Source: Halorubrum sp. BOL3-1 (GTDB lineage Archaea > Halobacteriota > Halobacteria > Halobacteriales > Haloferacaceae). Taken from it: DNA of 64,000 nucleotides. The notes under the pieces are model-generated. The model saw only the letters and a program-made list of their open reading frames with translations, made no database searches and was not told the origin of the DNA. Made by a program: the position numbers and the translations under genes. The DNA lies in assembly GCF_004114375.1 (NCBI RefSeq), contig NZ_CP034692.1, positions 496,001 through 560,000 on the forward strand. The letters run 5' to 3'. Shown in pieces: positions 1 to 64,000 of the stretch (the first letter of the stretch is position 1; the number at the start of each line of letters is the position of its first letter).

Positions 1-899
1 CGACGCTCGGCTCGCCGCTCGTGCGGGTCGACGCGCCCGCGGGAACGACGGTGGCGGCGAAGGTCGAGTCTCGCAACCCGGGCGGCTCAGCCAAGGACCG
101 CCCCGCCTTGTACATGATCGAGGCGGCCGAGGAGGCGGGCGAGATCGAGCCGGGCGACCGCATCGTCGAGCCGACGTCGGGGAACACCGGTATCGGACTC
201 GCGATGGTCGGCGCCACGCGCGGCTACGACGTCACCCTCGTCGTCCCGGAGGGCAAGTCGGTCGAGCGCCGCCGCCTGATGAGGGCGTACGGCGCGACCG
301 TCGAACTGGTCGACGGCGACATCTCCGACGCGAAAGACCGGGCCGACGAGCTCGAATCGGAGCCGAACACCATCCAACTCCGCCAGTTCGAGAACCCGGC
401 TAACCCCCGCGCCCACTACGAGACGACGGGCCCGGAAATACTGGAGCAGGTGGGCGACCGCACCGTCGACGCGCTCGTCGCCGGCGTCGGCACCGGCGGC
501 ACCCTCTCGGGTATCGGACGGCGCCTACGCGAGGCGTTCCCAGACGTCCGGATCGACGCGGTCGAGCCGGCCGACAACGCTGTCCTCTCCGGCGGCGAAC
601 CCGAAAACGACGGCTTTCAGGGAATGGGACCGGGGTTCGTCGCGCCGAACCTCGACGTCGACCTGATCGACGAGATCCACACGGTCACCATCGAGGATGC
701 CGAGGCCGAGTGCCGCAGGCTCGCCCGCGAGGAGGGAATTCTCGTCGGCCAGTCGTCGGGTGCCTCGAACCTCGCCGCGAAGGACGTCGCGGCCGAGCTC
801 CGCGAGACCGGCGCGTTTGCGGGCGAGAAGCCGCTCGTCGTCACCGTCTTCTGGGACAGCGGCGAGCGCTACCTGACGGCGGGCACCTTCGACGGATGA
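1..899 (+). CDS. cysK: Cysteine synthase (PLP-dependent), 5' end cut by the window
   Basis: Makes cysteine from O-acetylserine (or a related activated serine) and sulfide in the cytoplasm. Reading in frame from base 3 gives TLGSPLVRVDAPAG, matching the family opening IGxTPLVRL, so only the first few residues are missing. The PLP lysine lies in NPGGSAKDR, the phosphate- and substrate-binding loops are PTSGNTGIG and GVGTGGTLSG, and SSGASN is near the C-terminus. About 299 residues are visible, close to the usual 300-310. The first GTG, at 21, is inside the conserved opening and is not the real start. Cystathionine beta-synthase is an alternative of the same fold, but there is no CBS-domain extension. 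Confidence 0.93.
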   Translation, partial: TLGSPLVRVDAPAGTTVAAKVESRNPGGSAKDRPALYMIEAAEEAGEIEPGDRIVEPTSGNTGIGLAMVGATRGYDVTLVVPEGKSVERRRLMRAYGATVELVDGDISDAKDRADELESEPNTIQLRQFENPANPRAHYETTGPEILEQVGDRTVDALVAGVGTGGTLSGIGRRLREAFPDVRIDAVEPADNAVLSGGEPENDGFQGMGPGFVAPNLDVDLIDEIHTVTIEDAEAECRRLAREEGILVGQSSGASNLAAKDVAAELRETGAFAGEKPLVVTVFWDSGERYLTAGTFDG

Positions 900-922
900 C
901 TCGGGGCTCCAGAGACCCCGAG
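900..922. terminator. Hairpin directly after cysK stop
   Basis: CTCGGGG at 900-906 pairs with CCCCGAG at 916-922 across a 9-base loop, starting on the base after the stop codon. No T-run follows, so an archaeal termination role is only a guess. It may simply stabilise the transcript end. Confidence 0.3.
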
Positions 923-986
923 CGCGACCGACAGCGACGCCCGCCGCCACCCGGTCGTTGATTAGCGTTCGGCGCTCACTTCGCCC

Positions 987-1388
987 ATGGACACGCGAAC
1001 GGAACCGACGACCGAGCCGCACGGCGACGGTCCGACCGGGTCGCCGGACGCGTCGGACCGGCGCTTCGACGGGCCGTGGCTCGCCGCGCTCGCGGCGACC
1101 GTCGTCGCCTGGACGCTCCTGTACGCGGTCGACTCGGCGTTCCTGACGCCCGAGACCCCGCTCGGGGCGACGGTCGGCTTCGCGCACGGCTACCTGCTCG
1201 CGCCACTGGCGACCGCGACGCTGCTGCTCGACGCGCTCTCGCTCGCGGAGCGGCGCGTCGCCGACATCGGCGTCTTCAAGTGGATCTACGCGCTCGCCGC
1301 GCTCCCGGCGCCGCCGGTCGCGGTCCTCTACTACGCGCACCGCGAGTGGCTGAAGCCCGGCGACGCGGACCTCCTCGGTGGACCGTGA
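987..1388 (+). CDS. Small multi-spanning membrane protein, unknown function
   Basis: 133 residues. A polar N-terminus of about 28 residues (MDTRTEPTTEPHGDG...) is followed by three hydrophobic stretches near residues 31-50 (WLAALAATVVAWTLLYAV), 60-80 (ATVGFAHGYLLAPLATATLL) and 98-118 (WIYALAALPAPPVAVLYYAH). The last segment ends in YYAHREWLKPGD, which would be cytoplasmic by the positive-inside rule. The ATG at 987 is the only good start. The stop overlaps the start of the MOSC gene (TGATG), so the two are translationally coupled. I do not recognise a named family. Confidence 0.72.
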   Translation: MDTRTEPTTEPHGDGPTGSPDASDRRFDGPWLAALAATVVAWTLLYAVDSAFLTPETPLGATVGFAHGYLLAPLATATLLLDALSLAERRVADIGVFKWIYALAALPAPPVAVLYYAHREWLKPGDADLLGGP

Positions 1389-2008
1389 TGACGCCCGACG
1401 ACCCACTTTCCGGGCCGTCGGGGACACCCGCAGACGAGTCCGACTCCGCGACCGGCCCCACCGGAACCGTCGCGTCCCTCGTCACGGCGCCCGAGAGCGG
1501 CGCGCCGCCCGTCCGCCGCGACGCGGTCGAGATCCACCCCGACGGCGTCGAGGACGACCGCTACCGGCGCGGCGACGGCCACTTCCAGCTCGACGGCTGT
1601 TCAGTCACGCTCGTCGCCGCTGAGGCGCTCGCCGCGGTCCGCGAGGAGACCGGCATCGACGCGACCGACGGCCGCCACCGCCGGAACGTCGTCGTCGACG
1701 GGTTCGGCGCCGGAATGGATCCCCTCATCGACGCCACCGTCGCCGTCGGAGAGGCGCTCTTGCGACCGACTCGCCGTCGCCCGCCGTGCGCGCACGTCGA
1801 GGAGCTCGCGGGCGAGGACGGCTTGGCGTCGGGGCTTCGGGACCGCGGCGGTCTCTGCTGTGACGTGATCGAACCCGGCCGCGTCGCAGTCGGCGATCCG
1901 GTGCGGATCCGCGAGGCGGACCCGCGGACCGCCGGCGCGGCGATCGCGGAGCGACTCGCGGGGCGGGAGGGGGCCGACGACCGCGCTCCGGGAGAGGACG
2001 GCTTATAA
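1388..2008 (+). CDS. MOSC domain protein
   Basis: 206 residues from the ATG that overlaps the upstream stop. The open frame continues upstream, but that part is antisense-like and out of keeping with the family. The protein matches MOSC-type sulfur-carrier domains: an early G-rich strand (GTVASLVTAPESGAPP), a central HRRNVVVDGFG segment where the family has its conserved R-N motif, and the essential-type cysteine in RRRPPCAHVEEL, then GLCCDVIEPG. MOSC domains in molybdenum-cofactor sulfurases and YiiM-like proteins move persulfide sulfur. A stand-alone MOSC protein downstream of a membrane protein gives no specific pathway here. Confidence 0.82.
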   Translation: MTPDDPLSGPSGTPADESDSATGPTGTVASLVTAPESGAPPVRRDAVEIHPDGVEDDRYRRGDGHFQLDGCSVTLVAAEALAAVREETGIDATDGRHRRNVVVDGFGAGMDPLIDATVAVGEALLRPTRRRPPCAHVEELAGEDGLASGLRDRGGLCCDVIEPGRVAVGDPVRIREADPRTAGAAIAERLAGREGADDRAPGEDGL

Positions 2009-2146
2009 CCGTCGCGCGCGACGGCGGAGACGAGACGTGAACCGCGCAGTCGAGGCCGCCGGTCCGCGCACGCGAACGACGGCAAGCCGGCGGGATCGCG
2101 CGGCGGCGAGTCGGACGCGGCCGGGATCGCAGAGGCGGCGGTCGGC

Positions 2147-3364
2147 GTGAGCCGGCGGTACCGCCACACGGTGTTGTCGCTGTGTATGCTCGCGTTCTTC
2201 GTGACGTACTTCGCCCGATTGGCGATCAGTCCGGTCGTACCCCTCATCATCGACGACTTCGGGGTCTCGAACACCGCGGTCGGCGTCGCGCTCTCCGGGA
2301 TGTGGTTCGCGTACGGGCTCTCGCAGTTCCCGAGCGGAATCCTCGCGGACCGGTACGGCGAGCGTCGCGTCATCCTCGTCGCGGTCGGCGGGACGACGGC
2401 GATGAGCCTCCTGCTCGCGGTCGTGCCGGTCTTTCCGGCGTTCGTGCTGGCGGCGGTGCTTCTGGGACTCGCTGCGGGACTCCACTACGCGGTGGCGACC
2501 ACGCTGCTCTCGCGGACGTTCGACGACCTCGGAACCGCGGTCGGGCTCCACTCGCTCGGCGGGCCGCTGGCGGGACTGGTCGCGCCGGTCGCCGCGACGT
2601 GGGTCGGCGTCCGGTACGGCTGGCGGCCCGGGGTCGCGCTGGCCGCGCTGGTCGGGGTCCCCGTCTTCGTCCTGTTCGCGCGGCGTGTCCGTCCGACGGA
2701 GCCGAGGCGCCCGGAGCAGCCGATGTCGGAGCGCCTCCGGCTCGGACCGCTCGTCGAACTGATCGGTCGTCGCGAGATCCTCGTCCCGCTCGCGGTCGCG
2801 ACGCTCGGCACGTACGTCGCCCAGGGCGTCATCTCCTTCCTGCCGACGTTTCTCGTCGAACTCCGGGGGTACACGCCCGCGTTCGCCGGCGCCGTCTTCT
2901 CCGGGTTCTTCGTCGTCCGCGCGGGTGCACAGGTCGGACTCGGCCGGCTCTCCGACCGCGTCGGCCGCGACGCGAGCATCGCCGCGTCCCTCCTCGGCGG
3001 GGCGCTCGGTCTCTCCGGGCTGGTCGCGCTCCCCGACATCCTCCGGCTTCCGGTCGCGGTCGGGCTGCCGGCGCTCCCCGAGTTCGTCGCGCTCGGCGTC
3101 GCCGTGGTCCTCGCCGGACTCGGGTCGAGCTTCTTCTCGGCCATCGACCCGCGGTTCATGGACGCGCTCGGCGACGCGGAGCGAGGGGCCGGATTCGGCC
3201 TGATACGGACCGTCTACACGGTGATCGGGTCGGCCGGGTCCGTCGGTGTCGGCCTCGTCGCGGACCTGTTCGGGTGGGGGGCCTCGTTCCTCGTCATCGC
3301 CGGGATGGCCGGGGTCGCGTTCCTCGTCATCGGGGTGAACGCGCTGCTCGGGAAAGGACGCTGA
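2147..3364 (+). CDS. Major facilitator superfamily transporter
   Basis: 405 residues with about 12 hydrophobic segments, the usual MFS size. The loop 2-3 signature is clear as GILADRYGERRV near residues 64-75, and its counterpart in the second half is GRLSDRVGRD near residue 265. A charged central loop (ARRVRPTEPRRPEQPMSE) separates the two six-helix halves. The GTG start at 2147 (MSRRYRHTVLSL) places basic residues just before helix 1. It is a secondary transporter of the plasma membrane. The substrate cannot be read from the sequence; the layout resembles small-molecule exporters and anion or oxalate-formate type permeases. Confidence 0.88.
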   Translation: MSRRYRHTVLSLCMLAFFVTYFARLAISPVVPLIIDDFGVSNTAVGVALSGMWFAYGLSQFPSGILADRYGERRVILVAVGGTTAMSLLLAVVPVFPAFVLAAVLLGLAAGLHYAVATTLLSRTFDDLGTAVGLHSLGGPLAGLVAPVAATWVGVRYGWRPGVALAALVGVPVFVLFARRVRPTEPRRPEQPMSERLRLGPLVELIGRREILVPLAVATLGTYVAQGVISFLPTFLVELRGYTPAFAGAVFSGFFVVRAGAQVGLGRLSDRVGRDASIAASLLGGALGLSGLVALPDILRLPVAVGLPALPEFVALGVAVVLAGLGSSFFSAIDPRFMDALGDAERGAGFGLIRTVYTVIGSAGSVGVGLVADLFGWGASFLVIAGMAGVAFLVIGVNALLGKGR

Positions 3365-3468
3365 CGCGGGGCGGTGATCCGCAGTAGCGCAGGCAGGGGT
3401 AGAGCGCAGTGTGGGAATCTCTCTCGTGTGATCCGAACCTTCGAGTCGGTCCGTGACGAATCGACGAC

Positions 3469-4254
3469 GTGTACGACTACCACGCCCACACGAACTACTC
3501 CGACGGGGCGTTCCTGCGCTGGATGGTCGACGCGGCGGCCGAGGCCGGACTCGACGGAATCGGGTTCGCCGACCACTGTAGCGTCTCGCCGGAGCCGAAC
3601 GCGCAGCGGCACAAGCGCGCGTTCGGGTTCAACCTGGACCTGACCTACGAGCGTCGCCGGAAGGCGATCGACGCGGTCCGCGAGGACGCCGCAGTCGACG
3701 TGTTCGACGCCGTGGAGATGGACTACGACCCCGCCCACGAGGCGGCGATCGACGAGTTCCTCGACGACGCCGGCTTCGACTACGCGGTCGGCAGCGTCCA
3801 CGGACTCGACGGCGCGAACGTCCACACGCGCTCGCATTTCGTTGACAAGCCGGCGTCCGAGCGGCGGGGGCTCGTCGACCGGTACTTCGAGAAGGTCGTC
3901 GCGCTCGTCGAGTCGGAGCTGTTCGCGATCGCCGCGCACCCGGACCTCATCGAGCGCAACCCGCACCTCCGCGGGTTCGCGAGCGAAGACCACTACGCCG
4001 CGGTCGCCGACGCGTTTCGGGGGTCGCGGACGGTCCCGGAGATCAACGCCGGGCGCCTGCTCGACGACTACGGGCAGTTTCACCCAGCCCCCGACTTCCT
4101 CGACCGGCTCGTCGACGCCGGCGTCGGCGTGACCGTCGGGACGGACAGCCACGAGCCGGACGCGATCGCGCCCCGAGCGCGGGAGATCGAGGCGGAGTTC
4201 GACCGCCGTGGGCTGGATCCGCTCCGAGTCGACGAGGTCGTCGCGAACGTCTGA
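3469..4254 (+). CDS. PHP-domain metal-dependent phosphoesterase, histidinol-phosphatase-like
   Basis: 261 residues from a GTG start. The PHP metal-binding motif YHAHTNYSDG is at residues 4-13, and FADHCS, VEMDYD, GSVHGL, AIAAHPDLI and GTDSHEP follow in the usual order, so the full set of metal ligands is present. Members hydrolyse phosphomonoesters, for example histidinol phosphate, or act as phosphoesterases on nucleotides. No histidine-pathway gene is adjacent, so the substrate is open. The gene stands alone, with 104 bases before it and 114 after. Confidence 0.85.
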   Translation: MYDYHAHTNYSDGAFLRWMVDAAAEAGLDGIGFADHCSVSPEPNAQRHKRAFGFNLDLTYERRRKAIDAVREDAAVDVFDAVEMDYDPAHEAAIDEFLDDAGFDYAVGSVHGLDGANVHTRSHFVDKPASERRGLVDRYFEKVVALVESELFAIAAHPDLIERNPHLRGFASEDHYAAVADAFRGSRTVPEINAGRLLDDYGQFHPAPDFLDRLVDAGVGVTVGTDSHEPDAIAPRAREIEAEFDRRGLDPLRVDEVVANV

Positions 4255-4368
4255 CCCGACTGGACGCGCCCGACGCGTTCGTCTCTGGCCTCTCGACGGA
4301 GAGCCGTCGCATCGCGTACCCCCTCGGGACTCCGAAAACGGTATTACATCCCGAGTAAACGACCACGT

Positions 4369-5520
4369 ATGGAGATAACTGAGGTCGAGACGTACGTCGT
4401 CGACGCGGACTGGCGCAACTGGTTCTTCGTCCAGGTGAAGACGGACGAGGGGATCACGGGTGTCGGCGAGGCGCTCAGCGGCGAGGGACTCACCGCCGCG
4501 CTGGAGGCGACGGCGCAGGCGCACAAACACTACCTCATCGGCGAGGACCCGCTGAACCGCAAGCAGATCAACCGCCGGCTCACCCGGGACCCGTTCGCGT
4601 GGCGCGCCGGGAAGCTGATCAACGCGGTCGCGTCCGCGTTCGACATCGCGCTGTGGGACATCGCGGGCAAGTACTACGACGAGCCGGTCTGGAAGCTGCT
4701 CGGCGGGAAGGTCCACGACGAGATCCCGGTTTACGCCAACGGGTGGCACATCGGAGAGCGCACCCCCGAGAACTACGCGCACCACGCGAAGAAGGCGGTG
4801 AACGAGCAGGAGTACCCCGCGCTGAAGTGCGACCCGTTCGCGCACTACGAGTACTCGCTGACCGACGACCAGGTCGACGAGGTCGCGGAGCTGCTCGAAG
4901 CCGTCCGCGACGCCGTCGGCTACGACGTCGGCATCGCCCTCGACTGCCACGGCCGCTTCTCGCGGCGGGGAGCGATCGAGGTCGCGAACGCGCTCGAAGA
5001 GTACGACATCATGTTCCTCGAAGAGCCGGTCGAGTTAGAGGACCGCGAAGTGATGGCCGACGTCACCCAGCACGTCAATATGCCCGTCGCCACCGGCGAA
5101 CGCATCTACAACAACGCCACGATGGAGGAACTGGTCCGCAAGCAGGCCTGCGACATCATCCAGCCGGACCTCACCAACTACGGGAGCCTCGCCGACCTCC
5201 AGCACGCCGCCGAGATGGCGAAGTCCCGCTACATGACCATCGCCCCCCACAACCCCAACGCGGGCGTCTCGACGGCCGCCGGTCTCCACCTCTGTGCCGG
5301 CCTGGAGAACCTCGAAGTGCTCGAACACATGAGCCGCGACGTGCCGTGGGGCGACGAGGTCGTGAAACACGACTTCGAGGTTGAGGACGGCACCCTCGAA
5401 GTGCCCGACAAACCCGGTCTCGGCGTCGAGTTCGACGCCGACGCGGCCCGCGAACACCCCGGCGAGCCGAAGGACAGCCACAGCCTGTTCGACGCCGAGG
5501 GCGCGCTCAAGCGCCCCTGA
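4369..5520 (+). CDS. Enolase-superfamily sugar-acid dehydratase (galactonate/gluconate type)
   Basis: 383 residues. It belongs to the mandelate racemase/muconate lactonizing group and most resembles D-galactonate or gluconate dehydratases, which make 2-keto-3-deoxy sugar acids for Entner-Doudoroff-like breakdown. Metal ligands are visible as D192 (in LDCHGRF), E218 (LEEPVE) and E244 (ATGERIY). Catalytic histidines are H194 and H294 (IAPHNP), as in galactonate dehydratase. The N-terminal capping domain opens MEITEVETYVV. A TATA-like TATTAC lies about 28 bases before the ATG, consistent with a leaderless transcript. No sugar-catabolic partner is adjacent, so the exact substrate stays open. Confidence 0.85.
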   Translation: MEITEVETYVVDADWRNWFFVQVKTDEGITGVGEALSGEGLTAALEATAQAHKHYLIGEDPLNRKQINRRLTRDPFAWRAGKLINAVASAFDIALWDIAGKYYDEPVWKLLGGKVHDEIPVYANGWHIGERTPENYAHHAKKAVNEQEYPALKCDPFAHYEYSLTDDQVDEVAELLEAVRDAVGYDVGIALDCHGRFSRRGAIEVANALEEYDIMFLEEPVELEDREVMADVTQHVNMPVATGERIYNNATMEELVRKQACDIIQPDLTNYGSLADLQHAAEMAKSRYMTIAPHNPNAGVSTAAGLHLCAGLENLEVLEHMSRDVPWGDEVVKHDFEVEDGTLEVPDKPGLGVEFDADAAREHPGEPKDSHSLFDAEGALKRP

Positions 5521-5613
5521 CGCGTCGCCGGTCGACGGCTCCGTTCGACGCCGCTGTCGAGTCCCACTCGCGGAACCGCAGATAGCGGGTTTTTCAACGG
5601 GGGCCGCCCAACG

Positions 5614-6090
5614 ATGTCTATGGTCGAACTCACCGACTCGCTGCGGGTGCTTTACACCGGATCGATCGAGGAACAGGCCGGAGAGTACGTCGTTCGCGTC
5701 CCCGAATCGGAGATCGAACACGGGACGGTCGACGTCGGTGAGTCCTACCGTGTCGCGCTGATATCCCGCGGAGAGCCTACCGACGGCGGCACGTCGACGG
5801 GCCGCAAAACGGCGACCGACTCCTCCGCGGCCGACGGGTCGCCGTCAGACGACGGGCAGCGACCAACCTCCCGGGGTGCGGCCGGCGCCGTCCAGCCGGA
5901 CCCGCCCGTCTCCGAGGGAGAGGTCCGCGACGTGACGATCGAGACGCTGGGCGACAAAGGCGACGGGATCGCGAAGATCGAACGCGGCTACGTCGTCATC
6001 GTCCCCGACGCCGAACCCGGCGAGGAGCCGACCGTCGAGATCACGAGCGTCCGCGAGAACGTCTCGTTCGCGAACGTCGTCGAGGAGTAG
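5614..6090 (+). CDS. TRAM-domain protein
   Basis: 158 residues. The C-terminal 60 or so residues form a TRAM domain (VSEGEVRDVTIETLGDKGDGI ... YVVIVPDAEPGEEPTVEITSVRENVSFANVVEE), a small RNA-binding barrel common in archaea. The N-terminal 50 residues (ELTDSLRVLYTGSIEEQAGEYVVRVPESEI...) look like a separate small domain that haloarchaeal TRAM proteins often carry. A low-complexity Ser/Thr/Gly linker (residues about 52-92) joins them. A second ATG at 5620 (MVELTD) is an equally good start. Likely an RNA-binding or RNA-chaperone protein. Confidence 0.82.
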   Translation: MSMVELTDSLRVLYTGSIEEQAGEYVVRVPESEIEHGTVDVGESYRVALISRGEPTDGGTSTGRKTATDSSAADGSPSDDGQRPTSRGAAGAVQPDPPVSEGEVRDVTIETLGDKGDGIAKIERGYVVIVPDAEPGEEPTVEITSVRENVSFANVVEE

Positions 6091-6159
6091 CGGGTGTGCG
6101 TGGGCGGGGCGGTCATTCCGGGCGGTCATTCCGGTCGGTCGCTCCCGTTCTGTCTCTCC

Positions 6160-7260
6160 TTATTTCGGAGGATCTCCCCGCGAGAACAGCGCCCGGAGGT
6201 TCGACGCCGAGAAGAACGAGGACGGCTCGTCCATGTGGACGCCGATCTCGCCGGACAGCGCTCGCAGGCCCGTCCGCTGGACCGGCTCGGGCAGCGAGTA
6301 ACACCGCCGGATCGCCTTTCCCAGACGGATCTCCGTGGCGAGTTCGTCGCGCCACCCGGACTCGTAGTCGTCGAGCGTGGTCGGGTCGCGGGGGTCGATC
6401 GCGGCCGCGGCGACGTCGGCCGCGCGCATCCCGTAGAGGATGCCGCCGCCGGTGAACGGCTTCGTCTGCGCGGCGGCGTCGCCGATCAGGAAGCCCCGGT
6501 CGCCCGTCGTCCGCGCCGGCGGCCCCACCGGGATCGCGCCCGAGCAGCGCCGGTCCGTCGTCGCCCCGTACGCGTCGGTGAGCCGGTCGAACCCCGCGGC
6601 GACGTCCTCGCTCGGCGGCGCCGCCAGCCCGTACTCGACGCCCGCGTCGCCGCGGGGGATCCGCCACGCGAAGAAGGTCGGCGCGGTGAGGTGGACGTCG
6701 ACGATGTCGCCGTCGTCGGGCGCGCCGTCGAACCCGAGCACGCCGTGGAGCAGTTCGTCCGGCTCGGGGAGGTCGAGCGCCCGCCGGACGCGCGACGTGG
6801 GACCGTCGCAGCCGGCGACCATCCGCGCTTCGACCTCCGTCACGTCGCCCGCGGGCGCCCGGACCTCGACGACGACCCGATCCGAACGCTCCTCGACGCC
6901 GACGACCGTGTGGTTATCTCGCACGTCGGCGCCGGCCTCGCGGGCGCAGTCCGCGAGAGTGCGGTCGAGTCCGACGCGGTCGATCACGTTTGAGACGGGG
7001 TCGTGCTTATAGAACGGGTACGCCCGCGACCCTGGGCCCCCAACGTGGAAGCGCGCTCCGTACACCCGGTTCTGGAGGAGTTCGTCGCGGGCGTCGTCGG
7101 GGACGTACTCCCACACGTCGTCGGAGACGTGCCCGGAGCAGGCGAGCGGCTCACCCACCGACCCCTTCTCGAATGCGACCACGTCGTGACCGGTCTCGGC
7201 CGCGCGCCGAGCGAACCGGGAGCCGGGGGGTCCCGCGCCCACGACGACGAAATCGTACAT
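6160..7260 (-). CDS. Geranylgeranyl-reductase-family FAD oxidoreductase
   Basis: 366 residues. The N-terminal FAD site is VVVGAGPPGSRFARRA (G8, G10, G13), followed by FEKGSVGEPLACSGHVS, where the family has its conserved Cys-containing segment. FLIGDAAAQTKPFTGGGILYGM is the second FAD motif. This family saturates isoprenoid chains of archaeal ether lipids, or the geranylgeranyl tails of related compounds, at the membrane surface. Haloarchaea carry several paralogues, so the substrate (lipid, menaquinone or other prenyl chain) cannot be assigned. It is transcribed in the same direction as the DUF255 gene, but 60 bases separate them. Confidence 0.85.
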   Translation of the reverse strand: MYDFVVVGAGPPGSRFARRAAETGHDVVAFEKGSVGEPLACSGHVSDDVWEYVPDDARDELLQNRVYGARFHVGGPGSRAYPFYKHDPVSNVIDRVGLDRTLADCAREAGADVRDNHTVVGVEERSDRVVVEVRAPAGDVTEVEARMVAGCDGPTSRVRRALDLPEPDELLHGVLGFDGAPDDGDIVDVHLTAPTFFAWRIPRGDAGVEYGLAAPPSEDVAAGFDRLTDAYGATTDRRCSGAIPVGPPARTTGDRGFLIGDAAAQTKPFTGGGILYGMRAADVAAAAIDPRDPTTLDDYESGWRDELATEIRLGKAIRRCYSLPEPVQRTGLRALSGEIGVHMDEPSSFFSASNLRALFSRGDPPK

Positions 7261-7320
7261 GGAGGAAGCGTGGTGACGGGGACATATAATTACGACGCGG
7301 TTACACCGGTTCCTCTCGGT

Positions 7321-9528
7321 CTACTCCGACCGCTCTCGCGTCCCCAGCCACTCCAGCGCGTCGTCGAGGTCCGTTCGGGGCGGCGAACAGGCGAACCCCT
7401 GACAGACGTAGGCGGTCGGCTCGCCGTCGGTCGCGTCCCGGTTCTCCCAGACCGGCGGGGCCTCGGCCATGTCGAGCCGGTCGAGCCACTCGTCGAGTCC
7501 CGCTTCCGTGGCGGGACGGGGCGCGACGAGCGCGCTCGGCAGGTACCGCTCACCGAGGGTGTCGCGCCACTCGTCGGGCACCTCGTCGGCCGCGATCGTC
7601 ACCTCGATCCCGCCGCTCTCGACGAGGTCGGCCGCCCGCACGAGCGAGGCGTGTTCCAGCGGTCCCCCGCGGATCCGGTCGGCGTGAGTCGTCACGACGC
7701 GCTCCGCGATGTCGCGGAATCGACCGTCGGTCCGGAAGCCGTCGAGGAGCGCGAGCGTCTCGGCCGCGACGCCGAGGCTCGACGGCGTCGAGCGGTCGGT
7801 GAACTCCTGCGGCCGCGCGATGAGGGGACCGGAGTCATCCGTTTTCGACCCTCCTCCGTCCGGGTCACGCGTGAAGTAGATCGTCCCGTCGTCGGCGTCG
7901 TAGAACTCCTCGACGAGCGCCTCGGCCAGTTCGAGCGCGAACCCGAGCGGCTCCGGGTCGCCGCTCGCGGCGTAGGCGTCGAGCGCGCCGCGCGCGAGGA
8001 ACGCGTAGTCGTCGAGGTACCCCGGCCCCCGCACGTCGCCGTCGAGCCAGCGCCGGGCGAGCGCGCCGGTCTCGGCGTCGGCGTCGTAGAGTCGGTCGCG
8101 GCAGAAGTCGAGCGCCTCGCGGGCGATCTCGGCGTACGGCTCCCCCAGGGTTCCGCCCGCGTCCGCGAACGCGGAGATCGCCCGCCCGTTCCACGAGGCC
8201 AGCACCTTCTCGTCGCGGGCGGGCCGCGGGCGCGACTCCCGGGTGTCGAACAGCGTGGTGCGCGCCTCGGTCAGCGCCTCCCGGACCTCGTCGACCGACA
8301 GGTCGCGGTCGGCCGCCAACTCGTCGACCGACGCGGCGATCGTCGGGACGGTCGTGCCGCGCTCGAAGTTCCCGCCGGTCCGGATCCCGTACCGGTCCCC
8401 CGCGAGCGACGCCGCCGGCTCGTCGAGTACGGCGTCGACCTCGTCGGGGGTCCAGACGTAGAACGCGCCCTCGACGTCATCGGCGTCGTCGGATCCCTCC
8501 TCGCCGGACCGACTCGCGGGCGGCCGACTCCGCGCGTCGAGGGTGCTGAAGAAGCCGCCGCCGTCGTGCCGGAGCTCGCGGTCGAGGAACGCGAGCGACT
8601 CGCTCGCGATCCGGGCGTACGCGGGGTCGCCCGCGAGCCGGTAGCCGTCGAGGTAGGCCGTCGGCAGTTCGGCGTTGTCGTACAGCATCTTCTCGAAGTG
8701 CGGCACGGTCCACTGACGGTCGACCGCGTAGCGGTGGAACCCGCCGCCGATCTGGTCGTACATCCCGCCGCGGGCCATCCCGTCGAGCGTGCCCGTCGCG
8801 GCCGACAGGAGCGCGTCGCGGCCGCTTCGCCCGTACGCCCGCATGAGGAGGTCGATCCGGCCGGGCATCGGGAACTTCGAGCCGCCGCTCCCGAAGCCGC
8901 CGTACTCCTCGTCGTAGCCGCGCAGCGCGGCCGCAGCGGCCGATTCGATCAGTTCGTCGCCAGACGGGGAGGCGTCGCCCGCGTCCTCCGGCGTCGGCAC
9001 CGACTCCAGCTCGTCGCGCGCGCTCTCGGCCCACTGGTCGGCGCGCCGCTCCATCTCCTCGCGCTGCTCGGGGTCGCTCCACGACTCCGCGATCCGCTCA
9101 CAGAGGTCGCGGAACCCGGGCTGGTTCCGCCGCGGCTCGGGCGGGAAGTAAGTCCCGACGTAGAACGGCTTCCCCTCCGGCGTACACCACGCCGAGAGCG
9201 GCCACCCGCCCCCGCCGGTGACGAGCTGGCAGACCGTCATGAACGTGCTGTCGACGTCGGGGCGCTCCTCGCGGTCGACCTTGATCGGCACGAACGACTC
9301 GTTCATCACGGTCGCGACCGACTCGTCCTCGAAGCTCTCCTCGGCCATGACGTGACACCAGTGGCACGAGGAGTACCCGATGGAGACGAACACGGGGACG
9401 TCGTGTTCGCGGGCGCGCTCGAACGCGTCGTCGCCCCACGGCTGCCAGTTGACGGGGTTGTCGGCGTGCTGCCGGAGGTAGGGACTCGCCTCCCCGTCGA
9501 GGCGGTTCCGCTCGGTCGGCTGTGACAT
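7321..9528 (-). CDS. Thioredoxin-fold DUF255 protein (YyaL/SPATA20 family)
   Basis: 735 residues, full length for the family. The N-terminal DUF255 thioredoxin-like domain has the motif GYSSCHWCHVM with C55 and C58, preceded by the signature SPYLRQHADNPVNWQPW. The rest is a six-hairpin glycosidase-like alpha/alpha barrel (for example FEKMLYDNAELPTAYLDGYRL). The biological reaction is not established; roles as a redox-active cellobiose-epimerase-like enzyme have been proposed from fold alone. It is divergently transcribed from purD with a 139-base shared control region. Confidence 0.88.
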   Translation of the reverse strand: MSQPTERNRLDGEASPYLRQHADNPVNWQPWGDDAFERAREHDVPVFVSIGYSSCHWCHVMAEESFEDESVATVMNESFVPIKVDREERPDVDSTFMTVCQLVTGGGGWPLSAWCTPEGKPFYVGTYFPPEPRRNQPGFRDLCERIAESWSDPEQREEMERRADQWAESARDELESVPTPEDAGDASPSGDELIESAAAAALRGYDEEYGGFGSGGSKFPMPGRIDLLMRAYGRSGRDALLSAATGTLDGMARGGMYDQIGGGFHRYAVDRQWTVPHFEKMLYDNAELPTAYLDGYRLAGDPAYARIASESLAFLDRELRHDGGGFFSTLDARSRPPASRSGEEGSDDADDVEGAFYVWTPDEVDAVLDEPAASLAGDRYGIRTGGNFERGTTVPTIAASVDELAADRDLSVDEVREALTEARTTLFDTRESRPRPARDEKVLASWNGRAISAFADAGGTLGEPYAEIAREALDFCRDRLYDADAETGALARRWLDGDVRGPGYLDDYAFLARGALDAYAASGDPEPLGFALELAEALVEEFYDADDGTIYFTRDPDGGGSKTDDSGPLIARPQEFTDRSTPSSLGVAAETLALLDGFRTDGRFRDIAERVVTTHADRIRGGPLEHASLVRAADLVESGGIEVTIAADEVPDEWRDTLGERYLPSALVAPRPATEAGLDEWLDRLDMAEAPPVWENRDATDGEPTAYVCQGFACSPPRTDLDDALEWLGTRERSE

Positions 9529-9598
9529 ACGTCGGGTTCGGTCCGGCGCGACAAAAAGCCGTCACACGAGCCGTCAGCCTCTGTGTCGGCGTGATGAT

Positions 9599-9642
9599 CC
9601 ACAAATGTGGTTAGTCATGTGTGCGCAGAGAGTAAAGTTTAC
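9599..9642. promoter_or_regulatory. Divergent promoter region with two palindromes (DUF255 gene / purD)
   Basis: CCACAAATGTGG at 9599-9610 is two 5-base inverted arms around AA. GTAAAGTTTAC at 9632-9642 has perfect 5-base arms around one G and lies 26-36 bases before the purD ATG, where a BRE/TATA element is expected. The region is clearly AT-rich compared with its flanks. A repressor or activator site is inferred, not shown. Confidence 0.4.
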
Positions 9643-9667
9643 ACTACCGTGCGGGTATCCGTCGGAC

Positions 9668-10951
9668 ATGACGGAGACCGTACTCCTGGTGGGGGGCGGC
9701 GGCCGCGAGCACGCGATCGCCCGCGCAGTGGCGGACGACTGCGCGCTGTACGCCTGCGCGAGCGTCCGGAACCCGGGTATCCGACGGCTCGCGGACGGGT
9801 TCGAGACGGTAAGCGAGACCGACGCCGACGCGGTCGTCGAGTACGCAATCGAGGTCAACGCCGACCTCGCGGTCATCGGTCCGGAGTCGGCGCTGGAAGC
9901 CGGGGTCGCGGACGCGCTCGATTCCGCCGGCGTCTACGCGTTCGGCCCGCGGGCCGAGGAGGCGCGCCTGGAGACCGACAAGGCGTACCAGCGTCGGTTC
10001 ATGGCCGAGGCGTCGATCCCGGGCTGTCCGGACTTCGAGGTATTCGACGACATGGAGGCCGCCTGCGAACACGTCGACGCCTACGACGGCGACCTCGCGG
10101 TCAAGCCCGCCGGACTCACCGGCGGCAAGGGCGTGAAGGTGATCGGCGACCAAGTGACCGCCGAGGAGGCGAAAGACTACCTGCGCGACTCCGACTACGA
10201 CCGCGTCGTCTTGGAGGAGCGGCTCGTCGGAGAGGAGTTCACGGTCCAGGCGTTCGTCGCGAACGGCGACCTGCGGACGACGCCCGCGGTCCAGGACCAC
10301 AAGCGCGCCTACGAGGGCGACGAGGGACCGAACACGGGCGGGATGGGGTCGTACTCGGATCCGGCCCTCGCCCTGCCGTTCATGACCGAGGGCGACTACG
10401 GCGACGCCGTCGAGATCCTGGAGGCGGTCGTCGACGCGCTCCCCGACTACAAGGGGGTCCTCTACGGCCAGTTCATGCTCACCGCCGAGGGACCGAAGAT
10501 CGTCGAGTTCAACGCCCGCTTCGGTGACCCGGAGGCGATGAACGCGCTGCCCGTCCTCCAGACGCCGTTCCTCGACGTGCTGACCGCTGCCCGCGACGGC
10601 GACCCGCTCCCCGAACTCGACTTCTCCGGCGAGGCGACCGTCTGCAAGTACGCGGTGCCCGACGGCTACCCGGTCGACCCGGACTCGGGAGCGCGGATCG
10701 CGGTCGACGAGGAGAGCGCGGGCGACGCGCTGCTCTACTACGCCAGCGTCGACGAACGCGAGGACGGCCTCTACACGACCACCTCGCGGTCGTTCGCGGT
10801 CGTCGGCCGCGGCGACTCGATCGCCGCCGCCGAGACGCGGGCGGAGGACGCGCTCTCGGCCGCGGGCGACGGCCTCCGGATCCGCCACGACGTCGGGAAG
10901 GCCGACCTCGTCGAGCGACGGATCGAGCACATGGACGACCTCCGAGACTGA
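9668..10951 (+). CDS. purD: Phosphoribosylamine-glycine ligase (GAR synthetase)
   Basis: 427 residues from the ATG at 9668. The frame is open further upstream, but MTETVLLVGGGGREHAIARA is the conserved family start. It joins phosphoribosylamine and glycine with ATP, the second step of de novo purine synthesis. The ATP-grasp features are KPAGLTGGKGVKV, LEERLVGEEFTVQAF, NTGGMGSY and VEFNARFGDPE. The length is typical. It is monocistronic here; no other pur gene is nearby. See the palindromic elements upstream for possible control. Confidence 0.96.
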   Translation: MTETVLLVGGGGREHAIARAVADDCALYACASVRNPGIRRLADGFETVSETDADAVVEYAIEVNADLAVIGPESALEAGVADALDSAGVYAFGPRAEEARLETDKAYQRRFMAEASIPGCPDFEVFDDMEAACEHVDAYDGDLAVKPAGLTGGKGVKVIGDQVTAEEAKDYLRDSDYDRVVLEERLVGEEFTVQAFVANGDLRTTPAVQDHKRAYEGDEGPNTGGMGSYSDPALALPFMTEGDYGDAVEILEAVVDALPDYKGVLYGQFMLTAEGPKIVEFNARFGDPEAMNALPVLQTPFLDVLTAARDGDPLPELDFSGEATVCKYAVPDGYPVDPDSGARIAVDEESAGDALLYYASVDEREDGLYTTTSRSFAVVGRGDSIAAAETRAEDALSAAGDGLRIRHDVGKADLVERRIEHMDDLRD

Positions 10952-11012
10952 GCGACTAATCCGACTCCCGACGGCAGCGACCCTTTTATTCCCGCCGTTC
11001 GAACGGTGCGAC

Positions 11013-11630
11013 GTGACCAACGACGACGCGGACGCGACGCGCGACGGCGCGAACGGGACGCGCGGCGACGCGGACGCGACGGGAGACCGTGCGAACGCGA
11101 CGCGCGCCGACACAGACCCCTCGCGCGCCGACCGTCTCGACCGGTTTCAGACGCCGGGACCTCGAAACTCCCTGTGGTCGTGGCCGGACGCGAAGTCGCC
11201 GCTCGCGGTCGTCCGCAACTACGTCGTCATCGTCCTCGCGCGGGTCTGTCCGAGCCTCCGGCTGAAGAACCGGCTGCTTCGGCGGATCGGCGTCACGGTC
11301 GGGACCGGCGTCTCGTGGGGGTTGGAGTCGACGCCCGACGTGTTCTGGCCCGAGCGGATCCGGGTCGACGACGACGCGATAATCGGCTACGACGCCACGC
11401 TGCTGTGCCACGAGTTCCTCACCGAGGAGTACCGGCTCGGTGACGTCGTCGTCGAGGAGGGCGCGATGATCGGCGCGGGGGCGGTCGTCCTCCCCGGCGT
11501 CACGGTCGGTGAGGGCGCGCGCGTCGCCGCGAACTCGCTCGTCGCGGAGGACGTGTCGCCGGGCGCGACCGTCGCGGGCGTCCCCGCTGAGGTCGTCTCG
11601 CGGGCCGACGGGGCCGCGAGCGACGACTAA
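11013..11630 (+). CDS. Hexapeptide-repeat acyltransferase (left-handed beta-helix)
   Basis: 205 residues from a GTG, 24-30 bases after TTTTATT, a good leaderless promoter. Residues 1-45 are low complexity built from repeats of D-A-T/N-A-T-R-A-D and are probably disordered. The body begins at RFQTPGPRNSLWSWPDAKSPL with one amphipathic or membrane-associating stretch (VVRNYVVIVLARVCPSLRLKN). It ends in left-handed beta-helix hexapeptide turns (VVVEEGAMIGAGAVVLPGVTVGEGARVAANSLV) and the typical cap VPAEVVSR. Likely an O-acetyltransferase of sugars or lipids. The acceptor is unknown. Confidence 0.85.
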   Translation: MTNDDADATRDGANGTRGDADATGDRANATRADTDPSRADRLDRFQTPGPRNSLWSWPDAKSPLAVVRNYVVIVLARVCPSLRLKNRLLRRIGVTVGTGVSWGLESTPDVFWPERIRVDDDAIIGYDATLLCHEFLTEEYRLGDVVVEEGAMIGAGAVVLPGVTVGEGARVAANSLVAEDVSPGATVAGVPAEVVSRADGAASDD

Positions 11631-11932
11631 GCGGACTCTTCGTCGTCAGCGTCCGAGTCCGAGCCGTCGCCTTCGGCCGCCGCCTCGGCGTCGGTGATGT
11701 GCGCCTCGGTGCTCACGCGCTCTAAGTCGACGCCGACCTCCTGCGCGACCGCGTCGAGGACTGCCCGCTGTTCGGCCATCTCGACTTCGAGCGCCTTGAC
11801 GCGGTCGGAGGTGTCGAGTACTGTCGTCTGCGTCTCCTCGACCTCCTCGCGGAGCTCGTTGATCTTCTTGTAGGTGCGCTCCGCGCGGTCGGCCAGCGTC
11901 TGGATCTTCTTCGCTGTGTTCCCGAATCCCAT
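11627..11932 (-). CDS. Small coiled-coil haloarchaeal protein (DUF5798-like)
   Basis: 101 residues. The start at 11932 (MGFGNTAKKIQTLADRAERTY) is chosen because the upstream in-frame extension is compositionally unlike a protein and the MGxGxTAKKxQ opening is what I recall for this haloarchaeal family. Residues 5-70 form a continuous heptad-like helix (LREEVEETQTTVLDTSDRVKALEVEMAEQRAVLDAVAQ), so a coiled-coil dimer is likely. The C-terminus is an acidic tail of Asp, Glu and Ser. It is convergent with the acyltransferase and overlaps its end by 4 bases. The family name is from memory. Confidence 0.72.
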   Translation of the reverse strand: MGFGNTAKKIQTLADRAERTYKKINELREEVEETQTTVLDTSDRVKALEVEMAEQRAVLDAVAQEVGVDLERVSTEAHITDAEAAAEGDGSDSDADDEESA

Positions 11933-12061
11933 ACCGAGCCGTCGGTCCGGCGACACCTGTGCTTTTCCGTTCGGACCCCGACTCAGTCGGATCGGTCCCG
12001 ACCCGTCGCGCTCCGTTCCGCCCGACGGTGGACTTTTCACCGACTCGCCCGTGGAACCGGT

Positions 12062-12856
12062 ATGAGCGCCGACCGGATCCTGTTGACCAACGACGACGGC
12101 GTCGACGCCGCGGGGCTGCGCGCGCTCTACGACGCGCTCGCTGAGGAGTACGCCGTGACCGTCGTCGCCCCGGCCGACGACCAGTCCTCGGTCGGCCGCC
12201 GTCTCTCAGACGACGTCGCCGTCGACGACCACGGGCTGGGATACGTGGTCGACGGGACCCCCGTCGACTGCGTCGTCGCTGGACTCGACGAACTCGTCCC
12301 CGACGCGGACGTCGTCGTCGCGGGCTGTAACGAGGGCGCGAACCTCGGCGCGTACACGCTCGGGCGGTCCGGAACCGTTTCGGCGGCGGTCGAGGCGGCG
12401 TTCTTCGGCGTGCCGGCGGTCGCGACCTCGATGTACGTGCCCGGCGGCGACGACTGGTGGAAACGCTCGTTCGAGTCCGCCGACTTCGCGCACGCGGCCC
12501 GCGCGACCGAGTTCCTCGTCGACGGGGCGGTCGACGCCGGGGTGTTCGAGCGCGCGGACTACCTCAACGTCAACGCGCCGATCGCGGACGAAGAGCGCGC
12601 GCCGCTCCGCGTCACGACGCCGTCGACGTGGTACGGAATGCGCGCCGAGCGGAACGGCGACGGCCGCGTCGGGTTCTCGGACCCGATCTGGGACCTGATG
12701 AACGACGGCGACCTGCCGGACCCCGTCGGGGCCGATCGGCGGGCCGTCGTCGACGGCGAGGTGTCCGTGTCGCCGCTTTCGGTGCCGCACGCGGCCGAAC
12801 CGGACGCCGGACTCGACAAACTGGTCGACGCCTACGAGGCCGCCGTTCGGTCGTGA
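12062..12856 (+). CDS. surE: 5'/3'-nucleotidase SurE
   Basis: 264 residues. Metal-dependent phosphatase acting on nucleoside monophosphates and short polyphosphates. The diagnostic metal-binding motif LLTNDDGVDAAGL opens the protein (N and two D ligands), followed by VVAPADDQSSVG, the VDGTPVDCV core, and GCNEGANLGAYTLGRSGTV, which closes the active site. Length and motif order are normal. It is convergent with grpE, with only 7 bases between stop codons. Confidence 0.93.
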   Translation: MSADRILLTNDDGVDAAGLRALYDALAEEYAVTVVAPADDQSSVGRRLSDDVAVDDHGLGYVVDGTPVDCVVAGLDELVPDADVVVAGCNEGANLGAYTLGRSGTVSAAVEAAFFGVPAVATSMYVPGGDDWWKRSFESADFAHAARATEFLVDGAVDAGVFERADYLNVNAPIADEERAPLRVTTPSTWYGMRAERNGDGRVGFSDPIWDLMNDGDLPDPVGADRRAVVDGEVSVSPLSVPHAAEPDAGLDKLVDAYEAAVRS

Positions 12857-12863
12857 ACCCGTC

Positions 12864-13541
12864 CTACTCTCCGCCGTCGCCGGTGCTCACGGTCACCTTC
12901 GCCTCGCTCAGCACGCGGTCGCCCATCTCGTACCCCGGCTCGTACACCTCGTGGATCGCGCCTTCCGGGCGGTCGCTGTCGACGCGGAGCATCACCTGGT
13001 GACGCGCGGGGTCGACCGCCTCGCCCGGCTCCGGCTCGATCGACTCGACGCCCTCGTCTGCGAGCACCTCGTCGAACTTCTCCAGCGTCGACTCGACGCC
13101 CGGCCGGAGGTCGCTCCCCTCGTCTTGGTCGAGCGCGCGTAGGAGGTCGTTCCGGACGGGAGCGAGCCGCTCGACGAGCGCCTCGGAGGCTCGTTCGCGG
13201 ATCTCGTCTTGCTTCCGCTTCGCGCGCTGCTTGTAGTTGCTGAAGTCGGCCTTCACCCGGGCGAGCTTGCTCGTCAGCTCGTCCACCTCCTCGTCGCGCT
13301 CGCGGAGCGCCTCTCGGGTCTCGGCCAGCTCCGCCTCCAGCGCGGCGACTTCGCGCGCGAGCGCGTCGTCGTGTTCCGCGACCGCGGCGGCGAGCGCCTC
13401 CTCGTCCCCCTGGGCGTCGCCGGCGGCGTCTTCCGACGCGTCGCTCCGTTCCTCGGCGGTCGCCTCCGCCGTGCCGTTCGCCCTCGCCGCGTCGCCCTCG
13501 GCGTCGGGGGACTCGGTGTCGACGGCGTCGTCGTCGCTCAT
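12864..13541 (-). CDS. grpE: Nucleotide exchange factor GrpE
   Basis: 225 residues. Releases ADP from DnaK in the Hsp70 cycle. An acidic, disordered N-terminus of about 50 residues is followed by a long coiled coil (ALEAELAETREALRERDEEVDELTSKLARVKADFSNYKQRAKRKQDEI) and the beta-domain (VESIEPEPGEAVDPARHQVMLRVDSDRPEGAIHEVYEPGYEMGDRVLSEAKVTVS), which carries the family signature near its C-terminus. No dnaK or dnaJ gene lies within the window next to it, unlike the common arrangement where they are close. Confidence 0.95.
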   Translation of the reverse strand: MSDDDAVDTESPDAEGDAARANGTAEATAEERSDASEDAAGDAQGDEEALAAAVAEHDDALAREVAALEAELAETREALRERDEEVDELTSKLARVKADFSNYKQRAKRKQDEIRERASEALVERLAPVRNDLLRALDQDEGSDLRPGVESTLEKFDEVLADEGVESIEPEPGEAVDPARHQVMLRVDSDRPEGAIHEVYEPGYEMGDRVLSEAKVTVSTGDGGE

Positions 13542-13756
13542 ACCCGATCGAAGTCGGTCAGCGGGGATAAGCGTTCAGAAGCGCGACGCCAAGGGTCCGA
13601 GACGCCTTCGGAGACCTCCCTACCGGGCCGACAGCGCCGTGACGACCCCGTCCGTCCGGCCGATTCCGCCCCGGAGTTCGGACTCCGCCAAGTCGCTCGT
13701 TCGGCCGCGGAGCGACGCCCGGATTTATGATCGCGGCGCGCAACGATCGAAACTAC

Positions 13757-14698
13757 ATGCCACCCCGACCCTCGACCTTCTCGATCGCCGCCCGCGACCC
13801 GGAGACGGGCGCGGTCGGCGTCGCCGTTCAGTCGAAGTTCGTCGCCGTCGGCGCCGTCGTCCCGTTCGTCAGCGCCGACGCCGGCGCGGTCGCCACGCAG
13901 AGCTTCGCGAACGTCGCGTACGGTCCCGACGGACTCGACCTCCTCCGCAAGGGCCACGCGCCGGGCGACGTGGTCGATCGCCTGACCGCCGCCGACGACG
14001 AGGCGCCCTCGCGACAGGTGGGCGTCGTCTCGGCGGACTCCGGCGGCGATCCGGCCGCGTTCACGGGCGCCGAGTGCCACGACCACGCCGGCGACCGACA
14101 GGGAGACCACTACACGGTTCAGGGGAACATTTTGGAGAACGCCGACACCCTCGACGCGATGGCCGCGACGTTCGAGGAGACCGACGGCGGCCTCCCGGAG
14201 CGGCTGGTCTCGTCGCTCCACGCGGGCAACGAGGCCGGCGGGGACAAGCGCGGCGAGCAGTCGGCGGCGCTGTACGTCGCCAAGCCCGAGGGGGGCTACG
14301 ACGGGCGGAACGACCGCTGGGTCGACGTGCGCGTCGACGACCACGAGCACCCGATCGACGAGTTGGAGCGCGCGTTCAAGATATACGACGTGACGCTCCT
14401 CGAACGCGAGGCCCCCGACGAGACGCGGGAACTGACCGGCGACGCCGCCGTCGCGGTCGAGTCGGCGCTCGCGGGTCTCGGTTTCTACGAGGCCGAGCCG
14501 ACCGCCGAGTTCGACGACGAGGCCGGCGAGGCGCTGGAGACGTTCCGGGGGATGAACAACTTCGAGAACCACTCGCTCGCGGTGCTGGAGGACGCGCTCG
14601 CGCGAGGGATCGAGGACGCCGGACCCGACGACGGCGACCCCGAGACGCGGCTGGTGGACGCGATCTGGCGCGGACTCTCGCGGCTCGACCGGGTCTGA
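13757..14698 (+). CDS. DUF1028 family protein (Ntn-hydrolase-like)
   Basis: 313 residues from ATG 13757 (MPPRPSTFSIAARDPETGAVGVAVQSKF); ten more residues upstream are open but non-conserved. DUF1028 proteins have the Ntn-hydrolase fold, with the strand pattern FSIAARDP.TG..G.AV.S and VATQSFANVAYGPDGLDLL. In some lineages they are linked to peptidoglycan binding or amidase roles, but the reaction is unproven. The C-terminal region (residues about 235-310) resembles a small peptidoglycan-binding-type helical domain (ALAGLGFYEAEPTAEFDDEAGEALETFRGMNNFENHS). Divergent from grpE across 215 bases. Confidence 0.83.
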   Translation: MPPRPSTFSIAARDPETGAVGVAVQSKFVAVGAVVPFVSADAGAVATQSFANVAYGPDGLDLLRKGHAPGDVVDRLTAADDEAPSRQVGVVSADSGGDPAAFTGAECHDHAGDRQGDHYTVQGNILENADTLDAMAATFEETDGGLPERLVSSLHAGNEAGGDKRGEQSAALYVAKPEGGYDGRNDRWVDVRVDDHEHPIDELERAFKIYDVTLLEREAPDETRELTGDAAVAVESALAGLGFYEAEPTAEFDDEAGEALETFRGMNNFENHSLAVLEDALARGIEDAGPDDGDPETRLVDAIWRGLSRLDRV

Positions 14699-14837
14699 GA
14701 CGCCCGCGGCGTCGACCGCGACCGTGGAACCGGCGTGCCGACCGCGACCGCGGACCTGTCCACCGATCCGCGTCCCGTCTCCGGCGCGTTCGGTCGCGCT
14801 CGCAACGCCTAACACTCCGTGGCCGAGTATCGATCCC

Positions 14838-15434
14838 ATGGAGTGCTTCCGGAACACGGGCCAGCCGGACTGGGACTGGTGGGGGCGGATGTGGCCGACG
14901 CCCGGCGCGACGCTTCGCGACCTCGGCGTCGAGCCGGGCGACCGCGTCGCGGAGATCGGTTCCGGGAACGGCTACTTCGCTCTCCCGGCGGCGCGGATCG
15001 CCGGCTCGGAACCCGTCTACGCCGTCGATGTCGACGCGGACCTGCTCAGCGAGCTGGACGCGCTCGCGGACGCGCAGGAGGTCGACAACCTCCGGACGGT
15101 TGAGGGCGACGCCCGCGACCTGCCCGACCTCCTGCCGGACCCGGTCGACGTCGCCCTCCTGTTGAACACGTTCCACGGGATCCCCGACCCGGAAGCGGTC
15201 GTCACGGGGATCGCCGAGACGATCGACGACGGCGGGCGCTTCGTCGTCGTCAACTGGCGCGATCGCCCCCGCGAGGAGACGGCGAGCGGCGGCGAGCCGC
15301 GCGGACCGCCGACCGACCTCCGGCTGTCGCCCGCGGCGACGTGCGAGGCGATCGAGGCGGCCGGGACCGACCTGACCTCCGTTCGTGAGGTCGACCTGCC
15401 GCCGTTTCACTACGCGCTCGTTGTCGAGCGCTGA
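14838..15434 (+). CDS. SAM-dependent methyltransferase (class I)
   Basis: 198 residues from ATG 14838 (MECFRNTGQPDWDWWGRMWPTPGATL); the open frame before it is not protein-like. Motif I of the Rossmann methyltransferase fold is VAEIGSGNGYFALPAA, the acidic end of beta-2 is VDVDADLL, and VEGDARDLPD and VDVALLLNTFHGIPDP follow in order. Methyltransferases of this general type act on small molecules, ubiquinone or menaquinone precursors and arsenite, among others. The trailing strands GGRFVVVNWRDRPREE fit, but the substrate is not evident. Confidence 0.85.
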   Translation: MECFRNTGQPDWDWWGRMWPTPGATLRDLGVEPGDRVAEIGSGNGYFALPAARIAGSEPVYAVDVDADLLSELDALADAQEVDNLRTVEGDARDLPDLLPDPVDVALLLNTFHGIPDPEAVVTGIAETIDDGGRFVVVNWRDRPREETASGGEPRGPPTDLRLSPAATCEAIEAAGTDLTSVREVDLPPFHYALVVER

Positions 15435-15514
15435 GGCGAGGGCGGGCAGGACCCGACGCTGCCCGCCCGGACCGGGCCGGGTGACTTTTGCCGGTCCGCG
15501 ACGGAACGGGACCT

Positions 15515-15838
15515 ATGACAATCGAACCCGACGAGGTCGCGGCCCTCATCGAGAGGAACCTCCCCGACGCGGTCGCCCGCGTCACCACGCCCCGAGTCCA
15601 CGACGACGAGGACGAGGACGCCCACTTCGCGGCGTGGGTCGTCTCGCCTGCCTTCGAGGGCGAGTCGCTCGTCGACCAGCACCGGCGCGTGTACGACGCG
15701 ATCGGAGACCACATGACGCGGTCGGTCCACGCCATGGAGATCAAGACGTACACGCCCGAGACGTACGCGGAACACGGCGACGGGGGCCTCGACGACGACC
15801 TCCGTGAAGCGGGACTGCTCTCGGAGGACGGGGCGTAA
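15515..15838 (+). CDS. BolA family protein
   Basis: 107 residues starting MTIEPDEVAALIERNLPDAVARV. The pattern (N-terminal helix, then a strand with D/E-rich turn, then FEGESLVDQHRRVYDAIGDHM and SVHAMEIKTYTPETY) is that of BolA: the FxGxxxxxxHRxVYxxL signature and the HALxIKxxTP end are recognisable. BolA proteins usually pair with monothiol glutaredoxins in iron-sulfur handling or act in stress regulation. None of those partners is adjacent. Confidence 0.85.
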   Translation: MTIEPDEVAALIERNLPDAVARVTTPRVHDDEDEDAHFAAWVVSPAFEGESLVDQHRRVYDAIGDHMTRSVHAMEIKTYTPETYAEHGDGGLDDDLREAGLLSEDGA

Positions 15839-15890
15839 CCCTCCGGCGCCGATCCGCTTCACCACCCCTGTACTCCTCCACCGAATCGCC

Positions 15891-16368
15891 ATGAGAGCCG
15901 CCCTCCGACGCGCCCTCCGTGGAACCCTCTCGGGAGTCTCGGCGCTGGCGTTTCTCTCGCTCGGAGCCGCCCTCTACGCCCGCGCCGCCGTCAGTCCTCG
16001 CCGGCCTCGTCGTCGTCGCCCTCGCGACCCCGTCGGCCGCGGGCGGTCGGTCGGCGGTGTTCGAACCGCTCGGGCGTGGGCCGACCGCGGACGGCGCCGG
16101 GAGCGGCGGAGGCGAGAGAACCGACGACGGGACCTCCGGTGACGACGACGGTCCCGACTGGTGGCTCGCCCGGCTCGAACCGGCGCTCGACGACTCTTGG
16201 AACCGCTGGTCCGAGGTCGTCCTGACCGTCGGCCTCGCGGCGGTCGGCGTCGGCTCTTTCGCGCTGCTCGTGACTCATTCCGGCGAGGAGCCGCCGCTCG
16301 GGCTGCTCGTGACGGGGACGCTCGGGATCAACGGCGCGCTGATGACGCTCGCGTTCGTCTTCGACTGA
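15891..16368 (+). pseudogene. Frameshifted membrane protein, two-helix small protein
   Basis: Reading from ATG 15891 gives MRAALRRALRGTLSGVSAL then AFLSLGAALYARAAV, a basic head and one membrane segment. The frame then decays into an Arg/Pro-rich string. The adjacent frame continues sensibly from about 15994 as VLAGLVVVALATPSAAGGRS and runs to 16368 with two more hydrophobic segments and a tidy end (NGALMTLAFVFD). Dropping one base (the A at 15993) joins them as RAAVVLAGLVVV and gives 158 residues. Either a real mutation or a one-base consensus error. No family recognised. Confidence 0.7.
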
Positions 16369-16412
16369 CCGCTTTCAGTAGTTTTTAGCCCGTCTCGCGG
16401 GAAGGCGGGCAC

Positions 16413-17822
16413 ATGGGTGACGACCACCGTACGGAGGAGGACAGCCTCGGCGAGATACAGGTGCCTGGGGACGCCTACTGGGGCGCACAGACCCAGCGCG
16501 CCGTCGAGAACTTCCCCGTCTCGGGGATCGGCATGAGCCGACGGTTCGTCCGCGCCCTCGGCGTCGTCAAGAAGGCGGCCGCGCAGGCGAACCGCGACCT
16601 CGCTCTGATCGGGGAAGACACCGCGGAGGCGATCGTCGCCGCCGCCGACGAGGTGATCGCGGGCGAGCACGACGACCAGTTCCCGGTCGACGTGTTCCAG
16701 ACCGGCTCGGGCACCTCCTCGAACATGAACGCCAACGAGGTGATCGCCAACCGCGCCGCCGAGATCGCGGGCGCGGAGATCGGTGACCGCGTCGTCCATC
16801 CCAACGACCACGTCAACTACGGGCAGTCGAGCAACGACGTGATCCCGACGGCGATGCACGTCGCCGCGCTGGAGGCCGTCGAGAAGGACCTCGTTCCGGC
16901 CCTCGAAACGCTCCACGCCGAGCTGGAGGCGAAGGAGGCCGAGTTCGACGGCGTCGTCAAGACCGGGCGTACGCACCTCCAAGACGCCACCCCGATCCGG
17001 CTCGGGCAGGAGTTCAGCGGCTACCGGGCACAGGTCGCGAAGGGAATCGAGCGCGCCGAGAGCGTCCAGTCGAACCTCCGGGAACTCGCCCTCGGCGGCA
17101 CCGCGGTCGGCACCGGTCTCAACACGCACCCGGAATTCCCGGAGCTGGCCGCCGAGTACGTCTCCGACGAGACGGGGACGACCTTCCACGAGGCCGACAA
17201 CCACTTCGAGGCGCAGGCCGCCCACGACGCGATGAGCGAGGCGCACGGCGCGCTCCGAACGGTCGCTGGCTCGCTGAACAAGATGGCGAACGACCTGCGG
17301 CTGCTGGCCTCCGGCCCGCGAAACGGACTCGGTGAGGTCGAACAGCCCGAGAACCAGCCCGGCTCGTCGATCATGCCCGGAAAGATCAACCCGGTCATCG
17401 CGGAGTCGGTCAATCAGGTCCACAAGCAGGTCGTCGGCAACGACGCCGCCGTCTCCGCCGGCGCCGCGCGCGGCGAGATCGACCTGAACATCTACAAGCC
17501 CGTCATCGCGCACAACTTCCTCGAATCCGCGGAGATCCTCTCGAACGTCGCCGCGACATTCGGGGAGCGGTTCGTCGCGAAGCTGGAGGCCAACGAGGAG
17601 TACTGCGAGACGCGCGTCGAGCAGTCGATGGCGCTGGCGACCGCGCTGAACCCCGCGATCGGCTACGACAAGGCGAGTAAGGTCGCCAAGCAGGCGCTCG
17701 CGGAGGACAAGTCCGTCAAGGAGGTCGCCGTCGACGAGGGGTACCTCACCGAGGCGGAGGCCGACGACGTGCTCGACCCCGAGGCGATGACCCACCGCGT
17801 CATCCTCGGCGACGAGGACTGA
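16413..17822 (+). CDS. fumC: Fumarate hydratase, class II
   Basis: 469 residues, normal for class II fumarases. Interconverts fumarate and malate in the TCA cycle. The fumarase/aspartase superfamily signature GSSIMPGKINPV is intact, as are the TGSGTSSNMNANEVI and GRTHLQDATPIRLGQEFSGY segments, and HPNDHVNYGQSSNDVIPTAMH. Class II enzymes need no iron-sulfur cluster. Its neighbours downstream are the two succinyl-CoA synthetase genes, so three TCA genes sit together, though each unit has its own upstream gap. Confidence 0.96.
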   Translation: MGDDHRTEEDSLGEIQVPGDAYWGAQTQRAVENFPVSGIGMSRRFVRALGVVKKAAAQANRDLALIGEDTAEAIVAAADEVIAGEHDDQFPVDVFQTGSGTSSNMNANEVIANRAAEIAGAEIGDRVVHPNDHVNYGQSSNDVIPTAMHVAALEAVEKDLVPALETLHAELEAKEAEFDGVVKTGRTHLQDATPIRLGQEFSGYRAQVAKGIERAESVQSNLRELALGGTAVGTGLNTHPEFPELAAEYVSDETGTTFHEADNHFEAQAAHDAMSEAHGALRTVAGSLNKMANDLRLLASGPRNGLGEVEQPENQPGSSIMPGKINPVIAESVNQVHKQVVGNDAAVSAGAARGEIDLNIYKPVIAHNFLESAEILSNVAATFGERFVAKLEANEEYCETRVEQSMALATALNPAIGYDKASKVAKQALAEDKSVKEVAVDEGYLTEAEADDVLDPEAMTHRVILGDED

Positions 17823-17886
17823 TCAGACGGTTTCTCCCGTATTTCCGGCCGGTCCCGGACCCGACTGTTCGCGCCGAATCGGCACC

Positions 17887-17893
17887 ATTTAAG
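17887..17893 (+). promoter_or_regulatory. TATA-like box of sucC
   Basis: ATTTAAG lies 27-33 bases before the sucC ATG. This is the spacing expected for a leaderless haloarchaeal transcript. Confidence 0.55.
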
Positions 17894-17919
17894 CCGGAGT
17901 CGATACCGATCCAACACGG

Positions 17920-19065
17920 ATGAAACTACACGAACACCAAGCGAAGACCATCTTCGCGGACGCCGGGATCCCGACCCCGGACTCCCGTCTGGCGACGAGC
18001 GTCGACGAGGCGCTCGACGCCGTCGACGAGATCGGCTTCCCGGCCGCGATCAAGGCCCAGGTCCACGTCGGCGGCCGCGGCAAGGCCGGCGGGATCAAGA
18101 TCGCGACCGACCGCGCGGAGGCAGAGCGGTACGCCGACGAGATCCTCGGGATGGACCTCAAGGGCTACACCGTCGACAAGGTCCTCGTCGAGGAGGGCGT
18201 CGACTTCGTCGACGAGCTGTACGTCGGCGTCACCATGGACCGCGGCGAGGGGAAGCCGGTCCTGATGGTGTCGACCGAGGGCGGCGTCGACATCGAGGAG
18301 GTCGCGGCAGAGAACCCAGACGCGATCGCGCGAGAGCACGTCGACCCCGCGTTCGGACTCCACCCCTACCGGACTCGGAAGGTCGTCTACGACGCCGGCG
18401 TCGACGCCGATGTCGCGCTCGACGTGGCGTCGGTCCTCTCGGCGCTGTACGACCTCTACGAGGAGAGCGACGCCTCGGAGATCGAGGTCAACCCCGTCAT
18501 GGTTACGAGCGACCGCGACGTGGTGGCCGCGGACGCCGTGATGAACATCGCCGAGGACGCGCTGTTCCGCCAGCCCGACCTGGCCGACCTGGCCGAGGAG
18601 TCCTACGAGGACGACCTCGAACGCAAGGCCGGCGAGTACGGCTTCGACTACGTCCGGCTGTCGGGCAACGTCGGGATCATCGGCAACGGCGCCGGACTCG
18701 TGATGACGACGCTCGATCTCGTCGACTACTACGGCGGCTCGCCCGCCAACTTCCTCGACGTCGGGGGCGGCGCGAAGGCCGAGCGCATCGCGAACGCGCT
18801 CGACATGGTGTTCTCCGACCCCAACGTCGACAGCGTCGTGTTCAACATCTTCGGCGGTATCACCCGCGGGGACGAGGTCGCGAAGGGAATAAACGAGGCG
18901 CTCGGTGAGTTCGAGGAGATCCCGAAGCCGGTCGTGGTCCGGCTCGCCGGCACGAACGCGGCGGAGGGGATGGAGATCCTGAACACGGAGCTCGTCCGGG
19001 TCGAAGAGACCTTGGAGGACGCGGTCCAGCGCGCGGTGAAGAGCGCCGAGGAGGTGACCCAATGA
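17920..19065 (+). CDS. sucC: Succinyl-CoA synthetase (ADP/GDP-forming), beta subunit
   Basis: 381 residues. ATP-grasp subunit that couples succinyl-CoA cleavage to nucleotide phosphorylation. The opening [20 protein letters not shown] is characteristic, with ATP-grasp features [24 protein letters not shown] (here EIEVNPVMV), and the CoA-ligase segment with [31 protein letters not shown] and [15 protein letters not shown]. Forms a heteromer with SucD; the 4-base overlap (ATGA) with sucD shows strict coupling. Confidence 0.96.
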
Positions 19066-19931
19066 GCATTTTCGTCGACGACGACACGCGCGTCGTGGTA
19101 CAGGGGATCACCGGTGGGGAGGGCGAGTTCCACGCCGGCCAGATGATCGAGTACGGCACGAACGTCGTCGCCGGCGCGGTGCCCGGCAAGGGCGGTCAAG
19201 AGGTCGACGGAGTCCCCGTCTACGACACCGTCGACGAGGCCGTCGAGGCGGAGGACGCGGACGCCTCCGTGATCTTCGTGCCGCCGGCGTTCGCCGGCGA
19301 CGCGGTCTTCGAGGCGCTCGACACCGACCTCGACCTCGCCGTCGCGATCACCGAGGGGATCCCGACGCAGGACATGGCGAAGGTGAACAAGCGCCTGAGC
19401 GAGACGGACACGCGTCTCCTCGGGCCGAACTGTCCGGGGATCATCACGCCCGGCGAGGCGAAACTCGGTATCCTCCCCGGTAACATCTTCTCGGGGGGCA
19501 ACGTCGGGCTGGTCTCCCGCTCCGGGACGCTCACCTACCAGGTCGTCGACAACCTCACCGAGCGCGGGCTCGGCCAGTCGACCGCCGTCGGCATCGGCGG
19601 CGACCCGATCATCGGGACGTCGTTCGTCGACGCCCTGGAAGCGTTCGAGGCCGACTCCGACACCGACGCGGTCGTGATGTGCGGCGAGATCGGCGGGGAA
19701 GACGAGGAGCAGGCCGCGAAGTTCATCGGCGAGCACATGGACACACCGGTCGCCGGCTTCATCGCCGGGCGCACGGCACCGCCGGGAAAGCGGATGGGCC
19801 ACGCGGGCGCCATCGTCTCCGGCTCCGGCACGGGCACGGCGCAGTCGAAGATCGACGCGCTCAACCACGCGGGCGTCCCCGTCGGCGACACTCCCGAGGA
19901 GGTCGCGGACCACGTCGAAGACTTCCTCTAA
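19062..19931 (+). CDS. sucD: Succinyl-CoA synthetase, alpha subunit
   Basis: 289 residues. Holds the phosphohistidine intermediate and the CoA-binding Rossmann domain. The CoA-binding start [24 protein letters not shown] and [10 protein letters not shown] are typical. The active-site histidine is in [35 protein letters not shown] and [15 protein letters not shown] are also family hallmarks. Starts within the sucC stop codon overlap. Confidence 0.96.
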
Positions 19932-20003
19932 GCGACCGTCGCGGTCGCCGGGACCCGTCCGTCTCCGGCCCGGCTCCGGTTTTCAACTTTGGTATGCGGA
20001 GCG

Positions 20004-20013
20004 AAAAATAAAA
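20004..20013 (+). promoter_or_regulatory. TATA-like element of the hybrid kinase gene
   Basis: AAAAATAAAA lies 25-34 bases before the ATG at 20038, an unusually AT-rich block in this GC-rich DNA and well placed for leaderless transcription. Confidence 0.5.
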
Positions 20014-20037
20014 CAGCTGGTAGGGAAACACATACAC

Positions 20038-22620
20038 ATGAATTCCGATCCCGCCGGTCCGACGACCGGGACTGACCCGCCAGCGGCCGACGCGTCGGGA
20101 TCGGGCGGTGACGCTCCCAGACGCGTGCTGTTCGTCGACGACGAGCCGGGGGCCGCCGACCTCGCCGCGACGCACGTCGAGCGGCTCGTGGACGACATCG
20201 AGACCGTCACCCGGCTGTCACCGGACGAGGCGCTCGACGTGGTCCGAGAAGAGCGCGTCGACTGCGTCGTCAGCGACTTCGACATGCCGGGCCGCGACGG
20301 CCTCGAATTCCTCAAGTCGGCGCGGTCGACCGACCCCGAACTCCCCTTCGTGCTGTTCACCGGGAAGGGGAGCGAGGAGATAGCGAGCGACGCCATCTCG
20401 GCCGGTGTCACGGACTACCTCCAGAAGGGGGCCGGCCGTGACCGCTACGAGATGCTCGCGAACAGCGTCGACAACGCGCTCGGGCGCCGGCGGGCGGAGC
20501 GCGACCTCCGCGAGGTGAACGCGAAGGTCACCGCGATCCACGAGTTCGCCACGGGGCTCGCGTCGGTGACGGACGTGACGACGGTGTTCGAGCGCACCGT
20601 CGACGCGGCCGAGGAGATCCTTGAGTTCGACCGCTGTGTCGTCGCTCGCCGACGGGGTGATCGGGTCGTTCCCGCCGCCCTCTCGGAGAGCGTCACCGAG
20701 GACGAGGTTCGGACGTTCGATGTCGGCGAGGGCGTCGTCGGGGCCACGGTCGCCGAGGAGCGGACGATGGTGGTCGACAACCTCAGCGCCGACCCCGCGG
20801 ACCCGGACGACTTCGAGGACCCGGTGGCCCCCGGCCGTGGGGCCTCGTGGGGCGACCGACGAGAGGGGGCGGAGGTGGCCGACCCGGTCGCCGATGACAT
20901 CCGGTCGGCGATCAGCGTTCCGATCGGGTCTCACGGGGTTTTACAGGCCGTTTCGGACGGATACGCCGCGTTCAGCGACCGCGACGTGGAGTTCGCGGAG
21001 CTTCTGGCGTCGCACGCGGCCGACGCCGTCGAACACACCGAGACGGAGAACGCGCTCCGACGGGAGCGAGACCGGCTGACGGCGCTGTTCGACGACCTCC
21101 CGCTCCCGGCGGGGAGAACCGTCATTTACGACGACGGGAGCCGCCGGCTCGACGCGACGAACGAGGCGTTCGATGAGACGTTCGGTTACTCCGCGGACGA
21201 GCACGGGTACGCCGAGATACGCGACGCGGTCGTCCCCGGAGGCGCTGACCGGATCGACGGTGAGACTGTGCTTGAAAACGGTAGACCGAGCCGGGTCGAG
21301 GCTCCGCGGCATACGACCGACGGACTCCGCGATTTTATTCTCCACGTCATTCCCGTCGAGCGGTCGGACGAGGCGATCGTTTACAGCATCTACGCCGACA
21401 TCGACGATCAAAAGCGCGTCGAGCGGACGCTCCGGCGGCTCCACGCGACGACCCGGGGGATGTTCGGCGGCGAGGGGCGCGAGGAGGTCGCGGCGCTGGC
21501 CGCCCGGACCGCGATCGACACCCTCGGGTTCCCGACCAGCGGCGTTCGACTGTACGAGCCCGAGGCCGACGTCCTCAGCCCGACGGCGATAAGCGAGGAG
21601 GCGACCGAGGCCTTCGGGGACCGGCCGGCGTTCGGTCCCGGCGACGGCCGCGTCTGGGAGACGTTCGAGTCGGACGAGCCGCTCGTCGTCGACGACCTCG
21701 ACGCGGTCGACACCGAGGTCGGGTACGGCGCCCTCCGCAGCCTCCTCGTCGTTCCGCTGGGCGACCACGGCGTCATGCCGCTCGGCGCCCGCGAACCCGA
21801 GTTCTTCGACGAGACCGACGTCCAGCTCGCGCGCGTCCTCGCCGCGAACGTCACGGTCGCGCTCGACCACGCGGAACGGACCCGACAGCTCCGCGAGCGC
21901 GACGCCGCGCTCGAACGCGAGATCGAGCGCTTAGAGAAGTTCGCCGGACTCGTTTCACACGACCTCCGGAACCCCCTCAACGTCGCCGCCGGCCGGACGG
22001 ATATGGCTCGGTCGGTGGCCGACGATCCGGCCGTCCGGGAGGAGCTGGACCGGGTCGAGAACGCCCACGACCGGATGTCGCAGCTGATCGACGACCTCCT
22101 CGCGTTGGCCCGGCAGGGACGGACGGTCGACGAGTTCGAATCGGTCGACCTCGCCGACGCGGCCGAGCGGGCGTGGCGGACCGTCGACACGGCGGACGCG
22201 ACCCTCGACGTCTCGGTGGCGACGGAAGCGGTCGATGCCGACCCCGAGCGACTCCGGACGCTGCTGGAGAACCTGTTCACCAACAGCGTCGAACACGGTT
22301 CCACGAGCAGCCAGACGCAGTCCGGCGACGGCGTGGAACAGGGGGTCGACTCCGGCGACGGAGCCACGGACCTCACCGTCTCCGTCGGGACGGTCCCGGA
22401 GGGGTTCTACGTCGCGGACGACGGGGCCGGCTTCGACATCGACCCCGAGGAGGCGGTCGAGTACGGGCGCTCCGGCGACTCGGACGGGACGGGATTCGGG
22501 CTCGCGATCGTCCGCGAGGTCGCGGCCGCGCACGGCTGGTCGACGGCCGTCGACTCCGACGGGCCGCCCGGCGCCGACGGCGTCACCGGCGCCCGGTTCA
22601 CGTTCCGCGTCTCTGGGTGA
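20038..22620 (+). CDS. Soluble hybrid sensor: receiver, GAF, PAS-like, GAF and histidine kinase
   Basis: 860 residues, no membrane segment. A receiver domain occupies about residues 28-150: acidic pocket VLFVDDEPG (D34, D35), phospho-acceptor D80 in VVSDFDMPGRDG, then LFTGKGSEEIA and DYLQKG. A GAF domain (about 165-345) follows, then a PAS-like region (about 350-460) and a second GAF (about 470-615). The HisKA box is FAGLVSHDLRNPLNVAAG, and the C-terminal ATPase has ENLFTNSVEHG, DDGAGFDI and GTGFGLAIVREV. The insert SQTQSGDGVEQGVDSGDGATDL is a small unrelated loop in the ATPase. A typical haloarchaeal cytoplasmic sensory kinase; the stimulus is unknown. Confidence 0.9.
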   Translation: MNSDPAGPTTGTDPPAADASGSGGDAPRRVLFVDDEPGAADLAATHVERLVDDIETVTRLSPDEALDVVREERVDCVVSDFDMPGRDGLEFLKSARSTDPELPFVLFTGKGSEEIASDAISAGVTDYLQKGAGRDRYEMLANSVDNALGRRRAERDLREVNAKVTAIHEFATGLASVTDVTTVFERTVDAAEEILEFDRCVVARRRGDRVVPAALSESVTEDEVRTFDVGEGVVGATVAEERTMVVDNLSADPADPDDFEDPVAPGRGASWGDRREGAEVADPVADDIRSAISVPIGSHGVLQAVSDGYAAFSDRDVEFAELLASHAADAVEHTETENALRRERDRLTALFDDLPLPAGRTVIYDDGSRRLDATNEAFDETFGYSADEHGYAEIRDAVVPGGADRIDGETVLENGRPSRVEAPRHTTDGLRDFILHVIPVERSDEAIVYSIYADIDDQKRVERTLRRLHATTRGMFGGEGREEVAALAARTAIDTLGFPTSGVRLYEPEADVLSPTAISEEATEAFGDRPAFGPGDGRVWETFESDEPLVVDDLDAVDTEVGYGALRSLLVVPLGDHGVMPLGAREPEFFDETDVQLARVLAANVTVALDHAERTRQLRERDAALEREIERLEKFAGLVSHDLRNPLNVAAGRTDMARSVADDPAVREELDRVENAHDRMSQLIDDLLALARQGRTVDEFESVDLADAAERAWRTVDTADATLDVSVATEAVDADPERLRTLLENLFTNSVEHGSTSSQTQSGDGVEQGVDSGDGATDLTVSVGTVPEGFYVADDGAGFDIDPEEAVEYGRSGDSDGTGFGLAIVREVAAAHGWSTAVDSDGPPGADGVTGARFTFRVSG

Positions 22621-22721
22621 CCGAGCGTCGGCCGACCGAGACGGATAAAACAGGGGTTGTAGTGCGCGACGACCGCACAGGCGGGCCACGGTTATGCGCG
22701 ATTCGCCCGTGTAAATGAAGT

Positions 22722-23048
22722 ATGGAAAAAGGAACTCGCGAGCTGCTCGAACCGCTCCCGCCGAGCGCCAAGTTGGTCTACTACGTGCTCGACGCGGAGG
22801 GCCGGTTCGACCAGACCGGCCTCGCCGAGGAGACTCGTCTCTCCACTCGCACCGTCCGATTCGCGGTCGAGAAGCTCACCGAGGTCGGCCTCGTCGAGGA
22901 GGGGCTGTGCCCCCGAGACGCCCGTCGGTCGGTCTATCAGGCCGTTCCGCCCGCGGAGCGCGACGCCGCCGGCGAGGCGGAGGCTCCCGCCGAGTCGACT
23001 GCGGCCTCGGAGGCGGACTCGACTTCCGCCGCGGTCGCCGAGGACTGA
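22722..23048 (+). CDS. Small winged-helix transcription regulator
   Basis: 108 residues. Residues 1-70 are a winged helix: LPPSAKLVYYVLDAEGRFDQ is helix 1, GLAEETRLSTRTVRFAVEKLTEVGLVEEGLC is the helix-turn-helix with recognition helix STRTVRFAVEKL, and RSVYQAV forms the wing. The C-terminal 35 residues are an Ala/Glu/Ser tail. GGTTATGCG lies about 30 bases upstream, fitting a leaderless start. It resembles MarR/TrmB-like haloarchaeal small regulators. Targets are unknown; the following gene has its own 109-base gap. Confidence 0.8.
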   Translation: MEKGTRELLEPLPPSAKLVYYVLDAEGRFDQTGLAEETRLSTRTVRFAVEKLTEVGLVEEGLCPRDARRSVYQAVPPAERDAAGEAEAPAESTAASEADSTSAAVAED

Positions 23049-23157
23049 CAGGGTCGCTGAGAACTCACCGACCGTCCCCCTCTCCTCGCGCCGTCTGCTC
23101 TCGGATGCCCCGATCCGTCGCGCTTTTGCCCCCGGAACCGATACCGTACACACTCAG

Positions 23158-24540
23158 ATGGCGACGTACCACATCGAAACGTACGGCTGTAGCTCGAACC
23201 GGGGAGAGAGCCGGGAGATCGAGCGCGCCCTCCGCGACGGGGGGCACCGCCCGGCCGACGGCCCGGAAGACGCGGATGTCGCCATCCTCAACACCTGTAC
23301 CGTCGTCGAGAAGACCGAACGGAACATGCTCCGGCGCGCCGAAGAGCTGGCGGAGACGACCGCCGACCTCGTCGTCACCGGCTGTATGGCGCTCGCGCAG
23401 GGCGAGCTGTTCGCGGAGGCGGACGTCGACGCCGAGATTCTCCACTGGGACGAGGTCCCCTCGTACGTGCTCAACGGCGAGTGCCCGACGGTCACCCCCG
23501 ACGCCGAGCCGGTCCTCGACGGCGTGATCGGCATCCTCCCGATCGCGCGCGGCTGTATGAGCAACTGCTCGTACTGTATCACCAAGTTCGCAACCGGACG
23601 CGTCGACTCGCCGCCGGTCGAAGAGAACGTCGAGAAGGCGCGGGCGCTGGTCCACGCCGGCGCGAAGGAAATCCGCGTCACCGGCCAGGACACCGGCGTC
23701 TACGGCTGGGACGAGGGCGAGCGGAAGCTCCCGGAGCTGCTCGACCGGATCTGCGACATCGAGGGCGACTTCCGGGTCCGATTGGGGATGGCGAACCCCG
23801 GCGGGATCCACGGGATCCACGAGGAGCTGGCCGAGGTGTTCGCCGCGAACGAGGAGCTGTACGACTTCGTCCACGCGCCGGTCCAGTCCGGCTCAGACGA
23901 CGTGCTCGCGGACATGCGTCGCCAGCACCGCGTCGAGAAGTTCCGCGAAGTCGTCGAGACCCTCGACGACCGGCTCGGCCACTGGACGCTCTCGACCGAC
24001 TTCATCGTCGGCTTCCCGACCGAGGACGACGAGGACCACGAGCTGTCGATGGACCTGCTCGCTGAGGTCCGGCCGGAAAAAATCAACGTCACCCGCTTCT
24101 CGAAGCGTCCCGGCACGGACGCCGCCGACATGAAGGGACTCGGCGGGACCATCAAGAAAGAGCGCTCGAAGGCGATGTCCGAGCTGAAGATGGAGGTCGT
24201 CGGCGAGGCGTACGAGTCGATGGTGGGCGAGCGCTTCGACGTCCTCGTCGTCGAGGAGGGGACCGGCGACTCGGTGAAGTGCCGCGACGGCGCCTACCGC
24301 CAGATAATCGTCCAGCACGCGGACGAACGCGGGGCCGAGGTTGGCGACTTCCTCACCGTGAAAGTGACCGGCCACAACACGGTGTACGCGTTCGGTGAGC
24401 CGGTCACGACGGGGGAGACAGCCGGAAGCGATTCGGCCGAAATCGACTCAAGTAAAACGGACACGGCAGAGCGCGATCCGGTCGAGGGCGACTCCGTCGA
24501 GCGCGACGATCGCCCCGAGTCGACGGCCTCCTCGGCGTAA
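23158..24540 (+). CDS. tRNA (t6A37) methylthiotransferase, archaeal CDKAL1-type
   Basis: 460 residues. A radical-SAM enzyme that adds a methylthio group to threonylcarbamoyl-adenosine at position 37 of tRNAs reading ANN codons. Order: N-terminal cluster-binding domain with Cys in TYGCSSNRGES, LNTCTVV and VTGCMALAQGEL; radical-SAM motif ARGCMSNCSYCITK (three Cys); then the TIM-barrel with VRLGMANPGG and VHAPVQSGSDDVL; and a C-terminal TRAM domain around residues 360-425 (MVGERFDVLVVEEGTG). The last 30 residues are an acidic Ser/Asp tail. Acts on tRNA in the cytoplasm. Confidence 0.93.
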   Translation: MATYHIETYGCSSNRGESREIERALRDGGHRPADGPEDADVAILNTCTVVEKTERNMLRRAEELAETTADLVVTGCMALAQGELFAEADVDAEILHWDEVPSYVLNGECPTVTPDAEPVLDGVIGILPIARGCMSNCSYCITKFATGRVDSPPVEENVEKARALVHAGAKEIRVTGQDTGVYGWDEGERKLPELLDRICDIEGDFRVRLGMANPGGIHGIHEELAEVFAANEELYDFVHAPVQSGSDDVLADMRRQHRVEKFREVVETLDDRLGHWTLSTDFIVGFPTEDDEDHELSMDLLAEVRPEKINVTRFSKRPGTDAADMKGLGGTIKKERSKAMSELKMEVVGEAYESMVGERFDVLVVEEGTGDSVKCRDGAYRQIIVQHADERGAEVGDFLTVKVTGHNTVYAFGEPVTTGETAGSDSAEIDSSKTDTAERDPVEGDSVERDDRPESTASSA

Positions 24541-24635
24541 CGGCTCGGACACCGGACCGCCCCGTCCGCAGCGAAGACCGGCAGTCAGACTCGGTTCGTT
24601 TCGTCCGACTTCGACCCGTCCGGCTTCGAACCCCT

Positions 24636-25754
24636 CTATCTCGAATTTCTCGACCCGTACCGTCCCGGCTCGGGACCCCTCGCGTTCCCGCCGACCGAAC
24701 GTGGGGACTCGGGTCGACGGGGGAGCCGGATCCGGACGACGGTCCCCTGCGGGTCGTTCTCGTCGAACTCGACCGTCCCGCCCGCTCGGGTCACGGTCCA
24801 GTGTATCAGCCACAGCCCGAGTCCCTCGGTGTGTTCGAGCGGCGTCTCCTCGTCGTTCTGGAGGGTCCGTCGCTCGACCTGCGGGATCCCCTTTCCGGTG
24901 TCTTCGATGACGAGGGTCGTCGCGTCCGGGTCCCGCCGCACGCGCACCGTGATCGTCACGTCGTCGTCGTTGTGTTCGATCGCGTTCCGAAGCGCCTCCT
25001 CGAACGCGAGCGGGAGCGACGGATGCGTTCGGACGACACAGCTGTCGGGAAGCTCCGTGTGAACCGTGGTGCCGGGCGACTCCGCGGTCAACTGGGCCAC
25101 ACGCGCCTCGACGACGGCGACGAGATCGAACGACTGGAGCGTTTCGGTCCGCCAGATCGAGGCGATGCGCCGCGTTCGCTCGCTCGTCTCGACGAGCCCC
25201 TCCAAGTGGCTCCGAGCGATCCCCGCCCGCTCCGCGATCGTCGCCCTGTCGACCGCGTCCTCGATCCCGTCGAGGTGACCGAGCGCGACCGAGAGTTCGT
25301 TGCGGATGTTGTGGCGAAGCACGCGGTCGTTGATCGAGAGGAGGGTCGTCAGCTCCTGAGCCTCGGTGAGCCGTTCATCGGCCTTCACCACGTACAGGCC
25401 CGCCCGCGATCCGACCGCCGCCCCGAGGCTGGCCGCGAACGAGACCAGGAAGGAGAGCTTGAACGCGTGGTGGCTGAGCAGCCAGATGAGCCACACGACG
25501 CCGGCGAGCGCTGGGAACGAGAGAGCCGTCAGACCCCCGATCCGAACCGCCCGCCATCGCCCGGGGACGGAGACGTCCCACTCGGGCAGGTCGTACGCTG
25601 TATAGAGGACGATACCGGAGAGACCGACGATGAGCGCGGACTCGAACAGCACTCCCACGCCCCCGCCGGCGAACGCCACGTGCCGCACGCCGAGAGCCGC
25701 GCAGATCCCGCCGAGCGCGACGAAGCCGTTTCGGGGCGAGACGTGGAAGTCCAT
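24636..25754 (-). CDS. Membrane histidine kinase
   Basis: 372 residues. About four hydrophobic segments fill residues 8-125 (VALGGICAALGVRHVAFAGG, FESALIVGLSGIVLYTAY, IGGLTALSFPALAGVVWLIW, FLVSFAASLGAAVGS). The phospho-acceptor H-box is RVLRHNIRNELSVALGHL, typical of haloarchaeal kinases whose motif is HNIRNxL. The ATPase domain has FEEALRNAIEHNDDD, VIEDTGKGI and GLGLWLIHWTVTRAGG. A basic C-terminal tail (RRPESPRSVGGNARGPEPGR) is unusual for a haloarchaeal protein. No receiver domain and no adjacent response regulator, so the partner lies elsewhere. Confidence 0.9.
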   Translation of the reverse strand: MDFHVSPRNGFVALGGICAALGVRHVAFAGGGVGVLFESALIVGLSGIVLYTAYDLPEWDVSVPGRWRAVRIGGLTALSFPALAGVVWLIWLLSHHAFKLSFLVSFAASLGAAVGSRAGLYVVKADERLTEAQELTTLLSINDRVLRHNIRNELSVALGHLDGIEDAVDRATIAERAGIARSHLEGLVETSERTRRIASIWRTETLQSFDLVAVVEARVAQLTAESPGTTVHTELPDSCVVRTHPSLPLAFEEALRNAIEHNDDDVTITVRVRRDPDATTLVIEDTGKGIPQVERRTLQNDEETPLEHTEGLGLWLIHWTVTRAGGTVEFDENDPQGTVVRIRLPRRPESPRSVGGNARGPEPGRYGSRNSR

Positions 25755-25816
25755 CGGGCGCCGTACTCCTCCCCGACGGTTATGCGTTTCCCGCCGGTCG
25801 GACCGTCTCGACCGGG

Positions 25817-27955
25817 CTACTCGTCGTAGATCAGATCGACCTCGTCGGCGAACCGGTCGAGGATGTTCCGCCGCTTCTTTTTCATCGTCGGGGTGAGCAG
25901 GTCGTTCGCCTCGGTGAACTCCTCTTCGACGATCCGGAACCGCTTGATCTGCTCGTAGGACTCGAACTCTTCGTTCACCCGGTCGACCTCCGCTTGAATC
26001 CGCTCGCGGACGCGGTCGTCACGGCAGATCCCAGCGGGGTCGTCCGGGAGGTCGATCCCGTCGTCGTCGTCGGCCCACGCCCCGAGCCGCTCGAAGTTCG
26101 GGACGACGAGCGCGGAGACGAACTTTCGACCGTCGCCGAGGACGACGCACTGCTCGACGAACTCGTTCGCGGCGAACCGGTCCTCGATCGGGCCGGGCGC
26201 GACGTTCTTCCCGGTCGAGAGCACGAGCAGCTGCTTGGCGCGCTCGCGGAAGGCGACGTACCCGTCCGGCCGGAGCTGGACGATGTCGCCGGTGCGGAAC
26301 CACGGCTCTGCGGCGACATCGCCCGACTCGTCGGACCCGGTCCCGTAGACGTCGACGCGCTCGTCCGGCGGGGTCCCCGCGGTCACGGTGTCGCCCGGGA
26401 GGTCGCTCGGGTCGACGAACGCCTCCGCGGTCGCGTCCGGTCGATTCCAGTAGCCGTCGGTCACCTGCGGTCCGCGGACGAGCAGTTCGCCCGCGTCGCC
26501 GGACAGCTCCGAGACCTCCTCGCCCACGACCCCGCCGTCGATCGCGACCTCCGTGTCGACGACCGGCGGCCCGATGGTGCCGACCTTCGGCCGCTCCGGC
26601 GGGTTGACGCTGATGACGGGAGACGTCTCCGTCAGGCCGTACCCCTCCAGTATCGGCAGGTCCATCGCGTGGTACAGCGCGCACAGCTCGGCCGACAGCG
26701 ACCCGCCGCCGGAGATGAAGAAGTCGATGTTGCCGCCGATCGCCTCTCGGACCGACGAGAAGACGAGCCGGTCCGCGACCGCGCGCTTGGCGTCGAGGAG
26801 GGCGCCGGGGTCGTCGCTTTCGTGGTGGGCTCGACCGACATCGACCGCCCACTCGAAGATTCGCTCCGTGACCGGTGACTCGCTCGCCTGCTCGCGGATC
26901 GCGTCGTACAGCTTCTCGTAGACCCGCGGGACGCTGGTCGTCGTCGTGGGACGCACCAGTCCGAAGTCCTCGCGGAGCGTGTCGGGGCTCTCCGCGTACG
27001 CGACGGTCGCGCCCGCGACGAACATCATGTAGTGGCCGGCCATCCGCTCGAAGACGTGCGCGAGCGGGAGGAAGGAGAGCGTCGTCGACTCGGCGGAGAT
27101 GCCGGGGACCTCGGAGTCTCGATCGTCTCGGTCCGCGAACCGCCGGTAACACTGCGAGACGTTGTCGCGGAAGTTCGCGTGCGTGAGCCGGACCCCCTTC
27201 GGTTTCCCGGTCGTCCCGGAGGTGTAGATCAGGCTGGCGAGATCGCCGGTGTCGGCCGCGTCGATCCACCCCTCGTAGGTCGCCTCGTCGAACGCCGCGG
27301 CGCCGAGCCCGTGGAGTCCGCCTAGCGTGTACACGTCGTCGACCGACACCTCGTCGGTGGCCGAACTCTCGCCGCGGTCCGATCCAGCGTCATCGTCGGC
27401 CGGTTCTCCGTCACGGATTTCCGCCGCCACGTCGGCGGCGTCAACGTCGTCGACGGTCACGATTGCGTCGAGGTCATGTTCGAGGTCGTCTCGGACGCGG
27501 AGCACGTCGCCGAGCATCTCGCGGGTCTCGGCGACGACGACGGTCGCTTCCGGGTCTTCCAGCAGGTACCGGAGCTGGGTCGGCGAGGAGGAGGCGTACA
27601 CGGTCGTCACCACCGCGCCGGCGGCCAGCGCGGCGAAGTCCGTCTGCGCCCACTCCATGCGGGTCTCCGAGTACATCGCCACCCGCGTGTCGCTGTCGAC
27701 GCCCAACTCCCGGAACCCCGCAGCGAGGTTCCGGACGACCCCGCGCATCTCGGCGTACGTCAGGTCGGCGTACCCCCCCGCGGGTGCCGGCGAGACGACT
27801 CCGGCCGCGACGAGCGATCGGTCGTGGACCCCTCCCTTGTAGCGCTGCGCGAGCCGGTCCGCGTGCCGCTGCGTGGTCCGCTCGAACATTCGCGGGAGCG
27901 TCTCTCGGGCGATTGCAGGGTCCGTGAACGCTCGTTCCGCCTCCTGCCAACTCAT
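25817..27955 (-). CDS. AMP-dependent long-chain acyl-CoA synthetase
   Basis: 712 residues from ATG 27955 (MSWQEAERAFTDPAIARET); the upstream open frame is antisense-like. Activates fatty acids with ATP and CoA. Adenylation motifs in order: IYTSGTTGKPKGVRLTHAN, EGYGLTETSP, WFRTGDIVQLRPDGYVAF and the hinge RAKQLLVLSTGKNVAP. The C-terminus ends EEEFTEANDLLTPTMKKKRRNILDRF, the normal ending for FadD15-like enzymes. An acidic insert (residues about 185-215) is haloarchaea-specific. It is longer than typical (about 600-650) because of that insert and loops in the C-terminal half. Confidence 0.92.
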   Translation of the reverse strand: MSWQEAERAFTDPAIARETLPRMFERTTQRHADRLAQRYKGGVHDRSLVAAGVVSPAPAGGYADLTYAEMRGVVRNLAAGFRELGVDSDTRVAMYSETRMEWAQTDFAALAAGAVVTTVYASSSPTQLRYLLEDPEATVVVAETREMLGDVLRVRDDLEHDLDAIVTVDDVDAADVAAEIRDGEPADDDAGSDRGESSATDEVSVDDVYTLGGLHGLGAAAFDEATYEGWIDAADTGDLASLIYTSGTTGKPKGVRLTHANFRDNVSQCYRRFADRDDRDSEVPGISAESTTLSFLPLAHVFERMAGHYMMFVAGATVAYAESPDTLREDFGLVRPTTTTSVPRVYEKLYDAIREQASESPVTERIFEWAVDVGRAHHESDDPGALLDAKRAVADRLVFSSVREAIGGNIDFFISGGGSLSAELCALYHAMDLPILEGYGLTETSPVISVNPPERPKVGTIGPPVVDTEVAIDGGVVGEEVSELSGDAGELLVRGPQVTDGYWNRPDATAEAFVDPSDLPGDTVTAGTPPDERVDVYGTGSDESGDVAAEPWFRTGDIVQLRPDGYVAFRERAKQLLVLSTGKNVAPGPIEDRFAANEFVEQCVVLGDGRKFVSALVVPNFERLGAWADDDDGIDLPDDPAGICRDDRVRERIQAEVDRVNEEFESYEQIKRFRIVEEEFTEANDLLTPTMKKKRRNILDRFADEVDLIYDE

Positions 27956-28176
27956 ACGCCCCCAGTTCCGCCCTACCCTCATAAACGACCCGGTAGTTTT
28001 GAGTTTCTTCGCGCTCGCTCTCCGTCTCGGAGAACTATTGCCGTCTCTCCGGGCCGGAGAAGCGTCTACTTCCTCTGTGCCGTCTCCGCGCCGTCCGCTC
28101 CGCGCGGCCGAGCCGGACGGCAAACTCGCTCGGCGGTCGGTTTCGACGGTCACCGCCGAGGCGTCCTCCCCGGGGG

Positions 28177-29154
28177 TCAGCGGTCGGCGGCGATTCGCGT
28201 TCCGACGCCGTCTCGGTCCGCGCGGATCCGGTCCGCGAGCTCCGCCACCTGCGCCAACACCGGGTAGCGCGGCCCGTCGGTGGATCCGTAGAGATAGCCG
28301 TAGAACGTCCGCTCGTGGTCGTCGTCGAGGGCGGGCGTCAGCGGCGGGTCGTCGAGCGAGCGCTGTCTGTCGGCCGCGAGCTCGTCGCACTCCCGTTCGA
28401 GCTCCGCCAGTCGGTTCCAGACGTCGATCGCCGCGTCGGTCTCGTGCCCGGAACGAACGCCCTCGACGTGGGCGAGCAGTCGCCGGCGACGGCGGTCTTT
28501 CCCGGAAATATCCGTCTCCCGGTCGGCCAACTCGTCGAGTTCCTCGTCGATCGCGCCGGCCAGTCGCTCGCGCGCGTCCGCGGCGTGCCGGCTCCGATTG
28601 ACGAGTGCCGACTGGGCGCCGCTCGACAGCCCTCCGTCGGTCGCCAGCGCGGTCGCCGCGTCGGGACCGAGTTCGGCCGCCAAGCTCTCAGTCGCCGTCT
28701 CGTCGTACTCCTCTCGGTAGTGTGACAGCGACAGCACGGTGTCGTCGTACGCGGCCAGCACCCGCCGGAGCGTCACGTCGCCGCCGGCCGGCCCGCCGCC
28801 CGGTGGGATCCCGCTTCCGCCCGAGCCGATACCGCCGAACGCGCCGGCTGGAACGCCGGACGGGGTCGAGTCCATCGCGACCGGGACGGTGTCCATCTCG
28901 GCCACCCGGGCGGCGAACGACTCGAACGCGTCCCGCCCGTCGAGGACGCGACGCCGTTCGCTCCGGCAGGCCGCCTCGGCGTCGCGGACGTACGCGAACG
29001 CGAGCATCGCGAGAACCCCGACGAGCGCCACCGCAGTGATAGCCCCCGGCTCGGTCACGAGCGCTCCCAGCTCACACCAGACGTTCGTACACCCCGCTGC
29101 CACCTCCTGATCGGGGATCTGAAAGACCGCCGCCGAACCCGTATATACACTCAT
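28177..29154 (-). CDS. Membrane-anchored helical protein, haloarchaea-specific
   Basis: 325 residues using ATG 29154 (MSVYTGSAAVFQIPDQEV); an ATG 33 bases further up is possible. One membrane helix near residues 38-60 (GAITAVALVGVLAMLAFAYVRDAE) is followed by a long cytoplasmic region: helix ERRRVLDGRDAFESFAARVAEM, a Gly/Pro-rich hinge (GGIGSGGSGIPPGGGPAGG), then helices with SLSHYREEYDETATESLAAELGP. It resembles, from memory, the DUF7260-type haloarchaeal proteins. Function unknown. It shares direction with the acyl-CoA ligase, but 221 bases separate them. Confidence 0.72.
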   Translation of the reverse strand: MSVYTGSAAVFQIPDQEVAAGCTNVWCELGALVTEPGAITAVALVGVLAMLAFAYVRDAEAACRSERRRVLDGRDAFESFAARVAEMDTVPVAMDSTPSGVPAGAFGGIGSGGSGIPPGGGPAGGDVTLRRVLAAYDDTVLSLSHYREEYDETATESLAAELGPDAATALATDGGLSSGAQSALVNRSRHAADARERLAGAIDEELDELADRETDISGKDRRRRRLLAHVEGVRSGHETDAAIDVWNRLAELERECDELAADRQRSLDDPPLTPALDDDHERTFYGYLYGSTDGPRYPVLAQVAELADRIRADRDGVGTRIAADR

Positions 29155-29306
29155 TACGCTTGTTAACACGTTACACGCACAAATCACTTTGGTTCGATGT
29201 CCGGGCGTCCGTCGCGACGCGATCGGCTTTCGTCCGGTTCGGGCGGAGACTCGGACACAGACGCGGGCGTCGGTTCGGGCGCGGGCGCCAGGTACGGGGG
29301 CGGTCG

Positions 29307-30149
29307 TCAGTTCCGGACGCCGTCGTCGGTGATCACGGTGTCGATCATGCCGATCGGCGTGGCGTCGTAGCTGGGATTCTCGACTTCGATGTCCTCGACC
29401 GGCTCGCGCATCACCTCGACGGCGTCGCGGAACTCGTTTTCGAACCGGAACTCCTCGATGGTCTTCGCGCCCGAGCCGGTCGCGGTGACGGGGACGCCGA
29501 GTTCGCGGGCGGTGACGACGAGCGGGAACGTGCCGACCCGGTTGTAGTAGGTCCCGCCGGTGATACAGGTGATCCCGAGGAGGACGCGGTCGCAGTCGCG
29601 GAGGGCGTACCCCATCGCGCTGTCGACGACCATCCGCGTCTCGACGCGGGACATTCCGGCGAGGACGCGCGCGGTCTTGCGACCGAGCGTTCGCGGGCGC
29701 GCCTCGGTGACGTAGACGGTCAGGTGCGCGCCGTCGCGGGCGGCGTTCTCGACGGCCTCCAACACCGTCGTCGAGTAGTCGTGGACGAGGAGAGTGTCGC
29801 CGTCCTCGATGTGTTCGGCCGCGTTGGCGGCCGCCTCGCCCTTCGCGGTCTCGATGTCGTCGACGACGCGGGCGATCACGTCCTCCAAGAGCTGCTTTGC
29901 GCCCTCGGCGCTTGTCGCCTCACCGACGATGGAGCGTTCGACCTCGCGCATCGCGTTGTGGAGCGCGGCGTGCGAGGGGTTCGACCGGCGCAACACGCCC
30001 GCGTTGTGTTCGAGGTCGCGCTCGAACTCGTCGACGGCCACGTACTCGCGGTCGAGTAGGTCCGCGAGCGACCGCGTCGCCTTCACGGCCACCGCCGACG
30101 TGCTGTGAGTCCGCATCGCCCGGATCTCGGCGACGGTCTCGTCGATCAT
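29307..30149 (-). CDS. eIF-2B alpha/beta/delta-like protein (ribose-1,5-bisphosphate isomerase family)
   Basis: 280 residues. The Rossmann-like C-terminal half of the family is clear: GDTLLVHDYSTTVLEAVENA, VYVTEARPRTLGRKTARVL, TRMVVDSAMGYALRDCDRVLLGI, and GTFPLVVTARELGVPVTA. The N-terminal helical region opens MIDETVAEIRAMRTHSTSAVAVKATRSL. Archaeal members are either ribose-1,5-bisphosphate isomerases of the AMP-degradation route or e2B-like proteins of unknown role. At 280 residues it is shorter than the usual isomerase (about 320), which leans towards the e2B-like haloarchaeal branch. No rubisco or AMP phosphorylase gene is nearby. Confidence 0.85.
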   Translation of the reverse strand: MIDETVAEIRAMRTHSTSAVAVKATRSLADLLDREYVAVDEFERDLEHNAGVLRRSNPSHAALHNAMREVERSIVGEATSAEGAKQLLEDVIARVVDDIETAKGEAAANAAEHIEDGDTLLVHDYSTTVLEAVENAARDGAHLTVYVTEARPRTLGRKTARVLAGMSRVETRMVVDSAMGYALRDCDRVLLGITCITGGTYYNRVGTFPLVVTARELGVPVTATGSGAKTIEEFRFENEFRDAVEVMREPVEDIEVENPSYDATPIGMIDTVITDDGVRN

Positions 30150-30228
30150 ACCCGGACGGTCGACCGCGCCGGTAAAAGGGGTTCCGGGGGCGGGCTGACG
30201 GCGAGGCGTCCCGGACTGCGCTGACGGC

Positions 30229-31302
30229 CTACTCGAACCCGATCCGGTCGACCGCCCGCGCCAGACCGCCTTCTCCCGGCTCGACGTACGAGTAGTGGTC
30301 CGCGACCAGACCGGTGACCTCGACGTCCGCGTACCCGTCCGGTGCGGTCGCGGCGTCCGGGAGCCCCTCGTGACCGACCGCGCGCGTCCGGTCCGAGGCG
30401 CGGTACACCCAGCCGAGGACGCGGTCGTTCCGGCTGTGGAAGTTGTGGAGGGGGGCGTCGAGCGCGCCGATCGCGGGACCGTATCGCCCGTCGCTCCCGA
30501 CGCTCTCGCGCGGGATCGCCCCGCCGAACAGCGACGCCGAGGCGAGGGGGTCCGTGCGCCCGCGTTCGTCGAATTCGCGGAGCGCCGCGCCCGTCACCCG
30601 AGCGCCGAGCGAGTGAGCGAACAGGTGGACCGGCCGGCCGTCCTCGTCCGCCCACGCCGTCAGCCAGTCGGCCAGCGGGGCGGCGTTGTCGTCCGCGGCG
30701 CGCTTCGCCGGCCCCCAGTCGACGTTCGACGCCCACGAGTAGCCGATCACGGGCGGAGCGTCGGCGCTTCCGAGGGCCTCGTCGAGACCGAGCTTCGCGG
30801 TGTGCGCCTGATCGCGCGCCGACGCCGCGTCCGCCCCGAGACCGTGGACGTACAGGACCACCCGGTCGGCGCCGTCGAACTGCCACGACCCCGAGCGCTC
30901 CGTTGGACTCGGCTCGTCGAGGCGACCGCGGGTGGTCACCATCGGCTGCGTCTCCGGCGCGTCGTACCCGCCGAAGTCGCCGTCCAGCTCGTCCGCGACG
31001 TAGAGACCGCCGCCGCCGAGGAGGCCGACGCCGCCCGCGGCGCCGGCGAGGAGTCGCCGGCGAGTGACGAGGCCGGATGAGTCGTCGGCCGCGGGATCCG
31101 TTCCGGAGGGGTCGCGTCCGCCGTCTGCTCCGCCTGCGTCGTCCGCGCGGTCCGCGTCGTCGGGACCGCCCGGAGAGGGATCGGGTGAGATACCGGATCG
31201 TCGCTCCGGACGATCAAATACCTGACGCGACGGCGACGGCTGTTTATAAGCGCGCGCCGTACGTCGGGCATGAGCTATCCGGTCACGTACTACTGCCCCC
31301 AC
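30229..31302 (-). CDS. Tat-exported alpha/beta hydrolase (DUF726-like), start unresolved
   Basis: About 357 residues if started at GTG 31302. A twin-arginine signal TRRRLLAGAAGGVGLLGGGG is followed by an alpha/beta hydrolase: VVLYVHGLGADAAS (oxyanion region), nucleophile serine in LFAHSLGARV, and a late histidine in ADHYSYVEPG. DUF726-like enzymes and cutinase-like lipases look like this. Between the twin-arginine motif and the shared promoter there is no ATG, GTG or TTG in frame, and the nearest (31302) lies inside the divergent gene at 31270. The true start is therefore unclear; a small frame error is possible. Exported via Tat, so likely a cell-surface or secreted enzyme. Confidence 0.75.
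   Translation of the reverse strand: MGAVVRDRIAHARRTARAYKQPSPSRQVFDRPERRSGISPDPSPGGPDDADRADDAGGADGGRDPSGTDPAADDSSGLVTRRRLLAGAAGGVGLLGGGGLYVADELDGDFGGYDAPETQPMVTTRGRLDEPSPTERSGSWQFDGADRVVLYVHGLGADAASARDQAHTAKLGLDEALGSADAPPVIGYSWASNVDWGPAKRAADDNAAPLADWLTAWADEDGRPVHLFAHSLGARVTGAALREFDERGRTDPLASASLFGGAIPRESVGSDGRYGPAIGALDAPLHNFHSRNDRVLGWVYRASDRTRAVGHEGLPDAATAPDGYADVEVTGLVADHYSYVEPGEGGLARAVDRIGFE
31243..31250 (+). promoter_or_regulatory. TATA box shared by divergent genes
   Basis: TTTATAAG sits 20-27 bases before the ATG at 31270. Read on the other strand, the same element lies about 25 bases before the region where the Tat-hydrolase gene should start. Confidence 0.55.
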
Positions 31303-31770
31303 TGCGGCACGCTCGTCGCTCTCGAACGCGAGGGGTACCTCGCGGACAAGTCGGTGACGCCGTACCCGCTGGGGGGGTGGACGTACGTCGCGCCCACAGA
31401 GCCGTTCGACGCGGAGAGCGGCGACGGTGACGGACACGCGGAGGGCGGTGACGGAGACGCGGCCGACGCGGACGGCGTCCGCTTCGTCTGTGGCGAGAGC
31501 GACGGCGTCGAGTGGGATCCCCGCGACGGCGTGCGCGGCGACGATGTCGGCGGCGACGAGCCGTACCGCGAGCCGGACGCCGAGGGCGTCGGCTGCGGCG
31601 AGGCCTTTTACCTCTCGTTCGTCCGCTACGACGAGGGTCGCGAGATCGATCCGGACGCCGAGACCGAGTTCACCGAGATCGACCCCGACCCGCGCCCGAG
31701 CGGTCCTCGGGGGCCGGACGGCCCGAGCGGGATCGGTGACGCCGGCGACTCCGACGGCGGCTTCTGGTGA
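31270..31770 (+). CDS. Small zinc-ribbon-like haloarchaeal protein
   Basis: 166 residues, very acidic. The start MSYPVTYYCPHCGTLVALEREG carries CPHCG, and later single cysteines (RFVCGES, EGVGCGEAFY) could complete a Cys4 site, although the spacing of the second pair is irregular. Residues 50-75 and 130-160 are Gly/Asp/Glu-rich linkers. Not recognised as a named family. The layout suggests a small metal-binding or nucleic-acid-binding domain with disordered arms. Leaderless start from the TATA box above. The 3' region is followed by a 460-base gap. Confidence 0.68.
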   Translation: MSYPVTYYCPHCGTLVALEREGYLADKSVTPYPLGGWTYVAPTEPFDAESGDGDGHAEGGDGDAADADGVRFVCGESDGVEWDPRDGVRGDDVGGDEPYREPDAEGVGCGEAFYLSFVRYDEGREIDPDAETEFTEIDPDPRPSGPRGPDGPSGIGDAGDSDGGFW

Positions 31771-31823
31771 CTACGACGACGAGCGTAGCGATGTCGACCG
31801 GGTACTAATCGACACGAACTCCC

Positions 31824-31907
31824 CCGAAGCCCCAGCCGCTTGACTGGACGATGATATTCTCGCTTATAAGACGCCGATCGATACGGACACCGCCGAAGCC
31901 CCAGCCG
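31824..31907. repeat. Direct 15-bp repeat in intergenic region
   Basis: CCGAAGCCCCAGCCG occurs at 31824-31838 and again at 31893-31907, 69 bases apart and both in the same orientation. Between them is a TATA-like CTTATAAG at 31862-31869. The second copy runs straight into the 16-bp inverted repeat described in the next entry. Confidence 0.75.
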
Positions 31908-31997
31908 TGGGGCGGACAGACGCTCGTTACGCGCTTCAGTCGCTCGCTGCGCTCGCTCCTTCCAGTGCTTACGTCGCCTCCGTCCGCCCCACGGCTG
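31902..31997. repeat. Long hairpin, perfect 16-bp inverted repeat
   Basis: CAGCCGTGGGGCGGAC at 31902-31917 and its exact reverse complement GTCCGCCCCACGGCTG at 31982-31997, loop of 64 bases. The loop has no long open frame and contains CTTCAGTCGCTCGCTGCGCT. Nothing protein-like is convincing in 31771-32237; the reading frames there are Pro/Ser/Arg-rich. From memory, similar GAAGCCCCAGCCG stretches recur in Halorubrum-type genomes, so this is likely one copy of a dispersed element. That has not been checked. Confidence 0.7.
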
Positions 31998-32237
31998 CCC
32001 CTTCGAGTCCCGCCCCGCACAGCACCTCACGCCCCCCCCCACCCTCGCCGCTCGTTTGCGGACTCCCTACGGTCGCCCGCGGCACTCGCGGCGTCCCTCG
32101 CGCGTGCGGTTCGCGCCGCGGTGCGGCGCTCACCGGTACGCGCCATCACCGAAGACGGTCACACGGGTCTCGTGGGAAGACACCGGCGCTCGGGGCCAAC
32201 AGCCAAACCCCTTAAACGGTGAGCGAGAAGGTCGCGT

Positions 32238-33176
32238 ATGGAGAGCATCAACCGGACCGCGATCGAGCTGGTCGACGAGGCGCTCGATTTCGCGGGCGAG
32301 CTGGACGTCGTCGGCTACGAGCTGGACAACGGCGCCACCGTCGTCGACTTCGGAGTCGACGCGGCCGGGGGGGTCGAGGCGGGGCTGCTGCTCGCGGAGA
32401 TACAGACCGCTGGACTGGCGAACCTCCGGACGCGAATGGGCGAGCTGGCGGGCGCGCCCCGCCAGTACGTCGAGCTGTCGACGGACCACCCCGCGGTCGC
32501 GCTGCTCTGCTCGCAGAAGGCCGGCTGGGAGCTGACGACCGAGGGCGGCTTCGAGGGCCTCGGCTCCGGGCCGGCCCGCGCCCTGGTCGGCGGCGAGACC
32601 GAGTTCGAGCGCGTCGGCTACTACGACTCCTCCGAGTTCGCCACGCTGACGGTCGAGTCGACGGCGCTGCCCGACGAGGAGGTCGCGGAGCAGGTGGCCG
32701 AGATGGCCGAGGTCGACGCCGAGGGCGTGTTCCTCCCGACGTTCGCGACCGGCTCGACCGCCGGCTCCGTCACCACCGCGGCCCGCGCCGCCGAGCTCGC
32801 CGTCTTCCGCCTCTTGGAGGTCGGCTACGAGCCGACGGACGTGCTCCACGCGTCCGGCTCGGCGCCGCTCGCGCCCCAGACCCGCGACGAGGGCGAGGCG
32901 ATGGGCCGGACGAACGACGCCCTGGCGTACGGCGGCGAGGTCCACCTCCAGGTCGCGCGCGACGACGACCGCTTCCCGGAGATCGTCTCGACCGCCGGCG
33001 AGGAGTACGGCACGCCTTTCGTCGAGGTGTTCGAGGACGCCGACTGGGACTTCTACGACGTCCCCGAGAGCGTGTTCGCCCCGGCGCAGGTCACCGTTGA
33101 CGTGGTCGACGGTCCCGTCTACACGGTGGGCGAGACCGACGAGGAACTGCTCGCGGAGTCGTTCGGCTACCGCTGA
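32238..33176 (+). CDS. mch: Methenyl-tetrahydromethanopterin cyclohydrolase
   Basis: 312 residues, normal length. Interconverts methenyl- and formyl-tetrahydromethanopterin (or the folate equivalent in haloarchaea). Opening MESINRTAIELVDEALDFA and the segment VDFGVDAAGGVEAGLLLAEI are characteristic, as is HPAVALLCSQKAGWEL; then TGSTAGSVTTAARAAE, VLHASGSAPLAP and TDEELLAESFGYR at the C-terminus. CTTAAAC at 32211-32217 precedes the ATG by about 25 bases. Its presence outside methanogens supports an archaeal one-carbon route. Confidence 0.94.
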   Translation: MESINRTAIELVDEALDFAGELDVVGYELDNGATVVDFGVDAAGGVEAGLLLAEIQTAGLANLRTRMGELAGAPRQYVELSTDHPAVALLCSQKAGWELTTEGGFEGLGSGPARALVGGETEFERVGYYDSSEFATLTVESTALPDEEVAEQVAEMAEVDAEGVFLPTFATGSTAGSVTTAARAAELAVFRLLEVGYEPTDVLHASGSAPLAPQTRDEGEAMGRTNDALAYGGEVHLQVARDDDRFPEIVSTAGEEYGTPFVEVFEDADWDFYDVPESVFAPAQVTVDVVDGPVYTVGETDEELLAESFGYR

Positions 33177-33218
33177 CTCCCGAGAGCCGACCGAACCCCG
33201 ACCCAACCTCTGACTCCC

Positions 33219-33734
33219 GTGCGACTCAAACCCGTCCCCGAACCCCCGACCGACATCGACGCGCTCCGCGAGTACCGGCGCGCGGTCCCGCTCGTCCCCG
33301 GCGACACCGACGACTGCTGCGCCCGGCTCCGACGGCGCCGTGACCTCTCCGACCGACAGACCGCCAACGACTGGCTCGCGTTCCTTCGCGCGCTCGGACT
33401 CGTCGAGGAGACCTCGCGTGGATTCGTCCGCGCCGACGCCGAGCCGACTCCGGAGCGCGTCCGCGAGGGACTCCGCGAGGGCGTCCTGTTCGCGCCCGAG
33501 GCGCTCGCGGCGCTCGACGACGCCTCGCCCGACGACCCCGTGACCCCGGACGACCTCTTCGCGGCCACCCGCGAGGCGGTCCCGCGACACGAGCGCGCCC
33601 GCGACCCCGACTGGGAGGCCGCGTGGCGCGACCGCGCGGCCCGGCTGCTCGCGTGGCTCGCCCTGGTCGACCTCGCGGCGCCGGTCGAAGGGGAGGGCGA
33701 CCCCGCGAGCTACGTCGCCGGCGACGCCCGCTGA
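33219..33734 (+). CDS. Haloarchaeal conserved hypothetical protein
   Basis: 171 residues from GTG 33219. Mostly helical: REYRRAVPLVPGDTDDCCARLRRRRDLSDRQTANDWLAFLRALGLVEETSRGFVRAD resembles a winged-helix fold (helix-turn-helix followed by a strand hairpin GFVRAD), then a Pro-rich turn and two helices DWEAAWRDRAARLLAWLALVDLA. A CC pair near residue 31 stands out. I know no family name. It is 42 bases after mch on the same strand, so co-transcription is possible. DNA or RNA binding is a guess from the fold only. Confidence 0.7.
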   Translation: MRLKPVPEPPTDIDALREYRRAVPLVPGDTDDCCARLRRRRDLSDRQTANDWLAFLRALGLVEETSRGFVRADAEPTPERVREGLREGVLFAPEALAALDDASPDDPVTPDDLFAATREAVPRHERARDPDWEAAWRDRAARLLAWLALVDLAAPVEGEGDPASYVAGDAR

Positions 33735-33814
33735 CGGCTCGGCCGGCGGACCCGTGTGACCGGCGCACCGGAGTCCGCAACAAGCCTTTTACTCGCAGCC
33801 GGAGAGGAAGTCGC

Positions 33815-35008
33815 ATGGGACGCTTCGACGAGCGCGCGGTCCGCTACGAGCCGACCAGCGTCAAAGACCTGCTCGTCGAGATGAAGGACACGGCGGAGCT
33901 GCTCATCGACCTCTCGTACTCGGCGGTCCTCCACAACAGCCCGACGGTCGCCCACGAGGTCGTTGAGCTGGAACACCGGATGGACGCCCTCCAGATGCAG
34001 GCCCGGATGAGCCTGATGCTCGCGGCGCGGAACCCGAACGAGGCGGAGACGCTCGCGCCCGTCCTCGGGGTCGTCGCGGCCGCGGACAAGGTGGCGGACG
34101 CCGCGGGCGACATCGCCAAGATCGTTACCGAGGAGATCCGGCTGCCCGACGCGATGCGGGGCGCGCTCTCGGCCGGCGTCGAGGCGCTCGTCCGAGGGAC
34201 CGTGACCGCCGGCTCCGCGTACGCCGACCGGACCCTCGACGACATCGACCTCGAATCGAAGACGGGCGTCCGCGTCATCGCCATCAGGCGCGACGAGGAC
34301 TGGATCCTCAACCCCGGACCGACCACGCGCCTGAAGCCGGGCGACGTGACGCTGCTACGCGGTCCCGAGGCGGGCGTTGCCGACGTCTACCCCGAGCTGA
34401 GCGGTGAGCCGTTCGAGCCGGACCCACCGGCCGAACCCGCGATCGACGACCTCGAACGCGCGGTCGACTCGATCGTGTTGATGAAGAACCTCTCGGAGCT
34501 GGCCGTCGACCTCGCGTACGGCTCGGTCCTCTTCGACAACGAGGAGCTGGCGGAGGAGGTGAGCAACCTCGAAATCGAGGTGGACGCGCTCCAGTCGCGG
34601 TTCGAGGCGTGGACGCTCCGGGCGGCGGCCGAGGCCGACGACCCGGTGTCGCTGCGCGGACTCATCCACCTCGGCGTCGCGACCGAGGAGGTCTCCGACG
34701 CCGCGCTGGCGATCACCGAGGGCGTGCTCCGCGACCTCGACGTCCACCCGGTCGTGGAGATGGCGGTCCAGGAGTCGGACGAGATAATCACCCGTACCAT
34801 CGTCAGCGAGGGGAGCGCCCTCGACGGGACCGGAGTCGCGGACGGCGTGCCCGCGACGGACATCTCGACGAGCGTCCTCGCGATCCGGCGCCCGGACGAG
34901 GGGTGGCTGGTCGGTCCCGACGTCGACACCGCGCTCCGGGGCGGCGACGTGATCATCGCGAAGGGGACCCGGACCTCGGCGGAGGAGTTCGATGCCCTCG
35001 CGGCGTGA
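33815..35008 (+). CDS. PhoU / TrkA-C duplicated-domain protein (potassium channel regulatory type)
   Basis: 397 residues from ATG 33815. Two tandem copies of the same pair are visible: PhoU-like helical bundle (residues about 8-110) plus TrkA-C (about 125-190, TGVRVIAIRRDEDWILNPGPTTRLKPGDVTLLRG), then a second PhoU-like bundle (about 208-320, LVMKNLSELAVDLAYGSVLF) and TrkA-C (about 330-395, TSVLAIRRPDEGWLVGPDVDTALRGGDVIIAKG). TrkA-C domains bind nucleotide or nucleotide-like ligands and gate K+ transport. This is probably a soluble regulator of ion transport, as no membrane segment is present. Overlaps the next gene by 17 bases. Confidence 0.84.
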   Translation: MGRFDERAVRYEPTSVKDLLVEMKDTAELLIDLSYSAVLHNSPTVAHEVVELEHRMDALQMQARMSLMLAARNPNEAETLAPVLGVVAAADKVADAAGDIAKIVTEEIRLPDAMRGALSAGVEALVRGTVTAGSAYADRTLDDIDLESKTGVRVIAIRRDEDWILNPGPTTRLKPGDVTLLRGPEAGVADVYPELSGEPFEPDPPAEPAIDDLERAVDSIVLMKNLSELAVDLAYGSVLFDNEELAEEVSNLEIEVDALQSRFEAWTLRAAAEADDPVSLRGLIHLGVATEEVSDAALAITEGVLRDLDVHPVVEMAVQESDEIITRTIVSEGSALDGTGVADGVPATDISTSVLAIRRPDEGWLVGPDVDTALRGGDVIIAKGTRTSAEEFDALAA

Positions 35009-35369
35009 GGCGGAGGGGGAGGCCCCGCGGGACGAACCGAGTTCCGCCGCCCTGGCTCGGGCGTACTACGACGCGCTCGACGCCGGCGAGTACGACCGGC
35101 TGGCGTCGTTGCTCGACCCCGCGTTCGTCCAGCGACGCCCCGACCGGACCTTCGAGGGCCGCGACCGCTTCGTCGCGTTCATGCGCGACGAGCGGCCGAA
35201 CACCGACACGACTCACGTCGTCGAGCGCGTCTATCCGACCGGTCCCGGGGTGGCGGTCCGCGGTCGACTGCTCGACGCTGACGGCGCGGAGCTGTTCGCG
35301 TTCGTCGACGCCTTCGACGTCGACGAGGGGCGGCTGACCGCCCTAGAGACGTACGTCGCGGAGTCGTAG
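34992..35369 (+). CDS. NTF2-like (SnoaL-type) small protein
   Basis: 125 residues, ATG 34992, overlapping the end of the PhoU/TrkA-C gene by 17 bases. After a charged 18-residue head, SAALARAYYDALDAGEYDRLASLLDPAFVQRRPDRTFEGRDRFVAFMRDERPNTDTTHVVERV is the helix-then-strand pattern of the NTF2 cone fold, and the closing strands are GVAVRGRLLDADGAELFAFVDAFDVDEGRLTALETYV. The conserved pocket (D and H positions) suggests a small-molecule binder or isomerase-like enzyme. Substrate unknown. Coupled to the ion-transport regulator upstream by overlap. Confidence 0.78.
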   Translation: MPSRREAEGEAPRDEPSSAALARAYYDALDAGEYDRLASLLDPAFVQRRPDRTFEGRDRFVAFMRDERPNTDTTHVVERVYPTGPGVAVRGRLLDADGAELFAFVDAFDVDEGRLTALETYVAES

Positions 35370-35408
35370 CCGACCGCGACGTGGCGGTGCCCGCGTGCGC
35401 CATCCGAC

Positions 35409-36597
35409 CTACCAGGCCGCGCGCAACACGCCGAGGATCTCCTCGGCGGTCGGGTCGAGATCGGCCGGAGCGCGCTCCATCGGCGGGTCCTCCGCGACGA
35501 ACTCCGCGATCGCCGGCAGGTCTGACTCGTCGGTCTCGGGCAGGTCTCGGAGTCGACTCGGCACGTCGAGAGCGTCGCGGACCCCGGCGACCGCCGCGAC
35601 GACGTCCTCCGCGATCGCGTTGTCGTCGCGGCCGTCGGTCCGAACGCCCAGCCCGGCGGCGAGCGCCCGGCGGCTCGCGTCGACCCGGTCGAAGAGGTAC
35701 GCCAGCGCGTGGGGCGCAACGACCGCGTGGACCGTGCCCTGTTGGACGTCGTACCGGCGGGCGAACCCGTGGCCGAACGCGTGGATGACGGATATCTTGC
35801 GGTCGAGCTGGACCAGCAGCGACCCCGCGACCGCGCGGTCGGTCGCCCGCGACGTGCGGGAGCGCGTCCGAGAGGAGGCGGAGTCCGTGGACCGCGGCCG
35901 CGTCGCTCACGGGCGACGCGTCTCGGGCGTACGGCGTCTCGACGCCCTTGTCGAACCCGTTCATTGCTGATCCGGCGAGCACCGAGATCGGCGTCGTCTC
36001 GAACAGCGCCGGGTCTGCGACGTCCGCGATCGGCCACGCGCCGCTCCCGCCGACGGTCACCGGCTGGTCGGTGGGTGACTCGTCGGCGGAGAACACCTCC
36101 AACGACCCGCCGGCCGAGACGTCCGCGCCCGCGAACGTCGTCGGGACGACGACGACCGAGAGGTCGGGGTCCGTCTCCGGCGCGAGGTCACCGAGCGCGT
36201 CCGGTCCCGACTCCGCGTCGGCGCGGAGTTCGTCGAGGTCCCGCCCGTCAGCCCCGAGCAGCGCCGCCTGCCTCGCGATATCGAGGCTGGCGCCGCCGCC
36301 GACCGCGACGAGGACGTTCGCCCCCGCCTCTGCTCGTGCGTCGAGGAGGTCGTATGCGGTCTCGACCCGCTTGTCTGGGGCGGTCCCGTCGAAGACGCCG
36401 GCGAACCGGTCACCGAGTCCCTCTCGGACGGGGTCCATCAGGGCGTCGTTCGCCACCGTGTTCGAGCCGCAGACGACCAAGGCGTCGTCGAGGCCGCGGT
36501 CGCGGAGCCAGCCGCCGAGGCCGGCGATCCGGCCCCGCCCGTACAGGATCTCGCAGCCGCGATGCGCGTGTTCGAAGGAGTCTGCGATCGGTAACAT
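35409..36597 (-). pseudogene. Iron-containing alcohol dehydrogenase-like protein, frameshifted
   Basis: From ATG 36597 the reading frame is fine for about 250 residues: dehydrogenase-like NAD(P) fold with GRGRIAGLGGWLRDRGLDDALVVCGSNTVAND, VAVGGGASLDIARQAA and VVVPTTFAGADVSAGGS. After LRLLSDALPHVAGD it turns into Arg/Pro-rich nonsense. The adjacent frame resumes from about 35840 as DRAVAGSLLVQLDRKISVIHAFGHGFARRYDV and continues to the stop at 35409 with HAVVAPHAL and an AAW end. One surplus base, at a GACC-GACC doublet near 35841-35846, explains it. If true, the conserved iron-site histidines (HAFGHGF) are lost in the product. Confidence 0.85.
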
Positions 36598-36682
36598 CGG
36601 GCATCTGTACGACCGGGACTCGCTTGTAACTGGGGTTTCACCCGCCCGAATCGGCCGGTTCGCGGCTATCGGCCTCGCCCGG

Positions 36683-36748
36683 TACGAGACCCATCACCCG
36701 ACGGTACGAGACCCATTACCCGACGGCGCAAGACCCAACACCTGACGG
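36683..36748. repeat. Tandem repeat, three 22-bp units
   Basis: Units at 36683-36704, 36705-36726 and 36727-36748. The first two differ at one base only; the third has four further changes. All three have the pattern N3-N-GAGACCCA..ACC(C/T)GACGG (third unit begins CGCAAGACCC). They end 15 bases before the ATG at 36764. Confidence 0.85.
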
Positions 36749-36763
36749 CGCGCACCGCCCGGT

Positions 36764-37684
36764 ATGGCTCCGTCACGCGACCCGGCCGTCCCGTCGTTCC
36801 CGCCGCTCCCGCCCTTCGACTCGGCCGCCGCGGACGATGTCCTCGACGGCCACCTGTGGGTGATCGAACTGATCGACGGCACCGGGGTCCGCTTCCGGAT
36901 GGACGAGTCGGGGCTGCTCCGCTTCGCGGGCCCGGACGGCGCCTTCGCGGACGACGACGCCGCCCCTCTCCGTCTACGGCCCGCGATCAGGCATGTCAGG
37001 TCGCGGTTCGACCGGGAGGCGCTCCGCGACGCGGTCGACGACCCGACCGACGTCGCGTTCCTCGGCGTCGCGACCCACCGTCGCCGGATCGACTACGACT
37101 GGGACCGGATCCCGCCGTTCCTCGGGACCGACGTGTGGACCGGAACGAGTGACCGGTTCCGCCCGCCCGACGCCGCGGCGGCGATCTTCGAGGGGACCGG
37201 ACTCGACGCGGTCGACGCGATCGATCGCGAGGTCCCCGCTCGCGACTTCGACCCGGACGCGTACGGGATCCCGGAGTCCGCCTGGGGCGACGGGCCGGCG
37301 GCCGGCGTCGTCGTCCGGAACAAGCGCGGCGACCGCGGGAGGCTGGTCCGGGGCGACTTCGACGGCGGGAGTTCCGGCTCGGCCGGCGACGAAGCGCCCG
37401 ACGTCGAGACGCTCGCGGCGGAGTACGCCGCGGACGAGCGCCTCGAACGGTACCGGAGGACGGTCGAACGGCGGGGCGAGCCGGCGACCGTCGACGCGCT
37501 CGCGGACCGGGTCGTCGAGGCCGCGGCCCGCGAGGCGCCCGCCCGAATTCGGGCCGGGGCCGGGCACCCGCGCGGCGACGGCACCCCGACCGGCTCGCAT
37601 CCGGCCGTCGACGCGGGTCGCCTCCGGGCGGTCGCCGTCGAGCGCGTCCGGGCTTTCCTCGACGAGCGACCGGAATCGGACTGA
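36764..37684 (+). CDS. RNA-ligase-like nucleotidyltransferase-fold protein, catalytic lysine missing
   Basis: 306 residues. The pattern resembles the DNA/RNA ligase and capping-enzyme nucleotidyltransferase fold: LWVIELIDGTGVRFRM fits motif I (normally E-K-x-D-G), VAFLGVATHRRRIDYDWDRIPPFLGTDVW fits the motif III region, and AGVVVRNKRGDRGRLV fits motifs IV-V. The lysine that would carry the adenylate is L36 here, and the glutamate of motif IV (EGVVxR) is replaced by Ala, so the protein is likely catalytically dead if the match is right. The C-terminal 120 residues are Arg/Ala/Asp-rich helices. Confidence in the fold is moderate. Confidence 0.65.
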   Translation: MAPSRDPAVPSFPPLPPFDSAAADDVLDGHLWVIELIDGTGVRFRMDESGLLRFAGPDGAFADDDAAPLRLRPAIRHVRSRFDREALRDAVDDPTDVAFLGVATHRRRIDYDWDRIPPFLGTDVWTGTSDRFRPPDAAAAIFEGTGLDAVDAIDREVPARDFDPDAYGIPESAWGDGPAAGVVVRNKRGDRGRLVRGDFDGGSSGSAGDEAPDVETLAAEYAADERLERYRRTVERRGEPATVDALADRVVEAAAREAPARIRAGAGHPRGDGTPTGSHPAVDAGRLRAVAVERVRAFLDERPESD

Positions 37685-37756
37685 GGGACGGCCACTCGCG
37701 GACTCCGCGTGCGATGTTCGCCGCAGGCGCTCACACGCCCGCGCGCGTGCGCCGCC

Positions 37757-37764
37757 TTTATAAG
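37757..37764 (+). promoter_or_regulatory. TATA box of gyrB
   Basis: TTTATAAG lies 30-37 bases before the gyrB ATG at 37794, implying a very short leader rather than a leaderless start. An out-of-frame ATG at 37781 lies between them. Confidence 0.6.
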
Positions 37765-37778
37765 CCAACGGCGACTAG

Positions 37779-39709
<1,931 letters not shown>

Positions 39710-39710
<1 letters not shown>

Positions 39711-42295
39711 TGAGCTCCGACGTACCTAACCCCGATCCTGACGATCCCGCGGCACGGATCACGAACGCCCGCATCGAAGACGAGATGGAGCAGTCGTACA
39801 TCGACTACGCGATGTCCGTTATCGCGGGGCGGGCGCTCCCGGACGTGCGCGACGGACTCAAGCCCGTCCACCGCCGCATCCTCTTCGCGATGAACGAGGC
39901 GGGCGTGACGAGCAACTCCGCGCACCGCAAGTCCTCCTCCGTCGTCGGGGAGACGATGGGCGACTACCACCCGCACGGCGACAGCGCGATCTACGACACG
40001 CTCGCGCGGATGGCGCAGGACTTCTCGATGCGGTACCCCCTCGTCGACGGCCAGGGGAACTTCGGCTCCGTCGACGGCGACCCGCCGGCCGCGATGCGGT
40101 ACACGGAGGCGCGGATGGCCCCCATCGCCGAGGAGCTGATGGCCGACATCGAGCGCGACACCGTCGACTTCTCGTCCAACTACGACGACCGGCTGGAGGA
40201 GCCGGAGGTGTTGCCCGCGGCGTTCCCGAACCTGCTCGTCAACGGCTCCTCGGGCATCGCAGTCGGGATGTCGACGAACATCCCGCCCCACAACCTCGGT
40301 GAGGTGATAGACGCCACCGTCGAGCTAATCCAGACCCCCGACGCGACCGTCGAGGACCTGATGGAACACGTCAAGGGACCGGACTTCCCGACCGGCGCGA
40401 ACATCGTCGGGCGGAACGCGGTCCACGAGGCGTACAAGACGGGTCGGGGACGCCTCCGCGTTCGCGCGGAGTTCGAGGTCGACGAGGAGGAGGGCCGGAT
40501 CGTCATCTCCGAGCTCCCCTTCCAGCAGAACAAGTCGCGGCTCGTCGAGCGGATCGCCGAGGACGTCAACGAGGGCGCGATCGACGGTATCCGCGATCTG
40601 CGCGACGAGTCCGACCGCGACGGGATCCGGATCGTCGTCGAGCTGAAGCGGGACGCGATGGCCGAGGTCGTCAAAAACCAGCTGTTAGAGAGCCACCTCG
40701 AACGCACGTTCGGCGTCATCAACCTCGCTCTGGTCGACGGCTCGCCGCAGGTGCTCGACCTCAAGCAGACGCTCGAACACTACGTTGAACACCGCCGCGA
40801 GGTCGTCCGGCGACGCTCCGAGCACGAGCTCGCGGAGCGCGAGGACCGCGCGCACATCCTCGAAGGGCGGCTGAAGGCGCTCGACAACGTCGATAGCGTC
40901 GTCGAGACGATCCAGAACTCCGACGACCGCGACGCCGCGAAGGCCGCGCTGGAGTCCGCGTTCGACTTCACCGAGGCGCAGGCGGCCCACATCGTCCGGA
41001 TGCAGCTCGGCTCGCTCACATCGATGGAGACGGCCGAAATCGAGTCGGAGTACGAGACGGTGACCGCCCGGATTGAGCGCCTGGAAACGATCCTTGCGGA
41101 CCCCGACGAACTCGACCAGGTGATCGTCGACGAGCTGCGGGAGATCAAAGCCGAGTACGACGACGAGCGCCGCACGAGCTTCATCAAGGACGCCGGCGAC
41201 GTGACCCACGAGGACCTCATCCCGGAGGAGGAGTGCGTCGTCGTGATGAGCGAGGACGACTACATCAAGCGGATGTCGCTCGACACCTTCCGCGCCCAGA
41301 ACCGCGGCGGCAAGGGGATTATCGGCACGGGGCTGAAGGAGGGTGACCGCGTCTCCTCGGTGTTCGCGGCCAACTCCCACGACTACCTCCTCGCGTTCAC
41401 GAACCGCGGGCAGATCTACGAGCTGAAGACCTACGAGATCCCGGAGATGTCCCGCACGGCGCGCGGGAAGTCCGCGGTCAACCTCCTCGATCTCGACGAC
41501 GGCGAGGAGATCGAGTCGGTCGTCAACACCGAGGACCTCGACGATGACGAGTTCCTCACGATGGTCACCCGTGACGGCTACATCAAGCGGACCGCCGTCG
41601 ACGAGTTCGGCAACATCCGGTCGACCGGGATCCGCGCTATCCGGCTGGAGGACGGCGACGAACTCGTCGATGTCGAGGTGACAGACGGCGACCGCGACAT
41701 CGTCATCGGCAGCCGCCACGGGATGGCGATCCGGTTCGACGAGTCGGAGGCGCGCGCGATGGGCCGCACGGCCCGCGGCGTGATCGGTATCGACCTCCGC
41801 GAAGGCGACGCGGTCTCGGGCGTCGCAGCCGTCGACGACGAGCACCACGACTGGGTGCTCACCGTGACCGAGAGCGGCTACGGGAAGCGCTCGGACCTCG
41901 ACGAGTATCGCCCGCAGTCCCGCAACGGCAAGGGACTCGTCGACATCAAGACCGGCGACCGCAACGGCGCGGTCGTCGCCATCGAGGCGGTCACTCACGG
42001 CGACCACCTGCTCGCGACGAGCGCGGCGGGACAGATCATGCGGACCCGCGTCGAGGAGGTATCGACCGTCAGCCGCAACACGAAGGGCGTCATCGTGATG
42101 AACTTAGAGCCAGACGACGAGGTCGCGTCCATCGACATCGTCCCCGAGTCGGTCCACGCTGCCGACGAGAGCGAGGCGGACGCCGCCGACGCGGGAGACG
42201 ACACCGCCGAAGCCGGTGCCGACGCGGGAGACGACACCGCCGAAGCCGGCGCCGACGCGGGAGACGACACCGTCGAAGCCGCCGACGTCAAGTAG
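39710..42295 (+). CDS. gyrA: DNA gyrase subunit A
   Basis: 861 residues from ATG 39710, which overlaps the gyrB stop; a GTG 15 bases upstream is less likely. The breakage-reunion domain shows [30 protein letters not shown] and the catalytic tyrosine in [10 protein letters not shown]. The GyrA box is AQNRGGKG, needed for wrapping DNA, and the C-terminal beta-pinwheel repeats follow. The last 45 residues are an Ala/Asp/Glu tail of tandem repeats. Acts with GyrB. Confidence 0.98.
42185..42283 (+). repeat. 33-bp tandem repeats in gyrA tail
   Basis: Three successive 33-bp units at 42185-42217, 42218-42250 and 42251-42283 encode [22 protein letters not shown] and [11 protein letters not shown]. 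The first two are nearly identical. They form an acidic, disordered end to the protein. Confidence 0.85.
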
Positions 42296-42579
42296 TCCGC
42301 CCGTGCGGTTGTTCCCGATCCGTTTTCGGACATCGGCGTCAGTTAGCGGTGTGCGGGATTGAAGTCGCGGTGACGGTCCCGACCGGAAGGGGCGACCGGC
42401 GTGGGACGCCGGAAACTGTCTGCTCTACGACGAACAGACCACGGTCGCGGCCGATGTCGTCGAGGTCGCGGGCGAGTGCGTCAACTCTCGATAGTCGCTC
42501 GACGCGGTCGAGTGCGACCGCGCTCCCCGCGGATCGTTCAGGAAAGTTACTTACTGTCGCCGCGAAAAACTCCGGTCAC

Positions 42580-44679
42580 ATGGAGGAGTACGAGGGGATA
42601 GACGAGGTCGTACACGAACCGACCGAGTCGTTCGCGGAGTCGACGAACGTCGCCGCGTTCATGCGCGAGTACGGGATCGACGACTACGACGAGCTAATCC
42701 GCCGCACCACCTCGGAGGTCCCGGGCGAACCGGAGTCCGGGGTCGACTGGTTCTGGGACGAGATCGTCGACTACCTCGATCTCGAGTTCCACACCGAGTA
42801 CGACGCGGTCCGGGACAGCGCGGAGCGGAACTCCGCGGGCAACCGGACGCAGTCCGGTGACGACGCCGACGGCCCGCAGTTCTCCGACTGGTACCCCGGC
42901 GGCGAGGTCAACGTCGCGCACAACGTCGTCGACCGCCACGCCGCGGTCGACTCCCCGAACCGCAACCGCGTCGCGCTGATCTGGGAGGGCGAACCGGGCG
43001 ACGTCCGCGAGATCACCTTCCACGAACTCCGCCGGCAGAGCGACCGCGTCGCGAACTACCTGACCGAGGCGGGGATCGAGACCGGCGACACCGTCGGGCT
43101 GTACATGCCGATGGTGCCCGAGGTCGTCTCCATCCTCTACGGCTGTCTGAAGGTCGGCGCGATCGCGGTGCCGATCTTCTCCGGGTTCGGGCGCGAGGCG
43201 ACCGCGACCCGGATCGAGGACGGGAAACCGTCCGTGCTGTTCACGGGCGACGGGTTCTACCGGCGGGGCGACGAGGTGCGGCTGAAGGCGACGGCCGACG
43301 ACGCCGTCGACGACGCCGGCCACGTCGAGGAGGTGGTCGTGTACGACCGGCTCGGCGCGACGCCGGCCGGAAGCGACGCCGACGATCCGAACGCCGCCGA
43401 CGCCGGCGACGGGAGCGACGTCGACCCAGTCCCGTGGGACGACGACCGCGACCGCACCTGGAAAGACGCGGTCGGCTCGCGGCCCTCGACGTACGACACC
43501 AAGCGCCTCCCGAGCGACCAGGAGTCGATGCTGCTGTACTCGTCCGGGACCACGGGCGAGCCGAAGGGTATCGTCCACACCCACGCGGGCGTCCTCACGC
43601 AGTGCGCCAAGGAGATCCACTTCGGTTTCGACCAGAAGCAAGCCGACCGGTTCTTCTGGGTGTCCGATATCGGCTGGATGATGGGCCCGTGGACGCTCAT
43701 CGGCAACCACGCGTTCGGCGGGACGGTGGTGATGTACGAGGGCGCGCCGGACCACCCCGAGCCGGACCGCTTCTGGGAGCTGATCGACCGACACGGGATC
43801 ACCCAGTTCGGCATCTCTCCGACCGCGATCCGCGCGCTCCGCAAGCACGGGGACGAGTGGGTCGAGGGTCACGACCTCTCCTCGCTCAGAATCTTGGGTT
43901 CGACCGGCGAGCCGTGGGACCCCGAGTCGTGGCGCTGGTTCTACGACGCGGTCGGCGGGGGCGACTGCCCGATAATCAACATCTCCGGCGGGACGGAGAT
44001 CTGCGGCTGCTTCCTCATGCCGATGCCGAACCGGCCGCTGAAGCCCTGTACGCTCGGCGGTCCGGGACTGGGAATGGACATCGACATCGTCGACGAGACG
44101 GGCGAGTCGGTCCGGGAGTCCGGCGAGCGCGGCTACCTCGTCGCGCGCGACTCCTGCCCATCGATGACGAAGTCGCTGTGGTCGGGCGACGAACGCTACC
44201 TGGAGGAGTACTGGTCGACCTGGCCGGACCTCTGGGACCACGGCGACTTCGCACAGCAGGACGAGGACGGCTTCTGGTTCCTCCACGGCCGCGCCGACGA
44301 CGCCCTCAACGTCGCGGGTCGGAAGGTCGGCCCGGCCGAGATCGAGGGCGTCCTCATCGACCACGACGCCGTCAACCAGGCCGCGGCGGTCGGCGTCCCG
44401 GACGACACGACGGGGACCGCAGTCGTCACGTACATGGTCCTCGAACCGGACGCGGAGCCGAGCGACGACCTCCGCGAGGAGCTGCGGACCGTGGTCGGTG
44501 ACGAGCACGGCAAGCCGTTCCGGCCGCGCGAGCTGCTGTTCGTCGACGCCTTTCCGAAGACGCAGTCGGGGAAGATCATCCGACGCGCGATCGAGTCCGT
44601 CTACAACGGCGAGGACCCGGGCGACCTCTCCTCGATGGAGAACCCGGACGCGCTCGACGCGCTCCGCGACGCGGCCTGA
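42580..44679 (+). CDS. Acetyl-CoA synthetase-like AMP-forming ligase
   Basis: 699 residues from ATG 42580 (MEEYEGIDEVVHEPTESFA); the open frame before it looks non-coding, and the 284 bases between gyrA and this start hold no other gene. Adenylation motifs: LYSSGTTGEPKGIVHTHAG, FFWVSDIGWMMGPW, NISGGTEICGCFLMP, HGRADDALNVAGRKVGPAEIEG and PKTQSGKIIRRAIE, which contains the C-terminal catalytic lysine. This is the acetyl/propionyl-CoA synthetase group, though substrate within the group is not certain. A loop with Asp/Gly-rich insert (SDADDPNAADAGDGSDVD) is at about residue 265. Confidence 0.92.
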   Translation: MEEYEGIDEVVHEPTESFAESTNVAAFMREYGIDDYDELIRRTTSEVPGEPESGVDWFWDEIVDYLDLEFHTEYDAVRDSAERNSAGNRTQSGDDADGPQFSDWYPGGEVNVAHNVVDRHAAVDSPNRNRVALIWEGEPGDVREITFHELRRQSDRVANYLTEAGIETGDTVGLYMPMVPEVVSILYGCLKVGAIAVPIFSGFGREATATRIEDGKPSVLFTGDGFYRRGDEVRLKATADDAVDDAGHVEEVVVYDRLGATPAGSDADDPNAADAGDGSDVDPVPWDDDRDRTWKDAVGSRPSTYDTKRLPSDQESMLLYSSGTTGEPKGIVHTHAGVLTQCAKEIHFGFDQKQADRFFWVSDIGWMMGPWTLIGNHAFGGTVVMYEGAPDHPEPDRFWELIDRHGITQFGISPTAIRALRKHGDEWVEGHDLSSLRILGSTGEPWDPESWRWFYDAVGGGDCPIINISGGTEICGCFLMPMPNRPLKPCTLGGPGLGMDIDIVDETGESVRESGERGYLVARDSCPSMTKSLWSGDERYLEEYWSTWPDLWDHGDFAQQDEDGFWFLHGRADDALNVAGRKVGPAEIEGVLIDHDAVNQAAAVGVPDDTTGTAVVTYMVLEPDAEPSDDLREELRTVVGDEHGKPFRPRELLFVDAFPKTQSGKIIRRAIESVYNGEDPGDLSSMENPDALDALRDAA

Positions 44680-44709
44680 GCGCGGGGGTCCGGTCGGACC
44701 GAGTTCGCC

Positions 44710-45180
44710 TCAGGCGGTCGCGTCCGCCACCGCCTCGTCGAGCGCGTCGTAGTCCGGCTCCTGTCTGGCGTCGTCCGCGAGCCAGCGGTACGTCACCGTC
44801 CCGTCCGCGTCGATCACGAACACGGCTCGCTGCGCCACCGTCTCGACGCCGTAGCCTTCGAACTCCTCGACCGCGTCGTACGCCTCGATCGCGTTGTGGT
44901 CCGGGTCGCCCACGAGCGCGAACGGGAGGTCGTACTGGGCGCGGTACGCGACGAGCGCGTGCGGGAGGTCGGTGCTCACGCCGAACAGGGTACAGTTGTC
45001 GCGGTCGAACCCGTCGCGGAGCGCCTCCATCTCGCCGGTACAGGTGTTCGAGAATGCGGCGGGGAAGAAGGCGAGCACGACCGGCTCGTCACCGAGGTGG
45101 TCCCCGAGGTCGAACGGCGCGATGTCGTCGTCCGCGATCGATCCGGAGAACCCGGGGGCGTCGTCACCGACGTTTGGCAT
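44710..45180 (-). CDS. Peroxiredoxin (AhpC/TSA, Bcp-like)
   Basis: 156 residues from ATG 45180 (MPNVGDDAPGFSGSIADDD). The thioredoxin-fold peroxidase core is clear: VVLAFFPAAFSNTCTGEMEALRDGF with the peroxidatic C47, then LFGVSTDLPHALVAYRAQYDLPFALVGDP. A second cysteine at 63 (DRDNCTLF) could act in resolution, but its spacing is not standard. Reduces peroxides with thiol donors. Divergent from tatA with 95 bases between. Confidence 0.9.
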   Translation of the reverse strand: MPNVGDDAPGFSGSIADDDIAPFDLGDHLGDEPVVLAFFPAAFSNTCTGEMEALRDGFDRDNCTLFGVSTDLPHALVAYRAQYDLPFALVGDPDHNAIEAYDAVEEFEGYGVETVAQRAVFVIDADGTVTYRWLADDARQEPDYDALDEAVADATA

Positions 45181-45240
45181 ACGTAGCTGTCGTCGGCCGG
45201 CTGTATGACCGTTTCGGCGGCGCTCCGGCAGAGGCAAAAA

Positions 45241-45250
45241 GACTATAGTC
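45241..45250 (+). promoter_or_regulatory. TATA-like palindrome upstream of tatA
   Basis: GACTATAGTC is a perfect 10-base palindrome at 26-35 bases before the tatA ATG, so it probably serves as the TATA box. Confidence 0.5.
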
Positions 45251-45275
45251 GCCACAGGGCTACTGCGGAACAGAG

Positions 45276-45548
45276 ATGGTAAGTGTGATTCCACTGTTCG
45301 GCGGTCTTCCGGTGGGGCCGGAGCTCCTCATCATCCTGCTCGTGCTGGTCCTGCTGTTCGGGGCGAACAAGATCCCGAAGCTCGCTCGGTCGACGGGACA
45401 AGCGATGGGCGAGTTCAAGAAGGGCCGCGAGGAGATCGAAGATGAACTGAAAGAGATGAACGACGACGAGACAGAGTCAACGCTCGACGACGAGGACGAC
45501 GAGTTCGACGACCTCGAAAGCGAGACCGAAAAGGAAACCAGCGCGTAA
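45276..45548 (+). CDS. tatA: Sec-independent protein translocase TatA-like subunit
   Basis: 90 residues. Classic layout: short N-terminus, one membrane helix GPELLIILLVLVLLFGANKIPKLARS (residues about 13-38), an amphipathic helix TGQAMGEFKKGREEIEDELKE, and an acidic tail (DDEDDEFDDLESETEK). The FGANKIPKLARS hinge is the family hallmark. TatA forms the pore for folded proteins with twin-arginine signals; haloarchaea export most secreted proteins this way, for example the hydrolase at 30-31 kb. No tatC in the window. Confidence 0.94.
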   Translation: MVSVIPLFGGLPVGPELLIILLVLVLLFGANKIPKLARSTGQAMGEFKKGREEIEDELKEMNDDETESTLDDEDDEFDDLESETEKETSA

Positions 45549-45575
45549 GCCCGTCCCCGACGCCGACAGAGCACC

Positions 45576-45582
45576 CTTATAG
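45576..45582 (+). promoter_or_regulatory. TATA box of tRNA-Arg
   Basis: CTTATAG lies 20-26 bases before the 5' end of the tRNA. Confidence 0.55.
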
Positions 45583-45601
45583 CGTTTTCTTCACCCGTTC
45601 T

Positions 45602-45674
45602 GGGCGCGTGGCCTAGCGGACAGGGCGAGAGGTTCCTAACCTCTCGATCGCGGGTTCGAATCCCGTCGCGCCCG
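45602..45674 (+). tRNA. tRNA-Arg (anticodon CCU)
   Basis: 73 bases folding as a standard cloverleaf. The acceptor stem GGGCGCG (45602-45608) pairs with CGCGCCC (45667-45673), with G as discriminator. The anticodon stem GAGAG/CTCTC holds the loop TTCCTAA, giving anticodon CCT, which reads AGG. The T-arm GCGGGTTCGAATCCCGT carries the TTCGA motif. No intron and no encoded CCA. Confidence 0.95.
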
Positions 45675-45678
45675 TTCT

Positions 45679-45779
45679 CTCGCTTCGCTCGCAGGCAGCG
45701 GGCGCGACCGGCTCCACGCTCGCTCACTTCGTTCGCTCGCGGGGATCCCGCCGTGCCCGCTGCCTGCGAACGAAGCGAG
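45679..45779. repeat. 25-bp imperfect inverted repeat after tRNA-Arg
   Basis: Arm 1 at 45679-45703 and arm 2 at 45755-45779 are reverse complements at 24 of 25 positions; the single difference would form a G-U pair in RNA. The 51-base loop contains smaller nested repeats (GCTCGCTCACTTCG and GTTCGCTCGC). It fills the gap between the tRNA and the convergent membrane-protein gene, so a bidirectional transcription stop or a dispersed repeat are both possible. Confidence 0.75.
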
Positions 45780-45793
45780 CGGTAGCGGTTCCC

Positions 45794-46486
45794 CTACGCG
45801 TCCCCGTCCAGTCGCCGGAACGAGTGCGACGCGAGCGCGACCGATCCGACCGCGATCGCGAGCGTCGCGGACGCCAGTCCGGGACCCGGCTCGTACAACA
45901 GCGGCGGGTGGTAGCCGATCCAGTAGTCGACGACGACGTTCGCGACGCCGAGCGCCAGGGCCGTCGCGAGCGCGCCGCGGGTCGTCCGGCCGAACACCGG
46001 GAACAGCAGCGCCAAGCCGACGAAAAGTAAGTGCGTCCCGATCACGCCCCAGTAGTAGATCCAGGCGTCGGGGGCGGCGACGTACTCACCGAACGCGAGG
46101 TTGAGAGAGACCAGCGGCCAGACGCCGAACTGGACCAGCCAGACGAACGCGACCGTCTGGAGGTACGTCGACGCTCGCGAGACCGGGACGTCGATCACGC
46201 GATCGCCGCGACGCACCGCCGGAACGAGCCGTAAAAGAACGCTCCCGCCGAGCGCGACCGCGACCGCCGAGTCCGCGTACAGCGGCCAGAGGAGGGCCGG
46301 AACCTCGTCCGCGGTCGGCACGTAGTACCAGGTTCCCACCGCGAGCATGGACGCGGTGAGCGCACAGACGACGGCGAGGCTCCGCGGCGTCCCGAGCAGC
46401 TCCTCCGCGATCGCCGCGCGGACCCGCCGCCTGACCGCAGGCCGCCGGAGCCGTCGGAGTCGCGAGAATCGTTCGGAGCGTGACAC
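45794..46486 (-). CDS. DUF1405-like polytopic membrane protein
   Basis: 230 residues. Basic N-terminus of about 30 residues (MSRSERFSRLRRLRRPAVRRR), then six hydrophobic segments (for example SLAVVCALTASMLAVGTWYYV, LLWPLYADSAVAVALGGSVLL, VAFVWLVQFGVWPLVSLN, WIYYWGVIGTHLLFVGLALLFPVF, ALATALALGVANVVVDYW). It ends in GLASATLAIAVGSVALASH. The pattern PLYADSAVAVALG and the NVVVDYWIGYHP loop match what I recall for DUF1405 proteins of archaea and Bacillus. No role known. Confidence 0.8.
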   Translation of the reverse strand: MSRSERFSRLRRLRRPAVRRRVRAAIAEELLGTPRSLAVVCALTASMLAVGTWYYVPTADEVPALLWPLYADSAVAVALGGSVLLRLVPAVRRGDRVIDVPVSRASTYLQTVAFVWLVQFGVWPLVSLNLAFGEYVAAPDAWIYYWGVIGTHLLFVGLALLFPVFGRTTRGALATALALGVANVVVDYWIGYHPPLLYEPGPGLASATLAIAVGSVALASHSFRRLDGDA

Positions 46487-46594
46487 GCCCGACGGTCGGT
46501 GCGCGAGTGACTAAAACCCGCCCGTCAGCGGTCGATTATCAATCTCGGTGTTTTGCCAGACACCTTTTTCAACGGAAACGGCGTTCCCGTAGCT

Positions 46595-49500
46595 ATGAGC
46601 GACGAGGACGCCGAGCGTTCCGCCTCGCGGACCGGCCCGGAAGGCGATGGCTCGGCGTCCGACGCGTCCTCACGCGAGGAGAGCGGCCCGGACGCGGACA
46701 CGGCGGCAGCGGACCCGCCGGATACCGACACGCCGACCGAGACGGCCGTCGACGCGGAGCCGTCGAGCGCGACAGAATCCTCCGGCCCGGCCGGCGACGC
46801 GTTTGAGCCGCCCGAGTTCGGCGGGGGCGACGGATCGGGCGCCGGCCCTCCGGTCGTCACCGACCGCTACACCTGGCGGCCCCTGCTCGCGGATCGGGGG
46901 CACGGAGACGCCGCGGAGTTGGTGTACGCCGACGTCCCGGACGCGCCGGCGGTCCCGGCCGACGCCGTCGCACTCCACCTCCCGACCGGCGTCGACGAGG
47001 TGATCCGGGCTGCCGGCGTCGACGAGCCTTTCGAGGCCGACGGCGAAACCGCCGTTTCCGGCCACGATACTCCCGATCGCGGCACGCTCGTGGTCGGTCC
47101 GGACGCCGTCCTGCTCGACGGTTCGGCCGTCGTGCCGACGGGCGAGCGCATCGCGGTGCCGCCGGAGCGCGCGAGCGACGCCGAGGAGACGGAAGGCGGC
47201 GGCGACGCGGACGCAACCGCCGAGGACGACGAGACCGAGGACGGCGATGAGAGCGAGGACGAGCCGAGACCGGCGGTCGAGGACGAGGAAGACGAGGGCG
47301 AGGCGGTCGAAAGCGGCGATTCCGACGAGAGCGCCGACTCCGACGACGAGGCGGAACCGGACCGCGACGGCGACGACGCCGCCGAGGAACCGTCTTCAAC
47401 TCCCGATCCCAGACCGGACACCGTCTTCGACGACCCCGTCGTCCGTCGCGGCGGCGTCTCCGGAATCGTCGTCGCGCGCGCCGACGGTGTCGAGCCGGTG
47501 CCGTCGCGCGCGCCGACGCCGGAGGAGTGGGACCGAGCCGACGTCGATCCGGCGGACCTCCTCGGATTCGATCCGACCGAGACTGAGTACCGATTTTGCG
47601 CGGCCGCGGCGGTCGGAGACGTCCTCTGGGACCTGTGTGCGGCCCGGTACGACCCCTACTCGGTCCCGGTGTTGAAGGGGTACTACACGTGGGATGACTA
47701 CCGCGACGAGTACTTCCTCGACGAGGAGGGGAACCCGCCGACGGTCGAGAACGAGGATGGAAAAGAGGAGCCGCTCTCGTTCACCCACGAGTACAAGACC
47801 GAGGCGCTCGGCTTCGACCCGGACCGCACCGAAGGACTGCTCGACGCGGGGGAAAGCGCCGCGGCCGACCTCGCGGAGCTCGTCGACGAGCGGACCGTCG
47901 ACGTCAATCCCGAGGTCGACGAGGACGCGTTCTTTTCGACCGCGGAAGGTCACACCACGCTGACGAACCGGTACGACCTGGAGAAGGCGGTGCCGATGGC
48001 GAAAAAGACGCACTTCCGCGAGGAGGAGCGCTACTGGGTGAACAAGCCGTACGCGTTCGTCATCGTCTTCCGGTCGACGAAGGAGAACGAGGTGAAGTAC
48101 TACGCGGTCCAGCCGTACCGGACGGAGATCGAGGCGGACCTCACGGAGTTCCTCACCGGCAAGCTCCGGACGTCGATCAAGTACGCCGACGAGTCGATCG
48201 CGGGCGGCGACGAGGCGTTTCGCGAGGAGGTGATAGTCGAGGAGACGCACTCGCTTTTAGACCGCTACGGAATCTACGAGGACGACGGCGACGAGCGCGG
48301 GATCGCGGACGCGCTGCTCGACCGGTTCGATGTCGACCCGAGCGAGGGAATCGCCCGACGGATCGCGGAGTCGCTGGGGTACGAGCCGGCCGTCGAGTCG
48401 CCCTCGGACCCGCCGAAGATTAGCGCCCGCCCCGAGCCGGCCGTCCTCGCGGAGGACGCCGAGACGCTCTCGGAACACCAGGTCGAGAAGCTGCTGTACT
48501 ACCTCAAACGCGACTTCATCGGCTACGAGCGGATCGACCCGATCAAGTACGACATCAACGTCGAGGACATCTCCTGTGACGGGTACAGCTCCCCCGTCTT
48601 CGTCTACCACTCGGAGTACGAGCAGATAATCACGAACATCCACCACGGCACCGACGAGCTGGACGACTTCGTCGTGAAGCTCGCCCAGCGCTCCGGGAAG
48701 GGCATCTCGAAGCGCAGGCCGCAGGTGGACGCCACCCTCCCGGACGGCTCTCGCGCCCAGCTCACGCTCGGCCGCGAGGTCTCCGACCACGGGACCAACT
48801 ACACGATCCGCCAGTTCAACGACGTCCCGTTCACGCCGATCGACCTGATCAACTGGAAGACGTTCTCGCTCGACGAGATGGCGTTCCTCTGGCTCTCGAT
48901 CGAGAACCACAAGAGCCTGATCTTCGCGGGCGGCACCGCCTCCGGGAAGACGACGAGCCTGAACGCGGTCTCCCTCTTTATCCCCTCGAACGCGAAAATC
49001 GTCTCCATCGAGGACACCCGCGAGGTGGAGCTTCCCCAGCGCAACTGGATCGCCTCGGTCACCCGCCCCTCCTTCTCCGACGACGACAAGGGCGACATCG
49101 ACGAGTTCGACTTACTGGAGGCCGCGCTCCGCCAGCGCCCGGACTACATCGTGATGGGGGAGATCCGCGGCGAGGAGGGGCGGACCGCCTTCCAGGTGAT
49201 GTCGACCGGCCACACCACCTACACTACGTTCCACGCCGACTCCGTGGGCGAGGTGCTCAAGCGGTTCACCACCGACCCGATCAACGTCTCGAAGACGATG
49301 TTCACGGCCCTCGATCTGGTCTCCATCCAGACGTCGACCCGAGTTCAGGGCAAGAAGGTGCGCCGGAACAAGTCGATCACCGAGATCAACCACTACGACG
49401 CCGAGAACGACGAGATCAACGTCCAAGACGTGTTCCAGTGGCAGGCCGAGACGGACGAGTTCCTCCAGATGGGCGACTCGAACACCCTCGAAGACATCAT

Positions 49501-50458
49501 GTTCGACCGCGGCTGGACGCGGGAGCGACTCGACGGGGAACTCCGCAAGCGAAGAGTCGTGTTGGCGTACCTCATCGACCGCGGACTCAACACCTACGCG
49601 CAGGTGGCGGCGACGTTCCAGGCGTTCATCAACGACCCGGAGACCGTCCTCGCGCTGATGGCAAACGACGAGTTGGAGCGCTCGCTGGAGGACCTCCGCG
49701 AGATGGAGTCGGTGCTGATCAACGTCGACCGCGACAAGGAGGCGCTGGTCCCGCGGCCCGAGCCGGACGCCGAGGCCGAATCGGAGGTCGCTGCGATCCT
49801 CGACTCGGCCGAGGACCTGTTCGAGACGTACCGCGGCGAGGTCCCCGACTCGGTCGCCGACGCGCTCCTCGAAATGAACCACGCCCGCGACGTCGAAGCG
49901 CGGCCGACGCGAGACCGCGAGGCCCTCGACGGAACGGCTCGGGAGGCGGACGCGACGGACGCGGACGCGACCGACCCGCCCGCGCCGCCGGAGACGACCG
50001 CCTCCGACCCGGACGCCACGCCGTCAGACTCCTCGGACGCTCCGGCGTCCGATTCCGCTCCGGACGCTCCGTCGCCCGACCCCTCCGTCAGCTCGCCGTC
50101 TACTCCCGCGCGCGACGACTTCGGGGGGACCGCCGAGCCGGACGCGACCGCTGCCGGCGACGGCTCCGGCGATCCGGGCGACATCGACTTCGAGGAGCCG
50201 TTCGACGGGGGGGTCGACGTGCTCTCGTCGCCCGTGGGGCCGCCAGAGCCGGGCGCGGTGCCCGACGTGAGCGAGGGGTTCGACGCTGCCGACCCCGTCG
50301 GGAGCGGCGGTCCCGACGGAACCGCAGTCGACGAGTCGGACGAGTCAGACGAGGAGAAAGCCCCGAGCGGCGACGACACTGAATCAGCCGACGCTGAATC
50401 GGGCGATGACATCGACGACTGGGGGTTCGGTGACGTCGAGCCCGCGGAGGACGGGTGA
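46595..50458 (+). CDS. pilB: Type IV pilus assembly ATPase (PilB/TadA family) with long acidic arms
   Basis: 1287 residues from ATG 46595; a TTG 42 bases upstream is open but weak. The ATPase core lies near residues 690-990: Walker A FAGGTASGKTTSLNAV (about 777-792), IVSIEDTREVELPQRN, and Walker B PDYIVMGEIRGEEGR (about 848-862). The helix-rich N-domain is near residues 340-690. The first 280 residues and last 200 residues are acidic, Asp/Glu/Ser/Pro-rich and probably disordered, making this roughly twice the size of the typical enzyme. It powers pilin polymerisation in the membrane, with the PilC platform encoded just downstream. Confidence 0.92.
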   Translation: MSDEDAERSASRTGPEGDGSASDASSREESGPDADTAAADPPDTDTPTETAVDAEPSSATESSGPAGDAFEPPEFGGGDGSGAGPPVVTDRYTWRPLLADRGHGDAAELVYADVPDAPAVPADAVALHLPTGVDEVIRAAGVDEPFEADGETAVSGHDTPDRGTLVVGPDAVLLDGSAVVPTGERIAVPPERASDAEETEGGGDADATAEDDETEDGDESEDEPRPAVEDEEDEGEAVESGDSDESADSDDEAEPDRDGDDAAEEPSSTPDPRPDTVFDDPVVRRGGVSGIVVARADGVEPVPSRAPTPEEWDRADVDPADLLGFDPTETEYRFCAAAAVGDVLWDLCAARYDPYSVPVLKGYYTWDDYRDEYFLDEEGNPPTVENEDGKEEPLSFTHEYKTEALGFDPDRTEGLLDAGESAAADLAELVDERTVDVNPEVDEDAFFSTAEGHTTLTNRYDLEKAVPMAKKTHFREEERYWVNKPYAFVIVFRSTKENEVKYYAVQPYRTEIEADLTEFLTGKLRTSIKYADESIAGGDEAFREEVIVEETHSLLDRYGIYEDDGDERGIADALLDRFDVDPSEGIARRIAESLGYEPAVESPSDPPKISARPEPAVLAEDAETLSEHQVEKLLYYLKRDFIGYERIDPIKYDINVEDISCDGYSSPVFVYHSEYEQIITNIHHGTDELDDFVVKLAQRSGKGISKRRPQVDATLPDGSRAQLTLGREVSDHGTNYTIRQFNDVPFTPIDLINWKTFSLDEMAFLWLSIENHKSLIFAGGTASGKTTSLNAVSLFIPSNAKIVSIEDTREVELPQRNWIASVTRPSFSDDDKGDIDEFDLLEAALRQRPDYIVMGEIRGEEGRTAFQVMSTGHTTYTTFHADSVGEVLKRFTTDPINVSKTMFTALDLVSIQTSTRVQGKKVRRNKSITEINHYDAENDEINVQDVFQWQAETDEFLQMGDSNTLEDIMFDRGWTRERLDGELRKRRVVLAYLIDRGLNTYAQVAATFQAFINDPETVLALMANDELERSLEDLREMESVLINVDRDKEALVPRPEPDAEAESEVAAILDSAEDLFETYRGEVPDSVADALLEMNHARDVEARPTRDREALDGTAREADATDADATDPPAPPETTASDPDATPSDSSDAPASDSAPDAPSPDPSVSSPSTPARDDFGGTAEPDATAAGDGSGDPGDIDFEEPFDGGVDVLSSPVGPPEPGAVPDVSEGFDAADPVGSGGPDGTAVDESDESDEEKAPSGDDTESADAESGDDIDDWGFGDVEPAEDG

Positions 50459-50485
50459 CACGATGTCCGTCGTGAGGGTCGAGCC

Positions 50486-52525
50486 GTGAGCGTCGATATG
50501 GACGCCGGCGACGGCGGTCTCGACGCGAACGTCCTCGCAGAGCTGTGTTACCCGGCGTTCGAGCTGCTGTTCGACCCCGACGGCGACTTCGTGGGCGATG
50601 TCGAGCGCAAGCTCGTCGAGGCGCGGATGCCGGACCAGGTCGAGATGTACGTCTCGCTGGCGCTCGGCGTCGGTCTGCTGGTCGGCGGGGCGCTCTGGGC
50701 GCTCGGCACGTTTGTCGGCTACGGCGTGTTCTCGCTCGGGCTGATCGACCCCGAGGCGCTCTCGCTCGGTGTTCCGGCCCCGACGCCGGGTGTTCAGGCG
50801 CTGCTCCGGTCGCTCGTCGTCCCGACCGCGGTGCTTCTCAGCGGGCTCGTCTTCGGTTCGATCGGGTTCGCACTCGGGTTCGGCGGTCTCCTCGCGGTCC
50901 CGTACTCCCGGGCGTCGTCGCGGAAACGGGAAATAAACCTCCTGCTCGCGGACTCCGTCTCGTTCATGTACGCCCTCTCCGTCGGGGGACTCAACCAGCT
51001 CGAGATCCTCCGCGCGATGGCGGCCGCCGAGGACACCTACGACGAGGTGTCCCGCGAGTTCCAGAGTATCGTCAACGAGACCGAGTACTTCGGCACCGAC
51101 TACCGCAACGCGATCCGTCAGCAGTCGCTTGAGACCCCCTCAGACGAGCTCTCGCAGTTCCTCGCGGACATGCTCTCTATCGTCAACTCCGGCGGCGACA
51201 TGGAGAGCTTCCTGAAGGACAAAAAGGAGAAACACCTCCGTACGTCGAAACAGGAGCGCGAGATGACCCTAGAGACCTTAGAGCTGTTCGGTGAGATGTA
51301 CATGACGCTCTCCTTATTCCCCCTCCTCCTCATCATCATCCTCGTCATCATGGGGATGATGGGCGAGGCCGACGACCGCCTGCTGTACGCGACCGTCTAC
51401 GTTCTCATCCCGCTGGTGGGCGTCGGCTTCCTCGTCCTGGTCTCGACGGTGAAACAGGACGAGCCGGGCGACGGCTACCTCCAGCCCGACGGGGGAAGCG
51501 AGCGGCTCCGACAGACGAGTCAGGAGGGGCTGTTCCACTTCGGGCTGGTGGAGGCGTTCACCGGGGCGTTCGGCGTCTTCGACCGCATCCGCGACCGCGA
51601 AGGGACGTACAAGACGATGGAGATCCTCTCCGCGCCGCACGTCTTCTTGCGCGAGAACCCGCTATACACCCTCGCGTTGACCGTTCCCTCTGCGCTCGCG
51701 CTCGTCGGTGTCGCGGCCGCGGCCGGCTCGGCCCCGACGACGCTCGACGGGTGGATCGCCCGCCCGGTGTGGTCGGCGTTCGTCTGGGTTTACGTCCCCG
51801 TCTACGCCGTGTTGATCCCGCTCGGGGTCTTCTACGAGTGGCACCAGCGCTCGCGGCGGGCGGTGACGGGAAAGCTTTCCGAGACGCTCCGGAAGCTCTC
51901 CTCCGCGAACGACACCGGCCAGACGCTGCTCGAATCCGTCCGCACGGTCTCGGACACTTCGACCGGGAAACTCTCGGAGGAGTTCGAGGTCGTTCACGCG
52001 AAGGTGAACTACGGCATGAGCCTTCGGGACGCCCTGGTCGAGTTCAACAACGCCTACGCGGTGCCGCGGCTCGCGCGGACGGTGAAGCTCATCACGGAGG
52101 CACAGGAGGCCTCCTCGCAGATCACGGACGTGCTGACGACGGCCGCCCAGGCCTCGGAGAACCAGGACGACATCGAGCGCGAGCGGAAGTCTCGGACCCG
52201 GATGCAGGTGGCGATCATCGTGATGACGTACGTCACGCTGCTCGGCGTGATGGCAATCCTCCAGACGCAGTTCATCGACGTGATGGGCGATCTGGTCTCA
52301 CAGAGCGGGGGCGGCGGCGGCAGCGCGGGTGGGGCGGGGTTCGGCGGCGGCGGCAGCATCGACCCCGACGTCCTCTCGATGCTGTTCTTCCACGCGGTGA
52401 CGATCCAGGCGATCCTCTCGGGGTTCATCAGCGGCTACATCCGCGACGCGGAACTGGTCTCTGGCGTCAAGTTCGCCGTAATCCTGATGACGCTCGCATT
52501 GGGGGTGTGGATCTATGTCGGGTGA
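50486..52525 (+). CDS. pilC: Type IV pilus membrane platform protein (PilC/TadC, two T2SSF domains)
   Basis: 679 residues from GTG 50486; ATG 50498 is the alternative. Two T2SSF units are present: the first around residues 150-300 (ADSVSFMYALSVGGLNQLEILRAMA, SNYRNA, DMLSIVNSGGDMESFLKDKK, then a helix pair EMYMTLSLFPLLLIIILVIMG), the second around 420-600 (LRKLSSANDTGQTLLESVRTVSD, GMSLRDALVEFNNAYAVPRLARTVKLI). Each ends in a hydrophobic helix set. A Gly-rich loop (SGGGGGSAGGAGFGGGGS) precedes the last helices. This is the membrane anchor of the pilus machine and partner of the ATPase; 27 bases separate the genes. Confidence 0.92.
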   Translation: MSVDMDAGDGGLDANVLAELCYPAFELLFDPDGDFVGDVERKLVEARMPDQVEMYVSLALGVGLLVGGALWALGTFVGYGVFSLGLIDPEALSLGVPAPTPGVQALLRSLVVPTAVLLSGLVFGSIGFALGFGGLLAVPYSRASSRKREINLLLADSVSFMYALSVGGLNQLEILRAMAAAEDTYDEVSREFQSIVNETEYFGTDYRNAIRQQSLETPSDELSQFLADMLSIVNSGGDMESFLKDKKEKHLRTSKQEREMTLETLELFGEMYMTLSLFPLLLIIILVIMGMMGEADDRLLYATVYVLIPLVGVGFLVLVSTVKQDEPGDGYLQPDGGSERLRQTSQEGLFHFGLVEAFTGAFGVFDRIRDREGTYKTMEILSAPHVFLRENPLYTLALTVPSALALVGVAAAAGSAPTTLDGWIARPVWSAFVWVYVPVYAVLIPLGVFYEWHQRSRRAVTGKLSETLRKLSSANDTGQTLLESVRTVSDTSTGKLSEEFEVVHAKVNYGMSLRDALVEFNNAYAVPRLARTVKLITEAQEASSQITDVLTTAAQASENQDDIERERKSRTRMQVAIIVMTYVTLLGVMAILQTQFIDVMGDLVSQSGGGGGSAGGAGFGGGGSIDPDVLSMLFFHAVTIQAILSGFISGYIRDAELVSGVKFAVILMTLALGVWIYVG

Positions 52526-52560
52526 CTGCGCGCAGACGGTCCTCAACTTCGTCGTCGCTC

Positions 52561-52614
52561 CAGCTCCTTTGATTTAGTGCCCTACCTCGCTGCTGTATGG
52601 CGATTCAACACAGC
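52561..52614. repeat. Left copy of 54-bp direct repeat flanking pilin cassette
   Basis: 54 bases, 36 after the pilC stop. Compared with 58069-58122 on the same strand, 46 of 54 positions match, the differences being mostly C/T and A/G. The shared core is CTCGCTGCTG then CGATTCAACACAGC. See the right copy. Confidence 0.8.
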
Positions 52615-52824
52615 CACGAGAGCGTGGACAGAATTTATTAAAAATGATAATTTAAAGGCGGCTTTTATATATCGGCTTTGTCTCAATATCAGGTAATGTT
52701 CTGTTTCGTACGGAATCGCTCTCCTCAAAGCCTGTCCTCTGCCCGGTCGAACTCAGATGTATAATAGTATCGACTATCCCACGGAACGCATACTCTCTCC
52801 GTAACTATCGTAAGGTAATCCGAA
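52615..52824 (+). promoter_or_regulatory. AT-rich promoter region of the pilin operon
   Basis: 210 bases with no gene. It is strikingly AT-rich (for example TTATTAAAAATGATAATTTA at 52636-52655) compared with everything before it. TATA-like elements are TTTTATATAT (52663-52672) and TGTATAATAG (52758-52767); the second lies about 60 bases before the GTG at 52825. Either could drive the five-gene operon. Confidence 0.5.
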
Positions 52825-53304
52825 GTGACACCACCTCGCCCATCGAAGCGACTCACGTCGGATCGTCGCGGCCAGACGCTCCAAGACTACGTCATCGGGG
52901 TGTCGATATTTCTCCTCACGACTGCGTTCGTCGTGGGGTTCATTCCGACTCTCTTCACACCGTTTACAGCGCCTGTCGACGCTTCACAGACCGCACAGGC
53001 CGACAGGTACGCCGCCGAAGTGCTCTCGGAGGTCACCCAACCCGATTCGAAGAACGCACTCGCCGGCGCTGAAACGGATTCGTTTTTCGCGAATGAGTCG
53101 AATTTGGACGGAATACCGACGGCCGAACAGAGCGACGTGAACGTGACGCTCGTGGACGGAAACGGGACGGTCCAACAGACGGTCGGCCCACCGTATCAGA
53201 GTGAGTCCACGGCCGCTGCGACACGCGTCGTCGTCCCGGAGTCGGGCTACGTAGGTAACTACACCTGTACGGCCACCTGTCGTATCGAGGTGCGACTATG
53301 GTAG
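52825..53304 (+). CDS. Pilin-like protein 1 (pilus cassette)
   Basis: 159 residues from GTG 52825. Basic head MTPPRPSKRLTSDRRGQTLQ, then a hydrophobic segment DYVIGVSIFLLTTAFVVGFIP (residues about 21-42) followed by an extracellular domain. RGQ before the hydrophobic core is the class III signal-peptide style of archaeal pilins, although Q-T-L-Q-D-Y differs from the usual cleavage context, so cleavage is not assured. Two Cys (CTATC) near the end may bond. Overlaps the next gene by 7 bases. Likely a minor or assembly pilin subunit. Confidence 0.8.
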   Translation: MTPPRPSKRLTSDRRGQTLQDYVIGVSIFLLTTAFVVGFIPTLFTPFTAPVDASQTAQADRYAAEVLSEVTQPDSKNALAGAETDSFFANESNLDGIPTAEQSDVNVTLVDGNGTVQQTVGPPYQSESTAAATRVVVPESGYVGNYTCTATCRIEVRLW

Positions 53305-53924
53305 CCAGTCCGCCGAAACGGCGACCACCGTCCGACGTGGATCGCGGGCAAGCGTACACTCTCGAAGGTGTTATTTCCGCGGTCGTGATCCTCACAGCGC
53401 TACTGTTAGCGACGACTGCAGTGGTGATTACGCCCACCACGGCCGGAACGATCGATCGGGAAACGATGGCACAGTTGGGGACGCAGACAGACGACGTTCT
53501 CGCGACTGCTCACGAGCGGGACGCGCTTCGTGAAGCCGCACTGTATTGGGACTCCCAAGATCGACAATCGGGGTGGCCGACCGCGTACCAGCCCGGCGAT
53601 GCCTGCCCCGAAACGATAGCGGACGAGCCGCTCACGCTGTGCCTTCTCCTCGAAGAGACGTTCACTTCCCGGTTCTATCGGTACAACGTCTATCTGGATT
53701 ATCAGACGCAGGGGAAGACGACGGAGACGGAGCCGCTGTTCGTCCAAGGGACCCCCGGTCGAAACGCGGTCACCGCGACCCGTTCGATAGCGCTTCACGA
53801 CGGGATGGAGTTGACACACAGTCCCGGCGGTACCCTCGGAGGGAACGCCTCGAAGTTCTACGCCGAGGACCTCGACGACCCGACGCTGGTGAACGTGGTC
53901 GAAGTACGGGTGGTCGTCTGGTGA
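53298..53924 (+). CDS. Pilin-like protein 2 (pilus cassette)
   Basis: 208 residues. Head MVASPPKRRPPSDVDRGQAYTLEG, then hydrophobic VISAVVILTALLLATTAVVI (about 25-44). The DRGQAYTLEGVISAV motif resembles the class III signal of archaeal pilins. The soluble part has two Cys (CPETI and LTLCLLL) and an aromatic-rich region (RFYRYNVYLDYQTQ). The stop overlaps the next gene's GTG (GTGA). Same transcript as its neighbours. Confidence 0.8.
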   Translation: MVASPPKRRPPSDVDRGQAYTLEGVISAVVILTALLLATTAVVITPTTAGTIDRETMAQLGTQTDDVLATAHERDALREAALYWDSQDRQSGWPTAYQPGDACPETIADEPLTLCLLLEETFTSRFYRYNVYLDYQTQGKTTETEPLFVQGTPGRNAVTATRSIALHDGMELTHSPGGTLGGNASKFYAEDLDDPTLVNVVEVRVVVW

Positions 53925-54844
53925 TCCTGAAGCTCGACGACCGCGGTCAACTGATGCTCGTGGGGGCGGTCGTGATGGCGGCGAGTCTATTGGCACTCGT
54001 CGTCGTGCTGAACTCTACGATCTACACCCAAAACACCAACCCCGGAAATTCTCTCGGGGACATAAACGAGGTAGAGCGACAGTTGGAAGTCATTCGAACG
54101 GACATCGACCGCCTCACCGACCGACTTGGACAACGAGACCGCTACGTCGACATCCACGTATTAAACGCGACGTTGACCGTTTACAGCGATCGGAAGGCGG
54201 AGCAGATCGTCGACCGGCGGTCGGCGTATCTCGATGTGACGCTGAACGAGAGCGCGTCCGATCTCAAAAGAGAGGTTCTTCGGCAGAGCAACCCCTCGCG
54301 AGCCGTCCTCTCGCGGTCGAACCAAAGCGACTGGACCCTCGTGGAGAACGCAACGTTCAACGAATCCACCCCGTTTGAGCTCGTCATTGAACCGCGGAGC
54401 CCGACGCCGACGACGTTCATCGCCGAGGGCGAGGACGGCGGTGATTGGCGTCTCAACGTTAGCCGAGGCCCATCGAATACCGTCAGCGTCAATGTCACGT
54501 ACGACAACGGAACCACGGTCAGCGAGTCGGTCTCGGGGAGCGCGACTCGGGTGAACGTCACTGGCGGAGCGATCAACGGAACCCAGCGCTTCGCGTTCGC
54601 TCCGCGACTGGACGCCCCGTACGACCTTCGTGTGAAAAACGGTCACCGGTCCGACGGTGCGTATCATATCCTCATCGACGAGGCCAGCGACATCGATACC
54701 GGGAACTTCCACACCGACCCGAGTGACGGTCAGCCGTACGTCAGCCGCGAACTGTCGACCGCTGTCGTCGATGTCGAATACGTGAGCGACAAAGTGTCCG
54801 CGGAGTCGCAAATCACGGTCCAGATCGAGGGAGATTCGGAATGA
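53921..54844 (+). CDS. Pilin-like protein 3 (pilus cassette)
   Basis: 307 residues from GTG 53921 (MILKLDDRGQLMLVGAV), set by the GTGA overlap with the previous stop. The frame is open further upstream, but that part is antisense to gene 2. Hydrophobic LMLVGAVVMAASLLALVVVLNSTIY begins at about residue 10. The extracellular domain is long and Asn/Thr/Ser-rich, with many N-x-S/T sites (for example LNATLTV, LVENATFNEST, NVTGGAINGT), so glycosylation is likely on export. The stop overlaps the next start (ATGA). Confidence 0.82.
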   Translation: MILKLDDRGQLMLVGAVVMAASLLALVVVLNSTIYTQNTNPGNSLGDINEVERQLEVIRTDIDRLTDRLGQRDRYVDIHVLNATLTVYSDRKAEQIVDRRSAYLDVTLNESASDLKREVLRQSNPSRAVLSRSNQSDWTLVENATFNESTPFELVIEPRSPTPTTFIAEGEDGGDWRLNVSRGPSNTVSVNVTYDNGTTVSESVSGSATRVNVTGGAINGTQRFAFAPRLDAPYDLRVKNGHRSDGAYHILIDEASDIDTGNFHTDPSDGQPYVSRELSTAVVDVEYVSDKVSAESQITVQIEGDSE

Positions 54845-55326
54845 AAGGTCTCGGTGTAACAGACCGGCTTCGGGGCGACCGGCGGGGGGTCTCGGTCGCG
54901 TTGACACACGTACTCACGATGGGGATTACCTCCGTGCTGATCGCCGGGCTCATCATCACTGCGGGCGGCGCGGTCGAGACGCAACGCGAGCGGGCAGTAG
55001 AGGGCGAGCTCACGACAATCGGAGAACGGATTGGGACCGAACTCACGGCACTGGACCGTGTCGCCGACTCGACGAACTCGACGATGACCGTCGAGACGTC
55101 ACATCCCGAGCGGGTCGTGAATTCACGCTATCGAGTGCGACTGACATCGAATTACAGAGACTGTCGGACGGATGCCTGCCTCGTGCTCGAATCGCGGGCG
55201 ATCGAAACCCCGGTCGTGATCCCCGTCCGTGACGACATCGACACCGTCGAGTCGACCGCCTTCGGAGGGGAGATCAGACTCGTTCACAGCGGGACCGCGG
55301 TCCGCGTGGAGCGTGCGCAACCATGA
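54841..55326 (+). CDS. Pilin-like protein 4 (pilus cassette)
   Basis: 161 residues. Head MKGLGVTDRLRGDRRGVSVALTHV, then hydrophobic LTMGITSVLIAGLIITAGG (about 24-43), followed by a helix VETQRERAVEGELTTIGERIGTELTALDRVADS. Two Cys (RDCRTDACLV) could form a loop. DRRGVSVALTHVL is a plausible class III type signal. Start overlaps the previous stop by ATGA, and the same holds for the next gene. Confidence 0.8.
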   Translation: MKGLGVTDRLRGDRRGVSVALTHVLTMGITSVLIAGLIITAGGAVETQRERAVEGELTTIGERIGTELTALDRVADSTNSTMTVETSHPERVVNSRYRVRLTSNYRDCRTDACLVLESRAIETPVVIPVRDDIDTVESTAFGGEIRLVHSGTAVRVERAQP

Positions 55327-56078
55327 CTGCGAACGAGCGCGCCGTAAGCGATATGGTCGGATTCGTCCTCTCGTTTTCACTCATCCTACTCGCTGTCAGC
55401 GCCGTGTACACCGGCGGATTCGCCGCTATCACCGAGCAACAACAGGAGGAACAGATAGACAACACCGAGCGCGCGATGTCGGTGTTCGCGGAGAACTTTC
55501 GCGATATCGAGCGGGGAAACGCGCCGACACGGGCGGGCGAGTTCCGACTCTCAGGAGGCACGCTATCACTGGACCGCACCGCGAGATTCACCGTGTCTAT
55601 TGGACTCGATAACGGGACGTTCGCGGAGACCGTCCGAACTGGGTCACTCTCGTACACGAAAGACGAGAACGAGATAAGCTACGAGAACGGAGCGGTCCTA
55701 CGGACGAACGACGAATACGGATTCGTGTCACACTCACCGACCGTGACGTGTCGAGAGGGGAAGGCGATCATCTCGTTGGTCGAGATCGGTCCGCGCGGTA
55801 ACGTCACGTCGACGAGTGCGGACGGATCGGTACTGGTCACGGTCGCGAAGCAGGACTCCGGTATATACTACCCGACGCGGGAAAACGGGACCGTCGTCAA
55901 TGAGGCCGACGTGGCTCGAAACGTGACGATCCGGGTTGAGGAGTCACGTCACGAGAAAGCTTGGGAAAGGTGGTTCGCCGAACGCGAGGGATGGAACCAG
56001 ACGGCAGCGGGCTACACGTGCGAGGCTGATACCGTATTCGTTCGGACGACCAAGGTGACGGTTAGGTTCCTGTCATAA
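55323..56078 (+). CDS. Pilin-like protein 5 (pilus cassette)
   Basis: 251 residues. The N-terminus MTANERAVSDMVGFVLSFSLILLAVSAVYTGGF is the clearest class III signal in the operon (ERAVSDMVGFVLSF), with the hydrophobic core from about residue 12 to 30. The helix ITEQQQEEQIDNTERAMSVFAENFRDIERGNAPTR follows. The C-terminal domain is beta-rich, with three Cys (TVTCREG, YTCEAD). Last gene of the operon; convergent with the sixth pilin-like gene, whose stop is 71 bases away. Confidence 0.82.
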   Translation: MTANERAVSDMVGFVLSFSLILLAVSAVYTGGFAAITEQQQEEQIDNTERAMSVFAENFRDIERGNAPTRAGEFRLSGGTLSLDRTARFTVSIGLDNGTFAETVRTGSLSYTKDENEISYENGAVLRTNDEYGFVSHSPTVTCREGKAIISLVEIGPRGNVTSTSADGSVLVTVAKQDSGIYYPTRENGTVVNEADVARNVTIRVEESRHEKAWERWFAEREGWNQTAAGYTCEADTVFVRTTKVTVRFLS

Positions 56079-56149
56079 CAGGTCCCTGACGGCAAGCCCC
56101 GGTTGAGACCGAGACGATCGGCTCGATTTCGATCAGCTAAGCGATTCGC

Positions 56150-57661
56150 TCACTCGTCGGAGCTCTCGATGATGACCTCGTTCGTCGTCAGTCTGATCTC
56201 GAACCCACCGGCGACCTCCTTGCCCTCCTGGTCCTCTATCTCCAACAGGACGATGGCGTCGTTGTAATTGGGATCGCCGATACCGTCTGTCGCGCTCTCC
56301 CACGTAGCGTCCGGGTCGGTGATCTCGAAGAGGAACACCACTTCGTTGTCCTCAAGCTGTAGGTATCCTGTCTCGTTGAGCAGCGGGCCGAGAACTTCTT
56401 CGGCGTTGCGTTGCCGGTACTTCGTCTCTATCACTGGCATCTCGTCGCCGTTCTTGAGCACTCTGACGTTCTCCGGATTCTCACCCGCCGACGCGTCTGT
56501 ACGGAGATTCACCGAGCCGAGATTGTCGCAGTTGTAGTGATTCCACGTTGCTCCGTCGTACGTGTCTGCCCCGGCGTAGTCGTAATCGGCACACGACCAC
56601 TGCGTCGCTCGGATCGACACTGTCGCTCCCGCCTCGACTTCGAACTCGTGAGTCCACTCGGAGAGTTGGGTCTCTCGGTCGTTGAGGTTCTGCTCGGCGG
56701 TGACGGGATCACCGGGATTGTACGGTCCGTCGGGCCACGGCCGCATCTGTTCGTCGTCGGTCACGACTCCCATCGTAACCGGGGCCCAGTCTTTTCGCAT
56801 GCCACCCAACCAGGTGGGTGTCTGCCTAGACACCTCCGTCCCCAAGACCGTCGTCGAGACAGTCGCGTTCTCCGAGACGCTGATCTCACTTTCATTGCCC
56901 CCGACGCCGAAGTCCACCCCTTCGGAGATCGTTACCGTCACCGAGTCGTCGTCGGGATCGGCGTTGTCGAGGTCGTACGTCGAATTCGTCGAGACTTCAC
57001 TTTCGAGGTATTTGCCCCACACATTGGCGTAGCGGCTCTCGACGGTAACGGTCATCTGCGACGCGTTCGAGCAGTTCGCCATCAGTTGGGAGTACTCGCG
57101 AGAGCGTTCACGAGAGTATTCGAGGTTCTTCGTTGCTTGGAGCCTCTCCACCTGTCCGCCGGCGCTGCCGTTGATGTTCACGGACGGGAACGTCAGCGTT
57201 CCATCCTTGTACTGCATATCGGGAGGCGAGATCATCTCGTTGCCACTCGGCGTCTCTTTCCAGATCCCACCGCCCTGATAGGTGACAGTCGAGTGACCGT
57301 CGCTCTCGTAATGAAGCGATCCCATCGGAATCACGAACGGGTTACAGTTCGGGCCGCCGTCGAGTTCGATCATCATCTCCGCGTTGTCGGCGATGCGTAC
57401 TGATTGCCCCTCTCTGGGGTCGAAAGCGAGCGTGTGTTTGAGGTTGTCGCTGAACGCGACCTCACTCAGCCGGGAGTCAACCTCCCGCATCGTCTGTTCC
57501 GCGTCTTGCCCCTGAATTTCGCCCCTGAGGTCACCCGTCATGGCCGTTCCGAAGTGGAGGGTCATCGACGCTGCTACGAGAATTATCCCGATCAACAGGA
57601 CGAACCCGATGAGGTTCGATTGCCCTCGTCCCTGTCTTCGAGGTGTCGTGGACGGTGTCAT
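56150..57661 (-). CDS. Large pilin-like surface protein (pilus cassette, opposite strand)
   Basis: 503 residues. Head MTPSTTPRRQGRGQSNLIGFVLLIGIILVAASMTLHFG is an archaeal class III signal: GRGQSNLIGFVLLIG, cut after GRGQ in related pilins. The remaining 460 residues are acidic and extracellular, with many N-x-S/T sites (NINGS, NCSNAS, NSTYD, NESEISVSENATV) and Cys pairs (CSN, WSCADYDY, NCDNLG). It is much bigger than ordinary pilins, so it may be a tip adhesin or a pilin-anchored surface protein. It carries its own upstream AT-rich region (57662-57780). Confidence 0.8.
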   Translation of the reverse strand: MTPSTTPRRQGRGQSNLIGFVLLIGIILVAASMTLHFGTAMTGDLRGEIQGQDAEQTMREVDSRLSEVAFSDNLKHTLAFDPREGQSVRIADNAEMMIELDGGPNCNPFVIPMGSLHYESDGHSTVTYQGGGIWKETPSGNEMISPPDMQYKDGTLTFPSVNINGSAGGQVERLQATKNLEYSRERSREYSQLMANCSNASQMTVTVESRYANVWGKYLESEVSTNSTYDLDNADPDDDSVTVTISEGVDFGVGGNESEISVSENATVSTTVLGTEVSRQTPTWLGGMRKDWAPVTMGVVTDDEQMRPWPDGPYNPGDPVTAEQNLNDRETQLSEWTHEFEVEAGATVSIRATQWSCADYDYAGADTYDGATWNHYNCDNLGSVNLRTDASAGENPENVRVLKNGDEMPVIETKYRQRNAEEVLGPLLNETGYLQLEDNEVVFLFEITDPDATWESATDGIGDPNYNDAIVLLEIEDQEGKEVAGGFEIRLTTNEVIIESSDE

Positions 57662-57784
57662 GAGTATTCGCGACGGAGCAACATCAAGTGCCCCGGCAGG
57701 CTGCTGCTAACACGTCGTCGATCTGAAAGTGATAACCTTTTGGTCAAAGTATTGGTTATGATAATCACCACTGGCGATTAAGCC

Positions 57785-57886
57785 TCAGTAGCTTGTGAAG
57801 ATCGGGTACACGACGGCAGTCTCGCGGTCCGAACGCCCGATCCCCCCGGTTATTTGTGGCATCTCTTTGAGCGGGTCGATCGTCAT
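57785..57886 (-). CDS. Possible 33-residue small protein
   Basis: Reads MTIDPLKEMPQITGGIGRSD followed by RETAVVYPIFTSY, with a stop codon upstream in frame. The codon pattern is protein-like, and the piece is too short for a usual gene finder. It may be a fragment of a longer gene that has decayed, like its neighbours. No known family. Confidence 0.25.
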   Translation of the reverse strand: MTIDPLKEMPQITGGIGRSDRETAVVYPIFTSY

Positions 57887-58056
57887 GCGGTACGACGTAT
57901 CGAACTAAATCCGGAGACAATGGAGGAAACAAGTGCGTAGTCGGCGAGTCCCCCGCCACCGTCCGGGGCGGCGGATTCGCTTCCATCGCCAGTAACTCTT
58001 CGAGCAACCGGCACAACTACCCGATGAAGTGGGAGGTTTGGGTCATGAGAAATTGA
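57871..58056 (+). pseudogene. C-terminal fragment of an unrecognised protein
   Basis: No start codon, preceded by a stop at 57868. The 61-residue tail includes GDNGGNKCVVGESPATVRGG, then GFASIASNSSSNRHNYPMK and the end WEVWVMRN. Ser/Asn-rich, codon use normal for the region. It reads like the C-terminal end of a secreted or surface protein whose N-terminus is missing. The stop lies only 12 bases before the right copy of the 54-bp repeat. Confidence 0.4.
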
Positions 58057-58069
58057 AGTCTCCCGCTTC
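58026..58069. repeat. Hairpin overlapping the edge of the right repeat
   Basis: GAAGTGGGAG (58026-58035) and CTCCCGCTTC (58060-58069) pair over 10 bases with one G-U, loop 24 bases. It touches the first base of the 54-bp repeat. Hairpins of this type mark the ends of IS200/IS605-type elements, but no transposase is nearby, so this is a hint only. Confidence 0.45.
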
Positions 58070-58122
58070 AACTCCTTCGATTTAGCCGCCCACCTCGCTG
58101 CTGCATAGCGATTCAACACAGC
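58069..58122. repeat. Right copy of 54-bp direct repeat flanking pilin cassette
   Basis: Same orientation as the copy at 52561-52614, 46 of 54 identical, 5.5 kb apart. The block between holds all six pilin-like genes and nothing else recognisable. The copy ends in GATTCAACACAGC followed by AGTTC; a short internal dyad CTGCTG...CAGCAG is present. Confidence 0.8.
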
Positions 58123-58204
58123 AGTTCAGAGACATGAGGCTCCCGACTCTCCCGCCGCAGACTTGACGGTGGCGGGTAACGCCACCCGGACGTGAGACGA
58201 CCGG

Positions 58205-58345
58205 GTGACGGTCGACCCCGGTTCGCTGTTGGACTCCGCGTCGGGCGCGTTCACCGTCACCGCCGACGGGGCGGTCAACGGGTCCAACGAGACGCGGTCA
58301 GCGTTGCTGTTCCGCGCGCCCGGCGACGACCTCCCCGTGCGGGTC
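58205..58345 (+). pseudogene. Protein-like fragment without a sensible end
   Basis: From GTG 58205: DPGSLLDSASGAFTVTADG then AVNGSNETRSALLFRAPGDD look like part of a beta-rich surface protein. After VRVV it turns into the antisense of the pilin remnant below, and a stop precedes the GTG. Treated as a relic. Confidence 0.35.
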
Positions 58346-58474
58346 GTTCGTCGAGACGGGGCGCGAGCGCGCGGCGCCGCCGAGCGCGACCGTGGTGCCG
58401 ACGACGGCGACGGTGAGCCCCAACAGCAGCACGGTGCCGAGCACCTCGCTCTGCGCGCGCTCTCTCCCTAACAC
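58298..58474 (-). pseudogene. Truncated archaeal pilin (N-terminus only)
   Basis: From GTG 58474 the protein begins MLGRERAQSEVLGTVLLLGL then TVAVVGTTVALGGAA. ERAQSEVLG is a textbook class III prepilin signal with hydrophobic core after the Q. It then degenerates (RSRPVSTNDPHGEV) and stops at 58298, giving 58 residues where a normal pilin has 100 or more. The ATG at 58501 is an alternative start. Evidence that a further pilin gene was broken at this boundary. Confidence 0.6.
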
Positions 58475-58582
58475 GACGCCGCGTACGGCGAGCGCACACA
58501 TAAACGTGGACTCCCGGCTATCGAGCCTGAGATCTGGGCGGGCGGACGCGAGCGAACTCCCGACGCCGGACCGCGGCCGATC

Positions 58583-58589
58583 GATATAT
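58583..58589 (+). promoter_or_regulatory. TATA box of the AlaX gene
   Basis: GATATAT lies 26-32 bases before GTG 58615 and decides the start there rather than at the overlapping ATG 58588. Confidence 0.55.
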
Positions 58590-58614
58590 GCTCGGGGCGC
58601 ACCTTCTCACACCC

Positions 58615-59406
58615 GTGACCGAGCAACTCCACCTGGACGACGACTCCGTGACGACGTTCGACGCGACGGTCGAGCGCGTCCTCTCGGACCCGCCCCGGGT
58701 CGTCCTCGACCGGACGCACTTCTACCCGACCGGCGGCGGCCAGCCCCACGACACGGGCAGGCTTCGAGCGCGCGACGGCGACCGCGCCTGGCGAGTGACC
58801 GACGTCGAGAAGCGAGACACCGTGTATCACGCGCTCGGGCCGGTCGAGGGTGCGGACGGGGACGGAGCGCCGCCGGACCCGCCCGAACCCGGTACGGCGG
58901 TGCGAGGCGAGATCGACGCCGACCGCCGCGCGGCGCACTCGCGGTACCACACCGCACAGCACCTGCTGTCGGCGCTGCTGCTCGCGGAGTTCGACGCGTC
59001 GACGACCGGCAACCAGCTGTACCGCGATCGCGCGCGGCTCGACGCCGCCTACGACCGGTTCACGGACGCCGACCTCGACCGGATCGAGACCCGACTCAAC
59101 GAGCTCGTCGCCGGCGCGCGCCCGGTGTCGAGCTACACGATGGACCGCGAGACCGCGGAGGCGACGCTCGACGCGGACCGGACGCGGATCGACCTCCTCC
59201 CCGACTCGATCGAGGAGCTCCGGATCGTCGAGGTCGCCGGCGCGAGCGAGGGCGACGAGCCGTACGACCGGACCGCCTGTGCCGGAACCCACGTCGCGAA
59301 CACGGCCGACATCGGTGAGGTCGTCGTCACGGGCCGGGAGACGAAAGGCCCCGACGAGGAGCGCGTGCGGTTCGCGCTCGCAGAGCACGTCGACGGCGGC
59401 GAGTAA
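58615..59406 (+). CDS. Alanyl-tRNA editing protein AlaX-like
   Basis: 263 residues. Removes serine or glycine wrongly attached to tRNA-Ala. The zinc-binding motifs HTAQHLLSALL (HxxxH) and CAGTHVANT (CxxxH) are intact, and the editing-domain start VVLDRTHFYPTGGGQPHDTG matches that of alanyl-tRNA synthetase editing domains. The length fits AlaX-M. The acidic insert (residues about 85-105) is haloarchaeal. Just to the right of the pilin island, so likely the first normal genome gene after it. Confidence 0.92.
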   Translation: MTEQLHLDDDSVTTFDATVERVLSDPPRVVLDRTHFYPTGGGQPHDTGRLRARDGDRAWRVTDVEKRDTVYHALGPVEGADGDGAPPDPPEPGTAVRGEIDADRRAAHSRYHTAQHLLSALLLAEFDASTTGNQLYRDRARLDAAYDRFTDADLDRIETRLNELVAGARPVSSYTMDRETAEATLDADRTRIDLLPDSIEELRIVEVAGASEGDEPYDRTACAGTHVANTADIGEVVVTGRETKGPDEERVRFALAEHVDGGE

Positions 59407-59445
59407 GGCGCTCGGGCGCGCTCCCGCTCGTCTGCGATCCCGCCG

Positions 59446-59454
59446 CTTATATAC
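59446..59454 (+). promoter_or_regulatory. TATA box of tfs
   Basis: CTTATATAC ends 21 bases before the tfs ATG. Confidence 0.6.
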
Positions 59455-59474
59455 GATCCGCGGTAGGTTCGGGC

Positions 59475-59795
59475 ATGAAGTTCTGCGACGAGTGCGGATC
59501 CATGATGAAGTCCGGTGAGGGCGAAGACCACTGGGTGTGCGGCTCCTGCGGCTACGAGATCGGCCGCGACGGCGGGGACGACGAGTGGACGACCGAGTCG
59601 CAGGTCGAGTCCGAGGTCGTCGACGTGAGCGACGCCGAGGACAAGGGACTACCGACGACGACCGCCCAGTGTGCCGAGTGCGACAACGACCGGGCGTACT
59701 GGTACATGCAGCAGATCCGCGCGGCCGACGAGTCCGAGACTCGGTTCTTCGTCTGTACCGAGTGCGAACACAAGTGGCGCGAAGACGACCACTGA
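59475..59795 (+). CDS. tfs: Transcription factor S (TFS, RPA12/RPB9-like)
   Basis: 106 residues. Two zinc ribbons: N-terminal KFCDECGSMM...WVCGSCGYEIG, C-terminal AQCAECDNDRAYWYMQQIRAADESETRFFVCTECEHKWREDD, which carries the DE dipeptide in RAADESE that drives RNA cleavage. It rescues stalled RNA polymerase by stimulating its hidden cleavage activity. Typical size. Leaderless start. Confidence 0.95.
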   Translation: MKFCDECGSMMKSGEGEDHWVCGSCGYEIGRDGGDDEWTTESQVESEVVDVSDAEDKGLPTTTAQCAECDNDRAYWYMQQIRAADESETRFFVCTECEHKWREDDH

Positions 59796-59836
59796 CCGGC
59801 GACCCCTTTTAGTTATCTCGCCGGCGAACGGCACCC

Positions 59837-60385
59837 ATGGAGCCGCCCGTCGTCCCCCGTGATCGCCTCGACGACTGGACGCCCGTCGCGGAGGCGACTG
59901 AGCGCCCGTTCGCCGCGGGACCGGTCTCGGTCACGGCGGGGACGGCGCGGTACGAGCGCGAGACCGCGTCCCCGCGGCCGTTCTTCTTCGCGAGCCGACT
60001 CCGCATCTCGCCGGACACCGGACCGAACCCCGCGTTGACTCGACTCGTCGAGTCGCGGGCCCGAGAGGGGTTCCGCGACCGCCTCGCGGACCGGGATATC
60101 ACGGGTCTCGAACGCCGAGACGACCGGTCTCTCGGTGTCGACGACCCCGACGCGTCGCGCGCGACGCTGTCCGTCTTCCACGGGCGCTGCGCGGTCGACG
60201 GCGAGCGAGTCCCGGTGGAGGCGCTGCTCGCCGTGTGGGAATCCGGAGAGTACCTGCTCGCGGGCGGCGCCTACCCGACCGCGGACGGCTTCGAGGCGAC
60301 CCGACAAGACGTGCTGGCACTGGTCCGCGGCGTCCGTCCGCCCGACGCGGCCCGCGGCGGCGTCGGTTCCGAGGGGTCGAGGTGA
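59837..60385 (+). CDS. Haloarchaeal conserved hypothetical protein
   Basis: 182 residues starting MEPPVVPRDRLDDWTPVAEATERPFAAGPVSVTAGTARYE. Beta-rich first half, then a helix TRLVESRAREGFRDRLADRDITGLERRDDR, and DASRATLSVFHGRCAVDGERVPVEALLAVWESGEYLLAGGAYP, a compact strand-turn-strand. Not a family I can name. TTTTAGTTA lies about 26 bases upstream. Probably independent of tfs. Its stop is 4 bases before the end of the convergent secreted-protein gene. Confidence 0.7.
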   Translation: MEPPVVPRDRLDDWTPVAEATERPFAAGPVSVTAGTARYERETASPRPFFFASRLRISPDTGPNPALTRLVESRAREGFRDRLADRDITGLERRDDRSLGVDDPDASRATLSVFHGRCAVDGERVPVEALLAVWESGEYLLAGGAYPTADGFEATRQDVLALVRGVRPPDAARGGVGSEGSR

Positions 60386-60389
60386 TGGG

Positions 60390-61019
60390 TCAGCAGGCGA
60401 CCGCGCCGGCGGTCGAGTCGATCGGTGACCCGTCGTCCTCGTAGCCGGCGTCACCGACCGCCCCGTCGAACATCGGGAGCCGTAGATCGTAGGTGTACAA
60501 CACGTCGAAGGCCGCGAACGGGTCGACGCCGTTCGCGAGCGCCTCTCGGGCGGTCAGCCTCACGCCGGCCGCGAGCGTCACGACCGGTTCACCGTCGAGC
60601 CGACCGGCGGTTTCGAGACCGAACTCGTTGCCCGCGGCGGGGTCGGTCAGCACGGAGAGGTGGAGCACCGTCTTCATGGTCGCGCCGCCTTCGCCGTCAC
60701 CGATCGATATCGGGTACCCCTCGCCGGTGAAACAGCGCGTGACCGGGCCGGCTTCGCTTCCGTTCGCGACGAGGCCCGGGCCGGCGGTCGCGGGACCGAC
60801 GGCGGTCGACCCGACCGTCCCGAGACGGGCGGCCGTCGAACCGACAGTCACGGGACCGTCCGCGGGACCGCCGACCCACGCGTGGGTGTTCGTCCCCGAC
60901 GCCGCCGTCTGTCCCGCGACCGCCCCGACGCCGATTGTCCCCCCGACACCGACGCCAGCGGCGACGAGCAACAGCGCGAGCGCGAGGGCGCCGACGCGAG
61001 TCCGTTCCGGGAGGGTCAT
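60390..61019 (-). CDS. Probable exported protein of unknown function
   Basis: 209 residues. The head MTLPERTRVGALALALLLVAAGVGVGGTIGVGAVAGQ is an Sec-type signal or membrane anchor. After a Gly/Thr/Ala-rich stretch (residues 38-90), the conserved-looking part is RCFTGEGYPISIGDGEGGATMKTVLHLSVLTDPAAGNEFGLETAGRLDGEPVVTLAAGVRLTAREALANGVDPFAAFDVLYTYDLRLPMF. Two Cys could bond (CFTGEG and the terminal C). Cell-surface or secreted. No name recognised. Confidence 0.72.
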   Translation of the reverse strand: MTLPERTRVGALALALLLVAAGVGVGGTIGVGAVAGQTAASGTNTHAWVGGPADGPVTVGSTAARLGTVGSTAVGPATAGPGLVANGSEAGPVTRCFTGEGYPISIGDGEGGATMKTVLHLSVLTDPAAGNEFGLETAGRLDGEPVVTLAAGVRLTAREALANGVDPFAAFDVLYTYDLRLPMFDGAVGDAGYEDDGSPIDSTAGAVAC

Positions 61020-61066
61020 CGACCGCTCTTTCGACCGGCTCGCTTAAATCACCGCGGTCGACGGTA

Positions 61067-61447
61067 TCAGTCGAGAGAATCGCGGCCGAGAAGCCCCTCG
61101 ACGATCATCTCCCCGGACGCGACGTTCGTCGCTAGCGGGACGTCCTTCACGTCGCAGACGCGCAGCAGCGCCGAGATGTCCGGCTCGTGCGCCTGCGCGG
61201 TCAGCGGGTCGCGGAGGAACACGACGCCGTCGATGTCGTCGTTCGCGATCATCGCGCCGATCTGGAGGTCGCCGCCGTACGGGCCGGACTCCTGTCGGTT
61301 CACCACCAGCCCGGTCTCCTCCGCGATGCGTTTCCCCGTCGTGCCGGTAGTCACCAGTTCGCAGTCGTCGAGAACGTCCGCGTGCGCCTCGACGAACGCG
61401 ACCATCTCGTCTTTCAGCTCGTCGTGGGCGATGAGCGCGATGCGCAT
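61067..61447 (-). CDS. mgsA: Methylglyoxal synthase
   Basis: 126 residues. Converts dihydroxyacetone phosphate to methylglyoxal. Opening [18 protein letters not shown], phosphate-binding [15 protein letters not shown], then [15 protein letters not shown] and the catalytic acid in [33 protein letters not shown]. The length is shorter than the bacterial enzyme but normal for archaea. Methylglyoxal feeds a non-standard aromatic amino acid route in some archaea; that link is not visible here. CTTAAG about 24-30 bases upstream of the start fits a promoter. Confidence 0.94.
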
Positions 61448-61471
61448 ACGTGGCCGTCGCCGCGGCGTCGC

Positions 61472-61912
61472 TTAAGTACTGGCTTCGCCGCGACCGGCGC
61501 TCCCGAGTCGGTCTTCGAGCCAGTCGAACTGCGCGGACAGCTCCGACCGGCGCCGGCGCTCGATCACAGTGGCGTCGAGGAGGTCACCCACGAGCGCCGC
61601 GTCGAGCGCGAACTCCGCCGTCGCGGTCACCTCGGTCCCCTCCGCGGTCGGCGCCGCGACGTACTCGGTTCGCATCGCCTCGAACGTCCCCTCGCGCTGC
61701 TCGTAGGCGAGGTCCGCGTCCGGGTCCTCGACGAGTTCCAGCGTCAGCTCGACGGACGCGATTCCGACGTCGTTCGCCACGCGCACGGTCTCGCCGTCGA
61801 CCGCGACGTCGTCGAAGCCCGACGACCGGACGAACGGCCCGACGTCGGTCATCGCGTCGCGGACGCGTTCCGGCGGCGCTTCGATCGTTCGTGAGAGGGT
61901 GGCGGTGTTCAT
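61472..61912 (-). CDS. SRPBCC-fold protein (polyketide cyclase/START-like)
   Basis: 146 residues. MNTATLSRTIEAPPERVRDAMTDVGPFVRSSGFDDVAVDGETVRV is the typical first strand, helix and second strand of the SRPBCC fold; TVTATAEFALDAALVGDLLDATVIERRRRSELSAQFDWLEDRL is the closing strand and long C-terminal helix. It usually binds hydrophobic small molecules in a deep pocket. The start overlaps the stop of the membrane-protein gene (ATGA), so the two are co-translated. Confidence 0.82.
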   Translation of the reverse strand: MNTATLSRTIEAPPERVRDAMTDVGPFVRSSGFDDVAVDGETVRVANDVGIASVELTLELVEDPDADLAYEQREGTFEAMRTEYVAAPTAEGTEVTATAEFALDAALVGDLLDATVIERRRRSELSAQFDWLEDRLGSAGRGEAST

Positions 61913-62409
61913 TCGGCTAGCATCACCTCGTCGGCGGTCTCGTCGTCGCCGTCGCCGGACGACCGACTCGGGGCGAATCTGCCGAGGGCGACGCGAGCCA
62001 GCGACCCCGGAGCGTGCCCCCGGATCACCAGAAAGGCGTTGATCATGAAGACGCCGACACCGAGCGTCACCAGCGACAGCCCGGCGAGCGCCGTCTCGGG
62101 GGACCCGCCGGCGAGCGTCGCTCCCGACGCGTCGGCGGCGAGGGCGGCGCCGACGAGCAGCGCCGTCCCGAGGAACAGCAGCGACCCGTCCGCGGCCGCG
62201 AGCCGGTCGTCGTAGAGGTCGTCGACCATCGGCACCGCCTCGAACCCCACTCGGTCGCTGTACCGGTGGACCCAGACGACGAACGGAACGATGTGGTACA
62301 GCGTGCCGAGGATGACGGACCCGATCACGCCGAGGAGTAGCAGCGGTGCGCTGCCGGGACCGCCGAGGAGGGCCAGGCCGACGACGAAGTGTCGAAGCGG
62401 GACCGTCAT
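61909..62409 (-). CDS. Membrane protein, apparently internally deleted
   Basis: 166 residues from ATG 62409 (MTVPLRHFVVGLALLGGPG). Hydrophobic segments are LLLLGVIGSVILGTLYHIVPFVVWV, LLFLGTALLVGAALAA and LAGLSLVTLGVGVFMINAFLVI. As I recall, haloarchaeal relatives are roughly 400-500 residue multi-helix membrane proteins whose N-terminus matches MTVPLRHFVVGL and whose C-terminal part matches PGSA.LLLLGV..LGTLYH.VPF.VWVHRYSD. Here the two ends meet directly, which suggests a large in-frame deletion. Coupled to the SRPBCC gene by ATGA. Confidence 0.65.
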   Translation of the reverse strand: MTVPLRHFVVGLALLGGPGSAPLLLLGVIGSVILGTLYHIVPFVVWVHRYSDRVGFEAVPMVDDLYDDRLAAADGSLLFLGTALLVGAALAADASGATLAGGSPETALAGLSLVTLGVGVFMINAFLVIRGHAPGSLARVALGRFAPSRSSGDGDDETADEVMLAE

Positions 62410-62577
62410 CGGCGGCCCTCGCGCCGCGTCGATACCGCCCGGAACTGCTCCCATGTCCGAATCGGGGCACGCGTCCCCCGTCCGACTGTCCCCGAAGATG
62501 TTCGCGGCTTCGTCGCGGCGCCGGAAAGACGGTCTTCGCGGTAGTCCGTCGGGAAACCGAGCGCGCCGCGCCGGCGG

Positions 62578-62603
62578 ACCGCGCGGGCTTAAGTCCGCGC
62601 GGT
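62578..62603. promoter_or_regulatory. 26-bp palindrome around TATA-like box, candidate operator
   Basis: Left arm ACCGCGCGG (62578-62586) and right arm CCGCGCGGT (62595-62603) are perfect reverse complements. The eight bases between have CTTAAG at their centre, and 12 of 13 pairs across the whole 26 bases match. The CTTAAG core lies 25-30 bases before the mini-ORF ATG at 62618, where the TATA box of a leaderless transcript should be. Confidence 0.55.
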
Positions 62604-62617
62604 GACGAGTCGGTCCC

Positions 62618-62695
62618 ATGCCAAGCGACCGAGACATCGCGCCCCTCGGCGTCCGGGGCGTCTGGGGCGTCCGCGACCCCGCGGAGGTGTCGTAG
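62618..62695 (+). CDS. 25-residue leader ORF
   Basis: MPSDRDIAPLGVRGVWGV then RDPAEVS, stop TAG immediately followed by the hydantoinase ATG (TAGATG). The TATA-like core upstream fits this start rather than the next gene's. It could couple translation of the enzyme or act as a regulatory leader peptide. It could also be chance. Confidence 0.4.
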   Translation: MPSDRDIAPLGVRGVWGVRDPAEVS

Positions 62696-64000
62696 ATGGG
62701 CGGGCGATCGGTGGACGACCGAGCGACCGACGACCGAGCGACCGACGGCCGAGCGACCGACGACCGACCGACGGACCGAGCCATCGGCGTCGACGTCGGC
62801 GGGACGTTCACCGACGTGGCGCTCTCGCTCGACGGCGACCTCGTCACCGCGAAGGTGCCGAGCACCGACGACCAGAGCGGGGGGGCCGTCGCGGGCATCG
62901 AGAAGGCCTGCGAAGCCGCCGGTATCGACCCCGAGAGCGTGACCGACTTCTCCCACGCGATGACCGTCTCGGTCAACGCGCTGTTGGAGAACGACGGCGC
63001 GAGAACCGCTCTCGTGACGACCGAAGGGTTCCGCGACGTCCTGGAGATCGGTCGTCAGACCCGCCCGTCGCTGTACGACCTCGACGCCGAGAAGCCGACG
63101 CCGCCCGTCCCCAGGCGCCGCCGGTTCGAGGTGTCGGAGCGCGCGACCGCCGACGGGATCGAGCGCCCGGTCGACGAGGGCGACCTCGACTCGCTCGTCG
63201 CGGACCTCCGCGACGCGGACGTCGAATCCGTCGCGGTTTGCCTCCTTCACGCCTACGCCACCCCGGAGAACGAGCGGCGCGTCGCGGACGCCCTGCGGGA
63301 GGCCCTCGACGTTCCCGTGTCGGCCTCCCACGAGGTCCTCCCGGAGTTCCGCGAGTACGAGCGCACCTCGACGACGGTCGTCGACGCGTACGTGCGGCCG
63401 GCGATCGACGGGTACGTCGGTCGGCTCACCGAGCGCGCGCGGGACGTCGGTCTCCCCCAACCGCGGATCATGCAGGCCAACGGCGGCGTCACCGACGCCG
63501 ACACCGTCAGGCGGAACGCCGTGACGACCGTCCTCTCGGGACCCGCGGCGGGCGTCGTCGGCGCGAGCGCGGCGGCGACCGACGCCGACCGCGACGGGCT
63601 GATCACGTTCGACATGGGCGGCACCTCCAGCGACGTGAGCCTCGTCCGCGACGGCGAGGTCGAGCGGACCACGGAGTCCGCGGTCGCCGACCGACCGATC
63701 GGGACGCCGACGGTCGACGTCGAGACGGTGGGCGCCGGCGGCGGGTCGATCGCGTGGGTCGACGCCGGCGGCGCGCTCCGGATCGGCCCGCGCTCGGCCG
63801 GCGCCGACCCCGGTCCCGCTTGCTACGGCAAGGGCGGAACGGAGCCGACCGTCACGGACGCGGACCTCGTGTTGGGGTACGTCGGGGCGGACACCACCCT
63901 CGGCGGCGACCTGTCGCTCGACGCCGGGGCCGCCCGCGACGCGCTCGCGGCCCTCGCGGACGAGGCGGGGATGGACGGTCCGGTCGCGGCCGCGATGGGC
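62696..64000 (+). CDS. hyuA: Hydantoinase/oxoprolinase subunit A-like ATPase, 3' end cut by the window
   Basis: 435 residues visible with no stop. The first 28 residues are repeats of D-D-R-A-T. Then the ASKHA ATPase begins: AIGVDVGGTFTDVALSLDG, with the HyuA N-domain TDFSHAMTVSVNALLENDGARTALVTTEGFRDVLEIGRQTRPSLYDL. Later ITFDMGGTSSDVSLVRDG and VGAGGGSIAWVDAGGALRIGPRSAGADPGPACYGKGG are signature blocks. It opens lactam rings such as 5-oxoproline or hydantoins with ATP; the partner HyuB gene is expected just downstream. Confidence 0.94.
   Translation, partial: MGGRSVDDRATDDRATDGRATDDRPTDRAIGVDVGGTFTDVALSLDGDLVTAKVPSTDDQSGGAVAGIEKACEAAGIDPESVTDFSHAMTVSVNALLENDGARTALVTTEGFRDVLEIGRQTRPSLYDLDAEKPTPPVPRRRRFEVSERATADGIERPVDEGDLDSLVADLRDADVESVAVCLLHAYATPENERRVADALREALDVPVSASHEVLPEFREYERTSTTVVDAYVRPAIDGYVGRLTERARDVGLPQPRIMQANGGVTDADTVRRNAVTTVLSGPAAGVVGASAAATDADRDGLITFDMGGTSSDVSLVRDGEVERTTESAVADRPIGTPTVDVETVGAGGGSIAWVDAGGALRIGPRSAGADPGPACYGKGGTEPTVTDADLVLGYVGADTTLGGDLSLDAGAARDALAALADEAGMDGPVAAAMG
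62714..62773 (+). repeat. 15-bp tandem repeats at the start of hyuA
   Basis: Four units of 15 bases at 62714-62728, 62729-62743, 62744-62758 and 62759-62773, coding D-D-R-A-T three times and then D-D-R-P-T, with one D-to-G change in unit 3. Units 1 and 2 are identical. No start codon is available after the repeats, so the repeated N-terminus is part of the protein. Confidence 0.85.

What the first reader, a model, noticed from the sequence alone, without database searches (positions are those of the whole stretch)
52561..58122. Pilin cassette bracketed by 54-bp direct repeats
Two copies of the same 54-bp sequence (46/54 identical, same orientation) lie 36 bases after pilC and about 0.5 kb before the next sound gene. 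Between them are six pilin-like genes only, in DNA visibly less GC-rich than the motor genes on the left and the AlaX gene on the right. Recombination between the repeats could delete or swap the whole set of pilins while leaving the motor untouched. This would be a surface-structure exchange system and explains why pilins differ far more than motors between strains.
Basis: partly seen in the sequence, partly recalled or inferred. Interest (0 to 1): 0.75.

Follow-up and report, generated by a model that had tools for sequence, protein, structure and literature searches.

The report
Swapped pilin gene set with IS scars
In this salt-loving archaeon (Halorubrum) the whole six-gene set for the fibre proteins of a surface pilus has been replaced by a distantly related set while the motor genes beside it stayed; the repeated 54-base sequence at the borders is the leftover end of a jumping gene, and swaps at this same chromosomal spot were already reported in one Halorubrum species in 2024.

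Summary
The repeat is real (46/54; shuffled maximum 32) and brackets six pilin-like genes. It is not a dedicated exchange site: both copies are the same terminus of an IS5-family insertion sequence, present as intact 940-bp copies elsewhere in the genome. The right copy is a ~290-bp decayed IS end; the left is 60 bp.

The cassette swap is real. In 39 relatives whose pilC-pilin junction could be read, the first pilin gene overlaps the pilC stop. Here that native gene is cut to 14 codons, the native reverse-strand pilin survives only as a 5' stub, and a six-gene set about 30-40% identical to the native one sits between, although PilC is up to 95% identical to relatives. Two other Halorubrum (ezzemoulense DSM 17463, sp. 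Atlit-26R) carry the same foreign set; Hrr. coriense holds it as a motor-less extra copy beside an intact native set. Carriers are not a clade in the motor tree (AU p=0.0004).

This is a "homeocassette"; the same locus was described in Hrr. ezzemoulense (mBio 2024, PMC11078007). New here: spread across species, IS scars, native-gene stubs, orphan copy. Recombination between IS copies fits the border anatomy but is inferred; the surviving repeats are probably relics.

The parts
46553..50458 (+). pilB, pilus assembly ATPase (motor; native, not swapped)
   Evidence: Pfam T2SSE 7.6e-31, PilB3_C 5.5e-9; 80-82% aa to the other carriers over the conserved part
50486..52525 (+). pilC, membrane anchor (motor; native, not swapped)
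   Evidence: Pfam T2SSF 1e-27; 92-95% aa to near relatives
52515..52556 (+). stub of the NATIVE first pilin gene (DUF7287): 14 codons MSGDCAQTVLNFVV, overlapping the pilC stop as in all relatives, then cut by IS sequence
   Evidence: tblastn with native p1 of relatives, 12/14 identical, E 2.6e-4; alignment; 11-bp pilC/p1 overlap in 39 of 39 relatives
52556..52615 (-). left border: IS5-family terminus, IS nt 60-1 (first copy of the 54-bp repeat)
   Evidence: blastn to the intact 940-bp IS, 88% over 60
52616..52824 (+). AT-rich leader with a TATA-like TTTATATA at 52664; putative own promoter of the cassette
   Evidence: sequence; shared with Atlit-26R (81%) and ezzemoulense (76%)
52825..53304 (+). 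foreign pilin p1 (DUF7287)
   Evidence: Pfam 2.8e-35; 93-97% aa to carriers, 35-40% to native p1 of the near relatives
53298..53924 (+). foreign pilin p2 (DUF7288)
   Evidence: Pfam 3.4e-49
53921..54844 (+). foreign pilin p3 (DUF7261)
   Evidence: Pfam 1.3e-8
54841..55326 (+). foreign pilin p4 (DUF7266)
   Evidence: Pfam 2e-17
55323..56078 (+). foreign pilin p5 (DUF7289)
   Evidence: Pfam 3e-50; 93% to ezzemoulense, 78% to coriense orphan, at most about 40% elsewhere
56150..57661 (-). foreign pilin-like p6 (DUF7289 N-terminal part, 503 aa)
   Evidence: Pfam 1.7e-22; found at E<=1e-60 in only 3 of 52 genus genomes
57837..58122 (-). right border: decayed IS5-family 5' end, IS nt 289-2, with frame-broken transposase codons (second copy of the 54-bp repeat lies in it); similarity may run on to about 57805
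   Evidence: blastn 84% over 289, tblastn of transposase residues 21-73 at 83-87%; alignment
58189..58309 (-). possible remnant of the NATIVE p6 3' part
   Evidence: weak tblastn matches to native p6 C-terminal region, E 0.004-0.02; 26-bp blastn match
58343..58462 (-). stub of the NATIVE reverse pilin p6: ERAQSEVLGTVLLLGLTVAVVGTTVALGGAA and a few more codons
   Evidence: tblastn E 1e-13 to 1e-37 to native p6 of relatives; DNA 58369-58700 is 85.6% to the p6 start and upstream of G045
58588..59406 (+). AlaX-like editing protein, right flanking core gene (not swapped)
   Evidence: Pfam tRNA-synt_2c and tRNA_SAD; 77-90% aa to relatives

Best explanation
The region is a replaced pilin set (homeocassette). 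Shown: the native six-gene pilin block that follows pilBC throughout the genus has been removed except for two stubs, and a complete foreign six-gene block of the same gene order now lies between the stubs. The block is bordered on both sides by the same terminus of an IS5-family IS in the same orientation. Inferred: an IS5 element inside the native block (with IS-linked deletion) and an IS5 copy beside the incoming cassette gave the homology for a crossover. That yields p1 stub | IS end | cassette | IS end | p6 stub, with the truncated side of the left IS facing the native stub and the truncated side of the right IS facing the cassette. The block then reached several Halorubrum species at this locus by homologous recombination, and the IS ends have decayed. 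Functionally the resident PilB-PilC motor would now assemble a pilus from different subunits, probably changing adhesion or virus and mating recognition; function was not tested. Confidence by step: replacement in place about 0.95; IS-IS crossover as its cause about 0.45; later spread between species about 0.7.
For: Synteny pilB-pilC-p1..p5-(p6)-AlaX across the genus, with window pilins only about 30-40% identical to those of relatives whose PilC is 92-95% identical. Native p1 and p6 stubs at the borders; p1 overlaps the pilC stop by 11 bp in 39 of 39 native loci but starts 300 bp after it here. Same foreign block beside AlaX in ezzemoulense and between pilC and AlaX in Atlit-26R, each with remnants of the same IS terminus; Atlit-26R and ezzemoulense share one deletion in the right IS. 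In G011 and G000 a single p5 locus is found, in G008 two (native plus orphan). Motor tree: the three carriers are not one clade (AU p=0.00045), each next to a species with the native set. Pooled 4-fold-site identity among carriers: cassette 87-92%, flanks 71-75%, Fisher p<=7e-14. Cassette GC3 70-77% against 80-95% in most native pilins. Foreign pilins group with other genera rather than Halorubrum types A and B (SH-aLRT 97; one-clade test p=0.042). IS identity: IS5 family transposase 1.9e-69, terminal inverted repeats and an 8-bp target duplication read at an intact copy.
Against: Non-coding borders (leader, p6 upstream, IS remnants) differ by 8-25% between carriers, about as much as alignable flanking spacers though with almost no gaps. 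The junctions may therefore be old, and recent transfer is shown only for the coding block. The first-generation junction (two full IS copies, or one IS in an empty site) was not found. IS ends at both borders could also be later insertions. The left border of ezzemoulense is not assembled. The foreign origin outside the genus rests on a marginal test.
Confidence: 0.75

Rival explanations
1. Ancient trans-species polymorphism: the foreign set entered the pilC locus once, in an ancestor of this Halorubrum clade. Both types then segregated through speciation, and coding parts were later evened out by recombination between carriers.
For: Carriers share the same overall junction; border non-coding sequence is 75-92% identical between carriers, not far from flank divergence; each carrier's p1 stub looks like its own lineage's native p1 (MSGDCAQ against MSDDRGQ); the 2024 study argues for long-term coexistence of both islands (PMC11078007).
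Against: 4-fold sites of the coding block are far closer than those of the flanks; no native relative has IS at the locus; few gaps in cassette non-coding DNA compared with flanks.
Confidence: 0.25
2. Composite transposon: two IS5 copies carried the cassette between them as cargo, transposed into the native pilin locus, and the native genes were lost afterwards.
For: Two IS ends of the same orientation flank the block.
Against: Landing exactly between the first and last cognate pilin genes is unlikely for transposition but expected for homology-driven exchange; no full IS, no outer terminus on the left and no target duplication remain; the coriense orphan copy has no IS5 ends.
Confidence: 0.12
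3. Dedicated exchange system: the 54-bp repeats are site-specific or preferred recombination sites that still swap pilin sets.
For: Same repeat at both borders; sets do differ between relatives.
Against: The repeat is an IS terminus present at many unrelated sites; absent from 40 other pilC loci of the genus although sets differ there too, e.g. G003 and G046/G015; in Atlit-26R the two remnants share no sequence; no integrase or recombinase among the genes of the block.
Confidence: 0.04
4. No exchange: the pilins simply evolved fast in place.
For: Pilins do evolve faster than PilC in native sets.
Against: Native stubs remain beside the complete foreign block; the same foreign set occurs in scattered lineages and as an extra copy in coriense.
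Confidence: 0.02

Closest known systems
Homeocassette Islands 25 + 26 of Halorubrum ezzemoulense (mBio 2024, PMC11078007)
   Same: Same locus (between tadC = pilC and alanyl-tRNA ligase = AlaX), type 4 pilus genes, mutually exclusive islands with homologous but strongly divergent genes, 6-7 ORFs; reported average GC 65.3% lies between the native (67-71%) and foreign (61%) sets here.
   Different: That work compared strains of one species and proposed recombination in the conserved flanks. Here: several species, an IS5 terminus at both borders, native-gene stubs, and an orphan copy elsewhere in coriense. Which of Islands 25/26 equals the present foreign set was not checked.
Divergent segments / deletion-coupled insertions of Halobacterium and Haloquadratum (as cited in PMC11078007)
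   Same: Divergent homologous segments in equivalent genome positions between close strains.
   Different: Other genes (S-layer and others), other species.
Replacement flexible genomic islands, e.g. cell-wall island GI1 of Haloquadratum walsbyi (PMC4535781)
   Same: Surface-structure genes exchanged by homologous recombination, with IS elements contributing.
   Different: Larger islands, different content; here a compact one-for-one swap of six homologous genes.
Modular PilB-pilin evolution in haloarchaea (PMC6491452, citing Makarova et al. 2016)
   Different: There paralogous motors or deep evolution and experiments in Haloferax; here a genus-level swap in place, without experiment.

Membership tests
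[quoted passage not shown]
   pilC and AlaX/TFS flank all sets in the clade
Homeocassette (PMC11078007) | At least half of the genes have divergent homologs on the opposing island | tested here: met
   six of six genes, about 30-40% aa identity
Homeocassette (PMC11078007) | Mutually exclusive at the locus | tested here: met
   each locus read has one set; coriense carries the second set at another site
Homeocassette (PMC11078007) | Both islands coexist among strains of one species with nearly identical core neighbours | not testable with these tools
   only one genome per species held; reported for ezzemoulense in the paper
IS5-family IS (border sequence) | DDE transposase of the IS5 family | tested here: met
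   intact copy: NF033579 transpos_IS5_2 1.9e-69, above its cut-off
IS5-family IS (border sequence) | Terminal inverted repeats and target-site duplication | tested here: met
   intact copy L021 starts GGCTGTGTTGAATCGC and ends GCGATTCAACACAGCC, with 8-bp duplication CACTAGGT outside (read from sequence); not preserved at the window's remnants
Composite transposon | Two complete or functional IS copies flanking cargo, with an outer target duplication | tested here: not met
   only 60-bp and ~290-bp remnants, no outer left terminus
Site-specific recombination cassette or integrative element | Recombinase gene and attachment-site repeats, often at a tRNA | tested here: not met
   no recombinase among the genes between the borders; the only tRNA in the window is at 45601-45675

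The most novel reading that the evidence does not exclude
A motor-less six-pilin module acts as a mobile surface-type cassette: it moves between Halorubrum species and between loci (orphan reserve copy in coriense, replacement in three others) by recombination at IS5 copies, and works in trans with any resident PilB-PilC motor.
Probability: 0.2. Interest if true: 0.62.

Novelty: new member of a known kind. Interest (0 to 1): 0.42.

Why it matters
It gives a sequence-level footprint (native stubs plus IS ends) of how one homeocassette replaced another, something the 2024 description explained only by recombination in the flanks, and shows the same pilin set next to different motors in several species. 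It makes a concrete test possible: whether one PilB-PilC motor assembles unrelated pilin sets, and whether such swaps change adhesion, mating or virus attachment.

Tried and rejected
Active recombination at the 54-bp repeat: rejected (IS terminus; decayed differently in each carrier). Composite transposon: disfavoured (no full IS, no outer duplication, cognate landing site). tRNA or integrase island: no tRNA at the borders and no recombinase in the block. Rfam scan of 46-64 kb: nothing. Viral contigs with p2: none. Plasmids with p6: only 24-33% partial matches. rpoB tree: first run spoilt by mixed strand; corrected run poorly resolved, G000+G011 as a pair not rejected (p=0.058), so the motor tree carries the argument. 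AlphaFold of p6 from a 4-row alignment: pLDDT 28, useless. A pilB search failed on the server. The pilC gene of ezzemoulense looked broken at its contig end; the tail resembles sequencing adapter, so it was not interpreted. Equal truncation of both IS copies near IS nt 330 was considered as proof of a single duplicated IS, but decay makes the end points uncertain by about 10 nt.
Full report
WHAT WAS CHECKED. The repeat pair is real: 46/54 identical, extending to 59 nt at 85%, against a maximum of 32/54 in 300 resampled controls. Positions relative to pilC and AlaX are as stated. The six genes match haloarchaeal families DUF7287, 7288, 7261, 7266, 7289 and a DUF7289-like reverse gene. Block GC is 60.4%, pilC 65.8% and AlaX 72.8%; GC3 is 70-77% against 90-92% in pilB, pilC and AlaX.

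WHAT THE REPEAT IS. A search of the window's own genome found about ten further good matches. Reading them showed intact 940-bp elements with GGCTGTGTTGAATCGC at the ends, an apparent 8-bp target duplication and a 278-aa IS5-family transposase; several copies are 100% identical. The window's right copy is the first ~289 nt of this IS, reverse strand, 84% identical, with broken transposase codons; the left copy is only nt 60-1, 88%. The repeat is therefore an IS scar, not a specific site. It is absent from 40 other pilC loci of the genus.

THE SWAP. 40 regions from related genomes were fetched. Gene order pilB-pilC-p1-p2-p3-p4-p5-(p6 reverse)-AlaX-TFS is conserved, with p6 lacking in many type-B loci. 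PilC of the window is 92-95% identical to the near clade, AlaX 80-90%, but the pilins only about 30-40%. In all 39 native loci that could be read, p1 starts 11 bp inside the end of pilC; in the window the next pilin starts 300 bp after it. The lost native p1 is still there as a 14-codon stub running into the IS. On the right, after the IS end, lies the start of the native p6 (ERAQSEVLGTVLLLGLTVAVVGTTVALGGAA, reverse strand; tblastn to 1e-37; DNA 58369-58700 85.6% to G045). So the native block was removed between p1 codon 14 and somewhere in p6, and a complete foreign block now fills the gap.

OTHER CARRIERS. Among 170 genomes of the family only G000, G011 and G008 carry close p5 homologs; a class-wide sample of 391 genomes added none above about 40%. 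Atlit-26R and ezzemoulense share one deletion inside the right IS. coriense keeps a normal native set at pilC and has the foreign set (78% DNA) elsewhere, without motor genes, in a 54-62% GC stretch with TnpB-type genes. The left border of ezzemoulense is not assembled.

HISTORY. In a pilC tree of 41 loci the three carriers sit in three places, each next to a native-set species (window+G045, Atlit+G022, ezzemoulense+G039); one clade is rejected (AU p=0.00045). The tree also shows G003 with a type-B-clade motor but type-A pilins, so holding all type A and C motors together is rejected (p=0.0005): another likely swap, without IS. 4-fold-site identity among carriers is 87-92% in the cassette and 71-75% in the flanks. 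Non-coding borders are less clear: 75-92% between carriers with almost no gaps, against 77-87% with many gaps in flanking spacers. I read this as spread across species with old junctions; an old trans-species polymorphism is not excluded. With other genera included, the foreign set groups with non-Halorubrum sets (SH-aLRT 97, one-clade test p=0.042), so it probably came from outside the genus; no donor was found.

MECHANISM. The orientation is informative: native p1 stub | IS (truncated side outwards, terminus towards cassette) | cassette | IS (truncated side towards cassette, terminus outwards) | native p6 stub. This is what a single crossover between an IS in the recipient and an IS next to the cassette would leave. 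It is inference; no intermediate was found. At present the repeats are poor substrates: 60 bp at 83% in the window, no overlap at all in Atlit-26R. Expression may come from the leader (TATA-like element at 52664), since the cassette is no longer coupled to pilC; untested.

KNOWN WORK. PMC11078007 (mBio 2024) described homeocassettes in Hrr. [quoted passage not shown] That is this locus. Its reported mean GC (65.3%) is what one would expect from averaging a ~61% and a ~69% set, but island identity was not checked directly. [quoted passage not shown]

VERDICT. Observation confirmed; interpretation partly supported: cassette exchange yes, repeats as the exchange system no. New member of a known kind with a useful footprint.

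Noticed in passing
L028 (G046) and L029 (G015), pilin block: Native p1-p3 are 99.6-99.8% identical in DNA between two species whose pilC is 95% and whose p5 and p6 are only 72-74% identical: a recent half-cassette exchange without IS.
   Followed up: partly
L067 (G003): Type-A pilins beside a motor of the type-B clade; holding all A/C motors together is rejected, suggesting another whole-set swap with intact pilC-p1 overlap.
   Followed up: partly
L069 (coriense C61) 6605-11606: Motor-less second copy of the foreign pilin set in a low-GC stretch with several TnpB-like genes, while the native set is intact at pilC.
   Followed up: partly
L070 9937-10000 (G011 contig C11 end): The last ~65 bases after pilC resemble read-through of a sequencing adapter (CTGTCTCTT... 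ATCTGCTT), so the apparent pilC truncation in ezzemoulense DSM 17463 is probably an assembly artefact.
   Followed up: no
G000 C4:23549, C4:101550, C4:140261, C3:2945521, C3:3183059: Several 100%-identical intact copies of the 940-bp IS5-family element in the chromosome and the second largest contig: recently active.
   Followed up: no
L046, L048, L049, L051, L056, L057, L063 and others: Reverse-strand pilin p6 seems to be missing in many type-B loci, where AlaX follows p5 directly.
   Followed up: no
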